Part shown: positions 1 to 46,679 of the stretch, in pieces
How positions within the stretch are numbered: the first letter of the stretch is position 1
Layout of the letters: every line of letters begins with the position of its first letter
Assembly: GCA_037139415.1 (NCBI GenBank)
Contig: JBAXGN010000038.1
Coordinates: 1 to 46,679 of the forward strand
DNA: 46,679 bases
Direction: 5' to 3'
Origin: Verrucomicrobiota bacterium
GTDB lineage: Bacteria; Verrucomicrobiota; Verrucomicrobiia; Limisphaerales; Fontisphaeraceae
Notes under the pieces: generated by a model
Databases searched by the model: none
The model's input: the letters and a program-made list of their open reading frames with translations, nothing else
Told to the model about the DNA's origin: nothing
Translations under genes and position numbers: made by a program

Positions 1-3
1 GTT

Positions 4-88
4 GCCCACGTGGCGGAATTGGCAGACGCGCTAGATTCAGGTTCTAGTGAGTAACATCGTACAGGTTCAAGTCCTGTCGTGGGCACCA
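4..88 (+). tRNA. tRNA-Leu (anticodon CAG)
   Basis: Seven-base acceptor stem GCCCACG (4-10) pairs with CGTGGGC (78-84). A discriminator A at 85 and an encoded CCA at 86-88 follow. The anticodon stem CTAGA/TCTAG encloses the loop TTCAGGT, giving anticodon CAG at 38-40, which reads CUG leucine codons. A longer variable arm (about 48-60) and the T arm with GGTTCAAGTCC fit a class II leucine tRNA. The D arm has the usual TGGCGGAATTGGCAGACGCG sequence. Confidence 0.97.
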
Positions 89-158
89 AACAATTAATCC
101 GAGCTGGACCGCTGGTTGGCGCAGGTGCGAAACCGGCGGTTTTGGCCCAAATATAAGC

Positions 159-1763
159 ATGGCTGCGATTGTGCGCTTGGCAAATGCGGGAGACGCCCCC
201 AAATGGCTTGAACTGCTCAAAGCCACGCTGGGGGATGATTATCCTGTCAAGGATATTTATAACCTGGCATGGATCGCCAACCAGCTTAATTCTGCCTCCG
301 GTCATGAAACCTGGATTTCAGAGGTGGGCGGGCAGATTCAATCCACCATCTCCATCCTCCGCCCGGTGGATACGACCAATAATCCCGTCGCGAATTTGGG
401 CCGCAACCTGAACCGCCCGGAAAGCTACGCGGATGGGTCTGCCGAGGCCTTGATCCGAAAAATATCGGACTTGGTGGACGCCCGCGGCCAGATGATCGTG
501 GTCCGCGTGCCAGCCGCTGATAATCCGCAGCAAATCCTGTTTGAACAGTGCAACTATGTGTGCGTGGGCTTTCAACCGCTGAAACACATCCTGCGCACAC
601 GGCAGGGGATGCTCTTTTACCTGCGCACCGCCAATCCAGTGTTGGCCATGCGATCACCCCTCTCGGAATCGCTGCCGCAAATCAGCGAACTGGCCGCGCT
701 TGCGTTTGAATCCCTGAAAATTCCCAATCCGCTCTCCGTCCGGGATGGGGCCACCGGGTATCCCCTTCAGACCGAAATCAAGTTGCACGATGCCACGTTT
801 GAAGATTTTGAAGTGTGGCGTTTACAAGCACGCGCCGCCAATCCGCAACTGGAAGTATCCACCGGCTATAATCGCGGTGCAGGCTTTCTGCGGCTGGCAA
901 CCGATGGCCCATTCCGAGCGTTTCTTGGACAGCGGGACAATAAGATTGTCTGCGGTTTGGCTTATTTCAACGATGAGCAGGACCGCTGCGTGCGCATTTT
1001 GGACAGCTTCGCCACCGATGATCTGTGCATGGGCGCGTTATTCAATCATGCCGTGCGGACGGCGCAAGAGCTGCTGAGCGCCTCCTATGTGGAGGTGGAT
1101 ATTCTAGCCAACTGCCCGCGCCTGCTCAAATGCACCGAGCAACTGGGATTCGTGCCCATCGCCTATTTTCCGGGCTTCTTCGTGGTCAACAACAAGCCGA
1201 CGGACGTGGTCAAGTTGATCAAGCTGAACATGCTCTACACGCCGGAAAATGTGACCCTGACCACCCAGGCGACGGCCGTAGCGCGCGTGGTGGATCAGAG
1301 TTTCCAAGACCAACGGATGGGCGTGGCCATCATCAACCTGCTCCGCACGCTGCCAATATTTGAGGGTTTGGGTGATGGTGAACTGCGCAAGATTGCCCGC
1401 TTGTTTGTGCAGAAATTGTACCGGCCCGGAGAGCGGGTGTTCAACGTGCGCGACGCCGGCAACGAGGCGTACATTGTCATGCGCGGACAGGTGGACATTT
1501 GCCTCAACGAAGAATCCCGGCCTATCGCGACAATTAACAACGGCCAAATTTTTGGGGAACTGGCGTTTCTGGATGGTTCACCCCGCACCGCGATGGCCAT
1601 TGCCAGCCAGGCAAGCATCCTGCTGGTGGTGCAGCGGTCGGCCTTCAATGAACTGGTGCAGCGCGAACCGCACCTCGGCATGGTGGTAATGCGCAATGTG
1701 GCGATCGACCTTTCCAACAAGCTGCGCAAAGCCAACACGGCCATCAACACGACGAAGAAGTAG
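159..1763 (+). CDS. GNAT acetyltransferase-like protein with C-terminal cyclic nucleotide-binding domain
   Basis: A 534-residue protein with no signal peptide or membrane segment. Residues about 1-150 look like a GNAT fold (start MAAIVRLANAGDAPKWLELL). A second GNAT-like stretch runs about 205-365, ending in LKCTEQLGFVPIAYFPGFFV, which resembles the last strands of an acetyltransferase. Residues about 392-525 form a cNMP-binding domain. Its phosphate-binding cassette FGELAFLDGSPRTAMA (near residue 464) keeps the Glu and the Arg that contact cyclic nucleotides. Cyclic-nucleotide-gated lysine acetyltransferases are known in mycobacteria, but there the binding domain is N-terminal; here the order is reversed. 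I infer protein acetylation controlled by cAMP or cGMP; the substrate is unknown. The gene starts 70 bp after the tRNA and its last 20 bases overlap the convergent histidine kinase. No strong ribosome-binding site precedes the ATG. Confidence 0.8.
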   Translation: MAAIVRLANAGDAPKWLELLKATLGDDYPVKDIYNLAWIANQLNSASGHETWISEVGGQIQSTISILRPVDTTNNPVANLGRNLNRPESYADGSAEALIRKISDLVDARGQMIVVRVPAADNPQQILFEQCNYVCVGFQPLKHILRTRQGMLFYLRTANPVLAMRSPLSESLPQISELAALAFESLKIPNPLSVRDGATGYPLQTEIKLHDATFEDFEVWRLQARAANPQLEVSTGYNRGAGFLRLATDGPFRAFLGQRDNKIVCGLAYFNDEQDRCVRILDSFATDDLCMGALFNHAVRTAQELLSASYVEVDILANCPRLLKCTEQLGFVPIAYFPGFFVVNNKPTDVVKLIKLNMLYTPENVTLTTQATAVARVVDQSFQDQRMGVAIINLLRTLPIFEGLGDGELRKIARLFVQKLYRPGERVFNVRDAGNEAYIVMRGQVDICLNEESRPIATINNGQIFGELAFLDGSPRTAMAIASQASILLVVQRSAFNELVQREPHLGMVVMRNVAIDLSNKLRKANTAINTTKK

Positions 1764-3537
1764 GCGGTGGAATTTCCGCGACGACGACCGTGCCACCGCC
1801 GGGAGTACCGCTAATGTCCACCCGTCCCCCCAGTGCGAAAGCGCGCTCATGCATACTTAACAGGCCCAGCGCGCTTTTATCGTTCAATTCCGAGGCGGTA
1901 ATCCCGCGTCCGTCATCCCGTACCCGCATACATACCGTCCCCTGCTCCTGGGACAGGGTCACTTCGACGTGCGTGGCGTTGGCATGGCGCAAAATGTTGG
2001 TCAACGCCTCCTGCTGGATGCGGAAGAGCGTGGTGGCCAGCTCGGGCCACACGACTTCCTCGCGCAGACTGGAATTGAAATCGCAGACCACCCCGGTACG
2101 TCGTTCAAATTCCTTGGCCTGCCATTCCAACGCGGCCGCCAAATCCAAATCATCCAGCACCCCCGGCCGCAGTTCGCGTGAAATTTCCCGCACCATTTCC
2201 ACGGTAACATCCGCCAAGTCGGCAATATCCCGCATTTTCCGCCGCAGTTCCTCCTGGTCGAAGTTCAACCGGTTGGCCACCCAAACCACATCCATCTTGA
2301 TGCCGGTCACCAATTGGCCGAGGTTGTCATGTACTTCCCGGGCAATCCGGGTGCGCTCCTCTTCGCGCACCGTGGTAGTACGGGCGGCCAGCGCGCGCAT
2401 TTGCTCGCGGGAATGTGCGAGTTCAACCTCGGCGCGCTGGCGTTCGGATATATCGCGATAATACGATTGCAGGGTGCCGTCCGGCAGCATTTTGGAGGAC
2501 ATTTCCACCGGTACTTCACCGCCGTTTTTCCGGCGCAACCGCCGTTCATGGATTACCGTCTGCCCGCTGAGCAACAGGTCGAAGCGCAAGGGTGTCTGCC
2601 GCAAAATCTCCGGTGGAAACAAACGTGTGATATGCATTCCCACCAGTTCCGCGCGCGCATAACCGCTCAACTCGCAGATCCGCGTGTTGGCATCCAGAAT
2701 GGTCCCATCCTGGGCGCCCAGCAGGATACCGTCCGCGCCAAAATCAAACAACCCCCGGTACCGTTCCTCGGAGCGGCGCACCGCCGCTTCCGCCTGCCGT
2801 CGTTGCGTGACATCCCGCGTGAACGCCGCCACGGCAAAGAGTGTTTCGCGCTCGTCAAACACCGGGCAGAAGTGATGTTCCAACCAATAATCTCCCCGTT
2901 GATCCTCAAACGTGACCGGCTGCCGGGTCTCCAGGACCTTTTGTCCCCAATCGCATCGCAAATTACCCGTGGCAGGTGGCAGAAACTCCCGAATGTTGTG
3001 GCCAATCATAGCATCCGCCGTCCGCCCCACCCGTTGAGCGCCGGTTTTGTTGATAAACAAGACCTGTCCCTCCCTGTTCACCAATAGCAAGGTTTCCAGG
3101 GAAGCATCCATCATGGCTTGCAAGATCCGTCGGTCATGTTCGTTTTGCGCCAGCAGTTGATCGCGTTCCTGTTGCCGTTTTTCCAGCGCGGCGGCCAGAA
3201 GATCAATCGATTGGGATAACTCCACCAGTTCGCCGGATGAACCATGACGGCCCACCCGCGCATCCAAGCAGCCGGCGGTCAACTTGCGCGTGGCTGCCAC
3301 CAAACGTTTGATTTGACGGATAACCAGAAATTCGACCGCCAGCAGCGGCACCACGACGGCCGCCATACACGCCAAAGCGAACTGCGTCTCATTGAATACG
3401 TGGATTTCTATCTCAGAGACCATGGCGTGATCGGCCTGCCAAACGTGATACCACAGCAAGCTCAAGATCGGCAGTAAAGCCAACGCGATCAGCAACAGCA
3501 GACGCCCCCGCAGACTGAACAAGACAGGTGGTCTCAT
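1744..3537 (-). CDS. Membrane PAS sensor histidine kinase, NarL/DegS type
   Basis: 597 residues. Two membrane helices (about 10-30 and 53-72) bracket a very short periplasmic loop. A HAMP-like linker (about 73-125) and two PAS domains (about 140-255 and 258-375) follow. The HisKA_3 dimerisation domain has REVHDNLGQ with the phospho-acceptor His near residue 403. The C-terminal ATPase domain has an N box (QEALTNILRHANATHVEV), a G1 box (VRDDGRGI) and the ending LGLLSMHERAFALGGRVDI. HisKA_3 kinases normally phosphorylate LuxR/NarL-type regulators, but none lies next to this gene, so the partner must be elsewhere. With almost no periplasmic part, sensing is probably by the cytoplasmic PAS domains or the membrane. 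Its 3' end overlaps the convergent GNAT gene by 20 bases. Confidence 0.9.
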   Translation of the reverse strand: MRPPVLFSLRGRLLLLIALALLPILSLLWYHVWQADHAMVSEIEIHVFNETQFALACMAAVVVPLLAVEFLVIRQIKRLVAATRKLTAGCLDARVGRHGSSGELVELSQSIDLLAAALEKRQQERDQLLAQNEHDRRILQAMMDASLETLLLVNREGQVLFINKTGAQRVGRTADAMIGHNIREFLPPATGNLRCDWGQKVLETRQPVTFEDQRGDYWLEHHFCPVFDERETLFAVAAFTRDVTQRRQAEAAVRRSEERYRGLFDFGADGILLGAQDGTILDANTRICELSGYARAELVGMHITRLFPPEILRQTPLRFDLLLSGQTVIHERRLRRKNGGEVPVEMSSKMLPDGTLQSYYRDISERQRAEVELAHSREQMRALAARTTTVREEERTRIAREVHDNLGQLVTGIKMDVVWVANRLNFDQEELRRKMRDIADLADVTVEMVREISRELRPGVLDDLDLAAALEWQAKEFERRTGVVCDFNSSLREEVVWPELATTLFRIQQEALTNILRHANATHVEVTLSQEQGTVCMRVRDDGRGITASELNDKSALGLLSMHERAFALGGRVDISGTPGGGTVVVAEIPPPTSSSC

Positions 3538-3625
3538 GATTATTACAGGTTTTAACCCGCCCTTGCAGGGCGGATGAGATTTTGAGTTAAACCCATCTCG
3601 CCAACCCGCACAAAATCCGTTTCTT

Positions 3626-3797
3626 TATACCATTTCCAGTTTGTAACTGCATCATTCAAACTGCTCAGGCGTACGCCTTGTCATCGTACCGCAGGTTTCC
3701 AAACCTGCTGTGTCGCCGACTTCCCAGTCGGCTTGCCTTGAATGACATAACCACTCGCTGATTTGTAATCGTGCAATGGCATGATGAAAATGGTATT
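3626..3797. repeat. Hairpin-rich intergenic element with imperfect terminal inverted repeats
   Basis: Fills most of the gap between the kinase and esterase genes. The ends read TACCATTTCCA (about 3628) and TGAAAATGGTA (about 3785), an imperfect inverted pair. Inside lie three perfect palindromes: AGGCGTACGCCT (3667-3678), GCAGGTTT-CC-AAACCTGC (3691-3708) and GCCGACT-TCCC-AGTCGGC (3715-3732). No reading frame is present. The form is that of a small non-autonomous mobile element or a dispersed hairpin repeat. Nothing else is visible in the surrounding gap (3538-3832). Confidence 0.5.
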
Positions 3798-3832
3798 ATT
3801 TGATGCGGTTAAAAAATTGGTGAGCAAGGCGC

Positions 3833-4723
3833 CTATCGGATAAATTCACGCATTTTCAGCCAATCCACCAGGTTACGGGCCCAGGCATGCGCGTTTTCAA
3901 AGGGCGGTTTATCCGCAAGTCCAATGCCGTGCCGTCCCTTTTTGGGGTCGTTCATATGATAGACATGCAGATCAAAGGGCACGCCGTTGCGTTGCAATGC
4001 ATTGGCAAATTCCAGGGAGTTTTCCACTTTTACCGTTTTGTCCTCCCATGTGGACCAGATAAAACAGGGCGGGGTTTCCCGGGTAACCTGCAATTCGTTG
4101 GATAGAAACTGGATGAGTTCTGGACTCTGGTCTTTGCCCAGCAGGTTATTGCGCGAACCAGTGTGGCCGTTCGTGCCCATGCTGATCACGGCGTAACACA
4201 GGATGGCCAGGTCGGGGCGACAACTTTGGCGTTCGATGACATCTGCGGCATCCGGCTTGCCAGCATCGAAATGAGTGGCTGACGTGGAGGCCAAATGCCC
4301 GCCCGCGCTGCTGCCCATCACCCCGACGCGTTTGGGGTCCAATTTCCACTCCCCAGCCCGGGCGCGAACCGTGCGAATGGCGCGCTGCACATCCTGAAGC
4401 ATGGCCGGATGGTGATAGCCTTTGGAACCAAGCCGATATTTTAAAACGAAACCCGTGATACCCTGCTGATTCAAAAACAGCGCGTAATCCGCTCCCTCAT
4501 GCGGCGCCAAGCCGCCGTAACCACCCCCGGGACAAATCACAATCGCCGCGCCCGTGGCTTTATCCGCCGGGGCCGGATACGGCGTAATCGTGGGAATATC
4601 CTGATCCGCTTTGCCGAGCGCCCCCGGGGCACCGTCAGCCCAAAGCGGAATGGGTGGTTGCGGTTCCGCCTGCAACGCCATGGCGATGCCCGCCAGTGCC
4701 GAAAGAAATAATCGTGTTTTCAT
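3833..4723 (-). CDS. Secreted alpha/beta-hydrolase, acetylxylan esterase-like
   Basis: 296 residues with a signal peptide ([19 protein letters not shown]). The mature part is an alpha/beta-hydrolase of the kind often annotated as xylanase/acetyl esterase or BD-FAE. It shows the oxyanion motif [14 protein letters not shown] (about 64-77), the nucleophile elbow GSSAG with Ser139, an acidic region WEDKTV and a C-terminal His in GRHGIGLA. The likely role is removal of acetyl or other ester groups from plant or algal polysaccharides outside the cytoplasm. It stands alone between divergent neighbours. The final substrate cannot be told from sequence. Confidence 0.82.
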
Positions 4724-4843
4724 GTTTAAGGGATGATAGACGATTTGGCTGGCGCGTCAATCCTGACCAACTTCAATTCACCTTTTGCGCTCGCAAATAT
4801 ATTTGATGCTGCCTCACTTTTCCGCTGTCAAAGCGCATAATTT

Positions 4844-7063
4844 ATGTCATGCTATCCCACCATGATACTGACCGACGCTGAGTTGCAGAGTCTGGTGCGG
4901 GTGCTTCACCGTTCACCGCATCAATTACTGGGTATGCATCCGCTGGGTGACGGCACCGGGCTGGTCGTGCGCGCCTTCTACCCCGGCGCGCTGAAAATCG
5001 AAGCCGTCCCGACCCATGAAAAGGAGCGACCGCGCATCACCCTGACAAAGGTGCATGAGGCTGGGTTATTCGAGGGGGTAACCGAGGCCGCACAACGTGT
5101 CTACGCGTATGACTTGGTGATCACCGACCAACGCGGCGACCTGCGCCGCACCCGCGATCCGTATTCATTTCTACCCACCCTGGGTGAAGTGGATCTCTAC
5201 CTGTTCAACCAGGGCAATGAACACCGAATCTACGAAAAGCTCGGGGCCCAACTGCGTGTCATTGACGGGGTGCCGGGCACCGCGTTCGCCACTTGGGCAC
5301 CCAACGCCAAACGGGTCAGCGTCGTCGGCGACTTCAATCAATGGGATGGCCGCCGCCATCCCATGCGCCTGCTGGGCCTTTCCGGCGTCTGGGAAATTTT
5401 CATTCCCGGCGTGGGCGCGGGCGCGCATTATAAATTTGAGATTAACGACGCCCAAGGGGCCATCGTCCTGAAGACCGATCCCTACGGATTCTTCTTTGAG
5501 ACGGCGCCCAAGAACGCGGCGATTGTCTGGGACACCCGCAAGTTCAAGTGGACCGACGACGCATGGCTGAAACGCCGGCGCGAGCAAGACCCGCTGCGTT
5601 CACCGCATAGCATTTACGAAATGCACCTAGGCTCCTGGCGCAAAAAATCGGCACATGAATCGTATTCCTATCGCGAACTGGCCGGGCCGTTGATTGAGTA
5701 CCTGCGCCAGATGTCGTTCACCCACGTCCAATTCCTGCCGCCCGCCGAACATGCGTACTACCCCTCCTGGGGGTACCAGGTCACCGGTTTCTACGCCTCC
5801 ACCAGCCGTTTTGGCACGCCAGACGACTTCCAATACCTCGTCAACGCGCTGCACGAAGCCGGCATCGGCGTCCTGGTGGACTGGGTGCCCGCCCATTTCC
5901 CGCGCGATGAGTGGGCACTCGCCCGCTTCGACGGCACCGCGCTCTACGAACACGAAGACCCCCGCCAAGGCGCGCATCAGGACTGGGGTACGCTGATTTT
6001 CAACTTTGACCGCCACGAGGTTCGCAATTTCCTGGCGGCCAACGCGCTCTTCTGGTGTGACCGTTTCCATGTGGACGGCTTGCGCGTGGACGCCGTCGCC
6101 TCGATGCTTTACCTGGATTACTCCCGTAAACAAGGGGAGTGGGTGCCCAACAAATTCGGCGGGCGGGAAAACCTGGAAGCGATTGAATTTCTCAAGCATT
6201 TCAACCACTTGGTGCATGTGCAGCATCCCGGCGTCGTCACCATTGCCGAGGAATCCACCGCGTGGCCGCTGGTCACGCGCCCGCCGTACCTCGGCGGCCT
6301 GGGCTTCTCGTTCAAGTGGAACATGGGCTGGATGCACGATACGCTCCGCTACTTCAAGCGCGATCCCATCTACCGTAAGTTTCACCAGAACGATCTTACC
6401 TTCGCGATGCTGTATCATCACAACGAGAACTTCATCCTGCCGCTCTCGCATGATGAGGTGGTGCATGGTAAACGCTCGCTGCTGGGGCGCATGCCGGGCG
6501 ACGACGCGCAACGGTTCGCCAACCTGCGCGCGCTCCTGGCCTACCAGTGGGCGTTCCCCGGCAAACAACTGCTGTTCATGGGCGGGGAAATCGGGCAGAG
6601 CGGTGAGTGGAACGAGAACGCGGAACTGCAATGGTGGCTTTTGGAGCAAGGCCCGTATCACCGCGGCCTGCAACGGTTCGTGGCCGAACTCAACAAGCTG
6701 TACCTGAACGAACCCGCGCTCTGGCAAGCCGATTATGACCTGGCCGGTTTCTTCTGGGTGGATTGCACGGATGGCGAACACAGCATCCTCTCGTTCGTGC
6801 GGCAGACCGCCGATGGCGCACAACAAATCCTGGTGGCGCTAAACCTCACCCCCGTGCCGCAGCACGGCTATCGCGTCGGCGTGCCACAGGGCGGCTTTTG
6901 GAAGGAAGTGCTGAATAGCGACGCCGGCGCCTACGGCGGCGGGAACCTGGACAACTTGGGCGGCGTCACCGCCGACAACTACCAGGTGCAGAACCAGCCG
7001 TTCTCCGTGATGCTCACCCTGCCCCCATTGAGCGCGATCATGCTGAAGCGCGAGCATCCTTAA
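4844..7063 (+). CDS. glgB: 1,4-alpha-glucan branching enzyme GlgB
   Basis: 739 residues, the usual length for two-N-domain GlgB enzymes. It makes alpha-1,6 branches in glycogen in the cytoplasm. An N-terminal CBM48-like part (about 20-100) precedes the CBM48 domain with FATWAPNAKRVSVVGDFNQW (about 150). The GH13 barrel has DWVPAHFP, the nucleophile region GLRVDAVASMLYLDYSR, the acid/base region VTIAEESTAWP and the LSHDEVVHGK motif. The enzyme ends in an all-beta domain. The chosen start is the first ATG; a second ATG six codons later is possible. No other glycogen gene is adjacent, so it is probably transcribed alone. Confidence 0.97.
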   Translation: MSCYPTMILTDAELQSLVRVLHRSPHQLLGMHPLGDGTGLVVRAFYPGALKIEAVPTHEKERPRITLTKVHEAGLFEGVTEAAQRVYAYDLVITDQRGDLRRTRDPYSFLPTLGEVDLYLFNQGNEHRIYEKLGAQLRVIDGVPGTAFATWAPNAKRVSVVGDFNQWDGRRHPMRLLGLSGVWEIFIPGVGAGAHYKFEINDAQGAIVLKTDPYGFFFETAPKNAAIVWDTRKFKWTDDAWLKRRREQDPLRSPHSIYEMHLGSWRKKSAHESYSYRELAGPLIEYLRQMSFTHVQFLPPAEHAYYPSWGYQVTGFYASTSRFGTPDDFQYLVNALHEAGIGVLVDWVPAHFPRDEWALARFDGTALYEHEDPRQGAHQDWGTLIFNFDRHEVRNFLAANALFWCDRFHVDGLRVDAVASMLYLDYSRKQGEWVPNKFGGRENLEAIEFLKHFNHLVHVQHPGVVTIAEESTAWPLVTRPPYLGGLGFSFKWNMGWMHDTLRYFKRDPIYRKFHQNDLTFAMLYHHNENFILPLSHDEVVHGKRSLLGRMPGDDAQRFANLRALLAYQWAFPGKQLLFMGGEIGQSGEWNENAELQWWLLEQGPYHRGLQRFVAELNKLYLNEPALWQADYDLAGFFWVDCTDGEHSILSFVRQTADGAQQILVALNLTPVPQHGYRVGVPQGGFWKEVLNSDAGAYGGGNLDNLGGVTADNYQVQNQPFSVMLTLPPLSAIMLKREHP

Positions 7064-7199
7064 ATCCGAAATGCGAATCCCGAATGCCGAAACAATGCCA
7101 AAAAACGAATTCCGAAGGGGCTGCGCGCGACCTGCCAGGCGCGGTTTTTGCCTGCGCTGAGCACGTTGCAAAATCCCGGATTGACCGTCCGTTTTGGCG

Positions 7200-7227
7200 T
7201 TCGGAATTCGGCGTTCGGAATTCGGTC
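7200..7227. repeat. Heptanucleotide repeat (TTCGGNN)4
   Basis: Four 7-bp units: TTCGGAA, TTCGGCG, TTCGGAA, TTCGGTC. A complementary, less regular run (CCGAAATGCGAATCCCGAAT) lies at about 7068-7090, so the gap between glgB and the hybrid kinase could fold back on itself. The array reads in frame from a TTG codon into the kinase, but that extension is unlike the family. Confidence 0.7.
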
Positions 7228-7238
7228 TTCTAAAGTCC

Positions 7239-10200
7239 ATGCCCATGCCCCCCCCCCTGACACATAATGAAGATGCCCGGCTGGAGGCCTTGCACAGTTA
7301 CAATATTCTGGATACGGCCCCCGAGGAAAATTTTGACGAGTTGACGCGGCTGGCGGCGCAACTCTGCGAAACCCCGATCGCGCTCATCTCCTTTGCCGAC
7401 CGGGATCGCGTCTGGTTCAAATCGAAAGTCGGCCTGGACTACCACGAAGTGCCGCTGCATGGCTCCTTCTGCGCCCTGGCCGTGAACCAGCGCGTGCTGG
7501 TGGTCATTGAGGACGCCGCCGCCCATCCGGATTTTGCGCAGCATCCGGCCGTGATTGGCGGGCCCAAATTTCGGTTTTACGCCGGGGCGCCGCTGATCAA
7601 CCGTGAGGGATATTGCCTGGGCACCTTGTGCGTGCTGGATTATCAGCCGCGCCAACTGAGTCCCGCCCGCCAGGACGCGTTGCGCATTCTGAGCCACCAG
7701 GTGATGACCCAACTGGATTACCAACTCATGAATCATGAGCTGGCTGAAACCGTTCAGGATTATCATCATACCTGGGAGGCCCTCTCGGACTCCGAAGCAT
7801 TTTATCACTCGCTGGTTGAAAGCCTGCCGCAGCATCTCTTCCGCAAAGACCGCGAGGGCCGCTTCACCTACGCCAACCAGCGCTTCTGCCACATCCTCGG
7901 ACGCCCGTTTGATGAAATCAAAGGCAAGACGGATTTTGATTTCTTCCCCCACGAATTGGCCCTCAAGTATCAGCGGGATGATCTGCGCGTGATGGAGACC
8001 CGCGAAACCCTCGACACCATCGAGGCCAACCAGGTCAAAGAGGGGAAAAAATACGTCCACACCATCAAGACGGCCACCCTGGACGCCAACGGGAATGTCG
8101 TCGGCATCCAGGGCATCTTTTGGGACGTCACCGAACGCAAGCGCACCGAGGAACAGCTCGGGCTGGAACGCGACTTGATGCGCACGCTGCTCCAAAACCT
8201 GCCGGATCGGATTTACTTCAAGGACGTGGAATCCCGATTCCTGCTGTGCAATGACGCCATGGCCGCACGCCTGGGGCTGAAGGATCCCAATGAAGCCATC
8301 GGCAAAACCGATTTCGACTTTCACCCACGGGAAAAAGCCGAGGAGTTCTTCCAGGATGAACAGCGCATCATCCTCACCGGCCAGCCGCTGATCAACAAGC
8401 GGGAACGTCAGTTGGACCTCGACGGCCGGGAGATCTGGGCGCTGGTCACCAAGGTCCCCATCTACAACCCCGGCGGCGGCGTGCGCGGTCTGATCGGCAT
8501 CTCCCACAACATCACCCAATTGATGGCGGCGGAGCAAAAATTGCGCGAGGCCGAGGAAAAATATCGCACGATCTTTGAGCGCGCCGTCGAGGGTATTTTC
8601 CAGACGACCCCGGATGGCCACTTCCTCAGCGCGAACCCCGCCCTGGCGCGCTTCTATGGCTATGACTCGGTCGAGGATTTGCTGGCCGCCCTGACCGACA
8701 TCGAACATCAGCTCTATGTGGATGCCAGCCGCCGCGATGAATTTATCCGGCTCATGCGCGAACACGGCACCGTCAGCGCGTTTGAATCCGAGGTGTTCCG
8801 CAAAGACCGCAGCACCATCTGGATTTCGGAAAACGCGCGGACCGTCACCGATTCGCAGGGTAACGTCCTGTACTATGAAGGGTCGGTCGAGGAAATCACC
8901 GTTCGCAAGCAGGCCGAGTTCGAGCGGGAACGCGCCCGGCAGGCCGCGTTGGAATCCGCCAATGCCAAGGCCCAGTTTCTCGCCAACGTCAGCCACGAAA
9001 TCCGCACCCCGATGAACGGGGTCATCAGCATGACCGGGCTGCTGCTGAAGACGCGCCTGGATGGCGAACAACGCGAATACGCCGACACCATTCGCAACAG
9101 CGCCAGCACCCTGCTGGAACTGATCAATAATCTCCTGGATTTCTCCAAGGTCGAGGCGGGCAAACTCGAACTTGAAAAAATCCCCTTCAATATTCGGGAC
9201 AGCGTGGAATCCACCGTTGACTTGGTGGCCGAGCGCGCCCAGGCCAAGAACCTGGAATTAGTCTGGCAGGTGGAGGACCAAGTGCCGGAGTTCGTCACCG
9301 GCGACCCGGGCCGCATCCGCCAAATCTTGCTCAATCTCGTGGCCAACGCGGTAAAATTCACCGACCGGGGCGAGGTCTGTGTCCACCTCTCGCAACAGGC
9401 GCGGCAGGCCGACCAGGTTCTGCTACGGTTCGCGGTTACGGACACCGGCATTGGCATTTCTCCGGAAGTGCGCCCGCGCATCTTCCAATCGTTTGTCCAA
9501 GCCGACGGCTCGACCACCCGCCGCTACGGCGGCACCGGCCTGGGGTTGTCCATCTGCAAGCAACTGGTTGAACTCATGGGCGGTCATATTGACCTGGAAA
9601 GCACGCCGGGGCAGGGCTCCGTCTTTTGGTTCACCATCCTGTTGGAGGTCACCCCGGCGGAGCAAATTCCGGCCCGGCTGACCCCCAATCCCCAACCGCT
9701 GGAAGGGATGCAGGCGCTGGTGGTGGACGACCACCCCACCAGTCGGCGCGTGTTGGAACAGATTCTTCACCGCTGGCATTTGGGGGTGGAATTTGCCACC
9801 AACCAGTCCGAGACCATTCAACGGTTGGCCGAGCGCAAAGCCGCCGGTAAATCGTTCGATTTTATCATTCTGGATTCCCGGCTGGGCGACACCACCGGGC
9901 TGGCCCTGGCCCGCCACCTGAAAGCGGGCGCCCTGGCCGGTTCCGCCAAAATCATCCTGCTGGAAATCATGGGGCGGCATCATGAATGGGAACTGCTGGA
10001 AAGCGGCGAGATCCGCGCCTGGCTGTTCAAACCGGTGAAACCCCTGCGCCTGCTTGAATGCCTCGTCGGGCTGGCCGCTGGCAGGCTGGAACGCTGGCAT
10101 CCCACCAATGAGGGCAGTCTGACCCTCTCGGAAACCATGACGCGCAATATCCGGGTGCTTCTGGCCGAGGATAACCCGGTGAATCAAAAAGTCGGGCTCC

Positions 10201-10934
10201 GCCTGCTTCAAAAAATCGGCCTCCATGCCGATGTCGTCGCCAACGGGTTTGAAGTGCTCGAGGCGCTCACCCGCATCCCCTATGACATTATCTTCCTGGA
10301 TTGTCACATGCCCGAAATGGATGGGTATACGGCCGCTCAGGAAATTCAAAAACTCTGGCGCGACCCCGGCAGCGCGCCGCCACTCAAGTCCAAGCCGTTT
10401 ATCATCGCCCTCACCGCCAACGTGCTGCCCGGCGAGCGCGAGCGCTGCCTTGCCTCGGGCATGGATGATTACCTCAGCAAACCGCTCGAACCCGGGGAAT
10501 TGATCGCCGCTTTGGGCCGCGCCGGGCTGAGCCTCGCTTCGCCCGCGCCCGCACCGGTGGCGGGCACCACGCCGGCCGACCACCAAGGGCTGCTGGATCA
10601 GGCGGTATTGGATAAATTGCGCGCCCTGCGACAACCCGGCGAGACCGACCCAATGGCCGAATTGATTGACCTGTTCCTGCACGATATGCCGCGGCACATG
10701 AAGCAAATGCAGGCGGCCCTGGCCAACCAGGACGCCAAAGCCATGAAACTCGCCGCCCACAGCTTGAAAGGCAGCGCCCGCAACATGGGCGTGCTGCGCC
10801 TGGCTCAAACCTGCGACCTGCTCGAGCAGCAATCCCGGGAGGGCAATCTCGCCAACGCCTCGCAACTCCTCACCCAAATCCAGGCCGAATACGCCGAAGC
10901 CGAACAGGCGCTGCTGGCGGAAAAGGGGAAGTGA
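7239..10934 (+). CDS. Hybrid histidine kinase: GAF-PAS3-HisKA-HATPase-REC2-HPt
   Basis: 1231 residues from the ATG at 7239, where the family's conserved start RLEALHSYNILDTAPEENFD begins shortly after. A longer frame exists from a TTG at 7194, but it only adds translated heptamer repeat. Domains in order: GAF (about 20-160), three PAS domains (about 185-300, 310-430, 435-560), and HisKA with NVSHEIRTPMNG and His586. Next come a HATPase domain (about 690-815), two receiver domains and an HPt domain (AHSLKGSARNMG, His1174). Receiver 1 keeps an Asp near 879 and a KP motif but has a poor Thr/Ser position. Receiver 2 is canonical, with Asp near 1021 in FLDCHMPEMDG. No membrane helix is visible, so it is a cytoplasmic sensor running a full phosphorelay inside one protein. 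The output partner is not in the window. Confidence 0.93.
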   Translation: MPMPPPLTHNEDARLEALHSYNILDTAPEENFDELTRLAAQLCETPIALISFADRDRVWFKSKVGLDYHEVPLHGSFCALAVNQRVLVVIEDAAAHPDFAQHPAVIGGPKFRFYAGAPLINREGYCLGTLCVLDYQPRQLSPARQDALRILSHQVMTQLDYQLMNHELAETVQDYHHTWEALSDSEAFYHSLVESLPQHLFRKDREGRFTYANQRFCHILGRPFDEIKGKTDFDFFPHELALKYQRDDLRVMETRETLDTIEANQVKEGKKYVHTIKTATLDANGNVVGIQGIFWDVTERKRTEEQLGLERDLMRTLLQNLPDRIYFKDVESRFLLCNDAMAARLGLKDPNEAIGKTDFDFHPREKAEEFFQDEQRIILTGQPLINKRERQLDLDGREIWALVTKVPIYNPGGGVRGLIGISHNITQLMAAEQKLREAEEKYRTIFERAVEGIFQTTPDGHFLSANPALARFYGYDSVEDLLAALTDIEHQLYVDASRRDEFIRLMREHGTVSAFESEVFRKDRSTIWISENARTVTDSQGNVLYYEGSVEEITVRKQAEFERERARQAALESANAKAQFLANVSHEIRTPMNGVISMTGLLLKTRLDGEQREYADTIRNSASTLLELINNLLDFSKVEAGKLELEKIPFNIRDSVESTVDLVAERAQAKNLELVWQVEDQVPEFVTGDPGRIRQILLNLVANAVKFTDRGEVCVHLSQQARQADQVLLRFAVTDTGIGISPEVRPRIFQSFVQADGSTTRRYGGTGLGLSICKQLVELMGGHIDLESTPGQGSVFWFTILLEVTPAEQIPARLTPNPQPLEGMQALVVDDHPTSRRVLEQILHRWHLGVEFATNQSETIQRLAERKAAGKSFDFIILDSRLGDTTGLALARHLKAGALAGSAKIILLEIMGRHHEWELLESGEIRAWLFKPVKPLRLLECLVGLAAGRLERWHPTNEGSLTLSETMTRNIRVLLAEDNPVNQKVGLRLLQKIGLHADVVANGFEVLEALTRIPYDIIFLDCHMPEMDGYTAAQEIQKLWRDPGSAPPLKSKPFIIALTANVLPGERERCLASGMDDYLSKPLEPGELIAALGRAGLSLASPAPAPVAGTTPADHQGLLDQAVLDKLRALRQPGETDPMAELIDLFLHDMPRHMKQMQAALANQDAKAMKLAAHSLKGSARNMGVLRLAQTCDLLEQQSREGNLANASQLLTQIQAEYAEAEQALLAEKGK

Positions 10935-10953
10935 TGGAAACCGGAACGGCAAC

Positions 10954-11037
10954 CATGGCAGAAAAATTTATTGGCATAAAAATTGGGAGCCGAATTTATA
11001 AAAATTTGATTAAATAGTTTTCAATTTTTTTGCCATG
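10954..11037. repeat. Palindromic element, type A, copy 1
   Basis: The left arm starts CATGGCAGAAAAATTTATTG and the right arm ends CAATTTTTTTGCCATG, with an A/T-rich centre. This copy lacks the second GCC box in the right arm that most others have. Its final ATG (11035-11037) is the start codon of the following gene. A 20-codon frame starting at its first ATG (MAEKFIGIKIGSRIY...) ends in the centre. Confidence 0.85.
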
Positions 11038-13074
11038 TTGGGTTCCTCATTTTTCTCAAATTGTTCTGAAAAATTCGGTGTCCGGCTCATTCTGGCCGCC
11101 CTCATCGTTTCAGTTTTCCTCCTCTATTCCCCGGTCTGGTACTTCGACTTCGTCAATTACGATGATCCGGATTATGTCACTCAAAACCCATGGGTTCAGG
11201 CCGGACTGACCGTCCGGAGTATCGCCTGGGCCTTCGGCAGCCTGCATGGTGAACAAACCTACTGGCATCCCCTCACCTGGCTCTCGCACATGCTCGATTG
11301 CCAACTCTTTGGTTTAAACGCAGGCGCGCATCACCTCGTTAATGTATTATTCCACGCCCTTAACGTCGGTCTGCTTTTCCTGGTGCTCAAGCGCCTCACC
11401 GGCGCGGTATGGCGCAGCGCCATCGTCGCCGCCCTCTTCGCCCTGCATCCCTTGCAGGTGGATACCGTCGCCTGGATCACGGAGCGCAAAAACCTGCTCA
11501 CCACCCTGTTCGGCTTGCTCACGCTCTGGGCCTATGCCAGCTACGTGGAAAAACCCTCGCTGAAACGTTACCTGCCCCTCCTCCTCTGGTTCGCCCTCTG
11601 CCTGATGTGCAAGCCCGCCCTGGCTCCCCTCCCCTGCGCGCTGTTGCTGCTGGACTACTGGCCACTAGGGCGCTGGGGGGGAAATTCCGCAATCCGCAAT
11701 CCGCAATCCGCATTCGATGGTTCCGCATTCAGTGGCTGCCTGGCCAGATTAATCCTGGAGAAAGTGCCCCTCTTGGCGCTGTCCGTAGGGATCAGTGTCA
11801 TGACGATGCTCGCGCATGAAACCGTCTGCCGACCCAATGCGGAAATGGCCCTGACCCCGCTGCTCCGCGCGGAAAACGCCTTCGTTTCCTATGCCGCGTA
11901 TGTGCGCAAGTTGTGCTGGCCATTTGACCTGGCCGCATTCTATCCGCACCCCGGTGCCTGGCCCATGAGCCTCGTTCTGGGCAGCAGCATCTTCCTGTTG
12001 GTACTCACGGGATTGGCCCTGTGGCTGCACAAGCAATTACCCAGCTTGGCCGTGGGTTGGTTCTGGTTCCTGGGCCTGTTGGTCCCCGCCATCGGCCTGA
12101 TTCAGGTTGGCGCGCAGGCGATGGCGGATCGCTTCGTGTACCTGCCTCTGGTGGGATTATTCATCGCCCTTACCTGGCTCATCGCCGACCTGCTCGCAAA
12201 GGTTCGCTGCCCAATCTGGGCGCGGGCCCTGCCCGCCGTTCTGGCCTGTCTTGCCTTTGGTTTTACCTCCGCTCGCCAGCTACACCATTGGCAGAACAGT
12301 ATTACGTTATGGGAACGCGTGATGGCTACCATCAAAAACAACGGTCATCGCCATAGTGACTGGATCGCCTATAGCGGATACGGCTGCGCGCTCATGGCCA
12401 ATGGCCAGTTTGAAGCGGCCAAAAGGCAACTGCAGATTGCCTTGGATATTTCTCCCGAATCGTTTTCCGTCCTCTATAACATGGGTTGCGTTTTGGAAAG
12501 CCAGGGGGACTTGTCTGGCGCTGCCGAATATTACAAAAAGGCCGTTGCCCAGCGTTCGGGCATTTCAAAAATGCATAAATCCCTGGTCAACCTTTATATG
12601 CGGACCGGACGGCTTGACGCCGCCATCGCCGCCAATCTTCAGGCCATCAAAAGCCTGCCTCCCGATGACCTGCTGCACCTGTTCCACGCCCAGTTGCTGA
12701 TGGCCACGCGCGATTACTCGGGGGCCATCTCCCACTACCAGGAAGCTCTCAAATTAAATCCCGACTCGACGCCCGCTCAAAACGACCTCGCCTGGTTGCT
12801 GGCCACCGCTCCCCAACCCAACCTCCGCAACGGTGCCGAGGCCGTCCGACTGGCCGAGGCCGCCGCCCAGGCAACGGGGTACCGGCAAATACTAATCGTG
12901 GGGACATTGGCCGCCGCGTATGCGGAAGCCGGGCAATTCCCAAAAGCGGTAGCCACCGCCGAAAAGGCGATCGCCATGGCCCAGGCCCAAGGGCAAACCG
13001 CCCTCGTGGAAACCAACCGTCGTCTGCTTCAAGAATATCGTCAAAATCGTCCGCATCGTCAGAGCCCGGAGTAA
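11035..13074 (+). CDS. Multi-spanning membrane TPR protein resembling TMTC/GT-C glycosyltransferases (paralogue 1)
   Basis: 679 residues: a membrane part with about 10 helices (residues about 15-430), then tetratricopeptide repeats (about 440-670). After the first helix comes FDFVNYDDPDYV, an acidic pair where GT-C mannosyltransferases and TMTC proteins have their catalytic Asp residues. WHPLTWLSHMLDCQLFGLNAGAHH and ALHPLQVDTVAWITERKNLL are further conserved loops. I infer a protein O-glycosyltransferase or other lipid-linked sugar transferase acting outside the membrane, possibly on the abundant secreted Ig-type proteins nearby. No direct proof is visible. The start codon is the last ATG of a palindromic repeat, and a heptamer array encodes part of a loop near residue 220. 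It is 70-90% similar in stretches to the gene at 18122. Confidence 0.85.
   Translation: MLGSSFFSNCSEKFGVRLILAALIVSVFLLYSPVWYFDFVNYDDPDYVTQNPWVQAGLTVRSIAWAFGSLHGEQTYWHPLTWLSHMLDCQLFGLNAGAHHLVNVLFHALNVGLLFLVLKRLTGAVWRSAIVAALFALHPLQVDTVAWITERKNLLTTLFGLLTLWAYASYVEKPSLKRYLPLLLWFALCLMCKPALAPLPCALLLLDYWPLGRWGGNSAIRNPQSAFDGSAFSGCLARLILEKVPLLALSVGISVMTMLAHETVCRPNAEMALTPLLRAENAFVSYAAYVRKLCWPFDLAAFYPHPGAWPMSLVLGSSIFLLVLTGLALWLHKQLPSLAVGWFWFLGLLVPAIGLIQVGAQAMADRFVYLPLVGLFIALTWLIADLLAKVRCPIWARALPAVLACLAFGFTSARQLHHWQNSITLWERVMATIKNNGHRHSDWIAYSGYGCALMANGQFEAAKRQLQIALDISPESFSVLYNMGCVLESQGDLSGAAEYYKKAVAQRSGISKMHKSLVNLYMRTGRLDAAIAANLQAIKSLPPDDLLHLFHAQLLMATRDYSGAISHYQEALKLNPDSTPAQNDLAWLLATAPQPNLRNGAEAVRLAEAAAQATGYRQILIVGTLAAAYAEAGQFPKAVATAEKAIAMAQAQGQTALVETNRRLLQEYRQNRPHRQSPE
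11687..11714. repeat. In-frame heptanucleotide repeat (CCGCAAT)3-CCGCATT
   Basis: Four 7-bp units inside the TMTC-like gene encode the loop SAIRNPQSAF between two membrane helices. The paralogue carries a much longer set at the same position (18774-18873). Confidence 0.85.
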
Positions 13075-13089
13075 AAATCCAGGACTGTT

Positions 13090-13199
13090 TGCAGAAAAAT
13101 GAACCGGCAGAAAAATTGGAAACCGAATTATAAAAAATGATCAATTGAAATTTGATTTTATAGTTTCCAATTTTTTTGCCAGATAATCTTTTTGCCATG
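13090..13199. repeat. Palindromic element, mixed type, copy 2
   Basis: The left arm is the type B form (GCAGAAAAATGAACCGGCAG) and the right arm is type A (TTTTTTTGCCAGATAATC and then TTTTTGCCATG). It follows the stop of the first TMTC-like gene by about 15 bases. The closing ATG continues TCGGGCTCCGCATTC with no gene behind it. It shows that the two arm types belong to one family. Confidence 0.8.
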
Positions 13200-13233
13200 T
13201 CGGGCTCCGCATTCAACGAAGAAAAGACCGGAC

Positions 13234-13349
13234 CATGGCAGAAAAATTTATTGGCATAAAAATTGGGAGCCGAATTTATAAAAAAATGATCAGTGAAAAA
13301 TTGATTTAATAGTTCTTAATTTTTTTTGCCAGATAATCTTTTTGCCATG
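13234..13349. repeat. Palindromic element, type A, copy 3
   Basis: The left arm is CATGGCAGAAAAATTTATTG and the right arm carries two boxes, TTTTTGCCAGATAATC and TTTTTGCCATG. It is preceded by AAGACCGGAC and followed by TCGGGCTCCTCATTC. A 24-codon frame starts at its first ATG. The gene-free stretch 13075-13648 is almost wholly made of this family. Confidence 0.88.
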
Positions 13350-13382
13350 TCGGGCTCCTCATTCATCGCGGAAGACCGGAAC

Positions 13383-13478
13383 CTGGCAGAAACATTTATT
13401 GGCAGAAATATTGGGAACCGAATTTACAAAAAATGATCAGTGAAAATTGATTTAATAGTTTCCAATTTTTTTGCCATG
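13383..13478. repeat. Palindromic element, type A, copy 4
   Basis: The left end is CTGGCAGAAACATTTATTGG (CTG in place of ATG) and the right arm is single-boxed, ending TTTTTTTGCCATG. It is preceded by GGAAGACCGGAAC and followed by TCGGGCTCCC, the same flanks as other copies. Confidence 0.88.
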
Positions 13479-13490
13479 TCGGGCTCCCTA

Positions 13491-13530
13491 TTTTTCTGCA
13501 AGGTCTCCCGTTTTTGCCATGTCGGGCTCC
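13491..13530. repeat. Palindromic element, right-end fragment
   Basis: TTTTTCTGCA followed by TTTTTGCCATGTCGGGCTCC: a right end without its left arm. From here to the next gene (13531-13648) I see only a short leader with no clear promoter. Confidence 0.75.
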
Positions 13531-13648
13531 CCGATATTTTGCTTCGATCACGCTTTACTTTCTTCCCCTAATCGCGTAGATTGTTATCCATGTTCAAAGT
13601 GGGATTAGAAGTGGACATGTTAACAACGTAATTCCCATGGCATACAAT

Positions 13649-16600
13649 ATGAAAAAATTGACTTTTACGGTGGGCCTGATGGCTCTCATGGCTGTTTCGG
13701 TGAAGGCGAATCCGGGGTATTTTCTTTTCTTGAATCTTAGCGGTGACAAAATATTCAATACCAATGAAATGGCCTCCGCGACGAACAATTCTTCGCTCAC
13801 CTCGAATGCCTACCCCAGTTTAAGAATCGCCATCTACTATAGCACCAACACCATTGCCACCAATTTAACGGATCGGCGCGCCCACGTCTGGCCCAACAAC
13901 ACCAACGGCGGCATCACGGGATATGCTTTATTCACAAATACCAGCGGTATTATTGGGTTCAATTCGAATCCCGCATTTAATGGCCGCTTCAGCGGTGGCA
14001 GCACTTCGAACACCGCCTATAAAGTAGAAATGGCGATCACAAATCAGTTTCAGGTACGTATCTGGGACAACACGTACGGAGCCACTTGGGAAGCGTTTAA
14101 ATCCAATATGGATGTCGGGAATGTGCCCGCTGGCATCTTGTACGGGTTATCCCCTCTGTTTTACCTACAGCCTTCAGATAGTGCTCAAACTCCTATTCCT
14201 AATCCACCATCTCCGATTGATGTAATGCCCTTCTGGAATCTGACCAATGTTGTTGTACTGTCCCCGGTCATTACCACCCAGCCACAAAGCCAAGTGCGCG
14301 TGCCGGGAACCACGGCCAGTTTCAGCGTGGCGGCTACCGGCACTGCGCCGCTCGGCTACCGCTGGCGGTTCAACAATACCAATCTCGTTTGGGCCACCAA
14401 CAGTACATTGACGCTGAACAATGTGCAAAGTGTTAACGCTGGCTACTACCAGGTGATCGTGAGCAACACCGCCGGGACGGTCACCAGTACCGTAGCCACC
14501 CTGACGGTGGTGTATCCCCCCGCCATCACCGGCCAACCACAAAGCCAGACCTGCGCCGCAGGCACCATGGCCAGCTTCAATGTGACCGCCACCGGTACGG
14601 CCCCGCTGGCGTATCAATGGTACAAATCAGTAATCAGTCAGCAGTCAGCAGTGATCAGTGGAGCCACAAATTCAGCCTTTAGCCTTCAACCTTTAGCCTT
14701 GGGAGACGCGGGGAGCTATTACTGTGTGGTCAGCAATGCGTATGGGGCCGCCACCAGCAGCGTGGCCAGCCTGACGTTGCTGGTGTACCCGCCGGTCATC
14801 ACTGGCCAACCGCAAAACCAGACGAACCGATTGGGAACCACGGCCCTATTCAACGTGACGGCCAGCAGCCTTATCCCTTTGTCCTACCAATGGATGCGGG
14901 TTGGCGCCTCATTCCCCATCGCCACCACCAGCCAACTCACCATCCCTATGGTCCAAGCCACGGACGCCGGAAGCTATTACTGTGTGGTGAGTACTGCGGA
15001 TGGACGGGTCGTGAGCAAACTGGCAACGCTCACCGTGCTCTCCCCGCCGGTCATCACCGTCCAGCCCCAAAGCCAATCTAACCCGCTGGGAGCGCCAGTA
15101 AGTTTCACGAGTGTCGCCGTCGGCACTTCACCGCTGGCCTACCAGTGGTACAAGGCAGTGACTAGTAATCAGTCACCAGTTATCAGTGGGGCCACGAATT
15201 CGGTCTATCGTCTCACGGCGGTCGCCGCCCTCGATGCTGGATCGTATTACTGCGTCGTGAGTAATGTTTACGGCATGGCGACCAGTGCCGTGGCCAGCCT
15301 GACGTTGCTCTACGCCCCAGCCATCCTCACCCAGCCTGACCACCAACTGGCCCCGTTGGGAGCGCCCGCCTATTTCAAGGTGACCGCCGCTGGCTTCGAG
15401 CCACTCGGCTATCAGTGGTACAAGGCAGTGACTAGTAGTAATCAGTCACCAGTGGTCAGTGGTCAGTGGTCAGTGGTCAGTGGTCAGTGGAGCCACGAAT
15501 TCAGCCTTCAGCCTTTAGCCTTGGGGGACGTGGGGAGCTACTACTGCGTGGTCAGCAATGCGTATGGGATGGCCACCAGTGCGGTCGCCACACTAACCTT
15601 GGCGTATTCCCCCGTCATCACTGGCCAACCGCAAAACCAAACGAACGTATTGGGAACCGCCGCCAGCTTCAGCGTAACCGGCGTCGGCACCGCCCCGTTG
15701 GCGTATCAGTGGTTTAGATCAGTAACCAGTCATCAGTCATCAGTCATCAGTGGGGCCACGAATTCAGCCTTTAGCCTTCAGCCTTTAGCCTTGGTTCACG
15801 CGGGGAGCTATTACTGCGTGGTCCGTAACGGTTACGGCATGGCCACCAGTGCGGTGGCCACCCTGACCGTGCTGTGCCCGCCGACCATTACCACCCAACC
15901 GCAAAGCCAGATGAACGTGCAGGGGACCACCGTCAGTTTCAACGTGACTGCCGCTGGCACGGCCCCGTTGGCGTACCAATGGTTTAGATCAGTAACCAGT
16001 AATCAGAATCAGTTATCAGTCACCAGTGGGGCCACGAATTCAGCCTTTAGCCTTCAGCCTTTAGCCTTGGGACACGCGGGGAACTATTACTGCGTGGTCA
16101 GTAATGCCTATGGCGTGGCGACCAGCCGGATGGCGACCCTGACGGTACTATCCGCGCCCATCATTACCACCCAACCGCAAAGCGTGACGAATGGGTTGGG
16201 GGCTGTTGCCAGGTTTAACGTGGTTGCCGACGGCACCGGGCCGTTGACGTACCAATGGTTTAGATCAGTTATCAGTGATCAGTTATCAGTAATCAGTGGG
16301 GCCACGAATTCGGCCTTTAGCCTTCCGCCTTTAGCCTTGGGGGACGCGGGGGATTACCAGGTGGTAGTTGCCAACAGTTTTGGCAGCGTGACCAGCCTCG
16401 TGGCCACCTTGACCGTAGTGGATAACCTGGGACCGCTCATCACGGTCAACGGCACCCTTGGACAGACTGTCAACCAACGGCTCTACTCCCTCAGCGGTGT
16501 CGTAACCGATGCCGGACGGGGAAACCATGGGGTACGAAACCTCTGGGTCAACGGCTTGGCAGTCACCAATGTGAGCGCCGTTGACGACGCCGTCGCACCT

Positions 16601-17848
16601 TGGAGCCAGGTCCTCACGTTACAGCCAGGGATGAACTATGGGTACGTCCTGGCCGCAGATGCCTTGGGCAATCGCAGTACCAACCTGTTCTATATCAACT
16701 TTGTACCGACGGATTCCGGCCTCCCCACCGTGATGATCAGCCAACCCGCCAGCCCAACCTATTCCAATTTGGTCATGGTCTCCGGCACAGCCTCGGATGC
16801 CAAAGGCGTGGTGGAAGTCTGGTGCCAGCAGAACGATGGTCCTTGGATGCTGGCCAGTGGCGCGAACAAATGGAGCATCCAACTGGTGCCCACGCTCGGC
16901 ACCAACACCCTGGCGGCCTACGCGGTGGATGCCTCGGGTAACTACTCGAAAACCAACCGCGTCAAATTTGTGAAACTGGCCACCGATACCTTGACTGTGA
17001 CTCGCGTTGGCAACGGCACCTTGTCCCCGGACCTAAACGGCAAGGTGCTGACGCTTGGCTCCCCCTATTCCATGAAGTCCTTGCCAGGGACTGGCTTCCT
17101 CTTCTCCAATTGGGTGGGGAATGGCTCGGTGTTGACGAACAATCCCAGCCTCCTCTTCACCATGCGCTCCAACCTGACCTTGACCGCGAACTTTGTGCCC
17201 AACGCCTTCCTGGCACGCAAAGGCGATTATGCGGGGCTGTTCTGTCCGAGTAACGACGTATTCCAAGCCGACTGGACCAATAGTGGTGCCGTAAAATTGA
17301 CTATGACGGACAAAGGGGCTTTTAGCGGCCAATTGACCTATCAAGGCAAAGTGTATCCGTTAGCTGGCGCGTTTGATGTCAGCGGCGTGGCCACCGCGAA
17401 TATCGCCCGGGGGAACGACCCGGCATTGCAGGTATGGCTGAACCTGGACCTGAACGCTGGCGGCGGCATGACTGGAACCATCAACCAAGGCACGAATTGG
17501 TCCTCGGCGTTGCGGGCAGGCTTGGTTTTAAAACAGGCCCAAGTGAAGACCAGTTACTCGGTGGCAGTAGTCCTTGATCCGACTGGTACCAATGTGGGCA
17601 CCCTGAATTTGAGCGTGCAACCCTCCGGCCTCGTCACCCTAACGGGCACCCTGGCCGACGGCACCAAATTGACCGGATCGCTGCCGCTGACCACCAAGCA
17701 CGAAGTGGTGCTGTACCAAACCTTATATGTCGGCAAGGGGCTATGGCTGGGCTACCTGAGTTTGGCAAACCCGAATCCAAACGGCACCGCCCATTGGCAA
17801 AAGCTCGAAAATGGCTTCTCCGTAAATGCCCGGCTGCTGTTGCCGTGA
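13649..17848 (+). CDS. Large secreted protein with eight Ig-like domains and C-terminal GDYxGLF domain
   Basis: 1399 residues from ATG 13649, which gives a clean signal peptide (MKKLTFTVGLMALMAVSVKA); an ATG four codons upstream is also possible. Residues about 22-175 are an unnamed domain (PGYFLF... TNTSGIIGFN... QVRIWDNTYGATWEAFK) shared with the genes at 22138 and 26990. Eight Ig-like domains follow (about 205-925), each with a YQW core and a DAGSYYCVVSNAYG-like end. Next come two Ig/cadherin-like modules and an InlB-type repeat (about 1115-1190, GFLFSNWVGNG). A C-terminal domain starting KGDYAGLF (about 1195-1399) is shared with the genes at 20348 and 41463. No membrane anchor is seen. 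Six Ig domains contain 7-bp repeats in frame. It is probably an exported adhesin or surface protein; the function is not known. Confidence 0.85.
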   Translation: MKKLTFTVGLMALMAVSVKANPGYFLFLNLSGDKIFNTNEMASATNNSSLTSNAYPSLRIAIYYSTNTIATNLTDRRAHVWPNNTNGGITGYALFTNTSGIIGFNSNPAFNGRFSGGSTSNTAYKVEMAITNQFQVRIWDNTYGATWEAFKSNMDVGNVPAGILYGLSPLFYLQPSDSAQTPIPNPPSPIDVMPFWNLTNVVVLSPVITTQPQSQVRVPGTTASFSVAATGTAPLGYRWRFNNTNLVWATNSTLTLNNVQSVNAGYYQVIVSNTAGTVTSTVATLTVVYPPAITGQPQSQTCAAGTMASFNVTATGTAPLAYQWYKSVISQQSAVISGATNSAFSLQPLALGDAGSYYCVVSNAYGAATSSVASLTLLVYPPVITGQPQNQTNRLGTTALFNVTASSLIPLSYQWMRVGASFPIATTSQLTIPMVQATDAGSYYCVVSTADGRVVSKLATLTVLSPPVITVQPQSQSNPLGAPVSFTSVAVGTSPLAYQWYKAVTSNQSPVISGATNSVYRLTAVAALDAGSYYCVVSNVYGMATSAVASLTLLYAPAILTQPDHQLAPLGAPAYFKVTAAGFEPLGYQWYKAVTSSNQSPVVSGQWSVVSGQWSHEFSLQPLALGDVGSYYCVVSNAYGMATSAVATLTLAYSPVITGQPQNQTNVLGTAASFSVTGVGTAPLAYQWFRSVTSHQSSVISGATNSAFSLQPLALVHAGSYYCVVRNGYGMATSAVATLTVLCPPTITTQPQSQMNVQGTTVSFNVTAAGTAPLAYQWFRSVTSNQNQLSVTSGATNSAFSLQPLALGHAGNYYCVVSNAYGVATSRMATLTVLSAPIITTQPQSVTNGLGAVARFNVVADGTGPLTYQWFRSVISDQLSVISGATNSAFSLPPLALGDAGDYQVVVANSFGSVTSLVATLTVVDNLGPLITVNGTLGQTVNQRLYSLSGVVTDAGRGNHGVRNLWVNGLAVTNVSAVDDAVAPWSQVLTLQPGMNYGYVLAADALGNRSTNLFYINFVPTDSGLPTVMISQPASPTYSNLVMVSGTASDAKGVVEVWCQQNDGPWMLASGANKWSIQLVPTLGTNTLAAYAVDASGNYSKTNRVKFVKLATDTLTVTRVGNGTLSPDLNGKVLTLGSPYSMKSLPGTGFLFSNWVGNGSVLTNNPSLLFTMRSNLTLTANFVPNAFLARKGDYAGLFCPSNDVFQADWTNSGAVKLTMTDKGAFSGQLTYQGKVYPLAGAFDVSGVATANIARGNDPALQVWLNLDLNAGGGMTGTINQGTNWSSALRAGLVLKQAQVKTSYSVAVVLDPTGTNVGTLNLSVQPSGLVTLTGTLADGTKLTGSLPLTTKHEVVLYQTLYVGKGLWLGYLSLANPNPNGTAHWQKLENGFSVNARLLLP
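15456..15490. repeat. In-frame heptanucleotide repeat (TCAGTGG)5
   Basis: Five perfect 7-bp units, with a partial unit before them, lie in the fifth Ig domain of the 13649 gene. They encode SGQWSVVSGQWS, which lengthens the loop compared with the other Ig domains. Slippage by one unit would shift the frame. Confidence 0.9.
16264..16298. repeat. In-frame heptanucleotide repeat (ATCAGTN)5
   Basis: Five units (ATCAGTT, ATCAGTG, ATCAGTT, ATCAGTA, ATCAGTG) in the eighth Ig domain encode SVISDQLSVISG. Similar arrays sit at the same place in other Ig domains here and in the 26990 gene, each followed by a GGCCAC stretch; in several domains of this gene a second, AGCCTTY-type run comes next. Confidence 0.9.
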
Positions 17849-17864
17849 ACGCAGAAGGCCGGAA

Positions 17865-17979
17865 CATGGCAAAAAAATTTGTTGGCAGAAATATTGGGAC
17901 CCGAATTTATAAAAAAATGATCAGTGAAAATTTGATTTAATGGTTTCCAATTTTTTTGCCAGCTAATATTTTTGCCATG
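17865..17979. repeat. Palindromic element, type A, copy 5
   Basis: Begins 17 bases after the stop of the Ig-domain gene. The left end is CATGGCAAAAAAATTTGTTG; the right arm is double-boxed and ends TTTTTGCCATG, followed by TCGGCTCC. It contains a 24-codon frame (MAKKFVGRNIGTRIYKKM...). Confidence 0.88.
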
Positions 17980-18012
17980 TCGGCTCCGTATTGGAACGCA
18001 AAAAGACCGGAG

Positions 18013-18124
18013 CATGGCAGAAACATTTATCGGCAGAAATATTGAGAACCGAATTTACAAAAAATGATCGTGAAAATTGATTTAATAGTTTCCAATTTTT
18101 TTGCCAGATAATATTTTTGCCATG
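18013..18124. repeat. Palindromic element, type A, copy 6
   Basis: Preceded by AAAGACCGGAG. The left end is CATGGCAGAAACATTTATCG and the right arm is double-boxed. The closing ATG (18122-18124) is the start codon of the second TMTC-like gene. Confidence 0.88.
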
Positions 18125-20206
18125 TTGGGCTCCTCATTTTCCTCCAATTTTTCTGAAAAATTCGGTATCCGGCTCATTCTGGCCGCCCTCATCGTTTCAG
18201 TTTTCCTCCTCTATTCCCCGGTCATTTACTTCGACTTCATCAATTATGACGACCCAGCCTATGTAACCCAGAACACCTGGGTCCAAGCCGGGCTGACCCC
18301 CAAGGGAGTGGCCTGGGCCTTCGGCAACCTGCACGGGGAACAAACCTACTGGCATCCCATCACTTGGCTCTCGCACATGCTGGATTGCCAGCTCTTCGGC
18401 TTGAACGCGGGTTGGCATCACCTCGTCAATGTCCTGTTCCACGCCCTTAACGCCGGGTTGCTTTTCCTGGTGCTCAAACGCCTCACCGGCGCTGTATGGC
18501 GCAGCGCCATCGTCGCCGCCCTCTTCGCCTTGCATCCCTTGCAGGTGGATACCGTCGCCTGGATCACCGAGCGTAAAAACCTGCTCACCACCCTATTCGG
18601 CTTGCTCACGCTCTGGGCCTATGCCAGCTATGTGGAAAAGCCCTCCCTGAAACGCTACCTGCCCCTCCTCCTCTGGTTCGCCCTCTGCCTGATGTGCAAG
18701 CCTGCCCTGGCTCCCCTGCCCTGCGCGCTGTTGCTGCTGGACTACTGGCCACTCAAGCGCTGGGGGGGAAATTCCGAATTCCGAATTCCGAATTCCGCAT
18801 TCGATGGTTTCGCACTCCGCACTCCGCACTCCGAATTCAGTGATTCCGCAATCCGCAATCCGCAATCCGCATTCCCTGAGTTCCGTCTCCTTACCTCGAC
18901 GGCTACAAAATTAGTCCTGGAGAAAGTGCCGCTCTTGGTGCTCTCCTTGGCAATCAGTATGGTGATCATCGTGGGACACCGAAACCTGGGCAGTTCCATT
19001 GCCCTGCCTCTCACACTGCGCTTGGAAAACGCGGTGGTTTCCTATGCCAGCTACCTGGGAAAACTATTTTGTCCGATCAATCTGGCCGTATTTTACCCTT
19101 ATCCCGACCAAATTGCCATCACCGCCGTGCTGTTCAGCATCTTGCTCTTGTTGCTCATTACTGGGATGGTGGTATGGCAATTCAAGCAGTCACCTTATCT
19201 GGCCGTGGGTTGGTTCTGGTTCCTCGGATTACTGGTGCCGGCCATCGGGGTGGTTCAGGCGGGCATGCAGGCCATGGCCGACCGTTTTGCGTATGTCCCC
19301 CTCATCGGAGTAGCCATCGGGATCGTCTGGGGGGGGGGCGGGTGGATTACCGCCCACCGCTGGCCTCTCTGGGGCCGCCTCACCCTTGGGATCGTCCCCA
19401 TTCTGGCCTGCACGGCCCTTGCCTCCCGGCAACTGGGGTATTGGAAAAACAGCCTAACCCTATGGGAACACACCTTTATGGTTACCCGTAAAAACTGGGT
19501 GTCGCATACCAATTATGGTCACGCACTACACCATATGGGCCAACTTGCTGCGGCCAAACAACAGTTCCTGGAAGCTTCGCGAATCCTGCCTGAAGATTAT
19601 GAATCACTGAACAACTTTGGCATGATTTCGGAAACCATGGGCGAACTGGATTCGGCGGTAGATTATTATCGTAAATCCTTACAGGCTCAATCCAACGCCA
19701 AAACTCAAAAAAGACTCAGCCGCGTTCTATTTCGATTGGGCCGGGTTCCAGAGGCCATCGAGTCAAATCGCACCGCGTTGCAAATGCTGCCGCGCGATGT
19801 TACGCTGCACCACGTACAAGCCCAACTCCTGGGGATGACGCATGATTATGGCGGGGCATTACCGCACTATCGCGCGGCGCTGGAGAACAACCCAACGAAT
19901 CCGCCCGTGTTAAGTGATCTCGCCTGGTTTTTAGCCACCTGCCCGCAAACCGATTTGCGTAATGGCACTGAAGCAGTCCGACTGGCGGAAAAAGCGGTCA
20001 CGCTGACGGGCTTCAAGCAGACGGTAATCGTGGGAACCCTGGCCGCCGCGTATGCGGAAGCCGGGCAGTTCTCGAACGCAGTGGCCACCGCCGAAAAAGC
20101 CATCGCCCTGGCCCGCACCCGAGGAGAAACTACATTAGCCGAAACAAATCAATTACTACTCCAAACCTACCGCCAAAATCAAGCGTATCACCAGAACCCG
20201 GAATAA
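18122..20206 (+). CDS. Multi-spanning membrane TPR protein resembling TMTC/GT-C glycosyltransferases (paralogue 2)
   Basis: 694 residues from ATG 18122. A TTG seven codons upstream would only add repeat sequence. The same plan as the gene at 11035: about 10 helices, a YFDFINYDDPAYV motif after the first helix, WHPITWLSHMLDCQLFGLNAGWHH, then TPRs from about residue 455. The first 200 residues are nearly identical to the paralogue, while the later helices and the TPR middle differ, and the last 70 residues are again close. That mosaic suggests gene duplication followed by partial conversion. The start codon is supplied by a palindromic repeat, as in paralogue 1. A 100-bp run of heptamers adds about 30 residues to one loop. 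The likely role is extracytoplasmic glycosyl transfer, by family resemblance only. Confidence 0.85.
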   Translation: MLGSSFSSNFSEKFGIRLILAALIVSVFLLYSPVIYFDFINYDDPAYVTQNTWVQAGLTPKGVAWAFGNLHGEQTYWHPITWLSHMLDCQLFGLNAGWHHLVNVLFHALNAGLLFLVLKRLTGAVWRSAIVAALFALHPLQVDTVAWITERKNLLTTLFGLLTLWAYASYVEKPSLKRYLPLLLWFALCLMCKPALAPLPCALLLLDYWPLKRWGGNSEFRIPNSAFDGFALRTPHSEFSDSAIRNPQSAFPEFRLLTSTATKLVLEKVPLLVLSLAISMVIIVGHRNLGSSIALPLTLRLENAVVSYASYLGKLFCPINLAVFYPYPDQIAITAVLFSILLLLLITGMVVWQFKQSPYLAVGWFWFLGLLVPAIGVVQAGMQAMADRFAYVPLIGVAIGIVWGGGGWITAHRWPLWGRLTLGIVPILACTALASRQLGYWKNSLTLWEHTFMVTRKNWVSHTNYGHALHHMGQLAAAKQQFLEASRILPEDYESLNNFGMISETMGELDSAVDYYRKSLQAQSNAKTQKRLSRVLFRLGRVPEAIESNRTALQMLPRDVTLHHVQAQLLGMTHDYGGALPHYRAALENNPTNPPVLSDLAWFLATCPQTDLRNGTEAVRLAEKAVTLTGFKQTVIVGTLAAAYAEAGQFSNAVATAEKAIALARTRGETTLAETNQLLLQTYRQNQAYHQNPE
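18774..18873. repeat. In-frame heptanucleotide repeats, three different units
   Basis: (CCGAATT)3-CCGCATT at 18774-18801, (CGCACTC)3-CGAATTC at 18811-18838, and (CCGCAAT)3-CCGCATT at 18846-18873. All are in frame and encode a loop of the type NSEFRIPNSAF. The paralogue at 11035 has only one four-unit block here. Confidence 0.88.
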
Positions 20207-20208
20207 GA

Positions 20209-20333
20209 TTTTGCAGAAACATTTATTGGCAGAAAAATAAGACGCTGAAATTTATTTTTACTTCGGATGATCGCGCGGTATTTGAATAGTTTTCTGAGTT
20301 TCGATTTTTCTGCCAGTTTATTTTTCTGCAAAA
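20209..20333. repeat. Palindromic element, type B, complete
   Basis: The left end is TTTTGCAGAAACATTTATTG followed by GCAGAAAAAT. The right end is TTTTTCTGCCAG and then TTTTTCTGCAAAA, an inverted copy. It begins two bases after the TAA of the second TMTC-like gene and ends 14 bases before the stop of the convergent gene, so it separates two convergent 3' ends. Confidence 0.85.
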
Positions 20334-20347
20334 TTGAAGTTCTGCTA

Positions 20348-22051
20348 TTATCGCGGCAGGATTTTTACATAGCCGCTCTGGTTCGTCCCCATAAAATACC
20401 CGCCGCCGAAGGTCTGCATGTTGGTGGGACAGTTCTGTATCAGCGCGCCACTGAACGAATTCAAAGTCTTGAGCCCCGGGACTTTAAAGCTCCCTTTGAA
20501 CGTCCCATCCCGTGCGACTGTCAGCGTCACATTGGTCAATCCACCCGCACCGACTTTCAACAGTCCATTAGTGACATACAGCGTATTGGTATAACGTGCC
20601 GGCAAATTGCCATCCCCGACCACCAACACGCCGTTGGCCCACTCGACCGGGGCTTTCCCCGTTGCCGGAGGCACATACCGGGAGAGTGCCATCGCCCGAT
20701 AATCATCGAATCCCCCGGTAAAATTTTTCCCTACCGCACCTTGCATTTTAGCCCATGTCACAATTCGGTAGTTCATATTTGTGGTCACATTCGTCACCGT
20801 TCCGCCACCCGGTAAGGCCACTTCGCTGGTTTGTAAATATACCTGGTTTGAAAAAGAACTCCATTGCATTAAAAGGCCTTTCCCACCGTATAACGATGCG
20901 TATATGGGAAAGTCCCCTTGGCGTTGTATCGGCGTGGTTTGCGTAAAAGCCGTGCCATCCGCCAATATACCTCGGATACTGGCCACGCCGGTACTGCTGA
21001 CGCTGATGGCTGCGCTGCCCTCTCCCGTTGGCAATGCCGCTGGGTCAGGGAATGCATCGTAAATTGATCCTTGGATGTTCATCGTGTAATTGCCCGCAAA
21101 GTGATTCCCGTTACTATTATTGACCCAAAACGCCCAAATCACGGCCGCAAGCTGTCCGCTCTGGTCATACACCCATCCATAAATGGTCTTGCTCAACGGC
21201 TGCGGCCAGAACTGGATGAAAATGCTTTTCTTGCCGCTTACGGCTACGGTCTGGGTAAAACCTGCCTGAGATGAATCGCCAATTACAGGTTGAAAAAAAC
21301 CACTGAAACTATAAGTCTCACCTTGTAAAATTAACTTTCCGCTATAAGTGCCTTTGACGGTCACGGCGACATTAAACCGCCCTGAGTTTTCGGTCCTGAC
21401 ATTGTCCCACTCAGGTCTGAATAGCCCAGAGTAATCCCCCACGTACGATGGGAACGGATTAGTGACAAAATTAGCCTGAATCACCAAGTTGGATTCCATC
21501 ATAAACATCATGGAAGGGTTGGCAGACGTATTGGTGCGGTTGGCATAAATCCCGGTCCACGACTCAAATACATAGCCTGCACCCGAATTCGCCTTCACGG
21601 AATACGCGCGTCCAATTTCCAACGGGTTCCCGGCAAAATCTACTTTGGTAATCGTACCGTTGCCATTGGTGACCAGGATCAAACTAGCTTTTATGATTTT
21701 GAAAAAAGTTACGGCATTGGTGGTGGAACATTTGCCGGTACTGCTGATCGCATACGCTCGCAACACATTGGTACCTGGGGTCACCGGCATCGTAAGCTTC
21801 CAGTTTTTGAATTGGTTACTCGAACTGGTCGCAAGCCAATTGGTATCATTCACTTGGCAATACACGTTTGTCACCGTAATCGTACTGCTCGTGGTCCCAA
21901 CCACCTCCATGATTCCGTTGGTAGCGATTAGCCTGACCGGCTTGGGCGCAGTGATCACCAACTTTGGCGCTATTTCGGCACCGGTCACGCTACCGCAATG
22001 AACCGAAACGCTTATCGCAAAAAGAATGGCCAAGTGAATCCAGTTTTTCAT
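20348..22051 (-). CDS. Secreted protein with InlB-type repeat and C-terminal GDYxGLF domain
   Basis: 567 residues with a signal peptide (start MKNWIHLAILFAISVSVHC). Residues about 28-120 are an Ig/CBM-like module (YCQVNDTNWLAT... PGTNVLRAYAISSTG). Residues about 122-198 are an InlB-type repeat (GYVFESWTG). Residues about 203-567 hold the unnamed domain starting VGDYSGLFRP, with GKLILQGETYSFSGFF and YGGKGLLMQW. It corresponds to the C-terminal part of the 13649 protein without its Ig domains. No anchor is visible. The function is unknown; it is likely exported. The gene lies upstream-to-downstream with the PEP-CTERM gene but is separated from it by a terminator. Confidence 0.75.
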   Translation of the reverse strand: MKNWIHLAILFAISVSVHCGSVTGAEIAPKLVITAPKPVRLIATNGIMEVVGTTSSTITVTNVYCQVNDTNWLATSSSNQFKNWKLTMPVTPGTNVLRAYAISSTGKCSTTNAVTFFKIIKASLILVTNGNGTITKVDFAGNPLEIGRAYSVKANSGAGYVFESWTGIYANRTNTSANPSMMFMMESNLVIQANFVTNPFPSYVGDYSGLFRPEWDNVRTENSGRFNVAVTVKGTYSGKLILQGETYSFSGFFQPVIGDSSQAGFTQTVAVSGKKSIFIQFWPQPLSKTIYGWVYDQSGQLAAVIWAFWVNNSNGNHFAGNYTMNIQGSIYDAFPDPAALPTGEGSAAISVSSTGVASIRGILADGTAFTQTTPIQRQGDFPIYASLYGGKGLLMQWSSFSNQVYLQTSEVALPGGGTVTNVTTNMNYRIVTWAKMQGAVGKNFTGGFDDYRAMALSRYVPPATGKAPVEWANGVLVVGDGNLPARYTNTLYVTNGLLKVGAGGLTNVTLTVARDGTFKGSFKVPGLKTLNSFSGALIQNCPTNMQTFGGGYFMGTNQSGYVKILPR

Positions 22052-22084
22052 ATTGCTCAGGTTATAAAATTAGGATGTTAAAAT

Positions 22085-22116
22085 GAAAAAAGCGCCCGTT
22101 TCCGGGCGCCTTTTTT
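22085..22116 (-). terminator. Rho-independent terminator, probably bidirectional
   Basis: Perfect stem GCGCCCG (22092-22098) / CGGGCGC (22103-22109) with loop TTTC. On the minus strand it is followed by a run of six T (complement of 22086-22091), ending the PEP-CTERM gene whose stop is at 22138. Six T on the plus side would let it work the other way too. Confidence 0.88.
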
Positions 22117-22137
22117 GAATGCACACTAACAATAGGT

Positions 22138-22854
22138 TTAGGAAACTTGTTTCTTGCGGCGCAGGAACCACATGGAACCCATGCCCAACACCGTCAATGC
22201 ATAACTGGATGGCTCTGGCACTAATTGAAAATACGGCATTGTCAATTTTTCTGCTGGGACAGTCGGCGTCGCGTTGGGGTCCGTTAATTTTTGATCCCAA
22301 ACTGTTGACATACCCCACTGTGCGGTGACGAACCCTTGATCCATCTTCGCCTTGAACGATTCCCATGTCGGACAGCCACCATACGCACTGCTGTCCCATA
22401 CACGCACCTGCATCTTAACTGATGTTTGCAAACTATCAGTTCGATATGCGAGATTAGCTGTGCCACCGGCGGTAAACAATCCACCAGCTAAGGTACTATT
22501 AAAACCAATAATGCCTTTTGATGTTTCAGCTAGAAGGCTCGTACCAGTAATTCCCAAAGAACCACTGTTAGCACCATTCCAATTCCATGCACGGACATCC
22601 CTGGAGTCGTTATAAATCGGTGCATTGGTACCGCCCCCTGATCCATAATAAATGGAGATCCTCAAACTTGAACCATACGGATGGGCTACGGTGTTACTCT
22701 TAAGACTTGAAGTAGCAACACCATTAGCGGTATCCTCATACGCATAAATCTTATTCGTCGAGTACGAATTATTTGCAAAAAAGAAATAACCTTGCGCGTA
22801 CGTTGCCAAAGTACCCAGAACCAACAGCGCTAAAGTTAATATTGATTTTTTCAT
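22138..22854 (-). CDS. PEP-CTERM sorting-domain protein with N-terminal GYFxF domain
   Basis: 238 residues: a signal peptide (MKKSILTLALLVLGTLATYA), one domain, then a C-terminal VPEPSSYALTVLGMGSMWFL followed by RRKKQVS. The last part is a classic PEP-CTERM signal, normally cut by exosortase and linked to exopolysaccharide or cell-surface display. The main domain (QGYFFFANN..., SSLRISIYYG, TSKGIIGFNS, MQVRVWDSSAYGGCPTWESFKAKMD) matches the N-terminal domain of the two giant Ig proteins at 13649 and 26990. The protein is therefore that domain alone plus an anchor. No exosortase is in the window. A strong terminator follows. Confidence 0.88.
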   Translation of the reverse strand: MKKSILTLALLVLGTLATYAQGYFFFANNSYSTNKIYAYEDTANGVATSSLKSNTVAHPYGSSLRISIYYGSGGGTNAPIYNDSRDVRAWNWNGANSGSLGITGTSLLAETSKGIIGFNSTLAGGLFTAGGTANLAYRTDSLQTSVKMQVRVWDSSAYGGCPTWESFKAKMDQGFVTAQWGMSTVWDQKLTDPNATPTVPAEKLTMPYFQLVPEPSSYALTVLGMGSMWFLRRKKQVS

Positions 22855-22904
22855 TTGATGACTCCAATTATCGTTAGTTCAATTTTTTTCAAATTACCAG
22901 CGTG

Positions 22905-23582
22905 CTATTGCACCGTATAGGTAAACTGCCAATGTGCATCCCCGTTGCCAGCACCTCGAATATAAAGAAAACCTTCACCAATTTGAAAATTCATATCGAT
23001 CTGCTGTGCTCCGTCATTCCAACCATAATCGGGGTCATAACTAAAAACAGCCCAACCAACATTCGGATCCCATTTATAAATAGTATCGTAAGGCGCACTC
23101 GGGAAATTTAATGCGGCATTCGTCAGTGATGTGGTCACAGGAATTGGCATCGACATGAACGTCAACTTATTTTCCGGAATGTTATTACTAATGACTCCCT
23201 GCACCACTTCACCCACAAACGTCAGCGGAAAATTGGTTGTTGCTTGATCATAATAAAAGAAACAGCATTGCCCTGGATTCAACCCAATATAATCAGCCAC
23301 TACCGCACCATCATTCAAGCCGTAATCCGGATCATAACTGAAGTATGTCCAGCCATCCTGCCAGAGATAGACAGCGGAGTAGGGTGGCAAATTTGTGAAA
23401 ATCTGATTCAAAATATTACTACCGTTCTTTAACGGAGGAGCAATCAGGTTGAATTTGGAAGGTAAATTCGTCACGGTGGCATACCCCACGACGTTGACTG
23501 AGTAAACTTCACCGGCCGCGAGGGCGCTGATTGCAGTGCCGATTCCGACCGCCGCCGTCATTAACATTGTTTTTGTTTTCAT
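22905..23582 (-). CDS. Small secreted protein of the VYSVNVVGY family
   Basis: 225 residues with a signal peptide (MKTKTMLMTAAVGIGTAISALA), then GEVYSVNVVGYATV, a start seen in many secreted proteins of Verrucomicrobiota. The body holds two related halves: LWQDGWTYFSYDPDYGLNDGA and KWDPNVGWAVFSYDPDYGWNDGA. Each is followed by a GEGF/GQCC-type turn. This points to an internal duplication of a beta-rich unit. No catalytic motif is recognised and no anchor is present. It is followed after 50 bases by the PEP-CTERM gene on the same strand, so the two may be co-transcribed. Confidence 0.78.
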   Translation of the reverse strand: MKTKTMLMTAAVGIGTAISALAAGEVYSVNVVGYATVTNLPSKFNLIAPPLKNGSNILNQIFTNLPPYSAVYLWQDGWTYFSYDPDYGLNDGAVVADYIGLNPGQCCFFYYDQATTNFPLTFVGEVVQGVISNNIPENKLTFMSMPIPVTTSLTNAALNFPSAPYDTIYKWDPNVGWAVFSYDPDYGWNDGAQQIDMNFQIGEGFLYIRGAGNGDAHWQFTYTVQ

Positions 23583-23635
23583 CTTCTAAACTCTATTCTA
23601 TTGTTATTGTGTGCACGACTAACTTCGCAGACTTT

Positions 23636-24757
23636 TCAATCACTGTCAACGGGTTTTTTTATTTTTTTTGCACTATTTTTTAAACCTCCCGATTCGCACG
23701 TGTGTTTTTCTGTATCTTGCTGCAATACAACTACTTTTAAAGATGTTTCGGACGGGTTTGCGGCCACATTCACGGCTTCCGCCGTGTTTTCGAGCGAAAA
23801 AACGTGGCTGATCAGCGGTCGAACATCCAGTTTTCGCGCGAAAACGAGCCGCGCCACCTCCGGTTGCAGGGTGACATCGGAGGAATAGCTGCCCAGCATA
23901 TCCTTCTCATCCACGCAGATTGCCGAAAAATCCACCTCAGCCACATCGCCCCGCTTGGTATGCGCAAACAACATCAACTGTCCACCGCCCCGCAACAGTT
24001 CCCGCGCTTGGCTCACCGCCGCGTTCGACGGTACCGCTATGACCGCCGCGTCGAGTCCCCGGCCTTTGGTTTTAGACTTGACTATTTTATGAAGGACTAT
24101 TGCGTCCGGCGCACCGGCATGGACGGCTCCAAAACGGCGGGCCAGCCGATGTCGCGCGGGAAGCAGGTCCGTCGCGATCACCTTCATGCCGCGCAGGGTG
24201 AGGAGGCGCGTGAACATGAGGCCGATGGGCCCCTGCCCCGCCACCAGCACCACATCCCCTGGCAACAGGCTCAACCGCAGGATGGCCTTCAGAATGGTGT
24301 TCACTGGCTCCAGCATCGCCCCTTCCACAAAGCTGTTTTTCGCCGGGATCTTCACCACGCCCGGCAACACAAACGACATGACCCGCACATATTCGGCATA
24401 GCCGCCCCCAGCCGGCTCGAAGCCGGCCGTGATGCCAGTGCGCTTATACGTGGCGCACTGCGCAAAGGCGCGGTGCCGACAGGCATGGCATTTCAGGCAC
24501 GGCACATGGTGATGCAGGGCGACGCGCTCCCCAACGTGAAAGCCCTGGACCCGCGCACCCACCCGGACAATGACCCCGGCGGTTTCATGGCCGAACACGC
24601 GCGGCGGCGGCACCGTGCCGTACTGGATTTTTTTGATGTCGGTGGGGCAAACGCCGCAGGCGGCCACGCGAACCAGCAATTCACCGGCAAGGATGCGCGG
24701 AACCGGAAGCGTTTCCAGCCGCAGATCGTTAGGCCCACGATACACGACTGCCCGCAT
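23636..24757 (-). CDS. Zinc-dependent medium-chain alcohol dehydrogenase
   Basis: 373 residues from ATG 24757 (MRAVVYRGPNDLRLETLPVP), the normal start for the family. An open frame continues upstream to 25096, but it only translates tandem repeats and is not family sequence. GVCPTDIKKI and GHETAG hold the catalytic-zinc ligands. CLKCHACRHRAFAQC is the structural-zinc four-cysteine lobe. AGQGPIGLMFTRLLTLRGMKVIATD is the Rossmann fold for NAD(P). Sorbitol or threonine dehydrogenase-like enzymes are the closest type; the substrate cannot be fixed. The last 25 residues (KHTCESGGLKNSAKKIKKPVDSD) look unlike the family and may be read-through tail sequence. Confidence 0.88.
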   Translation of the reverse strand: MRAVVYRGPNDLRLETLPVPRILAGELLVRVAACGVCPTDIKKIQYGTVPPPRVFGHETAGVIVRVGARVQGFHVGERVALHHHVPCLKCHACRHRAFAQCATYKRTGITAGFEPAGGGYAEYVRVMSFVLPGVVKIPAKNSFVEGAMLEPVNTILKAILRLSLLPGDVVLVAGQGPIGLMFTRLLTLRGMKVIATDLLPARHRLARRFGAVHAGAPDAIVLHKIVKSKTKGRGLDAAVIAVPSNAAVSQARELLRGGGQLMLFAHTKRGDVAEVDFSAICVDEKDMLGSYSSDVTLQPEVARLVFARKLDVRPLISHVFSLENTAEAVNVAANPSETSLKVVVLQQDTEKHTCESGGLKNSAKKIKKPVDSD

Positions 24758-24768
24758 CGTTTTCGGGA

Positions 24769-24798
24769 TTTTGCAGAAAGATGAACCGGCAGAAATAT
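24769..24798. repeat. Type B repeat box, forward
   Basis: TTTTGCAGAAAGATGAACCG followed by GCAGAAATAT, 11 bases upstream of the dehydrogenase start. Two GCAGAAA boxes lie 16 bases apart, as in all copies. Confidence 0.85.
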
Positions 24799-24820
24799 GT
24801 TTTGAATTCATAAAATGGTT

Positions 24821-25085
24821 GGGAATTTTGCAGAAAGATGAGCCGGCAGAAATATAATTTAATTTAAATTTTTCGGAAGCTCGTTCCCAATGGCCGGGAT
24901 GTTTCTTATCGTGGTTGAATTGCACAACTTTCGATGGGAATTTTGCAGAAAGATGAACTGGCAGAAATATAATTTTATTTGAATTTCGCGGAAACTCGTT
25001 TCCAATGGCCGGGATGTTTCTCATCGTGGTTGAATTGCCCAGCTTTCGACGGGGATTTTGCAGAAAAATGAACCGGCAGAAATAT
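24821..25085. repeat. Tandem 115-bp repeat, two full units and the start of a third
   Basis: Units start at 24821, 24936 and 25051, each opening with GGGAATTTTGCAG or GGGGATTTTGCAG and a type B box. The rest of each unit (TCGTTCCCAATGGCCGGGAT, GTGGTTGAATTGC) is shared by the first two. This fills the gap 24758-25111 and keeps an open minus-strand frame running into the dehydrogenase gene. Apart from the repeats nothing is seen in this gap. Confidence 0.9.
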
Positions 25086-25111
25086 AGAGGACACATTCAC
25101 AAAATGATTTA

Positions 25112-25918
25112 TTACAGGTTGTTTTTCAGTGTTTTAAAGGTGAGTTGGGCGCGAGCTATATTCACCCAAAGGATGGCATCCAATCGCGTGTGTTGCAGCA
25201 ACCGCCGGGCGTGCTGTTCAAATGCGCCCGCATCCTCCTCCAGCGCGGTAAGTTTGAACGCCATGCCTGGCGCCGCCAACCGCATCTTCTTTATACCGGT
25301 TTTGCGCCCTGAAATGATCACGTCCACATCCCTGATCACCTGCTGTTCACCGCCGAGAAAATGCACCATGGCCTCCTCGTACAACGGTAGTTCCAACCCG
25401 GTACCCCAGTCCTTTACCAGCGCCACCAATCGTTCTTCAAACTCGCGACTTACTGCATCTTTGGCATAATCAGTTACCACTAACTCAAATTTTCGCCGAT
25501 CCGCCAATCGTAAACTCGTGTTAATGAATTCATGTTCGACTTTGTCGGTTCGGAGATTAACCAGTTTAGCATGGGCTAAATCCGCCAACAGCAAATAATT
25601 CAGCAACTGCATGCGGTGGAGCGGCGTCAGGAATTCAACGGCCTTGAACTCAAACAAAGCCCCTTGATTGACCACTGCATCGAAATAGTAGGTCTTGTTA
25701 AACGATTCGTGCCCGACCACCACCGGCACCTCCAACAAAACATTGGGTAAACGCTCTGCCAATTCGTGTTTATAAACCACCTCATCGAACAGCCGCCCCA
25801 ATTCCCTGTGCATTTTGAACACGCACTCCATCACCTCATAAGCAATCCGCCCAAATTCGGGTTGCTCCAGTCGGCGCAATGCGATCTTACGAACAATGGG
25901 CATAGAGTATCTGGCCAA
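25112..25918 (-). CDS. GxxExxY protein (PD-(D/E)XK nuclease-like fold)
   Basis: 268 residues, about twice the usual 125-130 for this family. The N-terminal 130 residues match the family: GRIAYEVMECVFKMHRELG, LFDEVVYKHELAERL (the GxxExxY region), VVVGHESFNKTYYFDAVV, then LFEFKAVEFLTPLHRMQLLNYL with the E-x-K pair of the nuclease fold. The last 130 residues (DYAKDAVSREFEERLVALVKDWG...) are an extension I do not recognise. The family has no proven activity, although its fold suggests DNA binding or cleavage. The gene lies between nearly perfect 30-bp inverted repeat boxes (25056-25085 and 25973-26002). A second ATG five codons in is an alternative start. Confidence 0.82.
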   Translation of the reverse strand: MARYSMPIVRKIALRRLEQPEFGRIAYEVMECVFKMHRELGRLFDEVVYKHELAERLPNVLLEVPVVVGHESFNKTYYFDAVVNQGALFEFKAVEFLTPLHRMQLLNYLLLADLAHAKLVNLRTDKVEHEFINTSLRLADRRKFELVVTDYAKDAVSREFEERLVALVKDWGTGLELPLYEEAMVHFLGGEQQVIRDVDVIISGRKTGIKKMRLAAPGMAFKLTALEEDAGAFEQHARRLLQHTRLDAILWVNIARAQLTFKTLKNNL

Positions 25919-25934
25919 TCAAAATATCTTCATC

Positions 25935-26002
25935 TTTTTGCCAGATAATTTTTTTGCCATGTCTGGTTTTCCATTTTTCTGCCGGTTTATTTTTCTGCAA
26001 AA
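25935..26002. repeat. Palindromic element, right-arm fragments of type A and type B
   Basis: TTTTTGCCAGATAATTTTTT and GCCATGTCTGG (type A right arm, 25935-25966), then an inverted type B box ATTTTTCTGCCGGTTTATTT...CTGCAAAA (25973-26002). The box matches the forward box at 25056-25085 in 28 of 30 positions. It also contains the stop codon of the next gene. Confidence 0.85.
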
Positions 26003-26583
26003 ATCCGGGCGGCGGTAGCGCGGGTCTGGTCCAGCCAGGTACGACGTTGCTCCGGCGTGCTGGCGATTACCGGGGCGAATACCAACCGCTCCACCAACGG
26101 CACGCCCAGGTTGCGGAATACCACCGTTTTCCAAAACACCTCGAGCGGATCGCCGTACATCTCGATTTCCTTGTCCTGCGGGTTGTTGGCCGTGGTGACC
26201 ACCAGCGCCCGCTGAAGCGGAAGCAACCCTTGGGAGCGCGCGCCACCCTTGCCATCCGGCACAAAGTTATAGGCCCGCCCCGGTCGAAACACGCGATCCA
26301 CCCAGCCTTTCAGAATCGCCGGCGGCTGGCTCCACCAATTGGGATGGACCACCACCAGCCCCATCGCCCGCTCCATTTCCGCCGCGTAAGCCTCAATGTG
26401 CGACGGCAGCGCGGCCCCGCGCGCAAGTTCCTCACTGCGCATGACCGGATCAAACTGCTCCGCATAGAGATCGTGGAAGGCAACCGTGTGCCCGGCAGCC
26501 GTCAAGGCGGAACGCACTGTGTCCGCCAAAGCATGGTTAAAACTGCCCAACGTGGGATGCGCCAAAATAAGGGAAATATTCAT
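25987..26583 (-). CDS. NAD(P)H dehydrogenase (quinone)-like flavoprotein, MdaB/KefF type
   Basis: 198 residues of the flavodoxin-like fold: ISLILAHPTLGSFNHALAD (FMN phosphate loop), LVVVHPNWWSQPPAILKGWVDRVFRPGRAY (FMN and quinone site), and VVTTANNPQDKE. Such enzymes carry two-electron reduction of quinones with NAD(P)H in the cytoplasm. The length is normal for the family. The last four codons and the stop (FAEK-TAA) fall inside an inverted type B repeat box, so the repeat has supplied or replaced the gene's 3' end. The gene is on the same strand as the GxxExxY gene, 68 bases upstream of it. Confidence 0.88.
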   Translation of the reverse strand: MNISLILAHPTLGSFNHALADTVRSALTAAGHTVAFHDLYAEQFDPVMRSEELARGAALPSHIEAYAAEMERAMGLVVVHPNWWSQPPAILKGWVDRVFRPGRAYNFVPDGKGGARSQGLLPLQRALVVTTANNPQDKEIEMYGDPLEVFWKTVVFRNLGVPLVERLVFAPVIASTPEQRRTWLDQTRATAARIFAEK

Positions 26584-26607
26584 GGAAATTGAGAAAATTG
26601 GGGGAAT

Positions 26608-26639
26608 TTATTGCAGAAAAATGAACGGGCAGAAAAATA
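26608..26639. repeat. Type B repeat box, forward
   Basis: TTATTGCAGAAAAATGAACG followed by GGCAGAAAAATA, 25 bases upstream of the flavoprotein start. It faces the inverted boxes that follow at 26730-26986. Confidence 0.8.
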
Positions 26640-26694
26640 TTTTTAATTATTATTTCATGCGGGGAAGCTTGCAGAAAAACGGAAGGCCAAGCGT

Positions 26695-26989
26695 CTTCCA
26701 TCACTTATGGCAAAGCATATTTGTTCTTCATTTTTCTGCAAAATCAGGCTGGTTCATTGCCCTGCAGTAATAACCCTGCATTCACAAAACCCAACCGTCT
26801 TCCACCACTTCTGGCAAAAATTATCTATTCTTTATTTTTCTGCCGGTTCATTTTTCTGCAAAATCCGGCTGTTCATTGCCCTGCGATGATTGCCCTACCT
26901 TCAAGAAAGCCGAGCATCTTCCATCACTCGCGGCAAAACATATCTGTTTTTCATTTTTCTGCCGGTTCATTTTTCTGCAAAATCAGGGC
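26695..26989. repeat. Tandem repeat of about 104-119 bp with inverted type B boxes
   Basis: Units start with CTTCCAYCACT at 26695, 26799 and 26918. Each carries CATTTTTCTGCAAAATC; units 2 and 3 also have TTTCTGCCGGTTCATTTTTC, which unit 1 lacks, explaining its 15-bp shorter length. The third unit is cut short at the stop of the giant Ig-domain gene. This accounts for most of the gene-free stretch 26584-26989. Confidence 0.88.
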
Positions 26990-29900
26990 TTATTCCACCG
27001 GGACGACGCGGTAGAAGCGCAGGGTGCGGGCGGCTTTGTCATCTTGGATGGTCAGGACGTTTTCGGTCGCCACCAGCGGTTCACCCGCCGCCTGCCAGTC
27101 CTGATTCAAGCCGTCCTTGCACTGAACCTGATAGGTCTTGCCCGGCTCGACCGCGAAGGAGAAGCTGACCAGATTTTCCTGGTCCAGACCGGCCGCGAGC
27201 GCAGCCGCAGCAGGTCCGGTCGGCTTGGCGGCTACCAGCGGACCAGCCAGCTTGGGCGCCAGACGCACCATCATTACCTGCGGAACGATAACCGTCACCT
27301 GGGCCACCTGGCTGGTTACGACCCCCACCATGTTGCTGATGACTACCGAGTACCCCGCACTGCGATTGGGGGTCACCGCCGCCAGCGTCAACGTGGGCAA
27401 CACCTGGCCACGGATCGGTATCCCGTTGGACAACCATTGGTATTTCAACGTTGCGGTACCGGTCGCCAACACCTTCAAGACCACCGTCTTTTTCTGAACC
27501 ACGTTCGTGCTCAGCGGCTGACTGGTAATCACCGGCGGGTTCTGAACAAAAATATTGGCCGCCAGCAGGCGGAAGGAACCCACCCGATTGGTTACCCCAA
27601 CATAATACGCGCCGCTATTGGCCAGTTGCGCATTGGTCAACGTAAGCGTGGAATCGGTCGCCCCCGGCACTTTCACGGTCGACTTAAACCATTGGTAGGT
27701 CATCGCAGGCGACCCAGTTACCGTCACACTCACATTGGCGGTGGTACCCACCGGCACATAGAGGTTCTGCAGTTTGGATACGAGCACGGGCTTGAACTCG
27801 ATGGTCAGGTTGGCCACCGCGCTGGTGACAATGCCATAGGCATTACTCAGCACCACGGAATAGGCCGCCGCCTTGTTGACATTGTTCGCCGTGACACTCA
27901 AGAGGGAACTGATCTGCCCCTTGATCGGAACGCTGTTCGAGAGCCACTGATACTTGATCGGTAGTTTGCTGGTAGCCGTCACACTGAACGGGGCCAACGC
28001 ACCAAAGGCGACCACTTTGTTGGTCGGCTGTTTGCTAATGGTTGGCCCGCCCACAAAGGAAAGGAAACCGACCGCACTGGTGGCCGAGCCGTACGCATTG
28101 GTCACCACCGCATAGTAACCACCCCGGGCAGACACGGTGTTCGTCAACTTGGTCAACGTCAACACGTCGCTGGTGGCCCCTGGAACCAACAACCCGTCAT
28201 GGTACCATTGGAACGACAGCGGTGTGCCACCGGCGGCACCCACCACCAAGTTGGAGGTCCCACCACCCACCGGCACAATCACATTGGTCGGGTTAACCGT
28301 GATCACTGGCGGTTGCTGCACCGTCAGCAACACCACCGAACTGGTGGCGGCGCCTTGCGCATTGGTGACCACCACAGAATAATAACCCCCATCGGTCGGC
28401 AGCACATTGGTCAGGGACAGGTGGACATCCAATGCCCCGGCGATCCGCAGGGTATTATGGAACCATTGATAGAACAGGGGTGCCGCACCACTGGCGGTAA
28501 CATCAAAGCCAGCCAAACCGCCCACGCGTGCGGTGGCGGCGACTGGCTGCGCGGTGATCGCAGGTGGCAACAACACCGTCAACGTGGCGACCGAGCTGGT
28601 TGCGGCGCCGTACGCATTCGTCACCACCACCAGGTAATTCCCGGCATCTGTCGCTTGGCTGTTGGCAATGGTGTATTGGCTGTTCGTGGCCCCACTGATC
28701 ACTGATAACGGATTACTGTTCACTGATCTAAACCATTGATAGTGGAACGGAGCGGTGGCGGACACCCCCACCGTCAGGGTGAAATTACCATGCAACCCCA
28801 CCGATTGACTGGCGGGACTGAGCGTAATCGAAGGCGGCAACAAGATCGTCAGCGTGGCCACCGAACTCGTGGCCGAGCCATAAGGATTGCTCACGACCAC
28901 CAGGTAATCGCCAGCATCCCCTGCTTGGCTGTTAGCAATGCTGAATTGGCTGTTCGTGGCCCCACTGATGACTGATAACTGATAACTAGTCACTGCCTTG
29001 TACCACTGATACGCAAAAGGCGCGGTACCCGAGGCAGCCACAGTGAAACTGCCGTTTCCGCCCAACACGACCGCCTGGTTGGTCGGATTCAGCGCGATCC
29101 CCGGCGGTAACAACACCGTCAACGTGGCGACGGAACTGGTGGCCGCACCATACAGATTGGTCACCACCAACTGATAATCCCCGGCATCCAACGCAGCTGC
29201 CGTCGGCAGGCTGTAGGCTGAATTGGTGGCCCCACTGATAACGGATAACGGATTACTGATCACTGACTTATACCACTGATAGGCAAACGGAGCCGTACCC
29301 GAAACCGCCGCGACGAAGCTGACATTGCCACCCAAAACCGCCGATTGATTGGTCGGGTTTAACGTAATGGTGGGCGGCAGGAGCACAGTCAGGGTGGCGA
29401 CCGCACTGGTGGCGGAACCGTACAGATTGGTCACCACGACAACATAATTCCCGGCGTCCCCCGCTTGGCTGTTGGTAATGGCGTATTGGCTGTTCGTGGC
29501 CCCACTGATAACGGATAACTGATTACCAATCACTGATCTAAACCATTGATACGCCAACGGAGCCGTGCCGGACGCGGCAGAAGCCAAACTGGTGGCCCCC
29601 CCCTGCACCACCGACTGGTTGGTGGGATTAAGCGTGATGGCGGGCGGCAACAACACGGTCAGCACGGCCACCGAACTCGTGGCCGAGCCATAAGGATTCG
29701 ACGCCACCGCCAAGTAACCGTCTGCATCCGCCGCCTGCAGATTGGTCAATTGTAATGTGAGATTGGTCGCAGCCAGAATGGGCGTGACACCCTTGTACCA
29801 TTGGTAAGTGAGCGGAGCCGTGCCTGAACCATCCACGGTGAAACTGACCGAGCCACCCACCAAAATCGCCTGGTCAACTGGATGGAGGGTGATGCCCGGC

Positions 29901-32608
29901 TTGAACAACAAACTGAATGCCGCCACGGCGCTGGTCACCGAACCCGAGGCGTTGGTCACCACGACCTGATAGCTGCCAACCTGGGCGGCAGACACATTCG
30001 TCAACCACAACGTGGCATTGGTTTCATTACCCAACAGATTCGTACCATTAAAGACCCATTGATACGACAGCGTCGCCGCCCCCAGAGCGGTAACCGTGAA
30101 AGACGCACTGCCGCCGACAAGCGCGTTGGTATCCTTCGGTTGTGCGGTAATACCGGGGGCATCGAACACCTGAAGCTTGGCGACGAGACTGGTGGCGGAA
30201 CCGTACAGATTGGTCACCACGACAACATAATCCCCAGCATCCCCCGCTTGGCTGTTGGTAATGCTGTATTGGCTGTTCGTAGCCTCACTGATAACTGATA
30301 ACTGATTACTGATAACTGATTTGTACCATTGATAAGCAAACGGCGGTTCGCCCAGCACACCCACCGTAAATGAAGCACTCCCAGCCAGGGACACGGAAGT
30401 ATCGGTTGGTTGCGCCGAAATCGCCGGCGTCTGCAACACGGTCAGCACGGCCACCGCACTGGTCGCCGATCCGTAAGCATTGGCCACCACGGCATAATAA
30501 CTGCCTTCACCGACTTTTTGCACGTTCGTCAGGGTCAGCGCCGCATTGGTGGCCCCCGTCAGCAAGGAACCAAGGCCATACCACTGATAGGTGAACGGCG
30601 TGGTACCAGTCGCGGTCACAGCGAATTGGGCCGTACCCCCAACATACACGGTTTGATTGGTGGGGCTCGAGGCGATGAGGGGCGACTCCAGGATGGTCAA
30701 TACCGCCACCGCACTGGTTACCGAACCGTACGCATTGGCGACCACCACCTGATAGTTACCGGCATCCGCCGCTTGGCTGTTGGCAATCGTGTATTGGCTG
30801 TTCGTGGCCCCACTGATTACGGATAACTGATTACTGATAGCTGATCTAAACCATTGATACGTGAAAGGCACCGGACCCGACGCAACGATCACGAATGCGG
30901 CGGTGTTCCCAGCCAGCACACTTTGGTTGGTCAGGTTGACAGTAATGGTCGGCGGCAGGAGCACGGTCAGGGTGGCTACCGCACTGGTGACAGAACTGTA
31001 CAGATTGGTCACCACCACAAAATAATTCCCGGCGTCCCCCGCTTGGCTGTTGGTAATGGCGTATTGGCTGTTCGTGGCCCCACTGATAACTGATAACTGA
31101 TTACTGATAACTGATCTAAACCATTGATAGTTCGGCGCCGTGCCCGTGGTGGCCACGCTGAAATGAACCGTCCCACCCACGACCACCGATTGGCCGATGG
31201 GATTCAGCGTAATCGTCAGCGGTTGCACCAATGTCAACGCTGCCACCGTGCTGGTCACCGCGCCGTATTGGTTGGTGATTACCACATAGTAACTGGCAGA
31301 AGCCTGCACATTGGTCACGGTTAAGCTCGCATTGACCGCGCCAGCCAGAACCGTGCTGTTCACAAACCATTGGTACGACAGCGCCGTCCCCATGGCATTG
31401 ACCGTAAACGAGGCCATACTGCCGGCCAACGCGGACTGGTCCGCCGGGTTGGCCACAATGGCTGGCGCCAGGTTGGCGGCCAACAGCGCCACCGCACTGG
31501 TAGCGCTGCCATACGCATTGGTGACGATGACCTGGTAACTACCGGCCTGCGTCACCTGGACATTGGTCAGAATCAAGGTGCCATTCGTCATGCCCGCCAG
31601 CACGTTCGTCCCGTTAAAATACCATTGATACGACAGCGGCGCGGTACCCGCTACGGAAACCGCAAACGTGGCGGTGTCACCCGTCGCCACAGCCTGGTTG
31701 GTAGGGGATGCGGTGATCATCGCCGGCACCAGCACAGTAAGCGTCGCAACATCACTGGTGGCTGAACCGTAAATATTGCCCACCACCACTTGATAGTTGC
31801 CAGCGGCAGCAGTCTGGATATTCGTTAAGGCAAGGGACGCATTGGTGGCCCCCGCAATCACATTGGTGGCATTAAAGTACCACGCATAGACAAACGCATT
31901 GGTGCTATAAACCGATACCGTAAACGTCGCATTGGAGCCCAACAAATTGGTGATGCTCTGCGGTTGCGTGGTGATGGCGGGAGCGGGGGGGCTTGGCGGA
32001 CTGTAGGCGGTCAAGTTCCAGTAAGGCATTCCTCCAGAACCCAAAGTTGGAGGAATAATTGCAGGAACTTTTAACACGTCTGGCGGTAGAAAACTAAATA
32101 ACGGCGATAACCCATATAATGTGCCAACTGGTACGTTTCCGGCATCCATGTTGGTTTTGAACGCTTCCCAAGTAGCCCCGTACGTGCTGTTCCATACCCG
32201 CACTTGAAAATGATTGGTGACCGCCGCCTCCACCTTGTAAGCCGTATTCGACGCATTCCCAGCAGTAAAGCGACCATCGAATAATGAATTAAACCCAATA
32301 ATGCCACTGGTATTCGTGTACAGTGCGGTCCCGGTGATGCCACTACTGGCGTTGTCGGGCCAAGTATAAGCACGCCGATCCGTTAGATTGGTGGCGATAG
32401 CATTGGTGCTGTAGTAGATGGCCAATCTTAAACTGCCATAAGTCGCATTGGATTTGATTGTAGATGTACCCGTGAGAGATGCGACTTCGTTTACATTGAA
32501 TATCTTATTTGTTCCCACAGAATTTTGGAAAAGAAAATACCCTGGATCAGCCACCACTGAAACCGCCATGCAGGCCATGAGACCCAGAGCTAAAGTCAAT
32601 TTTTTCAT
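26990..32608 (-). CDS. Giant secreted protein with eighteen Ig-like domains
   Basis: 1872 residues from ATG 32608 (MKKLTLALGLMACMAVSVVA signal peptide); a TTG two codons upstream is not needed. Residues about 20-175 are the GYFxF domain shared with the genes at 13649 and 22138. I count eighteen Ig-like domains (about 205-1775), each with a YQW-type core and an AYGSATSAVATLTVL-like end, joined by short PP linkers. A final 95-residue part (FSFAVEPGKTYQVQCKDGLN...) looks like a small beta domain and closes at FYRVVPVE. Seven Ig domains (4, 5, 7, 10-13) carry ATCAGTN heptamers in frame. No anchor is visible. It is probably an exported fibrous surface or matrix protein. The near-identical domains make recombination between them likely. 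Confidence 0.85.
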   Translation of the reverse strand: MKKLTLALGLMACMAVSVVADPGYFLFQNSVGTNKIFNVNEVASLTGTSTIKSNATYGSLRLAIYYSTNAIATNLTDRRAYTWPDNASSGITGTALYTNTSGIIGFNSLFDGRFTAGNASNTAYKVEAAVTNHFQVRVWNSTYGATWEAFKTNMDAGNVPVGTLYGLSPLFSFLPPDVLKVPAIIPPTLGSGGMPYWNLTAYSPPSPPAPAITTQPQSITNLLGSNATFTVSVYSTNAFVYAWYFNATNVIAGATNASLALTNIQTAAAGNYQVVVGNIYGSATSDVATLTVLVPAMITASPTNQAVATGDTATFAVSVAGTAPLSYQWYFNGTNVLAGMTNGTLILTNVQVTQAGSYQVIVTNAYGSATSAVALLAANLAPAIVANPADQSALAGSMASFTVNAMGTALSYQWFVNSTVLAGAVNASLTVTNVQASASYYVVITNQYGAVTSTVAALTLVQPLTITLNPIGQSVVVGGTVHFSVATTGTAPNYQWFRSVISNQLSVISGATNSQYAITNSQAGDAGNYFVVVTNLYSSVTSAVATLTVLLPPTITVNLTNQSVLAGNTAAFVIVASGPVPFTYQWFRSAISNQLSVISGATNSQYTIANSQAADAGNYQVVVANAYGSVTSAVAVLTILESPLIASSPTNQTVYVGGTAQFAVTATGTTPFTYQWYGLGSLLTGATNAALTLTNVQKVGEGSYYAVVANAYGSATSAVAVLTVLQTPAISAQPTDTSVSLAGSASFTVGVLGEPPFAYQWYKSVISNQLSVISEATNSQYSITNSQAGDAGDYVVVVTNLYGSATSLVAKLQVFDAPGITAQPKDTNALVGGSASFTVTALGAATLSYQWVFNGTNLLGNETNATLWLTNVSAAQVGSYQVVVTNASGSVTSAVAAFSLLFKPGITLHPVDQAILVGGSVSFTVDGSGTAPLTYQWYKGVTPILAATNLTLQLTNLQAADADGYLAVASNPYGSATSSVAVLTVLLPPAITLNPTNQSVVQGGATSLASAASGTAPLAYQWFRSVIGNQLSVISGATNSQYAITNSQAGDAGNYVVVVTNLYGSATSAVATLTVLLPPTITLNPTNQSAVLGGNVSFVAAVSGTAPFAYQWYKSVISNPLSVISGATNSAYSLPTAAALDAGDYQLVVTNLYGAATSSVATLTVLLPPGIALNPTNQAVVLGGNGSFTVAASGTAPFAYQWYKAVTSYQLSVISGATNSQFSIANSQAGDAGDYLVVVSNPYGSATSSVATLTILLPPSITLSPASQSVGLHGNFTLTVGVSATAPFHYQWFRSVNSNPLSVISGATNSQYTIANSQATDAGNYLVVVTNAYGAATSSVATLTVLLPPAITAQPVAATARVGGLAGFDVTASGAAPLFYQWFHNTLRIAGALDVHLSLTNVLPTDGGYYSVVVTNAQGAATSSVVLLTVQQPPVITVNPTNVIVPVGGGTSNLVVGAAGGTPLSFQWYHDGLLVPGATSDVLTLTKLTNTVSARGGYYAVVTNAYGSATSAVGFLSFVGGPTISKQPTNKVVAFGALAPFSVTATSKLPIKYQWLSNSVPIKGQISSLLSVTANNVNKAAAYSVVLSNAYGIVTSAVANLTIEFKPVLVSKLQNLYVPVGTTANVSVTVTGSPAMTYQWFKSTVKVPGATDSTLTLTNAQLANSGAYYVGVTNRVGSFRLLAANIFVQNPPVITSQPLSTNVVQKKTVVLKVLATGTATLKYQWLSNGIPIRGQVLPTLTLAAVTPNRSAGYSVVISNMVGVVTSQVAQVTVIVPQVMMVRLAPKLAGPLVAAKPTGPAAAALAAGLDQENLVSFSFAVEPGKTYQVQCKDGLNQDWQAAGEPLVATENVLTIQDDKAARTLRFYRVVPVE

Positions 32609-32762
32609 ATTCAATTAAATCGCCGCCGGTTAAAAACCATCAAGCGTCCCCTGTCACGTTTCGTCTTTTTTAACGCGTCCACGCGCCATCCCGCCAACAG
32701 GAGCCCGCCCACTTCAAAATATAATCTGTGAGGACGCTACCAAACCCAACCCGCCCCACGCA

Positions 32763-32788
32763 AGCATAAACATGCAGCATAAACATGC
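32763..32788. repeat. Short tandem repeat, 13 bp x 2
   Basis: AGCATAAACATGC occurs twice in a row upstream of the giant Ig gene. The rest of the gap 32609-32912 shows a repeat arm at 32819 and no gene. Confidence 0.7.
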
Positions 32789-32818
32789 TGATTTTGAGAG
32801 GCGAAAAACGGAACGGAC

Positions 32819-32850
32819 CATGGCAAAAAAATTAGCTGGCAAAAAAATTG
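32819..32850. repeat. Palindromic element, type A left arm only
   Basis: CATGGCAAAAAAATTAGCTG followed by GCAAAAAAATTG, preceded by AACGGAAC-GGAC as in other copies. No right arm follows. It lies just beyond the end of the broken nucleotidyltransferase gene and is the last member of the family in the window. Confidence 0.75.
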
Positions 32851-32912
32851 AAAAACCTTTGATTTTGAAGATGGCCCGCCGCGGGAAATGGCGCAAAAAT
32901 GGATTGGTACAA

Positions 32913-33131
32913 TTAGGCGTCGAATTTGCCGCAGATCATATCTGAAAATTCTATCAGTTCAATATCCATCGTTTGGCGGACGAACCCAGCGGCCCGAATG
33001 GCAAATCCGCCAATGATGACATAGCGAGCCTCCAGCCGGTTCAGTTCGCGACACAGACCGGCCAAGTCTTCCACCGTAGGTTCGCAAGGCTCTAGCTCTG
33101 GCGCGGGCGAGTGATCATTTTCCATAGCCAT
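32913..33131 (-). pseudogene. Truncated nucleotidyltransferase (MNT/AbiEii-like) remnant
   Basis: 72 residues. LCRELNRLEARYVIIGGFAIRAAGFVRQTMDIE matches the start of nucleotidyltransferase-fold proteins (GGFA...R.T.DID), where the paired acidic residues bind metal. The second acidic position is Glu. The frame ends 15 residues later (LIEFSDMICGKFDA), far short of the 150-250 residues of intact members, and the rest is not found downstream. A type A repeat arm lies 63 bases past the stop. It overlaps the upstream small gene by 40 bases, as in a two-gene module. It is likely inactive. Confidence 0.55.
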
Positions 33132-33316
33132 TCATCAGCCTCTTCGTGGGAACGAAAGCGAAATACTCCTTTGGGAACATGTACTCCCCCAAAAGCCTGG
33201 CGCCAGGCAGTTGCGTTGGCCTTGGAACTGTTTTGGGGGGACAAGCCTTCAGTCATGCGTCGGCGCTGGCCGACTTGCTTTCCGATGAGCTGTTCATTTG
33301 GTTTTAATGATTCCAT
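33092..33316 (-). CDS. Small protein paired with the nucleotidyltransferase remnant
   Basis: 74 residues. The C-terminal part GVFRFRSHEEADEWLWKMITRP resembles short proteins found just upstream of nucleotidyltransferases in related bacteria. I take these to be possible antitoxin or partner subunits; this is from memory of the pattern and not proven. The 5' half (MESLKPNEQLIGKQVGQRRR) has no recognised motif. The gene overlaps the next frame by 40 bases. From 33317 to 33479 nothing is seen. Confidence 0.45.
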   Translation of the reverse strand: MESLKPNEQLIGKQVGQRRRMTEGLSPQNSSKANATAWRQAFGGVHVPKGVFRFRSHEEADEWLWKMITRPRQS

Positions 33317-33479
33317 GCAGCTCGTTAAAAGTATCGCACCTGCGGTTGTAGCACAAGGTAAACAACTGAGTGAAATACGGAAGATGGCGTCAAACCGTAG
33401 TTTGGCTCGATGTATGCATCCGCTCAGCGATTATTCCAAAGTACTCGCTTTTTATTCATAGCCACACTAGAGTGCCTGG

Positions 33480-34241
33480 ATGAAAACGGTCCCGCTCAAA
33501 ACAGTGGTGCAATATTGTGATCGCCGGTTGCGCACCTCGGAAATCCAGGATTACGAGGGAGCGGTCAACGGGTTACAGGTGGAAAATAACGGGCAGGTCA
33601 GCCGCATCGTGGCGCTGGTGGATGCCAGCCTGGCCACCCTCAAGCTGGCGGTCGCCGCCAAAGCGGATCTGGTGCTGGTGCATCACGGACTATTCTGGAG
33701 CCCCACCCATCCCTGGACCGGGCGACGGCGGGAGTTGATGGAATTGTTGATCACCAACAACGTGGCCGTGTACAGCTCGCATTTGCCATTGGATGCCCAC
33801 CCAAAACTGGGCAACAACGCACAGTTATGCGACGCGCTGGGTTTGAAAAAACGCCAACCGTTTTTCTTTGAGAAAGGTCAGTACCTGGGCTTCAAGGCAA
33901 CCACCCGGATTTCACGTGCCGAGTTGGGAAACAGATTATCTGCCGTGCTTGGGCATCCGCCCATCCTATTACCCGGTGGCCCGGAGCTTTGCCGCAGCAT
34001 CGGCATCGTCACCGGCGGGGCAGGCAGCCAGTTGAAACTTGCCGCCAAAGAAGGCGTGGATACCTTTATCACCGGCGAAGGACCGCACTGGACCTATGCA
34101 CTGGCGGAGGAGCTGGGCCTGAATGTTTTTTACGGTGGCCACTACGCCACGGAGACGTTCGGAGTCAAGGCACTGGCGGCGGAACTCTCCCAAAAATTCA
34201 AAATCCCCTGGCAGTTTATTGATTATCCAACGGGGCTATAG
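33480..34241 (+). CDS. Nif3-like dinuclear metal-centre protein
   Basis: 253 residues, the length of the short form without a PII-like insert. The family's metal-binding motifs are present: LVLVHHGLFW (about 60), SSHLPLDAHPKLGNN (about 100) and FYGGHYATETFGVKAL near the end. Members form toroidal hexamers with two metal ions per subunit. They are often annotated GTP cyclohydrolase 1 type 2, but the cellular role is unsettled. It ends one base before the end of the convergent sulfatase gene. Confidence 0.92.
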   Translation: MKTVPLKTVVQYCDRRLRTSEIQDYEGAVNGLQVENNGQVSRIVALVDASLATLKLAVAAKADLVLVHHGLFWSPTHPWTGRRRELMELLITNNVAVYSSHLPLDAHPKLGNNAQLCDALGLKKRQPFFFEKGQYLGFKATTRISRAELGNRLSAVLGHPPILLPGGPELCRSIGIVTGGAGSQLKLAAKEGVDTFITGEGPHWTYALAEELGLNVFYGGHYATETFGVKALAAELSQKFKIPWQFIDYPTGL

Positions 34242-35927
34242 TCACTTGTTGCGTTGCCGCAAGGGGGCATTGGGCAGCGTGGCGCGCAAAAATTCCTCCT
34301 TGTCCAAAACACCATCGCTGTTGGTATCGCGGGCCTTGAACCATGCCTCGGCCTCGGCGCGATCGCGGTTCGCCGAAAATTCCTCGAAGCTGAGCTTGCC
34401 ATCATGGTTGGCATCCAATTTTTCAAAGAGTGCTTCGCGCGATGCGTTATTTTGCCGGTTCGCGTTGGCTTTGGCGGCGCCAGGCTTCCGGTCGTTGGGG
34501 ATGGGTAAAGGCAGGTAGTCGAAATCCAGGATCATCTTTTTCTGCAAGGCCTCTTTCAATTCGCGCTCGACGGCAGCAAGTTCCTCGCGCCCGGCGAGGT
34601 TATGCAGTTCGTTCGGGTCGTTTTGCAGGTCATAAAGCTCGTACACCGGACGGGGACTGGTGAAATACAGGGTCTCGAATTCCGTGGCGAGCCGCAGTTC
34701 TTCGTGCGCCTTGGTGATCTCCTGCCAGCCGGAGTCGCCAGCGCTATCCACCGGGAGATAACGGAGGTTGGGTGTGACGTTATAGATCAGCTTGTAATGG
34801 TCGCTGCGCGCACAGCGGCTGTAGTCCACAGCATTGGCAGCGGTTTTTTCAGTGAAGGCGGCACCGCCATGGGGACCGCGTTCGGCAAAAATAAATGACC
34901 GGGGAGTAAAGACTTCGCCTTTCAGTTCCGCCAGGAAGCTCACCCCGCTCATAAAAGGCGGCACGGATAGACCAGCGGCTTGCAGGCAGGTTGGTGCAAT
35001 GTCCTCCCCGGAAAGAATAACCCGGGAATCACCGCCCGGCTTGATCACGCCAGGCCACCAGGCCAGCAGCGGAACATTCAAGCCCGGATCATGCAGGCAA
35101 CCTTTGCCGCTGGGAAACGCCAACCCGTTGTCACCCATGAAGAACACCAGCGTGTTTTCCAAACCCGCCCGGTCTTTCACAATGTCGAGCACCGTTTGAA
35201 AGTCTTCGTCGGCATGCTCGATTTCACCCAGGTAAAGGGAGAGATCCTTCCGCACCCCGGGCAGGTCAGGCAGGTAACCCGGCACTTTAAGCGTGGCCGG
35301 GTCCGGCGGGTGTTTGCCGGTATTCCAAGGATGATGCGGATCATTGAAGTTTACCCACAGGAAGTACGGTTTGTCCTTGGGCCGCACATCAAAAAACTCT
35401 TTCATGCGTTGCGGCACCATCTGCTGGTTTGAAACATCCACGTAGTCGAAACGAGTCTTGAAGGTGTGCATGCGATTTTCCTGGAAGACGCGTTCGCTGA
35501 CCTCGGGCCCGTTGCCCGAACCGTCGAGATGATGCGTGCGCCCCAGGACCCCGACAAAGTAACCGGCATCCTTCTTGAGGAGTTCCGGGAACGTGACTTC
35601 CTCGCGTGGCAACGGCGAACTAAACCGTGTGATGCGGCAGGCCACCGGAGACCGACCGGTCATGATCGAAGCCCGGGAGGGCACGCACTGCGGGGCAGTG
35701 GTGAACATGCGATGGAACTTGATGCCTTCAGCCGCGAACCGGTCCAGGTTAGGCGTCTTCATCTCAGCGGTGCCGTAGCAACCCAGGAAGGGATAACTAT
35801 GGTCATCGGAGAGCACGAAGAGAATGTTGGGTTTCCTCGGCGTGTCAGCCGCCTGATTAGGCACAGGCAGCGCCAGTGCGGCGATGGCAGCAAGCAGATA
35901 GAATCTTTTCATGGCGGTTATTTTCAT
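34242..35927 (-). CDS. Secreted sulfatase (type I) with C-terminal EF-hands
   Basis: 561 residues. A signal peptide (MKRFYLLAAIAALALPVPNQAA) starts at an in-frame ATG five codons into the frame, so 35912 may be the real start. The sulfatase domain has NILFVLSDDH (calcium-binding Asp pair) and CVPSRASIMTGR, where Cys81 would become formylglycine. FFMGDNGLAF and KGCLHDPGLNVPLLAWWPG are later active-site regions. The C-terminus has two EF-hand loops, DANHDGKLSFEE and DTNSDGVLDKEE. It probably removes sulfate from polysaccharides or organic sulfate esters outside the cytoplasm. The gene closes a minus-strand run beginning at 41242 and lies 29 bases after the FAD oxidase. Confidence 0.92.
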   Translation of the reverse strand: MKITAMKRFYLLAAIAALALPVPNQAADTPRKPNILFVLSDDHSYPFLGCYGTAEMKTPNLDRFAAEGIKFHRMFTTAPQCVPSRASIMTGRSPVACRITRFSSPLPREEVTFPELLKKDAGYFVGVLGRTHHLDGSGNGPEVSERVFQENRMHTFKTRFDYVDVSNQQMVPQRMKEFFDVRPKDKPYFLWVNFNDPHHPWNTGKHPPDPATLKVPGYLPDLPGVRKDLSLYLGEIEHADEDFQTVLDIVKDRAGLENTLVFFMGDNGLAFPSGKGCLHDPGLNVPLLAWWPGVIKPGGDSRVILSGEDIAPTCLQAAGLSVPPFMSGVSFLAELKGEVFTPRSFIFAERGPHGGAAFTEKTAANAVDYSRCARSDHYKLIYNVTPNLRYLPVDSAGDSGWQEITKAHEELRLATEFETLYFTSPRPVYELYDLQNDPNELHNLAGREELAAVERELKEALQKKMILDFDYLPLPIPNDRKPGAAKANANRQNNASREALFEKLDANHDGKLSFEEFSANRDRAEAEAWFKARDTNSDGVLDKEEFLRATLPNAPLRQRNK

Positions 35928-35956
35928 GGTTTATAACCCCACGGAAAATGTCACTC

Positions 35957-37339
35957 TCAGGACAAAAACTTGCCTGGATTCAAAATTCCTTTGGGGTCCA
36001 ATGCGTGCTTGATATCCAAGTGGAACTGGCGCACCTCGGGGGACACAGCCAACGGCCACCAGCGTTTCTTGGCAAGGCCAATGCCGTGCTCGCCGGTGAT
36101 GACACCCTGCCAGGCGATGATCTGTTGGAACAGTTCGTCCAAGGCGGCTTCACTCCGGGCTTTGACGCCTGGGAGATTGAAATCCACCATGATGTTGACG
36201 TGGATATTGCCGTCGCCAGCATGGCCGAAGCAGGCCACCGCCAGTTCGTATTTCTTTTGCAACCCGGCGGTGAACCGGAACAAGTCCTCCAACCGTCCGC
36301 GCGGTACCACGATATCTTCGTTGAGTTTGGTCAGGCCGGTATCGCGCAGCGCATAGGAAAATTCGCGCCGCAACTGCCATAGTTTTTCACAGGCATCCGC
36401 CCCGATGGCGCGATCAATGAACAGCGGTTTACGTTGCCGCAACAACCGGGAAAGATCCGCCAAATCGGCGTTGACGGCGCGTGTGCGGCCATCGAGTTCG
36501 ACAAAAATCAAGGCGCGACACCCATCCAGGCGGCGGCTCCCGGTGCGTTTACGGGCGGCGGCCAGCGTGAATTCATCAGCTACTTCCAGCGCGCACGGCA
36601 GGAAACCGGCGGCAAAGATGGCGCGGATGGCCTGCGCGGCCGCCCGCATGGAATCAAAACCCACCACCAACAGGGCGCGATGCGGCGGCAGCGGCAACAG
36701 CTTCAAGGTGGCTTCCGTGATGACCCCCAACATGCCCTCACTGCCGACAAAAAGACGGCTGAGGTCAAACCCGGTCTTGTTTTTGTGGGTGCGGCTGCCC
36801 AAGCGCAACACCGTGCCGTCCGCACGCACCGCTTCAACGCCCATCACATAGTCGCGTGTGACGCCGTATTTCAAACAGCGCGGGCCGCCGGCATTGGAGA
36901 CAATATTGCCGCCGAGGCTGCAATCCTTGCGGCTGGCGGGGTCCGGCGGATAGAAAAGGCCGCATTTTTCCACTGCGTCCTGAAGTTGGGCAGTGATGAC
37001 GCCCGGCTCGACCACGGCCACGAAATCGGTTTCGTGAACTTCTTTGATGCGGTTCATGCGTTCGAGCGAGAGCACCACGCCCCCCAATTGCGGCACACAG
37101 CCGCCCACATACCCATGCCCCGCGCCGCGCGGCGTTACCGGGATGCCGTGTTTATGGGCGAACGCCAGCGTGCGGGAAACCGTGGCGGTGTCACGTGCCA
37201 GCACCACGGCATCAGGCTGGCGCGAGGCAAACCATTTATCCCCGGCATAATTGGCCATGACGGCGGGGTCCAGGGTGAGTTCGTCCTTCGGCAGGAGCCG
37301 TTGCAACTGCCGGTATTGAGTTTTTGAAACAGCCTTCAT
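35957..37339 (-). CDS. FAD-binding oxidoreductase, GlcD/D-lactate dehydrogenase type
   Basis: 460 residues, normal for GlcD-like 2-hydroxyacid dehydrogenases. The FAD-binding domain has VTPRGAGHGYVGGCVPQLGGVVLSLERMNRI and PDPASRKDCSLGGNIVSNAGGPRCLKYG. The C-terminal domain has CFGHAGDGNIHVNIMVD and GEHGIGLAKKRWW, with the His residues of the substrate/metal site. It oxidises glycolate, D-lactate or a similar acid. The usual GlcE and GlcF partners are not adjacent. The start codon overlaps the DUF2007 stop by 4 bases (ATGA), so the two are translationally coupled. Confidence 0.9.
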   Translation of the reverse strand: MKAVSKTQYRQLQRLLPKDELTLDPAVMANYAGDKWFASRQPDAVVLARDTATVSRTLAFAHKHGIPVTPRGAGHGYVGGCVPQLGGVVLSLERMNRIKEVHETDFVAVVEPGVITAQLQDAVEKCGLFYPPDPASRKDCSLGGNIVSNAGGPRCLKYGVTRDYVMGVEAVRADGTVLRLGSRTHKNKTGFDLSRLFVGSEGMLGVITEATLKLLPLPPHRALLVVGFDSMRAAAQAIRAIFAAGFLPCALEVADEFTLAAARKRTGSRRLDGCRALIFVELDGRTRAVNADLADLSRLLRQRKPLFIDRAIGADACEKLWQLRREFSYALRDTGLTKLNEDIVVPRGRLEDLFRFTAGLQKKYELAVACFGHAGDGNIHVNIMVDFNLPGVKARSEAALDELFQQIIAWQGVITGEHGIGLAKKRWWPLAVSPEVRQFHLDIKHALDPKGILNPGKFLS

Positions 37340-37575
37340 GAATCAGATTGAGAGGATTCAGGGGGGGCGGCGAGAAATTCACGGGCATCCTCGGCTTCGT
37401 CTCCGGGGACTTCCACGCGCACGCCCCCTGTGCTCTGGGCGTAGCCTTCCATGCTTAACGCGGCCAGCTCGTGGCTGACCGACGCCATAAAACCCGCCGC
37501 CTCCAAGCGGGCGCGGACCAGTTCAGCATCGGCGATATTCAACGCGCGATAAACGGTAATGGGATCTGCAAACAT
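37336..37575 (-). CDS. DUF2007 family small protein
   Basis: 79 residues. VTVYRALN-like start (ITVYRALNIADAELVRARLEAAGFMASV) and GVRVEVPGDEAEDAREFL match the DUF2007 ferredoxin-like fold, often called a putative signal-transducing protein. Its role is unknown. It sits 14 bases after the PIN/TRAM gene and overlaps the FAD oxidase by 4 bases. Confidence 0.85.
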   Translation of the reverse strand: MFADPITVYRALNIADAELVRARLEAAGFMASVSHELAALSMEGYAQSTGGVRVEVPGDEAEDAREFLAAPPESSQSDS

Positions 37576-37589
37576 AAGTAATGGTCTAA

Positions 37590-38597
37590 TCAGGCAGGGT
37601 TGTTGCTCTTGACATCGGCGAAGACAATGACGCCCGCGCCGGTTTGCAGCAAGCTTTGCACCTGCACCTGCACCTGCTGGCCAATCAATGAGTGCCCTTG
37701 GTTGACAACCACCATGGTGCCGTCGTTCAAGTACCCGACGCCTTGGCCTTTGTCCTTCCCCTCGCGCACAATGCGCAAGTTGAAATTTTCGCCCGGCAAA
37801 ATCACCGTCTTCAGCAGATTGCTGAGTTCCTGGAGGTTGAGGTATTTGACGGCCTGCAACTCGGCCACCTTGCCGAGGTTATAATCCGTGGTGTAGAGCC
37901 GCGCGTTCAACGATTTGGCCAGCAGCACCAGCTTGGCATCCACCTCTTTTTCCTCGGGGAAATCCGCCTCGTGGATTTTCACCTCGCACACGGCGTTGCG
38001 GCGAATACGGTTGAGCATTTCGAGGCCGCGGCGTCCACGTCCGCGTTTGATGGCATCGCTGGAATCCGCTACTTGTTGCAGCTCGCGCAGCACAAAACGG
38101 GGCACAATGATAATGCCCTCGACATACTTGTGCTCGATCAAATCCGCCACGCGCCCGTCCACGATGGCGCTGGTATCCAGCAACACCAGGTTCTGCAGCT
38201 CATTCTGGCGCGTGAAGCGCACATAGGGAATAATCAGGGAGAAATCCTCCTTGTTGCTGCGCATGGCCAGAACCATGCCCAGATAACCGAACCCGATGAA
38301 CAGGCACAGGCGGATGAGCCAGAGCAGACGCTCTTCCACGTAGATGAACAGGCCGGACTTGTCCACCAGCCAGGCGATGAAGAACCCCAGCAGCAGGCCG
38401 AAGGTGGATGCCGAAAAGGCGCGTAACGAGAAGCCTTTGAGCATCTCATCCACCGCAATCAACAGCCCGCCAAAACCAAAGCCGATTATGGCGCCCAGAT
38501 ACCAGTGCGCGATGAATTCCTCGCGCACCAAGCTCACCATGACGCCCCCGCTGATGCACAGGAGCAAAAACAAAATCCGGATGGCCCAAAATGACAT
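37590..38597 (-). CDS. Membrane PIN-TRAM domain protein, YacL type
   Basis: 335 residues. Four membrane helices in the first 115 residues precede a PIN domain (about 140-260: LLDTSAIVDGRVADLI, IVPRFVLRELQQVADSSD, ARLYTTDYNLGKVAEL) with the acidic residues of the RNase site. A TRAM domain follows (about 275-332: GENFNLRIVREGKDKGQGVGYLNDGTMVVV). The YacL family is common in Gram-positives and others; the RNA substrate is unknown. It lies 7 bases after the MlaD gene in the same operon-like run. Confidence 0.93.
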   Translation of the reverse strand: MSFWAIRILFLLLCISGGVMVSLVREEFIAHWYLGAIIGFGFGGLLIAVDEMLKGFSLRAFSASTFGLLLGFFIAWLVDKSGLFIYVEERLLWLIRLCLFIGFGYLGMVLAMRSNKEDFSLIIPYVRFTRQNELQNLVLLDTSAIVDGRVADLIEHKYVEGIIIVPRFVLRELQQVADSSDAIKRGRGRRGLEMLNRIRRNAVCEVKIHEADFPEEKEVDAKLVLLAKSLNARLYTTDYNLGKVAELQAVKYLNLQELSNLLKTVILPGENFNLRIVREGKDKGQGVGYLNDGTMVVVNQGHSLIGQQVQVQVQSLLQTGAGVIVFADVKSNNPA

Positions 38598-38604
38598 AGT
38601 AATA

Positions 38605-39708
38605 TTAGTTATCGGTAGTTTTTCTGCCGCTGTTCGAGCCGGTCTGGTTCGTCTTCGGCAACTTCTGTTTCCAGAGCATCCACCAGATGCCGTTCCGGTT
38701 TAAATTGCTGGTGGCCACTTCCAGATTGGCGCTTACATCCAGCAGGTTACCCATCAATAAATCCGTTTTCCGCTTCATTTGCTCGTCCTTCAGCAGACTG
38801 CCCAACAACCCTTTACCCTCATCAAGGTCCGTCTGCAAGCTCGCAAGTGAATTCGTGATTTGCCGTGTGGCGGTCTGAACATTGCCAATGACGTTGGCGA
38901 TATTCGAGCCGTTGGTGGCCACCAGGACATTGATGCCGGCGCTGGCGTTTCGCAGGTTATCCGAGAATTGGGTGAGATTACTCGAGGTCAGGTTGAAGTT
39001 GGATACCACCAACGCCACCGTATTGGTCTGGCCCTGCACCAGCAATTGCAGGTCCCCCACCGTCAACCGGGCGCGATCCGACATTTCGCTCAGGTTGGTC
39101 AGTGTGACCGCAATATTGCTGCGGGCGTTGGCGGAGATGGACTCAATATTGCGCATGCTGGTGGACAGGTTGTTTGAGAGCGTCGCCAGCATGGCGGGAT
39201 TCAGCAGGATGCTGCTGACGTTGCTGACCCCGCCGTTGATCTTTTCCACCGCCTGGCTCACCTTCTCCAAGACAATCCCCGCTTCTCGCGCGGTCTCCTG
39301 CATGTTGAAGGGCGCGTCACAGCCCACCTTGTCCCCCTCAATCAGGAGCGCCCCCTGGTTTGACTGGGGTTCGATGGAAACGTATTGATCCCCCAGAAAC
39401 CCCGCCTGTTCGATGGAAAACTTGGCATCCCGCCGGATGGGATACCGGGCGTAAATTCGCAGCGTTACCACCACCAATTTGCCGTCCGGCATCAGGTCCG
39501 AGTCTCGCACGTAACCGATCGGCACACCCGCCATCATGACGCTCGCGCCGGGGCGGATGCCGCCGACGTTGGGCGTTTGCATCAGCAGCGTGTAGCCCGG
39601 CTTGGTCAGCGAACCGCCCTTGCTGAAAACCAGCATCAGCACCGCGCACAGCACCAGGCTGATGAACACAAACACACCCACTCGCGTGGTCAGCTTTGAA
39701 TCGTTCAT
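38605..39708 (-). CDS. mlaD: MlaD-like MCE-domain substrate-binding protein
   Basis: 367 residues from ATG 39708, one base after the MlaF stop (TGA-T-ATG). An upstream in-frame start at 39744 would overlap mlaF and add no family sequence. A single N-terminal membrane helix (VGVFVFISLVLCAVLMLVF) anchors it. The MCE domain (about 35-110: GGIRPGASVMMAGVPIGYVRDSDL) binds phospholipid. A long helical, coiled-coil-like tail follows (about 130-320, many NLS/NLT stretches). It works with MlaE and MlaF in lipid transport between the membranes. The Asn- and Thr-rich tail is longer than in E. coli MlaD. Confidence 0.9.
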   Translation of the reverse strand: MNDSKLTTRVGVFVFISLVLCAVLMLVFSKGGSLTKPGYTLLMQTPNVGGIRPGASVMMAGVPIGYVRDSDLMPDGKLVVVTLRIYARYPIRRDAKFSIEQAGFLGDQYVSIEPQSNQGALLIEGDKVGCDAPFNMQETAREAGIVLEKVSQAVEKINGGVSNVSSILLNPAMLATLSNNLSTSMRNIESISANARSNIAVTLTNLSEMSDRARLTVGDLQLLVQGQTNTVALVVSNFNLTSSNLTQFSDNLRNASAGINVLVATNGSNIANVIGNVQTATRQITNSLASLQTDLDEGKGLLGSLLKDEQMKRKTDLLMGNLLDVSANLEVATSNLNRNGIWWMLWKQKLPKTNQTGSNSGRKTTDN

Positions 39709-39709
39709 A

Positions 39710-40462
39710 TCAAAATTCCATTGCTTTCGGGTCCGATATCCCATTCACAAACCGATGGACAATCGGATCCTCGGATTTAAAAATTTCCTCCGGCGTGCCG
39801 GACGCGTGAATCTTGCCCTGGTGCAGCATCAACACCCGGTGCCCCACCGTCCGGACGCTGTGCATATCGTGCGTGACCACCACCGAGGTCACCTTCAGGC
39901 GGTCGCACACGCGCACAATCAACTGGTCAATGCTGTCGGAGACAATCGGGTCCAGCCCGGTGGTCGGCTCGTCATACAGCACGATTTCGGGGCGGTACAC
40001 AATCGCCCGCGCCAGCCCGGCCCGCTTGCGCATTCCGCCCGAAAGTTGCGATGGCTTTTTCACCCCCGCCCCGGGCAGGTCCACCATCGCCAGCGCTTCC
40101 TCCACCTTTTCCGCAATTTCCTTCTCGCTCCATTTATTTTCGCGCCGCAGGGGGAACGCAATATTCTCGGCCACCGTCATCGAGTCAAACAGGGCCGCCC
40201 CCTGAAATACCATGCCGAACCGGTGCCGCACCACCAGCAACTGGCGCTCGGTCAGGTGAGAAATATCTTGTCCCTCGATGAGCACCTGGCCGCGATCCGG
40301 CTGAATGAGGCCGATGAGATGTTTGAGCAGGATGCTTTTGCCGCCGCCGCTGCGCCCGATGATCACCACCGCCTCGCCCGGCGCGATCCGCAGGCTCACT
40401 CCATCCAGCACCCGTTGGGGGCCGAAGCTTTTGTAAATGTCGCGCACTTCGATCATGATCAT
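39710..40462 (-). CDS. mlaF: MlaF-like ABC transporter ATPase
   Basis: 250 residues. Walker A GRSGGGKS, Q loop GMVFQGAALFDSMTV, signature QLSGGMRKRAGLARAI, Walker B IVLYDEPTTGLDP and the switch VVVTHDMHSV are all intact. LSGGMRKR is typical of the MlaF/Mkl branch, which drives MCE-type lipid transporters. The ATG two codons further in (40456) has better spacing from AGGA and may be the true start. It lies 6 bases after mlaE. Confidence 0.95.
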   Translation of the reverse strand: MIMIEVRDIYKSFGPQRVLDGVSLRIAPGEAVVIIGRSGGGKSILLKHLIGLIQPDRGQVLIEGQDISHLTERQLLVVRHRFGMVFQGAALFDSMTVAENIAFPLRRENKWSEKEIAEKVEEALAMVDLPGAGVKKPSQLSGGMRKRAGLARAIVYRPEIVLYDEPTTGLDPIVSDSIDQLIVRVCDRLKVTSVVVTHDMHSVRTVGHRVLMLHQGKIHASGTPEEIFKSEDPIVHRFVNGISDPKAMEF

Positions 40463-40468
40463 CCTGGA

Positions 40469-41242
40469 TTACTTGAGCACCTTTTGCAGCAGCAGCGTCA
40501 GGAAAAAGTTACTGATGAGAATGCTGATCGAAGCATAGACCACCGCTTCGGTGGTGGCCCGGCCCACGCCCTCCGCCCCCTCGCGGCAATACATGCCCTT
40601 GTAACAACCGATTAACGACACCATGATGCCAAAACAAAACGACTTGCACAGCCCCATCAGGACATCCTGGGGAGTGGTGTACCGTACCATGTTGTACCAG
40701 CCGTATGCCGGGTCAATGCCCAGCAGGCACACGCCCAGCAAATACGCGGCCACAATGCCCAGGGTGATCGAGCCGATCGTGAGCAGCGGCATTGTCACCA
40801 CCGAGGCCAGCACGCGCGGCACCACCAGATAATCCACCGGATGCGTCGCCATGGACCGCAAGGCGTCAATTTGCTCGGTGACTTTCATGGTGCCCAGCTC
40901 CGCCGCCATGGAGGCCCCCACGCGCCCGGCCAGCATCAGTCCGGCCAGCACCGGCCCAAGCTCCGTACACATGGAGACGCTGACGACCGCCAAGGTCGCC
41001 GTGTCAATCTTCACCCGATGGAATTGAAAAAACGTTTGAGCGCAAAGCACCATGCCGGTGAAGGCGCCGGTGATCAGCACCACCGAGAGCGATTTGACCC
41101 CGATGTGATACATGTGGTACGTCACATCGCGCCGATTGGGCCGCTGCTTCACCAAGGCACGGCAACACTCAAACGCCAGGAGGGCAATCCGGCCCAACCC
41201 GCGCAGCGATCCGTACACCCAGTTATCCAAAAAATCCTGCAT
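40469..41242 (-). CDS. mlaE: MlaE-like ABC transporter permease
   Basis: 257 residues with five or six membrane helices. The MlaE family core is clear: GMVLCAQTFFQFHRV, ELGPVLAGLMLAGRVGASMAAELGTMKVTEQIDAL (the coupling-helix region), and a C-terminal GVGRATTEAVVYASISILISNFFL. It is the membrane subunit of the lipid transporter with MlaF and MlaD and the first gene of the minus-strand run. No promoter was picked out. Confidence 0.95.
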   Translation of the reverse strand: MQDFLDNWVYGSLRGLGRIALLAFECCRALVKQRPNRRDVTYHMYHIGVKSLSVVLITGAFTGMVLCAQTFFQFHRVKIDTATLAVVSVSMCTELGPVLAGLMLAGRVGASMAAELGTMKVTEQIDALRSMATHPVDYLVVPRVLASVVTMPLLTIGSITLGIVAAYLLGVCLLGIDPAYGWYNMVRYTTPQDVLMGLCKSFCFGIMVSLIGCYKGMYCREGAEGVGRATTEAVVYASISILISNFFLTLLLQKVLK

Positions 41243-41340
41243 AACAACGAAGCATAAACGTAGCAGCTCCGGTGGATTTGCGCCAGCCGTTTTCTTGGGG
41301 GTCCTGAGCCCGCACTTTAACGTTCTTTTACTTGCAAAAT

Positions 41341-41425
41341 CTCACAAAGGAGGTATATATTTCGGTAGGTTCAGGGACGAAAAGCCCTGTGCCTGAAAAA
41401 GTGATCCGTGACCGATCATTTTCGT
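41341..41425 (+). promoter_or_regulatory. Candidate c-di-GMP-I (GEMM-like) riboswitch, weak
   Basis: GGGACGAAAAGCC at 41374-41386 differs by one base from the highly conserved GGGACGCAAAGCC of GEMM riboswitches. It is followed by TGCCTGA where GGCCTA is expected, and further on by TGACCGATCA, close to the ACCGATG end of the Vc2 RNA. Just before lies CTCACAAAGGAGG, which fits the 5' strand only loosely. CAGGG/CCCTG and TGATC/GATCA can pair. The first helix is not convincing and was judged by eye. It would control the large secreted protein starting at 41463. Confidence 0.3.
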
Positions 41426-41462
41426 GGTTTAGTTTGCGACAACAAACGAACTTATTTTGCTT

Positions 41463-44400
41463 ATGAAAACACTGCCTGTTTCCACAGGAAGCCGGTCTGG
41501 TTTCTGGATGGCTATCTTCCTTCTTTCAATGCTCCAAGCCAGTCTGCTCGCAGCGCCTGCGGCGCGTAAGCCTGTGCGGCAAATCATGGGGGGGATGTCC
41601 TCGGGTGGGACTGCCATGCCCGGGAGGATAACGCCGCCGACGGTTAATGACCTTTCGATCATCAGCACAAACATTATGCCGTGGCCGGTGTTTTTCTCGG
41701 CGGAGCGCGTGATTCAAGGCACCAATGTCTCGGTGAAGGTGACGCCGCCAACTGGCAGCACCAACTATGTGGTGCAGGAAATCCTGCCGGTGGGTGTCAC
41801 CCCGCAAAATCTGGATCAGGGTGGTGTCTGGGATGCCGCCAGCCAGACGATTCAATGGGGGCCTTTTGTGGATGATCAGCCGCGCACGCTTAATTATAGC
41901 GCTTGTGGCAGCGGGTTGGTGAGTGGGACGATACAAAGTCAAAACGGTGGCTACGGCTGGGGTGGTCCCATTATCATGCCTTACAATGGGACGACCAACC
42001 TTCCCATGTATCGGACCATGACGGGTCTGAGTGCGAATAGTTCCATTCTTCCCGGTGGCTGCGTTGCTACCTCGGTGGTAAACGTGGTAAGCAAGCCGGA
42101 ACGATGCATCGCTTATTGGCCGGGATATAACGCGATGACCGTCGGTGCCACGGCGCTGGTTGGCTGCGACGGCAAGGCCGGACTGTTCCGCAGCATTTTC
42201 GATCGTTATATCACCATTCAGGTCACGCCCATTCCGGGCGCAACTGGCTACACGGTTGTCGAGGTGCTGCCAGACGGCCTGAGTCCTGCATATTATGACC
42301 AGACGGTTCAGTGGGACGCCGGTACGCGCACCTTGACTTGGGGGCCGTTTACCAATGATGTGCCGCAGACGTTAAGTTATGGTGTGGATGGTCCTTCCGG
42401 CACGTATGCGGTCAGCGGCAGCGGCATTTTTTCGGATGGCACGGTGGCCATCGCCGGCGACAGCACCATTTCCTTCTATGTGGAACCGGTGCCGTTGGCA
42501 ATCCGTTACATCTATGATTCAAATGTCACGGTGGTGGTCACGCCGCCGTTCTCCACCAACGTCTATTCCCTGATTGAAACGCTGCCGGATGGGTTGTCGC
42601 CTGTCAATTTAGACACGAATGGACAATGGGATGCCACCGCGCGAACCATCACTTGGGGGCCATTTTCCGGTGACCAGGCCGGCCAGTTCTTTTATTCGGT
42701 GAGCGGGACCAATGGTTTTTATCAAGTGGAGGGCGTGGTGGTGATGGATGGAACCAATTCACCGGTGACGGGAGATCAGAATGTATCGCTCTGGGTCTAT
42801 GCTGACCCTGCCACCCGCACGATTCAGGGGAAAAATATCAGTATCACCGTCAATCCATGGGCGTGGGTGACCAATTATACGGTACAGGAGTATTTGCCGA
42901 ATGGCGTGGTCCCGCAAGACATTGGGCAGGCTGGACAATGGGATGCCGATACTCAGACGATCACTTGGGGACCGTTCACCGACACACAATCGCGAACGCT
43001 GACCTATTCTGCTTGCGGCAGCGGGCTTTTGAATGGAAGCCTGAGTGACGCTTCTGATTATTGGAGTGGTGGTGGGGATGTCACGATTTACAAAGCTGGG
43101 AATACGCCGGATTTCTACCAGCCAGTCATGAACAGCAGCATTATCGGGGCCAGCGCCTTGATGAGCTGCGATGGCAAAGCAGGGTTGTACCGCACGATTT
43201 TTGATCGTGAAGTGACCATTCAAATCACTCCCGCTCCGGGCGTGACCGCCTATACGGTTGAAGAAGTGGTCCCGGCTGAGTTAACCGCTTGGTCCTCTGA
43301 TGCTTTGGCCAGTTGGGATGATGCCAACCATAAGTTGGTGTGGGGGCCGTTTAGCAATGCCGAGCCGCAGACGCTCTCCTATCAGGTAGATGGCCCCGCT
43401 GGCACCTACCAAGCCAGTGGCACGGGTGTGTTTGCGGATGGGGCAGTTGCCATTGGCGGGGATGCTACGTTTGAATTGGTGGATTGGCCCATTGTCATGC
43501 CGTTAGCTTACAACGTGAACCTGGGCGATCCCGCCACGCTGAAACTTCAGCTTGGCGGAACCAATGCATTCCAATGGCTGTTGAACGGCTTGCCGTTGAC
43601 CGGTCAGACCGGGCTGGTGTTGAACCTGCCCGCCATCAACAGTAATTTGCTGGGCAACTACTCGGTCATTATCAGCAACCTGTTTGGGGTTACCACCAGC
43701 ACGGTGGCGCAACTGACCACGCTGCTCCGTCCCATTATCGCCGGTCAGCCGGTGAACAGCACGGTGACCTTGGGTACCAATGCCACCTTCACGGTCACCG
43801 CCACGGGTGACGCCCTTTCCTTTCAGTGGAGCAAAAATGGGATGACGATTCCCGGGGCCACGAATGCGGTTTTAAATCTGACCAACATCCATGTCAGTGA
43901 CCTTGGCAGATACACCGTGCTGATTAAAAATGCGTTGGGTTCCTTGCAGAGCGCGCCGGCCATCCTGGATGTCAAAAATGCCCCTTCGCTCAATGTGACC
44001 CCATTCTCCACCAACATTCTGGCGGGCGGAACGTTGAAGTTGAATATCAAGCCGGATGGCACACCGCCCCTGAAGTACTATTGGTTGCATAATGGCCGGA
44101 AGTTGACGGGGCAAACCGGTTCCACGTTGCTCCTGTCCGGTCTCACCACCAATCAGATGGGTAATTATTCCGTGGTGATTTCCAACGCGGTGGGGGTGGT
44201 CACCAATTTCGTGGCCAGCCTGCGCGTCATGGTGAAGCCGGTGATTATTCTCGCGCCGCGCAACCAGTTCGTGGAGCTGAATAACACGGCGACCTTCACG
44301 GTCACAGCGGTGGGTTCCGCACCGCTCGTTTACCAGTGGCGTAAAGATAACGCGGATTTGGTGGGGGAAACCTCTGATACGCTTGTGTTGTCCAACGTCC

Positions 44401-45848
44401 AGACCAATGATCAGGGGCGTTACTCGGTGCGCATTACCAACGCGGTGGGTACCGCGACGAGTGCCGCTGCCATCCTGCGTATCCAACAACCGCCCGCCGT
44501 CACCGTCCAGCCGACCAACCAATCCGTGATTGCAGGAACCACGGTGCAGTTCAAAACTGCGGTCAGCGGCACGCCGCCGTTCACGTATCACTGGCGCTAT
44601 GCGGACCATGACCCAACATATGATATTCACCCCATGATTTATCCATGGTATGCCGGCACGGTCCTTCCGGGCCAGCGCTCGCCAGTCCTGACGCTGCCGA
44701 TGGTTGGCACCAACCACGCCGGTTACTATGCAGTCGTGGTCAGTAATGCGGTGGGGGCGGTGATCAGTCCTTGGGTGCGTCTCCAAGTGACGCCACGCGC
44801 CGTCGTGCTCAATTACTTCAAATCGCTTAAGGGCGAGTACAACGGATTGTTTCGTCCGCCGATTACTCACGATACGAATGGGGCTGCCATCGTCACAACG
44901 GATTGGACCAACTCCGGTACGGCGAAAGTTTTTGTGAACGAGAAAGGCACGTTCACGGGACTCTTGTCGTATCAGGGCAAACCGCGTCCCTTCTCCGGCG
45001 CGTTTGAGACCAACGGCGCGGCCTTGGTGGCCGTCAAGGTGGATGCCGCTACCACGCTCCGCTTGGCCATGAACTTTCAGGCCAATGAGGCGGCCCTGAC
45101 CGGTGCGGTGAGCCAAAGCGGCGGTTGGACTGCCGAACTGTGGGCTGGTCAGCGTTCGCTCACTAAAACCGAGGGGTATAAAGGCATCTATAACGTCGGA
45201 TTGGGGGAGATCACCAACGTCCAGGGTGTACTGAGTTTCAATGTATTACCAGCGGGTGTGGTGGTGCTTTCGGGCACGCTCACCGATGGCACAATTATCA
45301 ACAGCGTTTCCGGGCTGGATACCAATGGTGATTGGGTATTCAACCAGTCCCTGTATGGCGGCAAGGGAATGCTGCTGGGACGAATTCATTGCGCCACCAC
45401 GGGTGCTGGTGAGGTGCATTGGCAAAAAGTGGTGGATGGCAAGGAAACCAACGGATTTTCCATGAATCCGCCGGTGCAGGTGTCCCGTTACACCGCGCCC
45501 GCTTCGAACCAAACTGTAACCGTATGGACCAATGGCATTTTGACGGCTCAGGGTGATAACCTGGCGCCGGTCACAGCGGAAATCACCGTGGCCAGGAACA
45601 AAGTCACGATTATTCCCGGCGCCGTAACGCTGACCAACTTGAGCGTGTACGTGGAACCCCGAACCGGCCAGATCCTGGGCAGTTTCCTGTATCCACCCAC
45701 CAAAAAAACAGTCTTGTTCAGGGGCGTGGTGGTGCAATCCTATACCGGTGGGACATTGTCAGGCGGCACCGGCCTGGGCTGCTTCCTGAACGCCAATTAC
45801 CATGGCACGGTGAGTTTGCAAACCACCAACCCACCGGTCGTGCCGTGA
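41463..45848 (+). CDS. Large secreted protein: five WGPF modules, five Ig-like domains and GDYxGLF domain
   Basis: 1461 residues from ATG 41463; a TTG two codons upstream is less likely. A signal peptide (about 1-32) is followed by five beta modules (about 79-672). Each has a TNYVVQEILPVGVTP-like strand and a core QWDAxTxTITWGPFxxDxxxTLxYS. Modules 1 and 4 share SACGSGL, and 2 and 5 share GSGIFSDGTVAI-like ends, suggesting a duplicated pair. Five Ig-like domains follow (about 677-1115). The C-terminal domain (about 1122-1461) starts KGEYNGLFRPP, with TGLLSYQGKPRPFSGAF and YGGKGMLLGRIH, as in the genes at 13649 and 20348. No anchor is visible. It is likely an exported adhesin or matrix protein of unknown ligand. 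No ribosome-binding site stands out. Confidence 0.82.
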   Translation: MKTLPVSTGSRSGFWMAIFLLSMLQASLLAAPAARKPVRQIMGGMSSGGTAMPGRITPPTVNDLSIISTNIMPWPVFFSAERVIQGTNVSVKVTPPTGSTNYVVQEILPVGVTPQNLDQGGVWDAASQTIQWGPFVDDQPRTLNYSACGSGLVSGTIQSQNGGYGWGGPIIMPYNGTTNLPMYRTMTGLSANSSILPGGCVATSVVNVVSKPERCIAYWPGYNAMTVGATALVGCDGKAGLFRSIFDRYITIQVTPIPGATGYTVVEVLPDGLSPAYYDQTVQWDAGTRTLTWGPFTNDVPQTLSYGVDGPSGTYAVSGSGIFSDGTVAIAGDSTISFYVEPVPLAIRYIYDSNVTVVVTPPFSTNVYSLIETLPDGLSPVNLDTNGQWDATARTITWGPFSGDQAGQFFYSVSGTNGFYQVEGVVVMDGTNSPVTGDQNVSLWVYADPATRTIQGKNISITVNPWAWVTNYTVQEYLPNGVVPQDIGQAGQWDADTQTITWGPFTDTQSRTLTYSACGSGLLNGSLSDASDYWSGGGDVTIYKAGNTPDFYQPVMNSSIIGASALMSCDGKAGLYRTIFDREVTIQITPAPGVTAYTVEEVVPAELTAWSSDALASWDDANHKLVWGPFSNAEPQTLSYQVDGPAGTYQASGTGVFADGAVAIGGDATFELVDWPIVMPLAYNVNLGDPATLKLQLGGTNAFQWLLNGLPLTGQTGLVLNLPAINSNLLGNYSVIISNLFGVTTSTVAQLTTLLRPIIAGQPVNSTVTLGTNATFTVTATGDALSFQWSKNGMTIPGATNAVLNLTNIHVSDLGRYTVLIKNALGSLQSAPAILDVKNAPSLNVTPFSTNILAGGTLKLNIKPDGTPPLKYYWLHNGRKLTGQTGSTLLLSGLTTNQMGNYSVVISNAVGVVTNFVASLRVMVKPVIILAPRNQFVELNNTATFTVTAVGSAPLVYQWRKDNADLVGETSDTLVLSNVQTNDQGRYSVRITNAVGTATSAAAILRIQQPPAVTVQPTNQSVIAGTTVQFKTAVSGTPPFTYHWRYADHDPTYDIHPMIYPWYAGTVLPGQRSPVLTLPMVGTNHAGYYAVVVSNAVGAVISPWVRLQVTPRAVVLNYFKSLKGEYNGLFRPPITHDTNGAAIVTTDWTNSGTAKVFVNEKGTFTGLLSYQGKPRPFSGAFETNGAALVAVKVDAATTLRLAMNFQANEAALTGAVSQSGGWTAELWAGQRSLTKTEGYKGIYNVGLGEITNVQGVLSFNVLPAGVVVLSGTLTDGTIINSVSGLDTNGDWVFNQSLYGGKGMLLGRIHCATTGAGEVHWQKVVDGKETNGFSMNPPVQVSRYTAPASNQTVTVWTNGILTAQGDNLAPVTAEITVARNKVTIIPGAVTLTNLSVYVEPRTGQILGSFLYPPTKKTVLFRGVVVQSYTGGTLSGGTGLGCFLNANYHGTVSLQTTNPPVVP

Positions 45849-45995
45849 CTGCGGTGCAGTTGCGGGTTTGAGCTTTCCACTGATAACCGAGTTAAAGGAG
45901 ACCTTTTTCATCGACTTTTACTCATAAACGAGGAATCAAACGGAACCATGAATTCGGACGTATCCAAACCGATCAAGCCGAAAAATTGGTAATGA

Positions 45996-46391
45996 TCACA
46001 TCAACTTCAGGGTTTTCTCAATGTAGGCAAGGGTTTCCGGTTTGATGCCGGCGTTAGGATCGGGAAACACCGGCAAGGGTGCGGGCGGCGAACCGGGCGT
46101 GGCAGCCTTGGCCAGGTACTTGGCCCACAACTCGAAGTATTTGAGGAGCATAGCGGGTGAGGGTGAAGGTTGGAGGATGAATTCCAAGAGGCGAAGTTTG
46201 AGGTGGTCGAGGAACAAGGCGTTGAAGTCCTGCGGCAGGGGCTTGGCCCGCAGGAGGTTGAGGGCGGATTCGGCGCGTTCGCGCAAGGTAACCAATTTGG
46301 TGATGCTGGATTGGGCGGTGCTGGCGGCGGTCCGGCGGATGACGCGGATAATGCGGCGGACGTGGCGGCGAATGGTGGAGCGGAGCAGCAT
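45996..46391 (-). CDS. Hypothetical protein
   Basis: 131 residues from ATG 46391. A start 13 codons upstream (46430) falls inside a heptamer repeat. The N-terminus is very basic (LLRSTIRRHVRRIIRVIRRTAAS), then comes an amphipathic helical middle (LRERAESALNLLRAKPLPQDFNALFLDHLKLRLLEFIL) and a Pro-rich end. I do not recognise the family. A small DNA-binding or phage terminase small-subunit-like protein is possible but unsupported. Upstream (45849-45995) nothing is seen. Confidence 0.5.
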   Translation of the reverse strand: MLLRSTIRRHVRRIIRVIRRTAASTAQSSITKLVTLRERAESALNLLRAKPLPQDFNALFLDHLKLRLLEFILQPSPSPAMLLKYFELWAKYLAKAATPGSPPAPLPVFPDPNAGIKPETLAYIEKTLKLM

Positions 46392-46421
46392 TGGAAAAGT
46401 ATAAAGCAGAAGTAACCGGTT

Positions 46422-46449
46422 ATCAGTCATCAGTTATCAGTCATCAGTT
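46422..46449. repeat. Intergenic heptanucleotide repeat (ATCAGTY)4
   Basis: ATCAGTC, ATCAGTT, ATCAGTC, ATCAGTT: the same 7-bp unit that lies in frame within Ig domains 20-30 kb away, here outside a likely gene. The remaining end of the window (46450-46679) shows no gene. Confidence 0.85.
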
Positions 46450-46679
46450 ATTCCAAATTTCAGAGGAGTTATGGGACGAATGGGAGCGATGGGGTGAGTA
46501 GAAAACCAAGCATTGCAAATTGAAAATTGTAAAATGCAAATTTGGGGACCATACAAAATCGCCAATCGTTGATCGCCGATAGCCAAGGGAATTTGGACCG
46601 CCAAACACGCAGACCACGCGAAAGGGGAAAAGACCGGGAAATGATTCAGCGCCGACTGACGTGCGGCGGCTACGCGGGT

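Follow-up and report, generated by a model that had tools for sequence, protein, structure and literature searches.

Tandem arrays of the 7-bp unit ATCAGTN sit in frame at one site of many Ig domains of this genome (a 7.9-Mb draft in 378 contigs), i.e., in the DNA for the C-C' hairpin, and strand E, the next strand after the hairpin, is often written in a second heptamer that differs between proteins. The best reading of this arrangement, to which we give a probability of roughly 0.6, is that dispersed heptamer blocks were captured into the Ig genes and spread there by domain duplication or conversion. The genome carries many dispersed 7-bp tandem-repeat blocks; by this reading, copies of them would have taken the place of the original hairpin and strand-E sequence in some of the Ig domains, and the captured blocks would then have spread with Ig-domain duplication and gene conversion. 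A copying agent, the direction of the copying, conversion as the route of spread and any benefit to the cell are what we infer on top of what the data show directly, namely the period at the DNA level, the abrupt edges of the blocks and one block of 28 nt that recurs in non-Ig DNA.

The window, i.e., the whole 46,679-nucleotide stretch of DNA that was analysed (contig C38), encodes two large proteins that are strings of Ig_3/I-set domains, Pfam matching Ig_3 in 8 stretches of the first and 16 of the second:

13637..17848, plus strand: multi-Ig protein 1, 1403 aa, 8 Ig domains (ORF, translation, Pfam)
26990..32614, minus strand: multi-Ig protein 2, 1874 aa, 18 profile-found Ig domains (ORF, translation, Pfam)

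Both N termini look signal-like by eye, and the proteins are probably exported. The window also holds a third multi-Ig protein (41457-45848, 1463 aa, four Ig_3 stretches), which is without ATCAGTN arrays.

The original prediction had placed ATCAGTN units in six domains of protein 1 and seven of protein 2, and the same domains were recovered with our own profile: at least three ATCAGT-like units are present in 6 of the 8 and 7 of the 18 Ig domains, respectively, always in the DNA directly 3' of the YQW core, and Tandem Repeats Finder reports 7-bp arrays where they had been predicted. The AGCCTTY runs said to follow in several domains of protein 1 are likewise there, as a second array after ATCAGTN in five of the six array domains, the exception being the domain near residue 471. 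The ATCAGTN unit described as intergenic, at 46422, is there as well. The arrays are as follows:

14626..14659, plus strand: ATCAGTN array in the C-C' hairpin of protein 1 domain 2
14674..14700, plus strand: AGCCTTY array in strand E of protein 1 domain 2
15156..15187, plus strand: ATCAGTN array in protein 1 domain 4
15450..15490, plus strand: expanded array with unit CAGTGGT in protein 1 domain 5, four units more than in domain 4
15503..15522, plus strand: AGCCTTY array of three units in protein 1 domain 5, frame-restoring
15718..15751, plus strand: ATCAGTN array in protein 1 domain 6
15766..15792, plus strand: AGCCTTY array in strand E of protein 1 domain 6
15988..16027, plus strand: irregular ATCAGTN array in protein 1 domain 7
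16042..16068, plus strand: AGCCTTY array in strand E of protein 1 domain 7
16264..16297, plus strand: ATCAGTN array in protein 1 domain 8
16309..16338, plus strand: AGCCTTY-type array in strand E of protein 1 domain 8
31082..31115, minus strand: ATCAGTN array of five exact units in protein 2
30812..30845, minus strand: ATCAGTN array of five units (three exact) in protein 2
30287..30320, minus strand: ATCAGTN array of five exact units in protein 2
29503..29537, minus strand: degenerate ATCAGTN array in protein 2
29234..29267, minus strand: ATCAGTN array of five units (two exact) in protein 2
28963..28995, minus strand: ATCAGTN array in protein 2
28693..28728, minus strand: ATCAGTN array of five units (three exact) in protein 2
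46422..46451, plus strand: ATCAGTN array in a dispersed element, within no stop-free frame of at least 300 nt
46512..46542, plus strand: ATTGNAA heptamer block

Across the window, runs of at least 11 matches are seen 9 times at lag 7 and 14 times at lag 14, mostly in the same arrays, and 0 to 3 times at each of the remaining lags between 4 and 25.

The prediction that arrays lie in frame at one loop of many Ig domains extends to the rest of the genome. Among 245 Ig domains from 40 genome pieces including the window, found with a profile built from the window domains, 25 domains in nine ORFs carry at least three ATCAGT-like units, each after the YQW core; the ORFs outside the window lie on contigs C42, C79, C135, C7, C20, C30 and C180. 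When we scanned for windows of 14 with at least 12 matches, 19 own domains passed at lag 7, 18 at lag 14, one at lag 9 and none at the remaining lags from 4 to 15. By comparison, none of 240 Ig domains of other genomes, a non-random sample drawn from loci similar to one array domain, reached this criterion at lag 7, and 2, 2, 1 and 3 of them reached it at lags 4, 6, 9 and 12. Relatives of the array domain are widespread (94 of the 97 genomes searched), and those relatives of one window Ig domain that have names belong almost entirely to Verrucomicrobia, several to subdivision 3, and not to cyanobacteria. A DNA pattern for the array end together with GATN, TCAGTNATCAGTGGNGCNACNAAY, matched 22 times in the own genome at no more than one mismatch, whereas the 319 other genomes of the order gave no match, in a search that arrays ending otherwise would escape. 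On the strength of this pattern search and the lag-7 criterion, we dropped the reading that other genomes of the order share the arrays.

The 7-bp period is a property of the DNA. We compared each segment with shuffles that redrew each codon from its synonyms, weighted by codon usage in the Ig ORFs; anchors could be parsed in 416 of the 485 profile-found domains (220 of 245 own, 196 of 240 from other genomes). In the own domains, 18 of 220 loops and 12 of 220 strand-E segments exceeded z = 3 at lag 7, as against 0 of 220 in each of the segments before and after; at lag 14, 11 loops and 12 strand-E segments did so, and at further lags 0-2. For the 18 loops and 12 strand-E segments that passed, this rejects the idea that the peptide forces the period. 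In the relatives, of which the test kept 191-196 domains, the lag-7 passes were 1 of 191 loops, 1 of 196 strand-E segments, 1 of 195 segments before and 0 of 196 after, and segments after the DAG motif passed at lags 6, 9, 12 and 15 in 4-5 cases, indicating that the synonymous null is imperfect.

Codon choice within the arrays follows the repeat. In 25 cassettes picked by peptide, Ser at the two repeat positions is AGT in 45 of 45 cases (a codon with a 20% share of Ser usage), while 20 of 22 Gln codons are CAG and 32 of 34 Ile codons are ATC. The Val codons that hold the free base vary (1.2 and 1.9 bits), the Gly, Ala and Thr codons that adjoin the array vary at their third positions (1.3-1.6 bits), and the remaining array codons show 0-0.8 bits; this tally covers 22 of the 25 array domains (it leaves out domain 5, which is without the anchor motif, one unparsed domain and one near-duplicate) and has the C30 row in the wrong register. 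Codon counts and domain pairs are not independent, because the domains are related. That the third positions of the adjoining Gly-Ala-Thr vary, yet the array codons hardly do, counts against plain inheritance, by which the arrays were gained once in an ancestral Ig domain and passed on by domain duplication, their DNA looking conserved since this was recent or since the peptide is selected.

Since 7 and 3 are coprime, each of the three frames of an array yields one and the same cyclic heptapeptide (SVISNQL type). Its sense strand is open in 32 of the 64 free-base combinations and its antisense strand in none of 64, so that one orientation is tolerated inside genes, and the Ig arrays of the window, C42, C79 and C135 are all same-sense. 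The unit number could thereby shift by three, or otherwise if a second array compensates, with the protein preserved. In an AlphaFold2 model of one array domain (alignment of 16 window domains, mean pLDDT 87.7), array residues fall at the end of the strand 37-44 and in the strand 47-51, the strand 59-62 comes next, and the hairpin is the least confident part of the model (block means, 69 and 71); the array residues are thus predicted to form an extended C-C' hairpin followed by strand E. The assignment to Ig_3/I-set (PF13927, PF07679) rests on Pfam matches above the curated cut-off and on the predicted fold, which matches solved Ig domains: Foldseek retrieved eukaryotic Ig domains and phage capsid proteins with a best E of 3.0e-07. 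These families describe the fold of the host domains and themselves call for no repeat DNA.

In a sample of the genome, heptamers are also in excess over other unit lengths, in line with the original prediction. In 40 stretches of the own genome chosen without regard to arrays (799,652 bases), we counted 16 arrays at lag 7 and no more than 5 at every other lag from 3 to 30, and a second-order Markov copy of this sample gave 0 at lag 7. A 400,000-base sample of a genome of the same family (G002) gave 3 arrays at lag 7 and 4 at lag 9, and heptamers are not clearly in excess there. The units vary by place (ATCAGTN, ATTGNAA, AATCCGC, AAATCTG, AATTCCG, AAAAAGT and others) and are often repeated just a few times. 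Three ATCAGTN units in a row gave 38 + 38 matches in the own genome, ATCAGTT units among them, as against 0 + 0 for a reversed control, and were found in 8 of 58 genomes searched, the own genome counted. Perfect-core arrays number 25 in the own genome (rows merged by hand), 9 of them inside Ig loops, and the 47 Ig ORFs total 242,946 nt of the 7.9 Mb, a set beyond which more may exist, as 150 of 301 candidates were scored. Within arrays all four bases occur at N; between neighbour units of noncoding arrays (n=24), a comparison whose selection favoured variation at N, this position differs in 49 of 132 cases, the second base in 29 of 132 and the others in 3-14.

Long ATCAGTN arrays were seen at L009:7182-7348, L013:3-50, L016:6008-6062 and L019:6345-6455, the last three at contig ends, where the assembly probably breaks in them. 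Other heptamers lie in long stop-free frames that look unlike Ig domains (L028:14304-14329, which reads SAIRNPQSAI, L057:16928-16961 and L035:18547-18566), so the Ig case may belong to a wider tolerance.

The period reaches beyond the loop into strand E, in other heptamers. At least five different ones exceed z = 3 there, the clear ones being AGCCTTY, ATCCTTA, GGATTGC, CAAATCT and CAATTTN, with others weaker; point mutation of one ancestor would not give this set, a further point against plain inheritance. One of these blocks ties the Ig genes to DNA elsewhere. A 21-mer with one order of the free base, ATTGCAAATTGAAAATTGTAA, occurs at 12 places, three of them Ig strands E (C42 once, C135 twice) and nine elsewhere; on the strand opposite to the Ig coding strand it reads ATTGCAA-ATTGAAA-ATTGTAA. 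The block at 46512..46542 contains the same 21-mer, which on the other strand encodes strand E of Ig domains on C42 and C135. None of the eight non-Ig copies inspected, out of nine, lies in a stop-free frame over 181 codons, and their flanks are of several types by eye. The shared order of the free base argues for copying rather than separate growth. One such E-strand block gives the longest exact match, 28 nt, of any Ig segment to DNA outside the Ig genes.

Exact matches of at least 18 nt to non-Ig DNA are concentrated in heptameric segments: they were found for 10 of 18 heptameric loops against 1 of 202 other loops, and for 5 of 12 heptameric E segments against 3 of 208 others, with 1 of 220 segments before and 0 of 220 after, in a library that is enriched in arrays, its loci having been picked in part for holding them. 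Copying cannot be proved from ATCAGTN, which is too simple a sequence, in the way it can from the ATTGNAA block. The two heptamers lie on the same strand near 46422 and on C162, whereas they lie on opposite strands in the Ig genes of C42 and C135, and these differing relative strands rule out the arrival of array and strand-E heptamer as one compound. In a domain without ATCAGTN (L193, residue 1961, contig C242), strand E consists of heptamers that resemble one another, TCATCCT TCATAAT TTATAAT TCATCCT.

Comparisons between domains point to replacement by blocks. For pairs with a flank identity of 0.68-0.78, strand-E identity is 0.64 when neither is heptameric (212 pairs) and 0.62 when both are (9 pairs), as against 0.32 when one is (66 pairs); with other limits the values are 0.76 (103 pairs), 0.87 (6 pairs) and 0.31 (17 pairs). 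The edges of the blocks are abrupt: in the matched domains of C42, C135 and C79, identity is mostly good up to YQW and again from DAG, and the middle piece is swapped, one aligned pair also being poorly alike before YQW. Such matching flanks around a differing block speak against in-place slippage, by which a chance ATCAGTG seed (Ile-Ser-Gly) would have expanded with the frame kept and strand E likewise from other seeds, nothing being copied. So do the E block that is identical, free bases included, to non-Ig copies, and the array loops, which exceed the common type of 23 residues by 5 residues (15 nt), not by a multiple of 7.

Whole-unit changes are what slippage would explain. Domain 5, as assembled, carries four units more than domain 4, and its AGCCTTY array has three units where those of domains 2 and 6-8 have four; the extra units shift the reading frame, such that the intervening sequence encodes WSHEF in place of GATNS, and the shorter AGCCTTY array brings the original frame back. 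This is the one clear unit change, domain 7 being irregular. Five other copies of the 46422 element were aligned with it and differ in the heptamer part, those on C7, C233 and C114 being gapped by 14 and 21 bases within a run of AAAAAGT/AAGGCTA, and copies also differ by the swap of the ATCAGT block for another sequence. The array moreover ends in the codons of the conserved ISGATN. With the evidence on both sides in view, we consider slippage in place an unlikely source of the arrays.

The history of the domains gives a mixed picture. On a tree of the domain cores, poorly resolved at 59 columns for 220 rows, the array state needs 17 changes, 3 of them forced by supported branches, as against a mean of 23.1 after shuffling, and none of 500 shuffles reached 17 or fewer. 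That 17 changes are needed, 3 of them forced, speaks for capture; the clustering beyond chance counts against it and is what plain inheritance would give, as is the near-constant length of the arrays. For 8 of 24 array domains, on the other hand, the nearest core neighbour is without an array, and together with the codons and the strand-E heptamers this leaves plain inheritance improbable, in our judgement. A pattern like that of ATCAGTN would also arise if a long-loop ancestor had been shuffled among domains, and long loops without a clear array (contigs C125 and C186, one in C135) allow an older, non-repeat origin of the 28-residue loop.

The arrays seem mostly fixed in length, which suggests that they serve as parts of the structure and not as a switch. 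Counted from W to DAG, 22 of the 25 array domains have an effective loop length of 28 aa, and the others 30, 36 and 36 aa (three rows give 31 because their count starts from a W further upstream, and the length of one row without parsed anchors was taken by hand), and neither of two close paralogous pairs (C42/C135 and C7/C20) shows a unit change, unlike the differences between close copies of phase-variable SSR contingency loci. The original prediction had described a variable loop of secreted Ig domains; the signal-like N termini agree with secretion, whereas a loop that is variable in length, let alone hypervariable, is not supported. This constancy, and the location of the arrays far inside the genes, tell against a contingency locus in which the arrays would switch or diversify a surface Ig protein, as in phase or antigenic variation. 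The probable export of the protein, a unit that is not a multiple of three, the turnover of heptamers in non-Ig copies and the long non-Ig arrays that end at contig ends (C90, C137, C216) would fit such a locus, which we nevertheless hold to be very unlikely.

Tandem heptanucleotides of Calothrix go by the name STRR. Calothrix, in which such repeats have been described (PMC4692102), is a cyanobacterium, so the likeness is one of tandem 7-mers in a bacterial genome, in another phylum. Passages of the same source describe heptamers of GGGNATC type in Xanthomonas and Nostoc, whose length varies between related strains and which resemble the present ones in being genome-wide, with degenerate positions and most often four units; those are G-rich quadruplex formers with a noncoding bias and are given no role as protein structure in these passages (PMC4692102). 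An excess of heptamers in bacteria was remarked on in 2007, and in the discussion of that source the cause is still only a hypothesis (PMC4692102).

In-frame heptamer repeats are already known, and the nearest repeat in the literature searched is TAACTGA. It equals ACTGATN with N=A, i.e., the reverse complement of ATCAGTN with N=T, and when SVISNQL and four similar peptides were searched in the literature, three of the five occurred, all in PMC4679880. According to that report (MacGregor 2015, PMC4679880), TAACTGA direct repeats occur in Beggiatoaceae, Thiocystis, cyanobacteria and Bacteroidetes, in some of the latter two mixed with other heptamers; reverse-orientation copies lie inside 11 ORFs and read LSVISYQ, forward-orientation copies only overlap gene ends, and MacGregor remarked on this single orientation inside genes. 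The Ig arrays lie inside ORFs in this same LSVISYQ orientation. In the Guaymas genome, heptamers related to TAACTGA are rarely repeated and copies in ORFs are mostly near protein ends (PMC4679880), whereas here all four N bases occur within arrays, 25 Ig domains carry copies at the same internal site, and the host, whose named Ig-domain relatives are nearly all Verrucomicrobia, is not among the reported groups.

Most TAACTGA copies lie just upstream of start codons, and a post-transcriptional regulator has been proposed for them (MacGregor 2015, PMC4679880), which would favour a view of ATCAGTN/TAACTGA as an RNA or DNA binding site that is in the genes by chance. The motif is in the opposite orientation in the Ig mRNAs and recurs at one structural position in ORFs, and we find this view barely credible. 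Among the top-ranked matches of the literature searched, there was no precedent for heptamer arrays inside Ig domains; what is new here, relative to that literature, is where they lie, namely in Ig domains and there recurrently in the same hairpin and strand.

The Ig arrays are a clear and unusual case of simple repeat DNA made part of a folded domain, repeatedly at one site, with related domains that have it and others that do not. With identical blocks inside and outside genes and with differences by whole units and whole blocks, the genome offers a good system for the question of how blocks move. A further, speculative step, which we think rather unlikely to be correct, is that the heptamer blocks outside Ig genes are a reservoir of frame-tolerant modules, copied into the C-C' and E positions and swapped at constant length for blocks of other sequence; if so, repeats would serve exported Ig proteins as a means, blind to codons, of varying one of their faces.

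The surroundings of the two Ig genes hold repeats of other lengths. The first gene lies between two like-built proteins with PMT_2 and TPR matches (11035-13074 and 18101-20206) and has a 148-bp tandem repeat on both sides (13091-13476 and 17847-18133), with 47 matches in the genome, most of which cover just 30-50 bp from a single part of the repeat. Two more tandem repeats, with units of 115 and 119 bp, lie at 24820-25086 and 26727-26987, the latter adjoining the second Ig gene.
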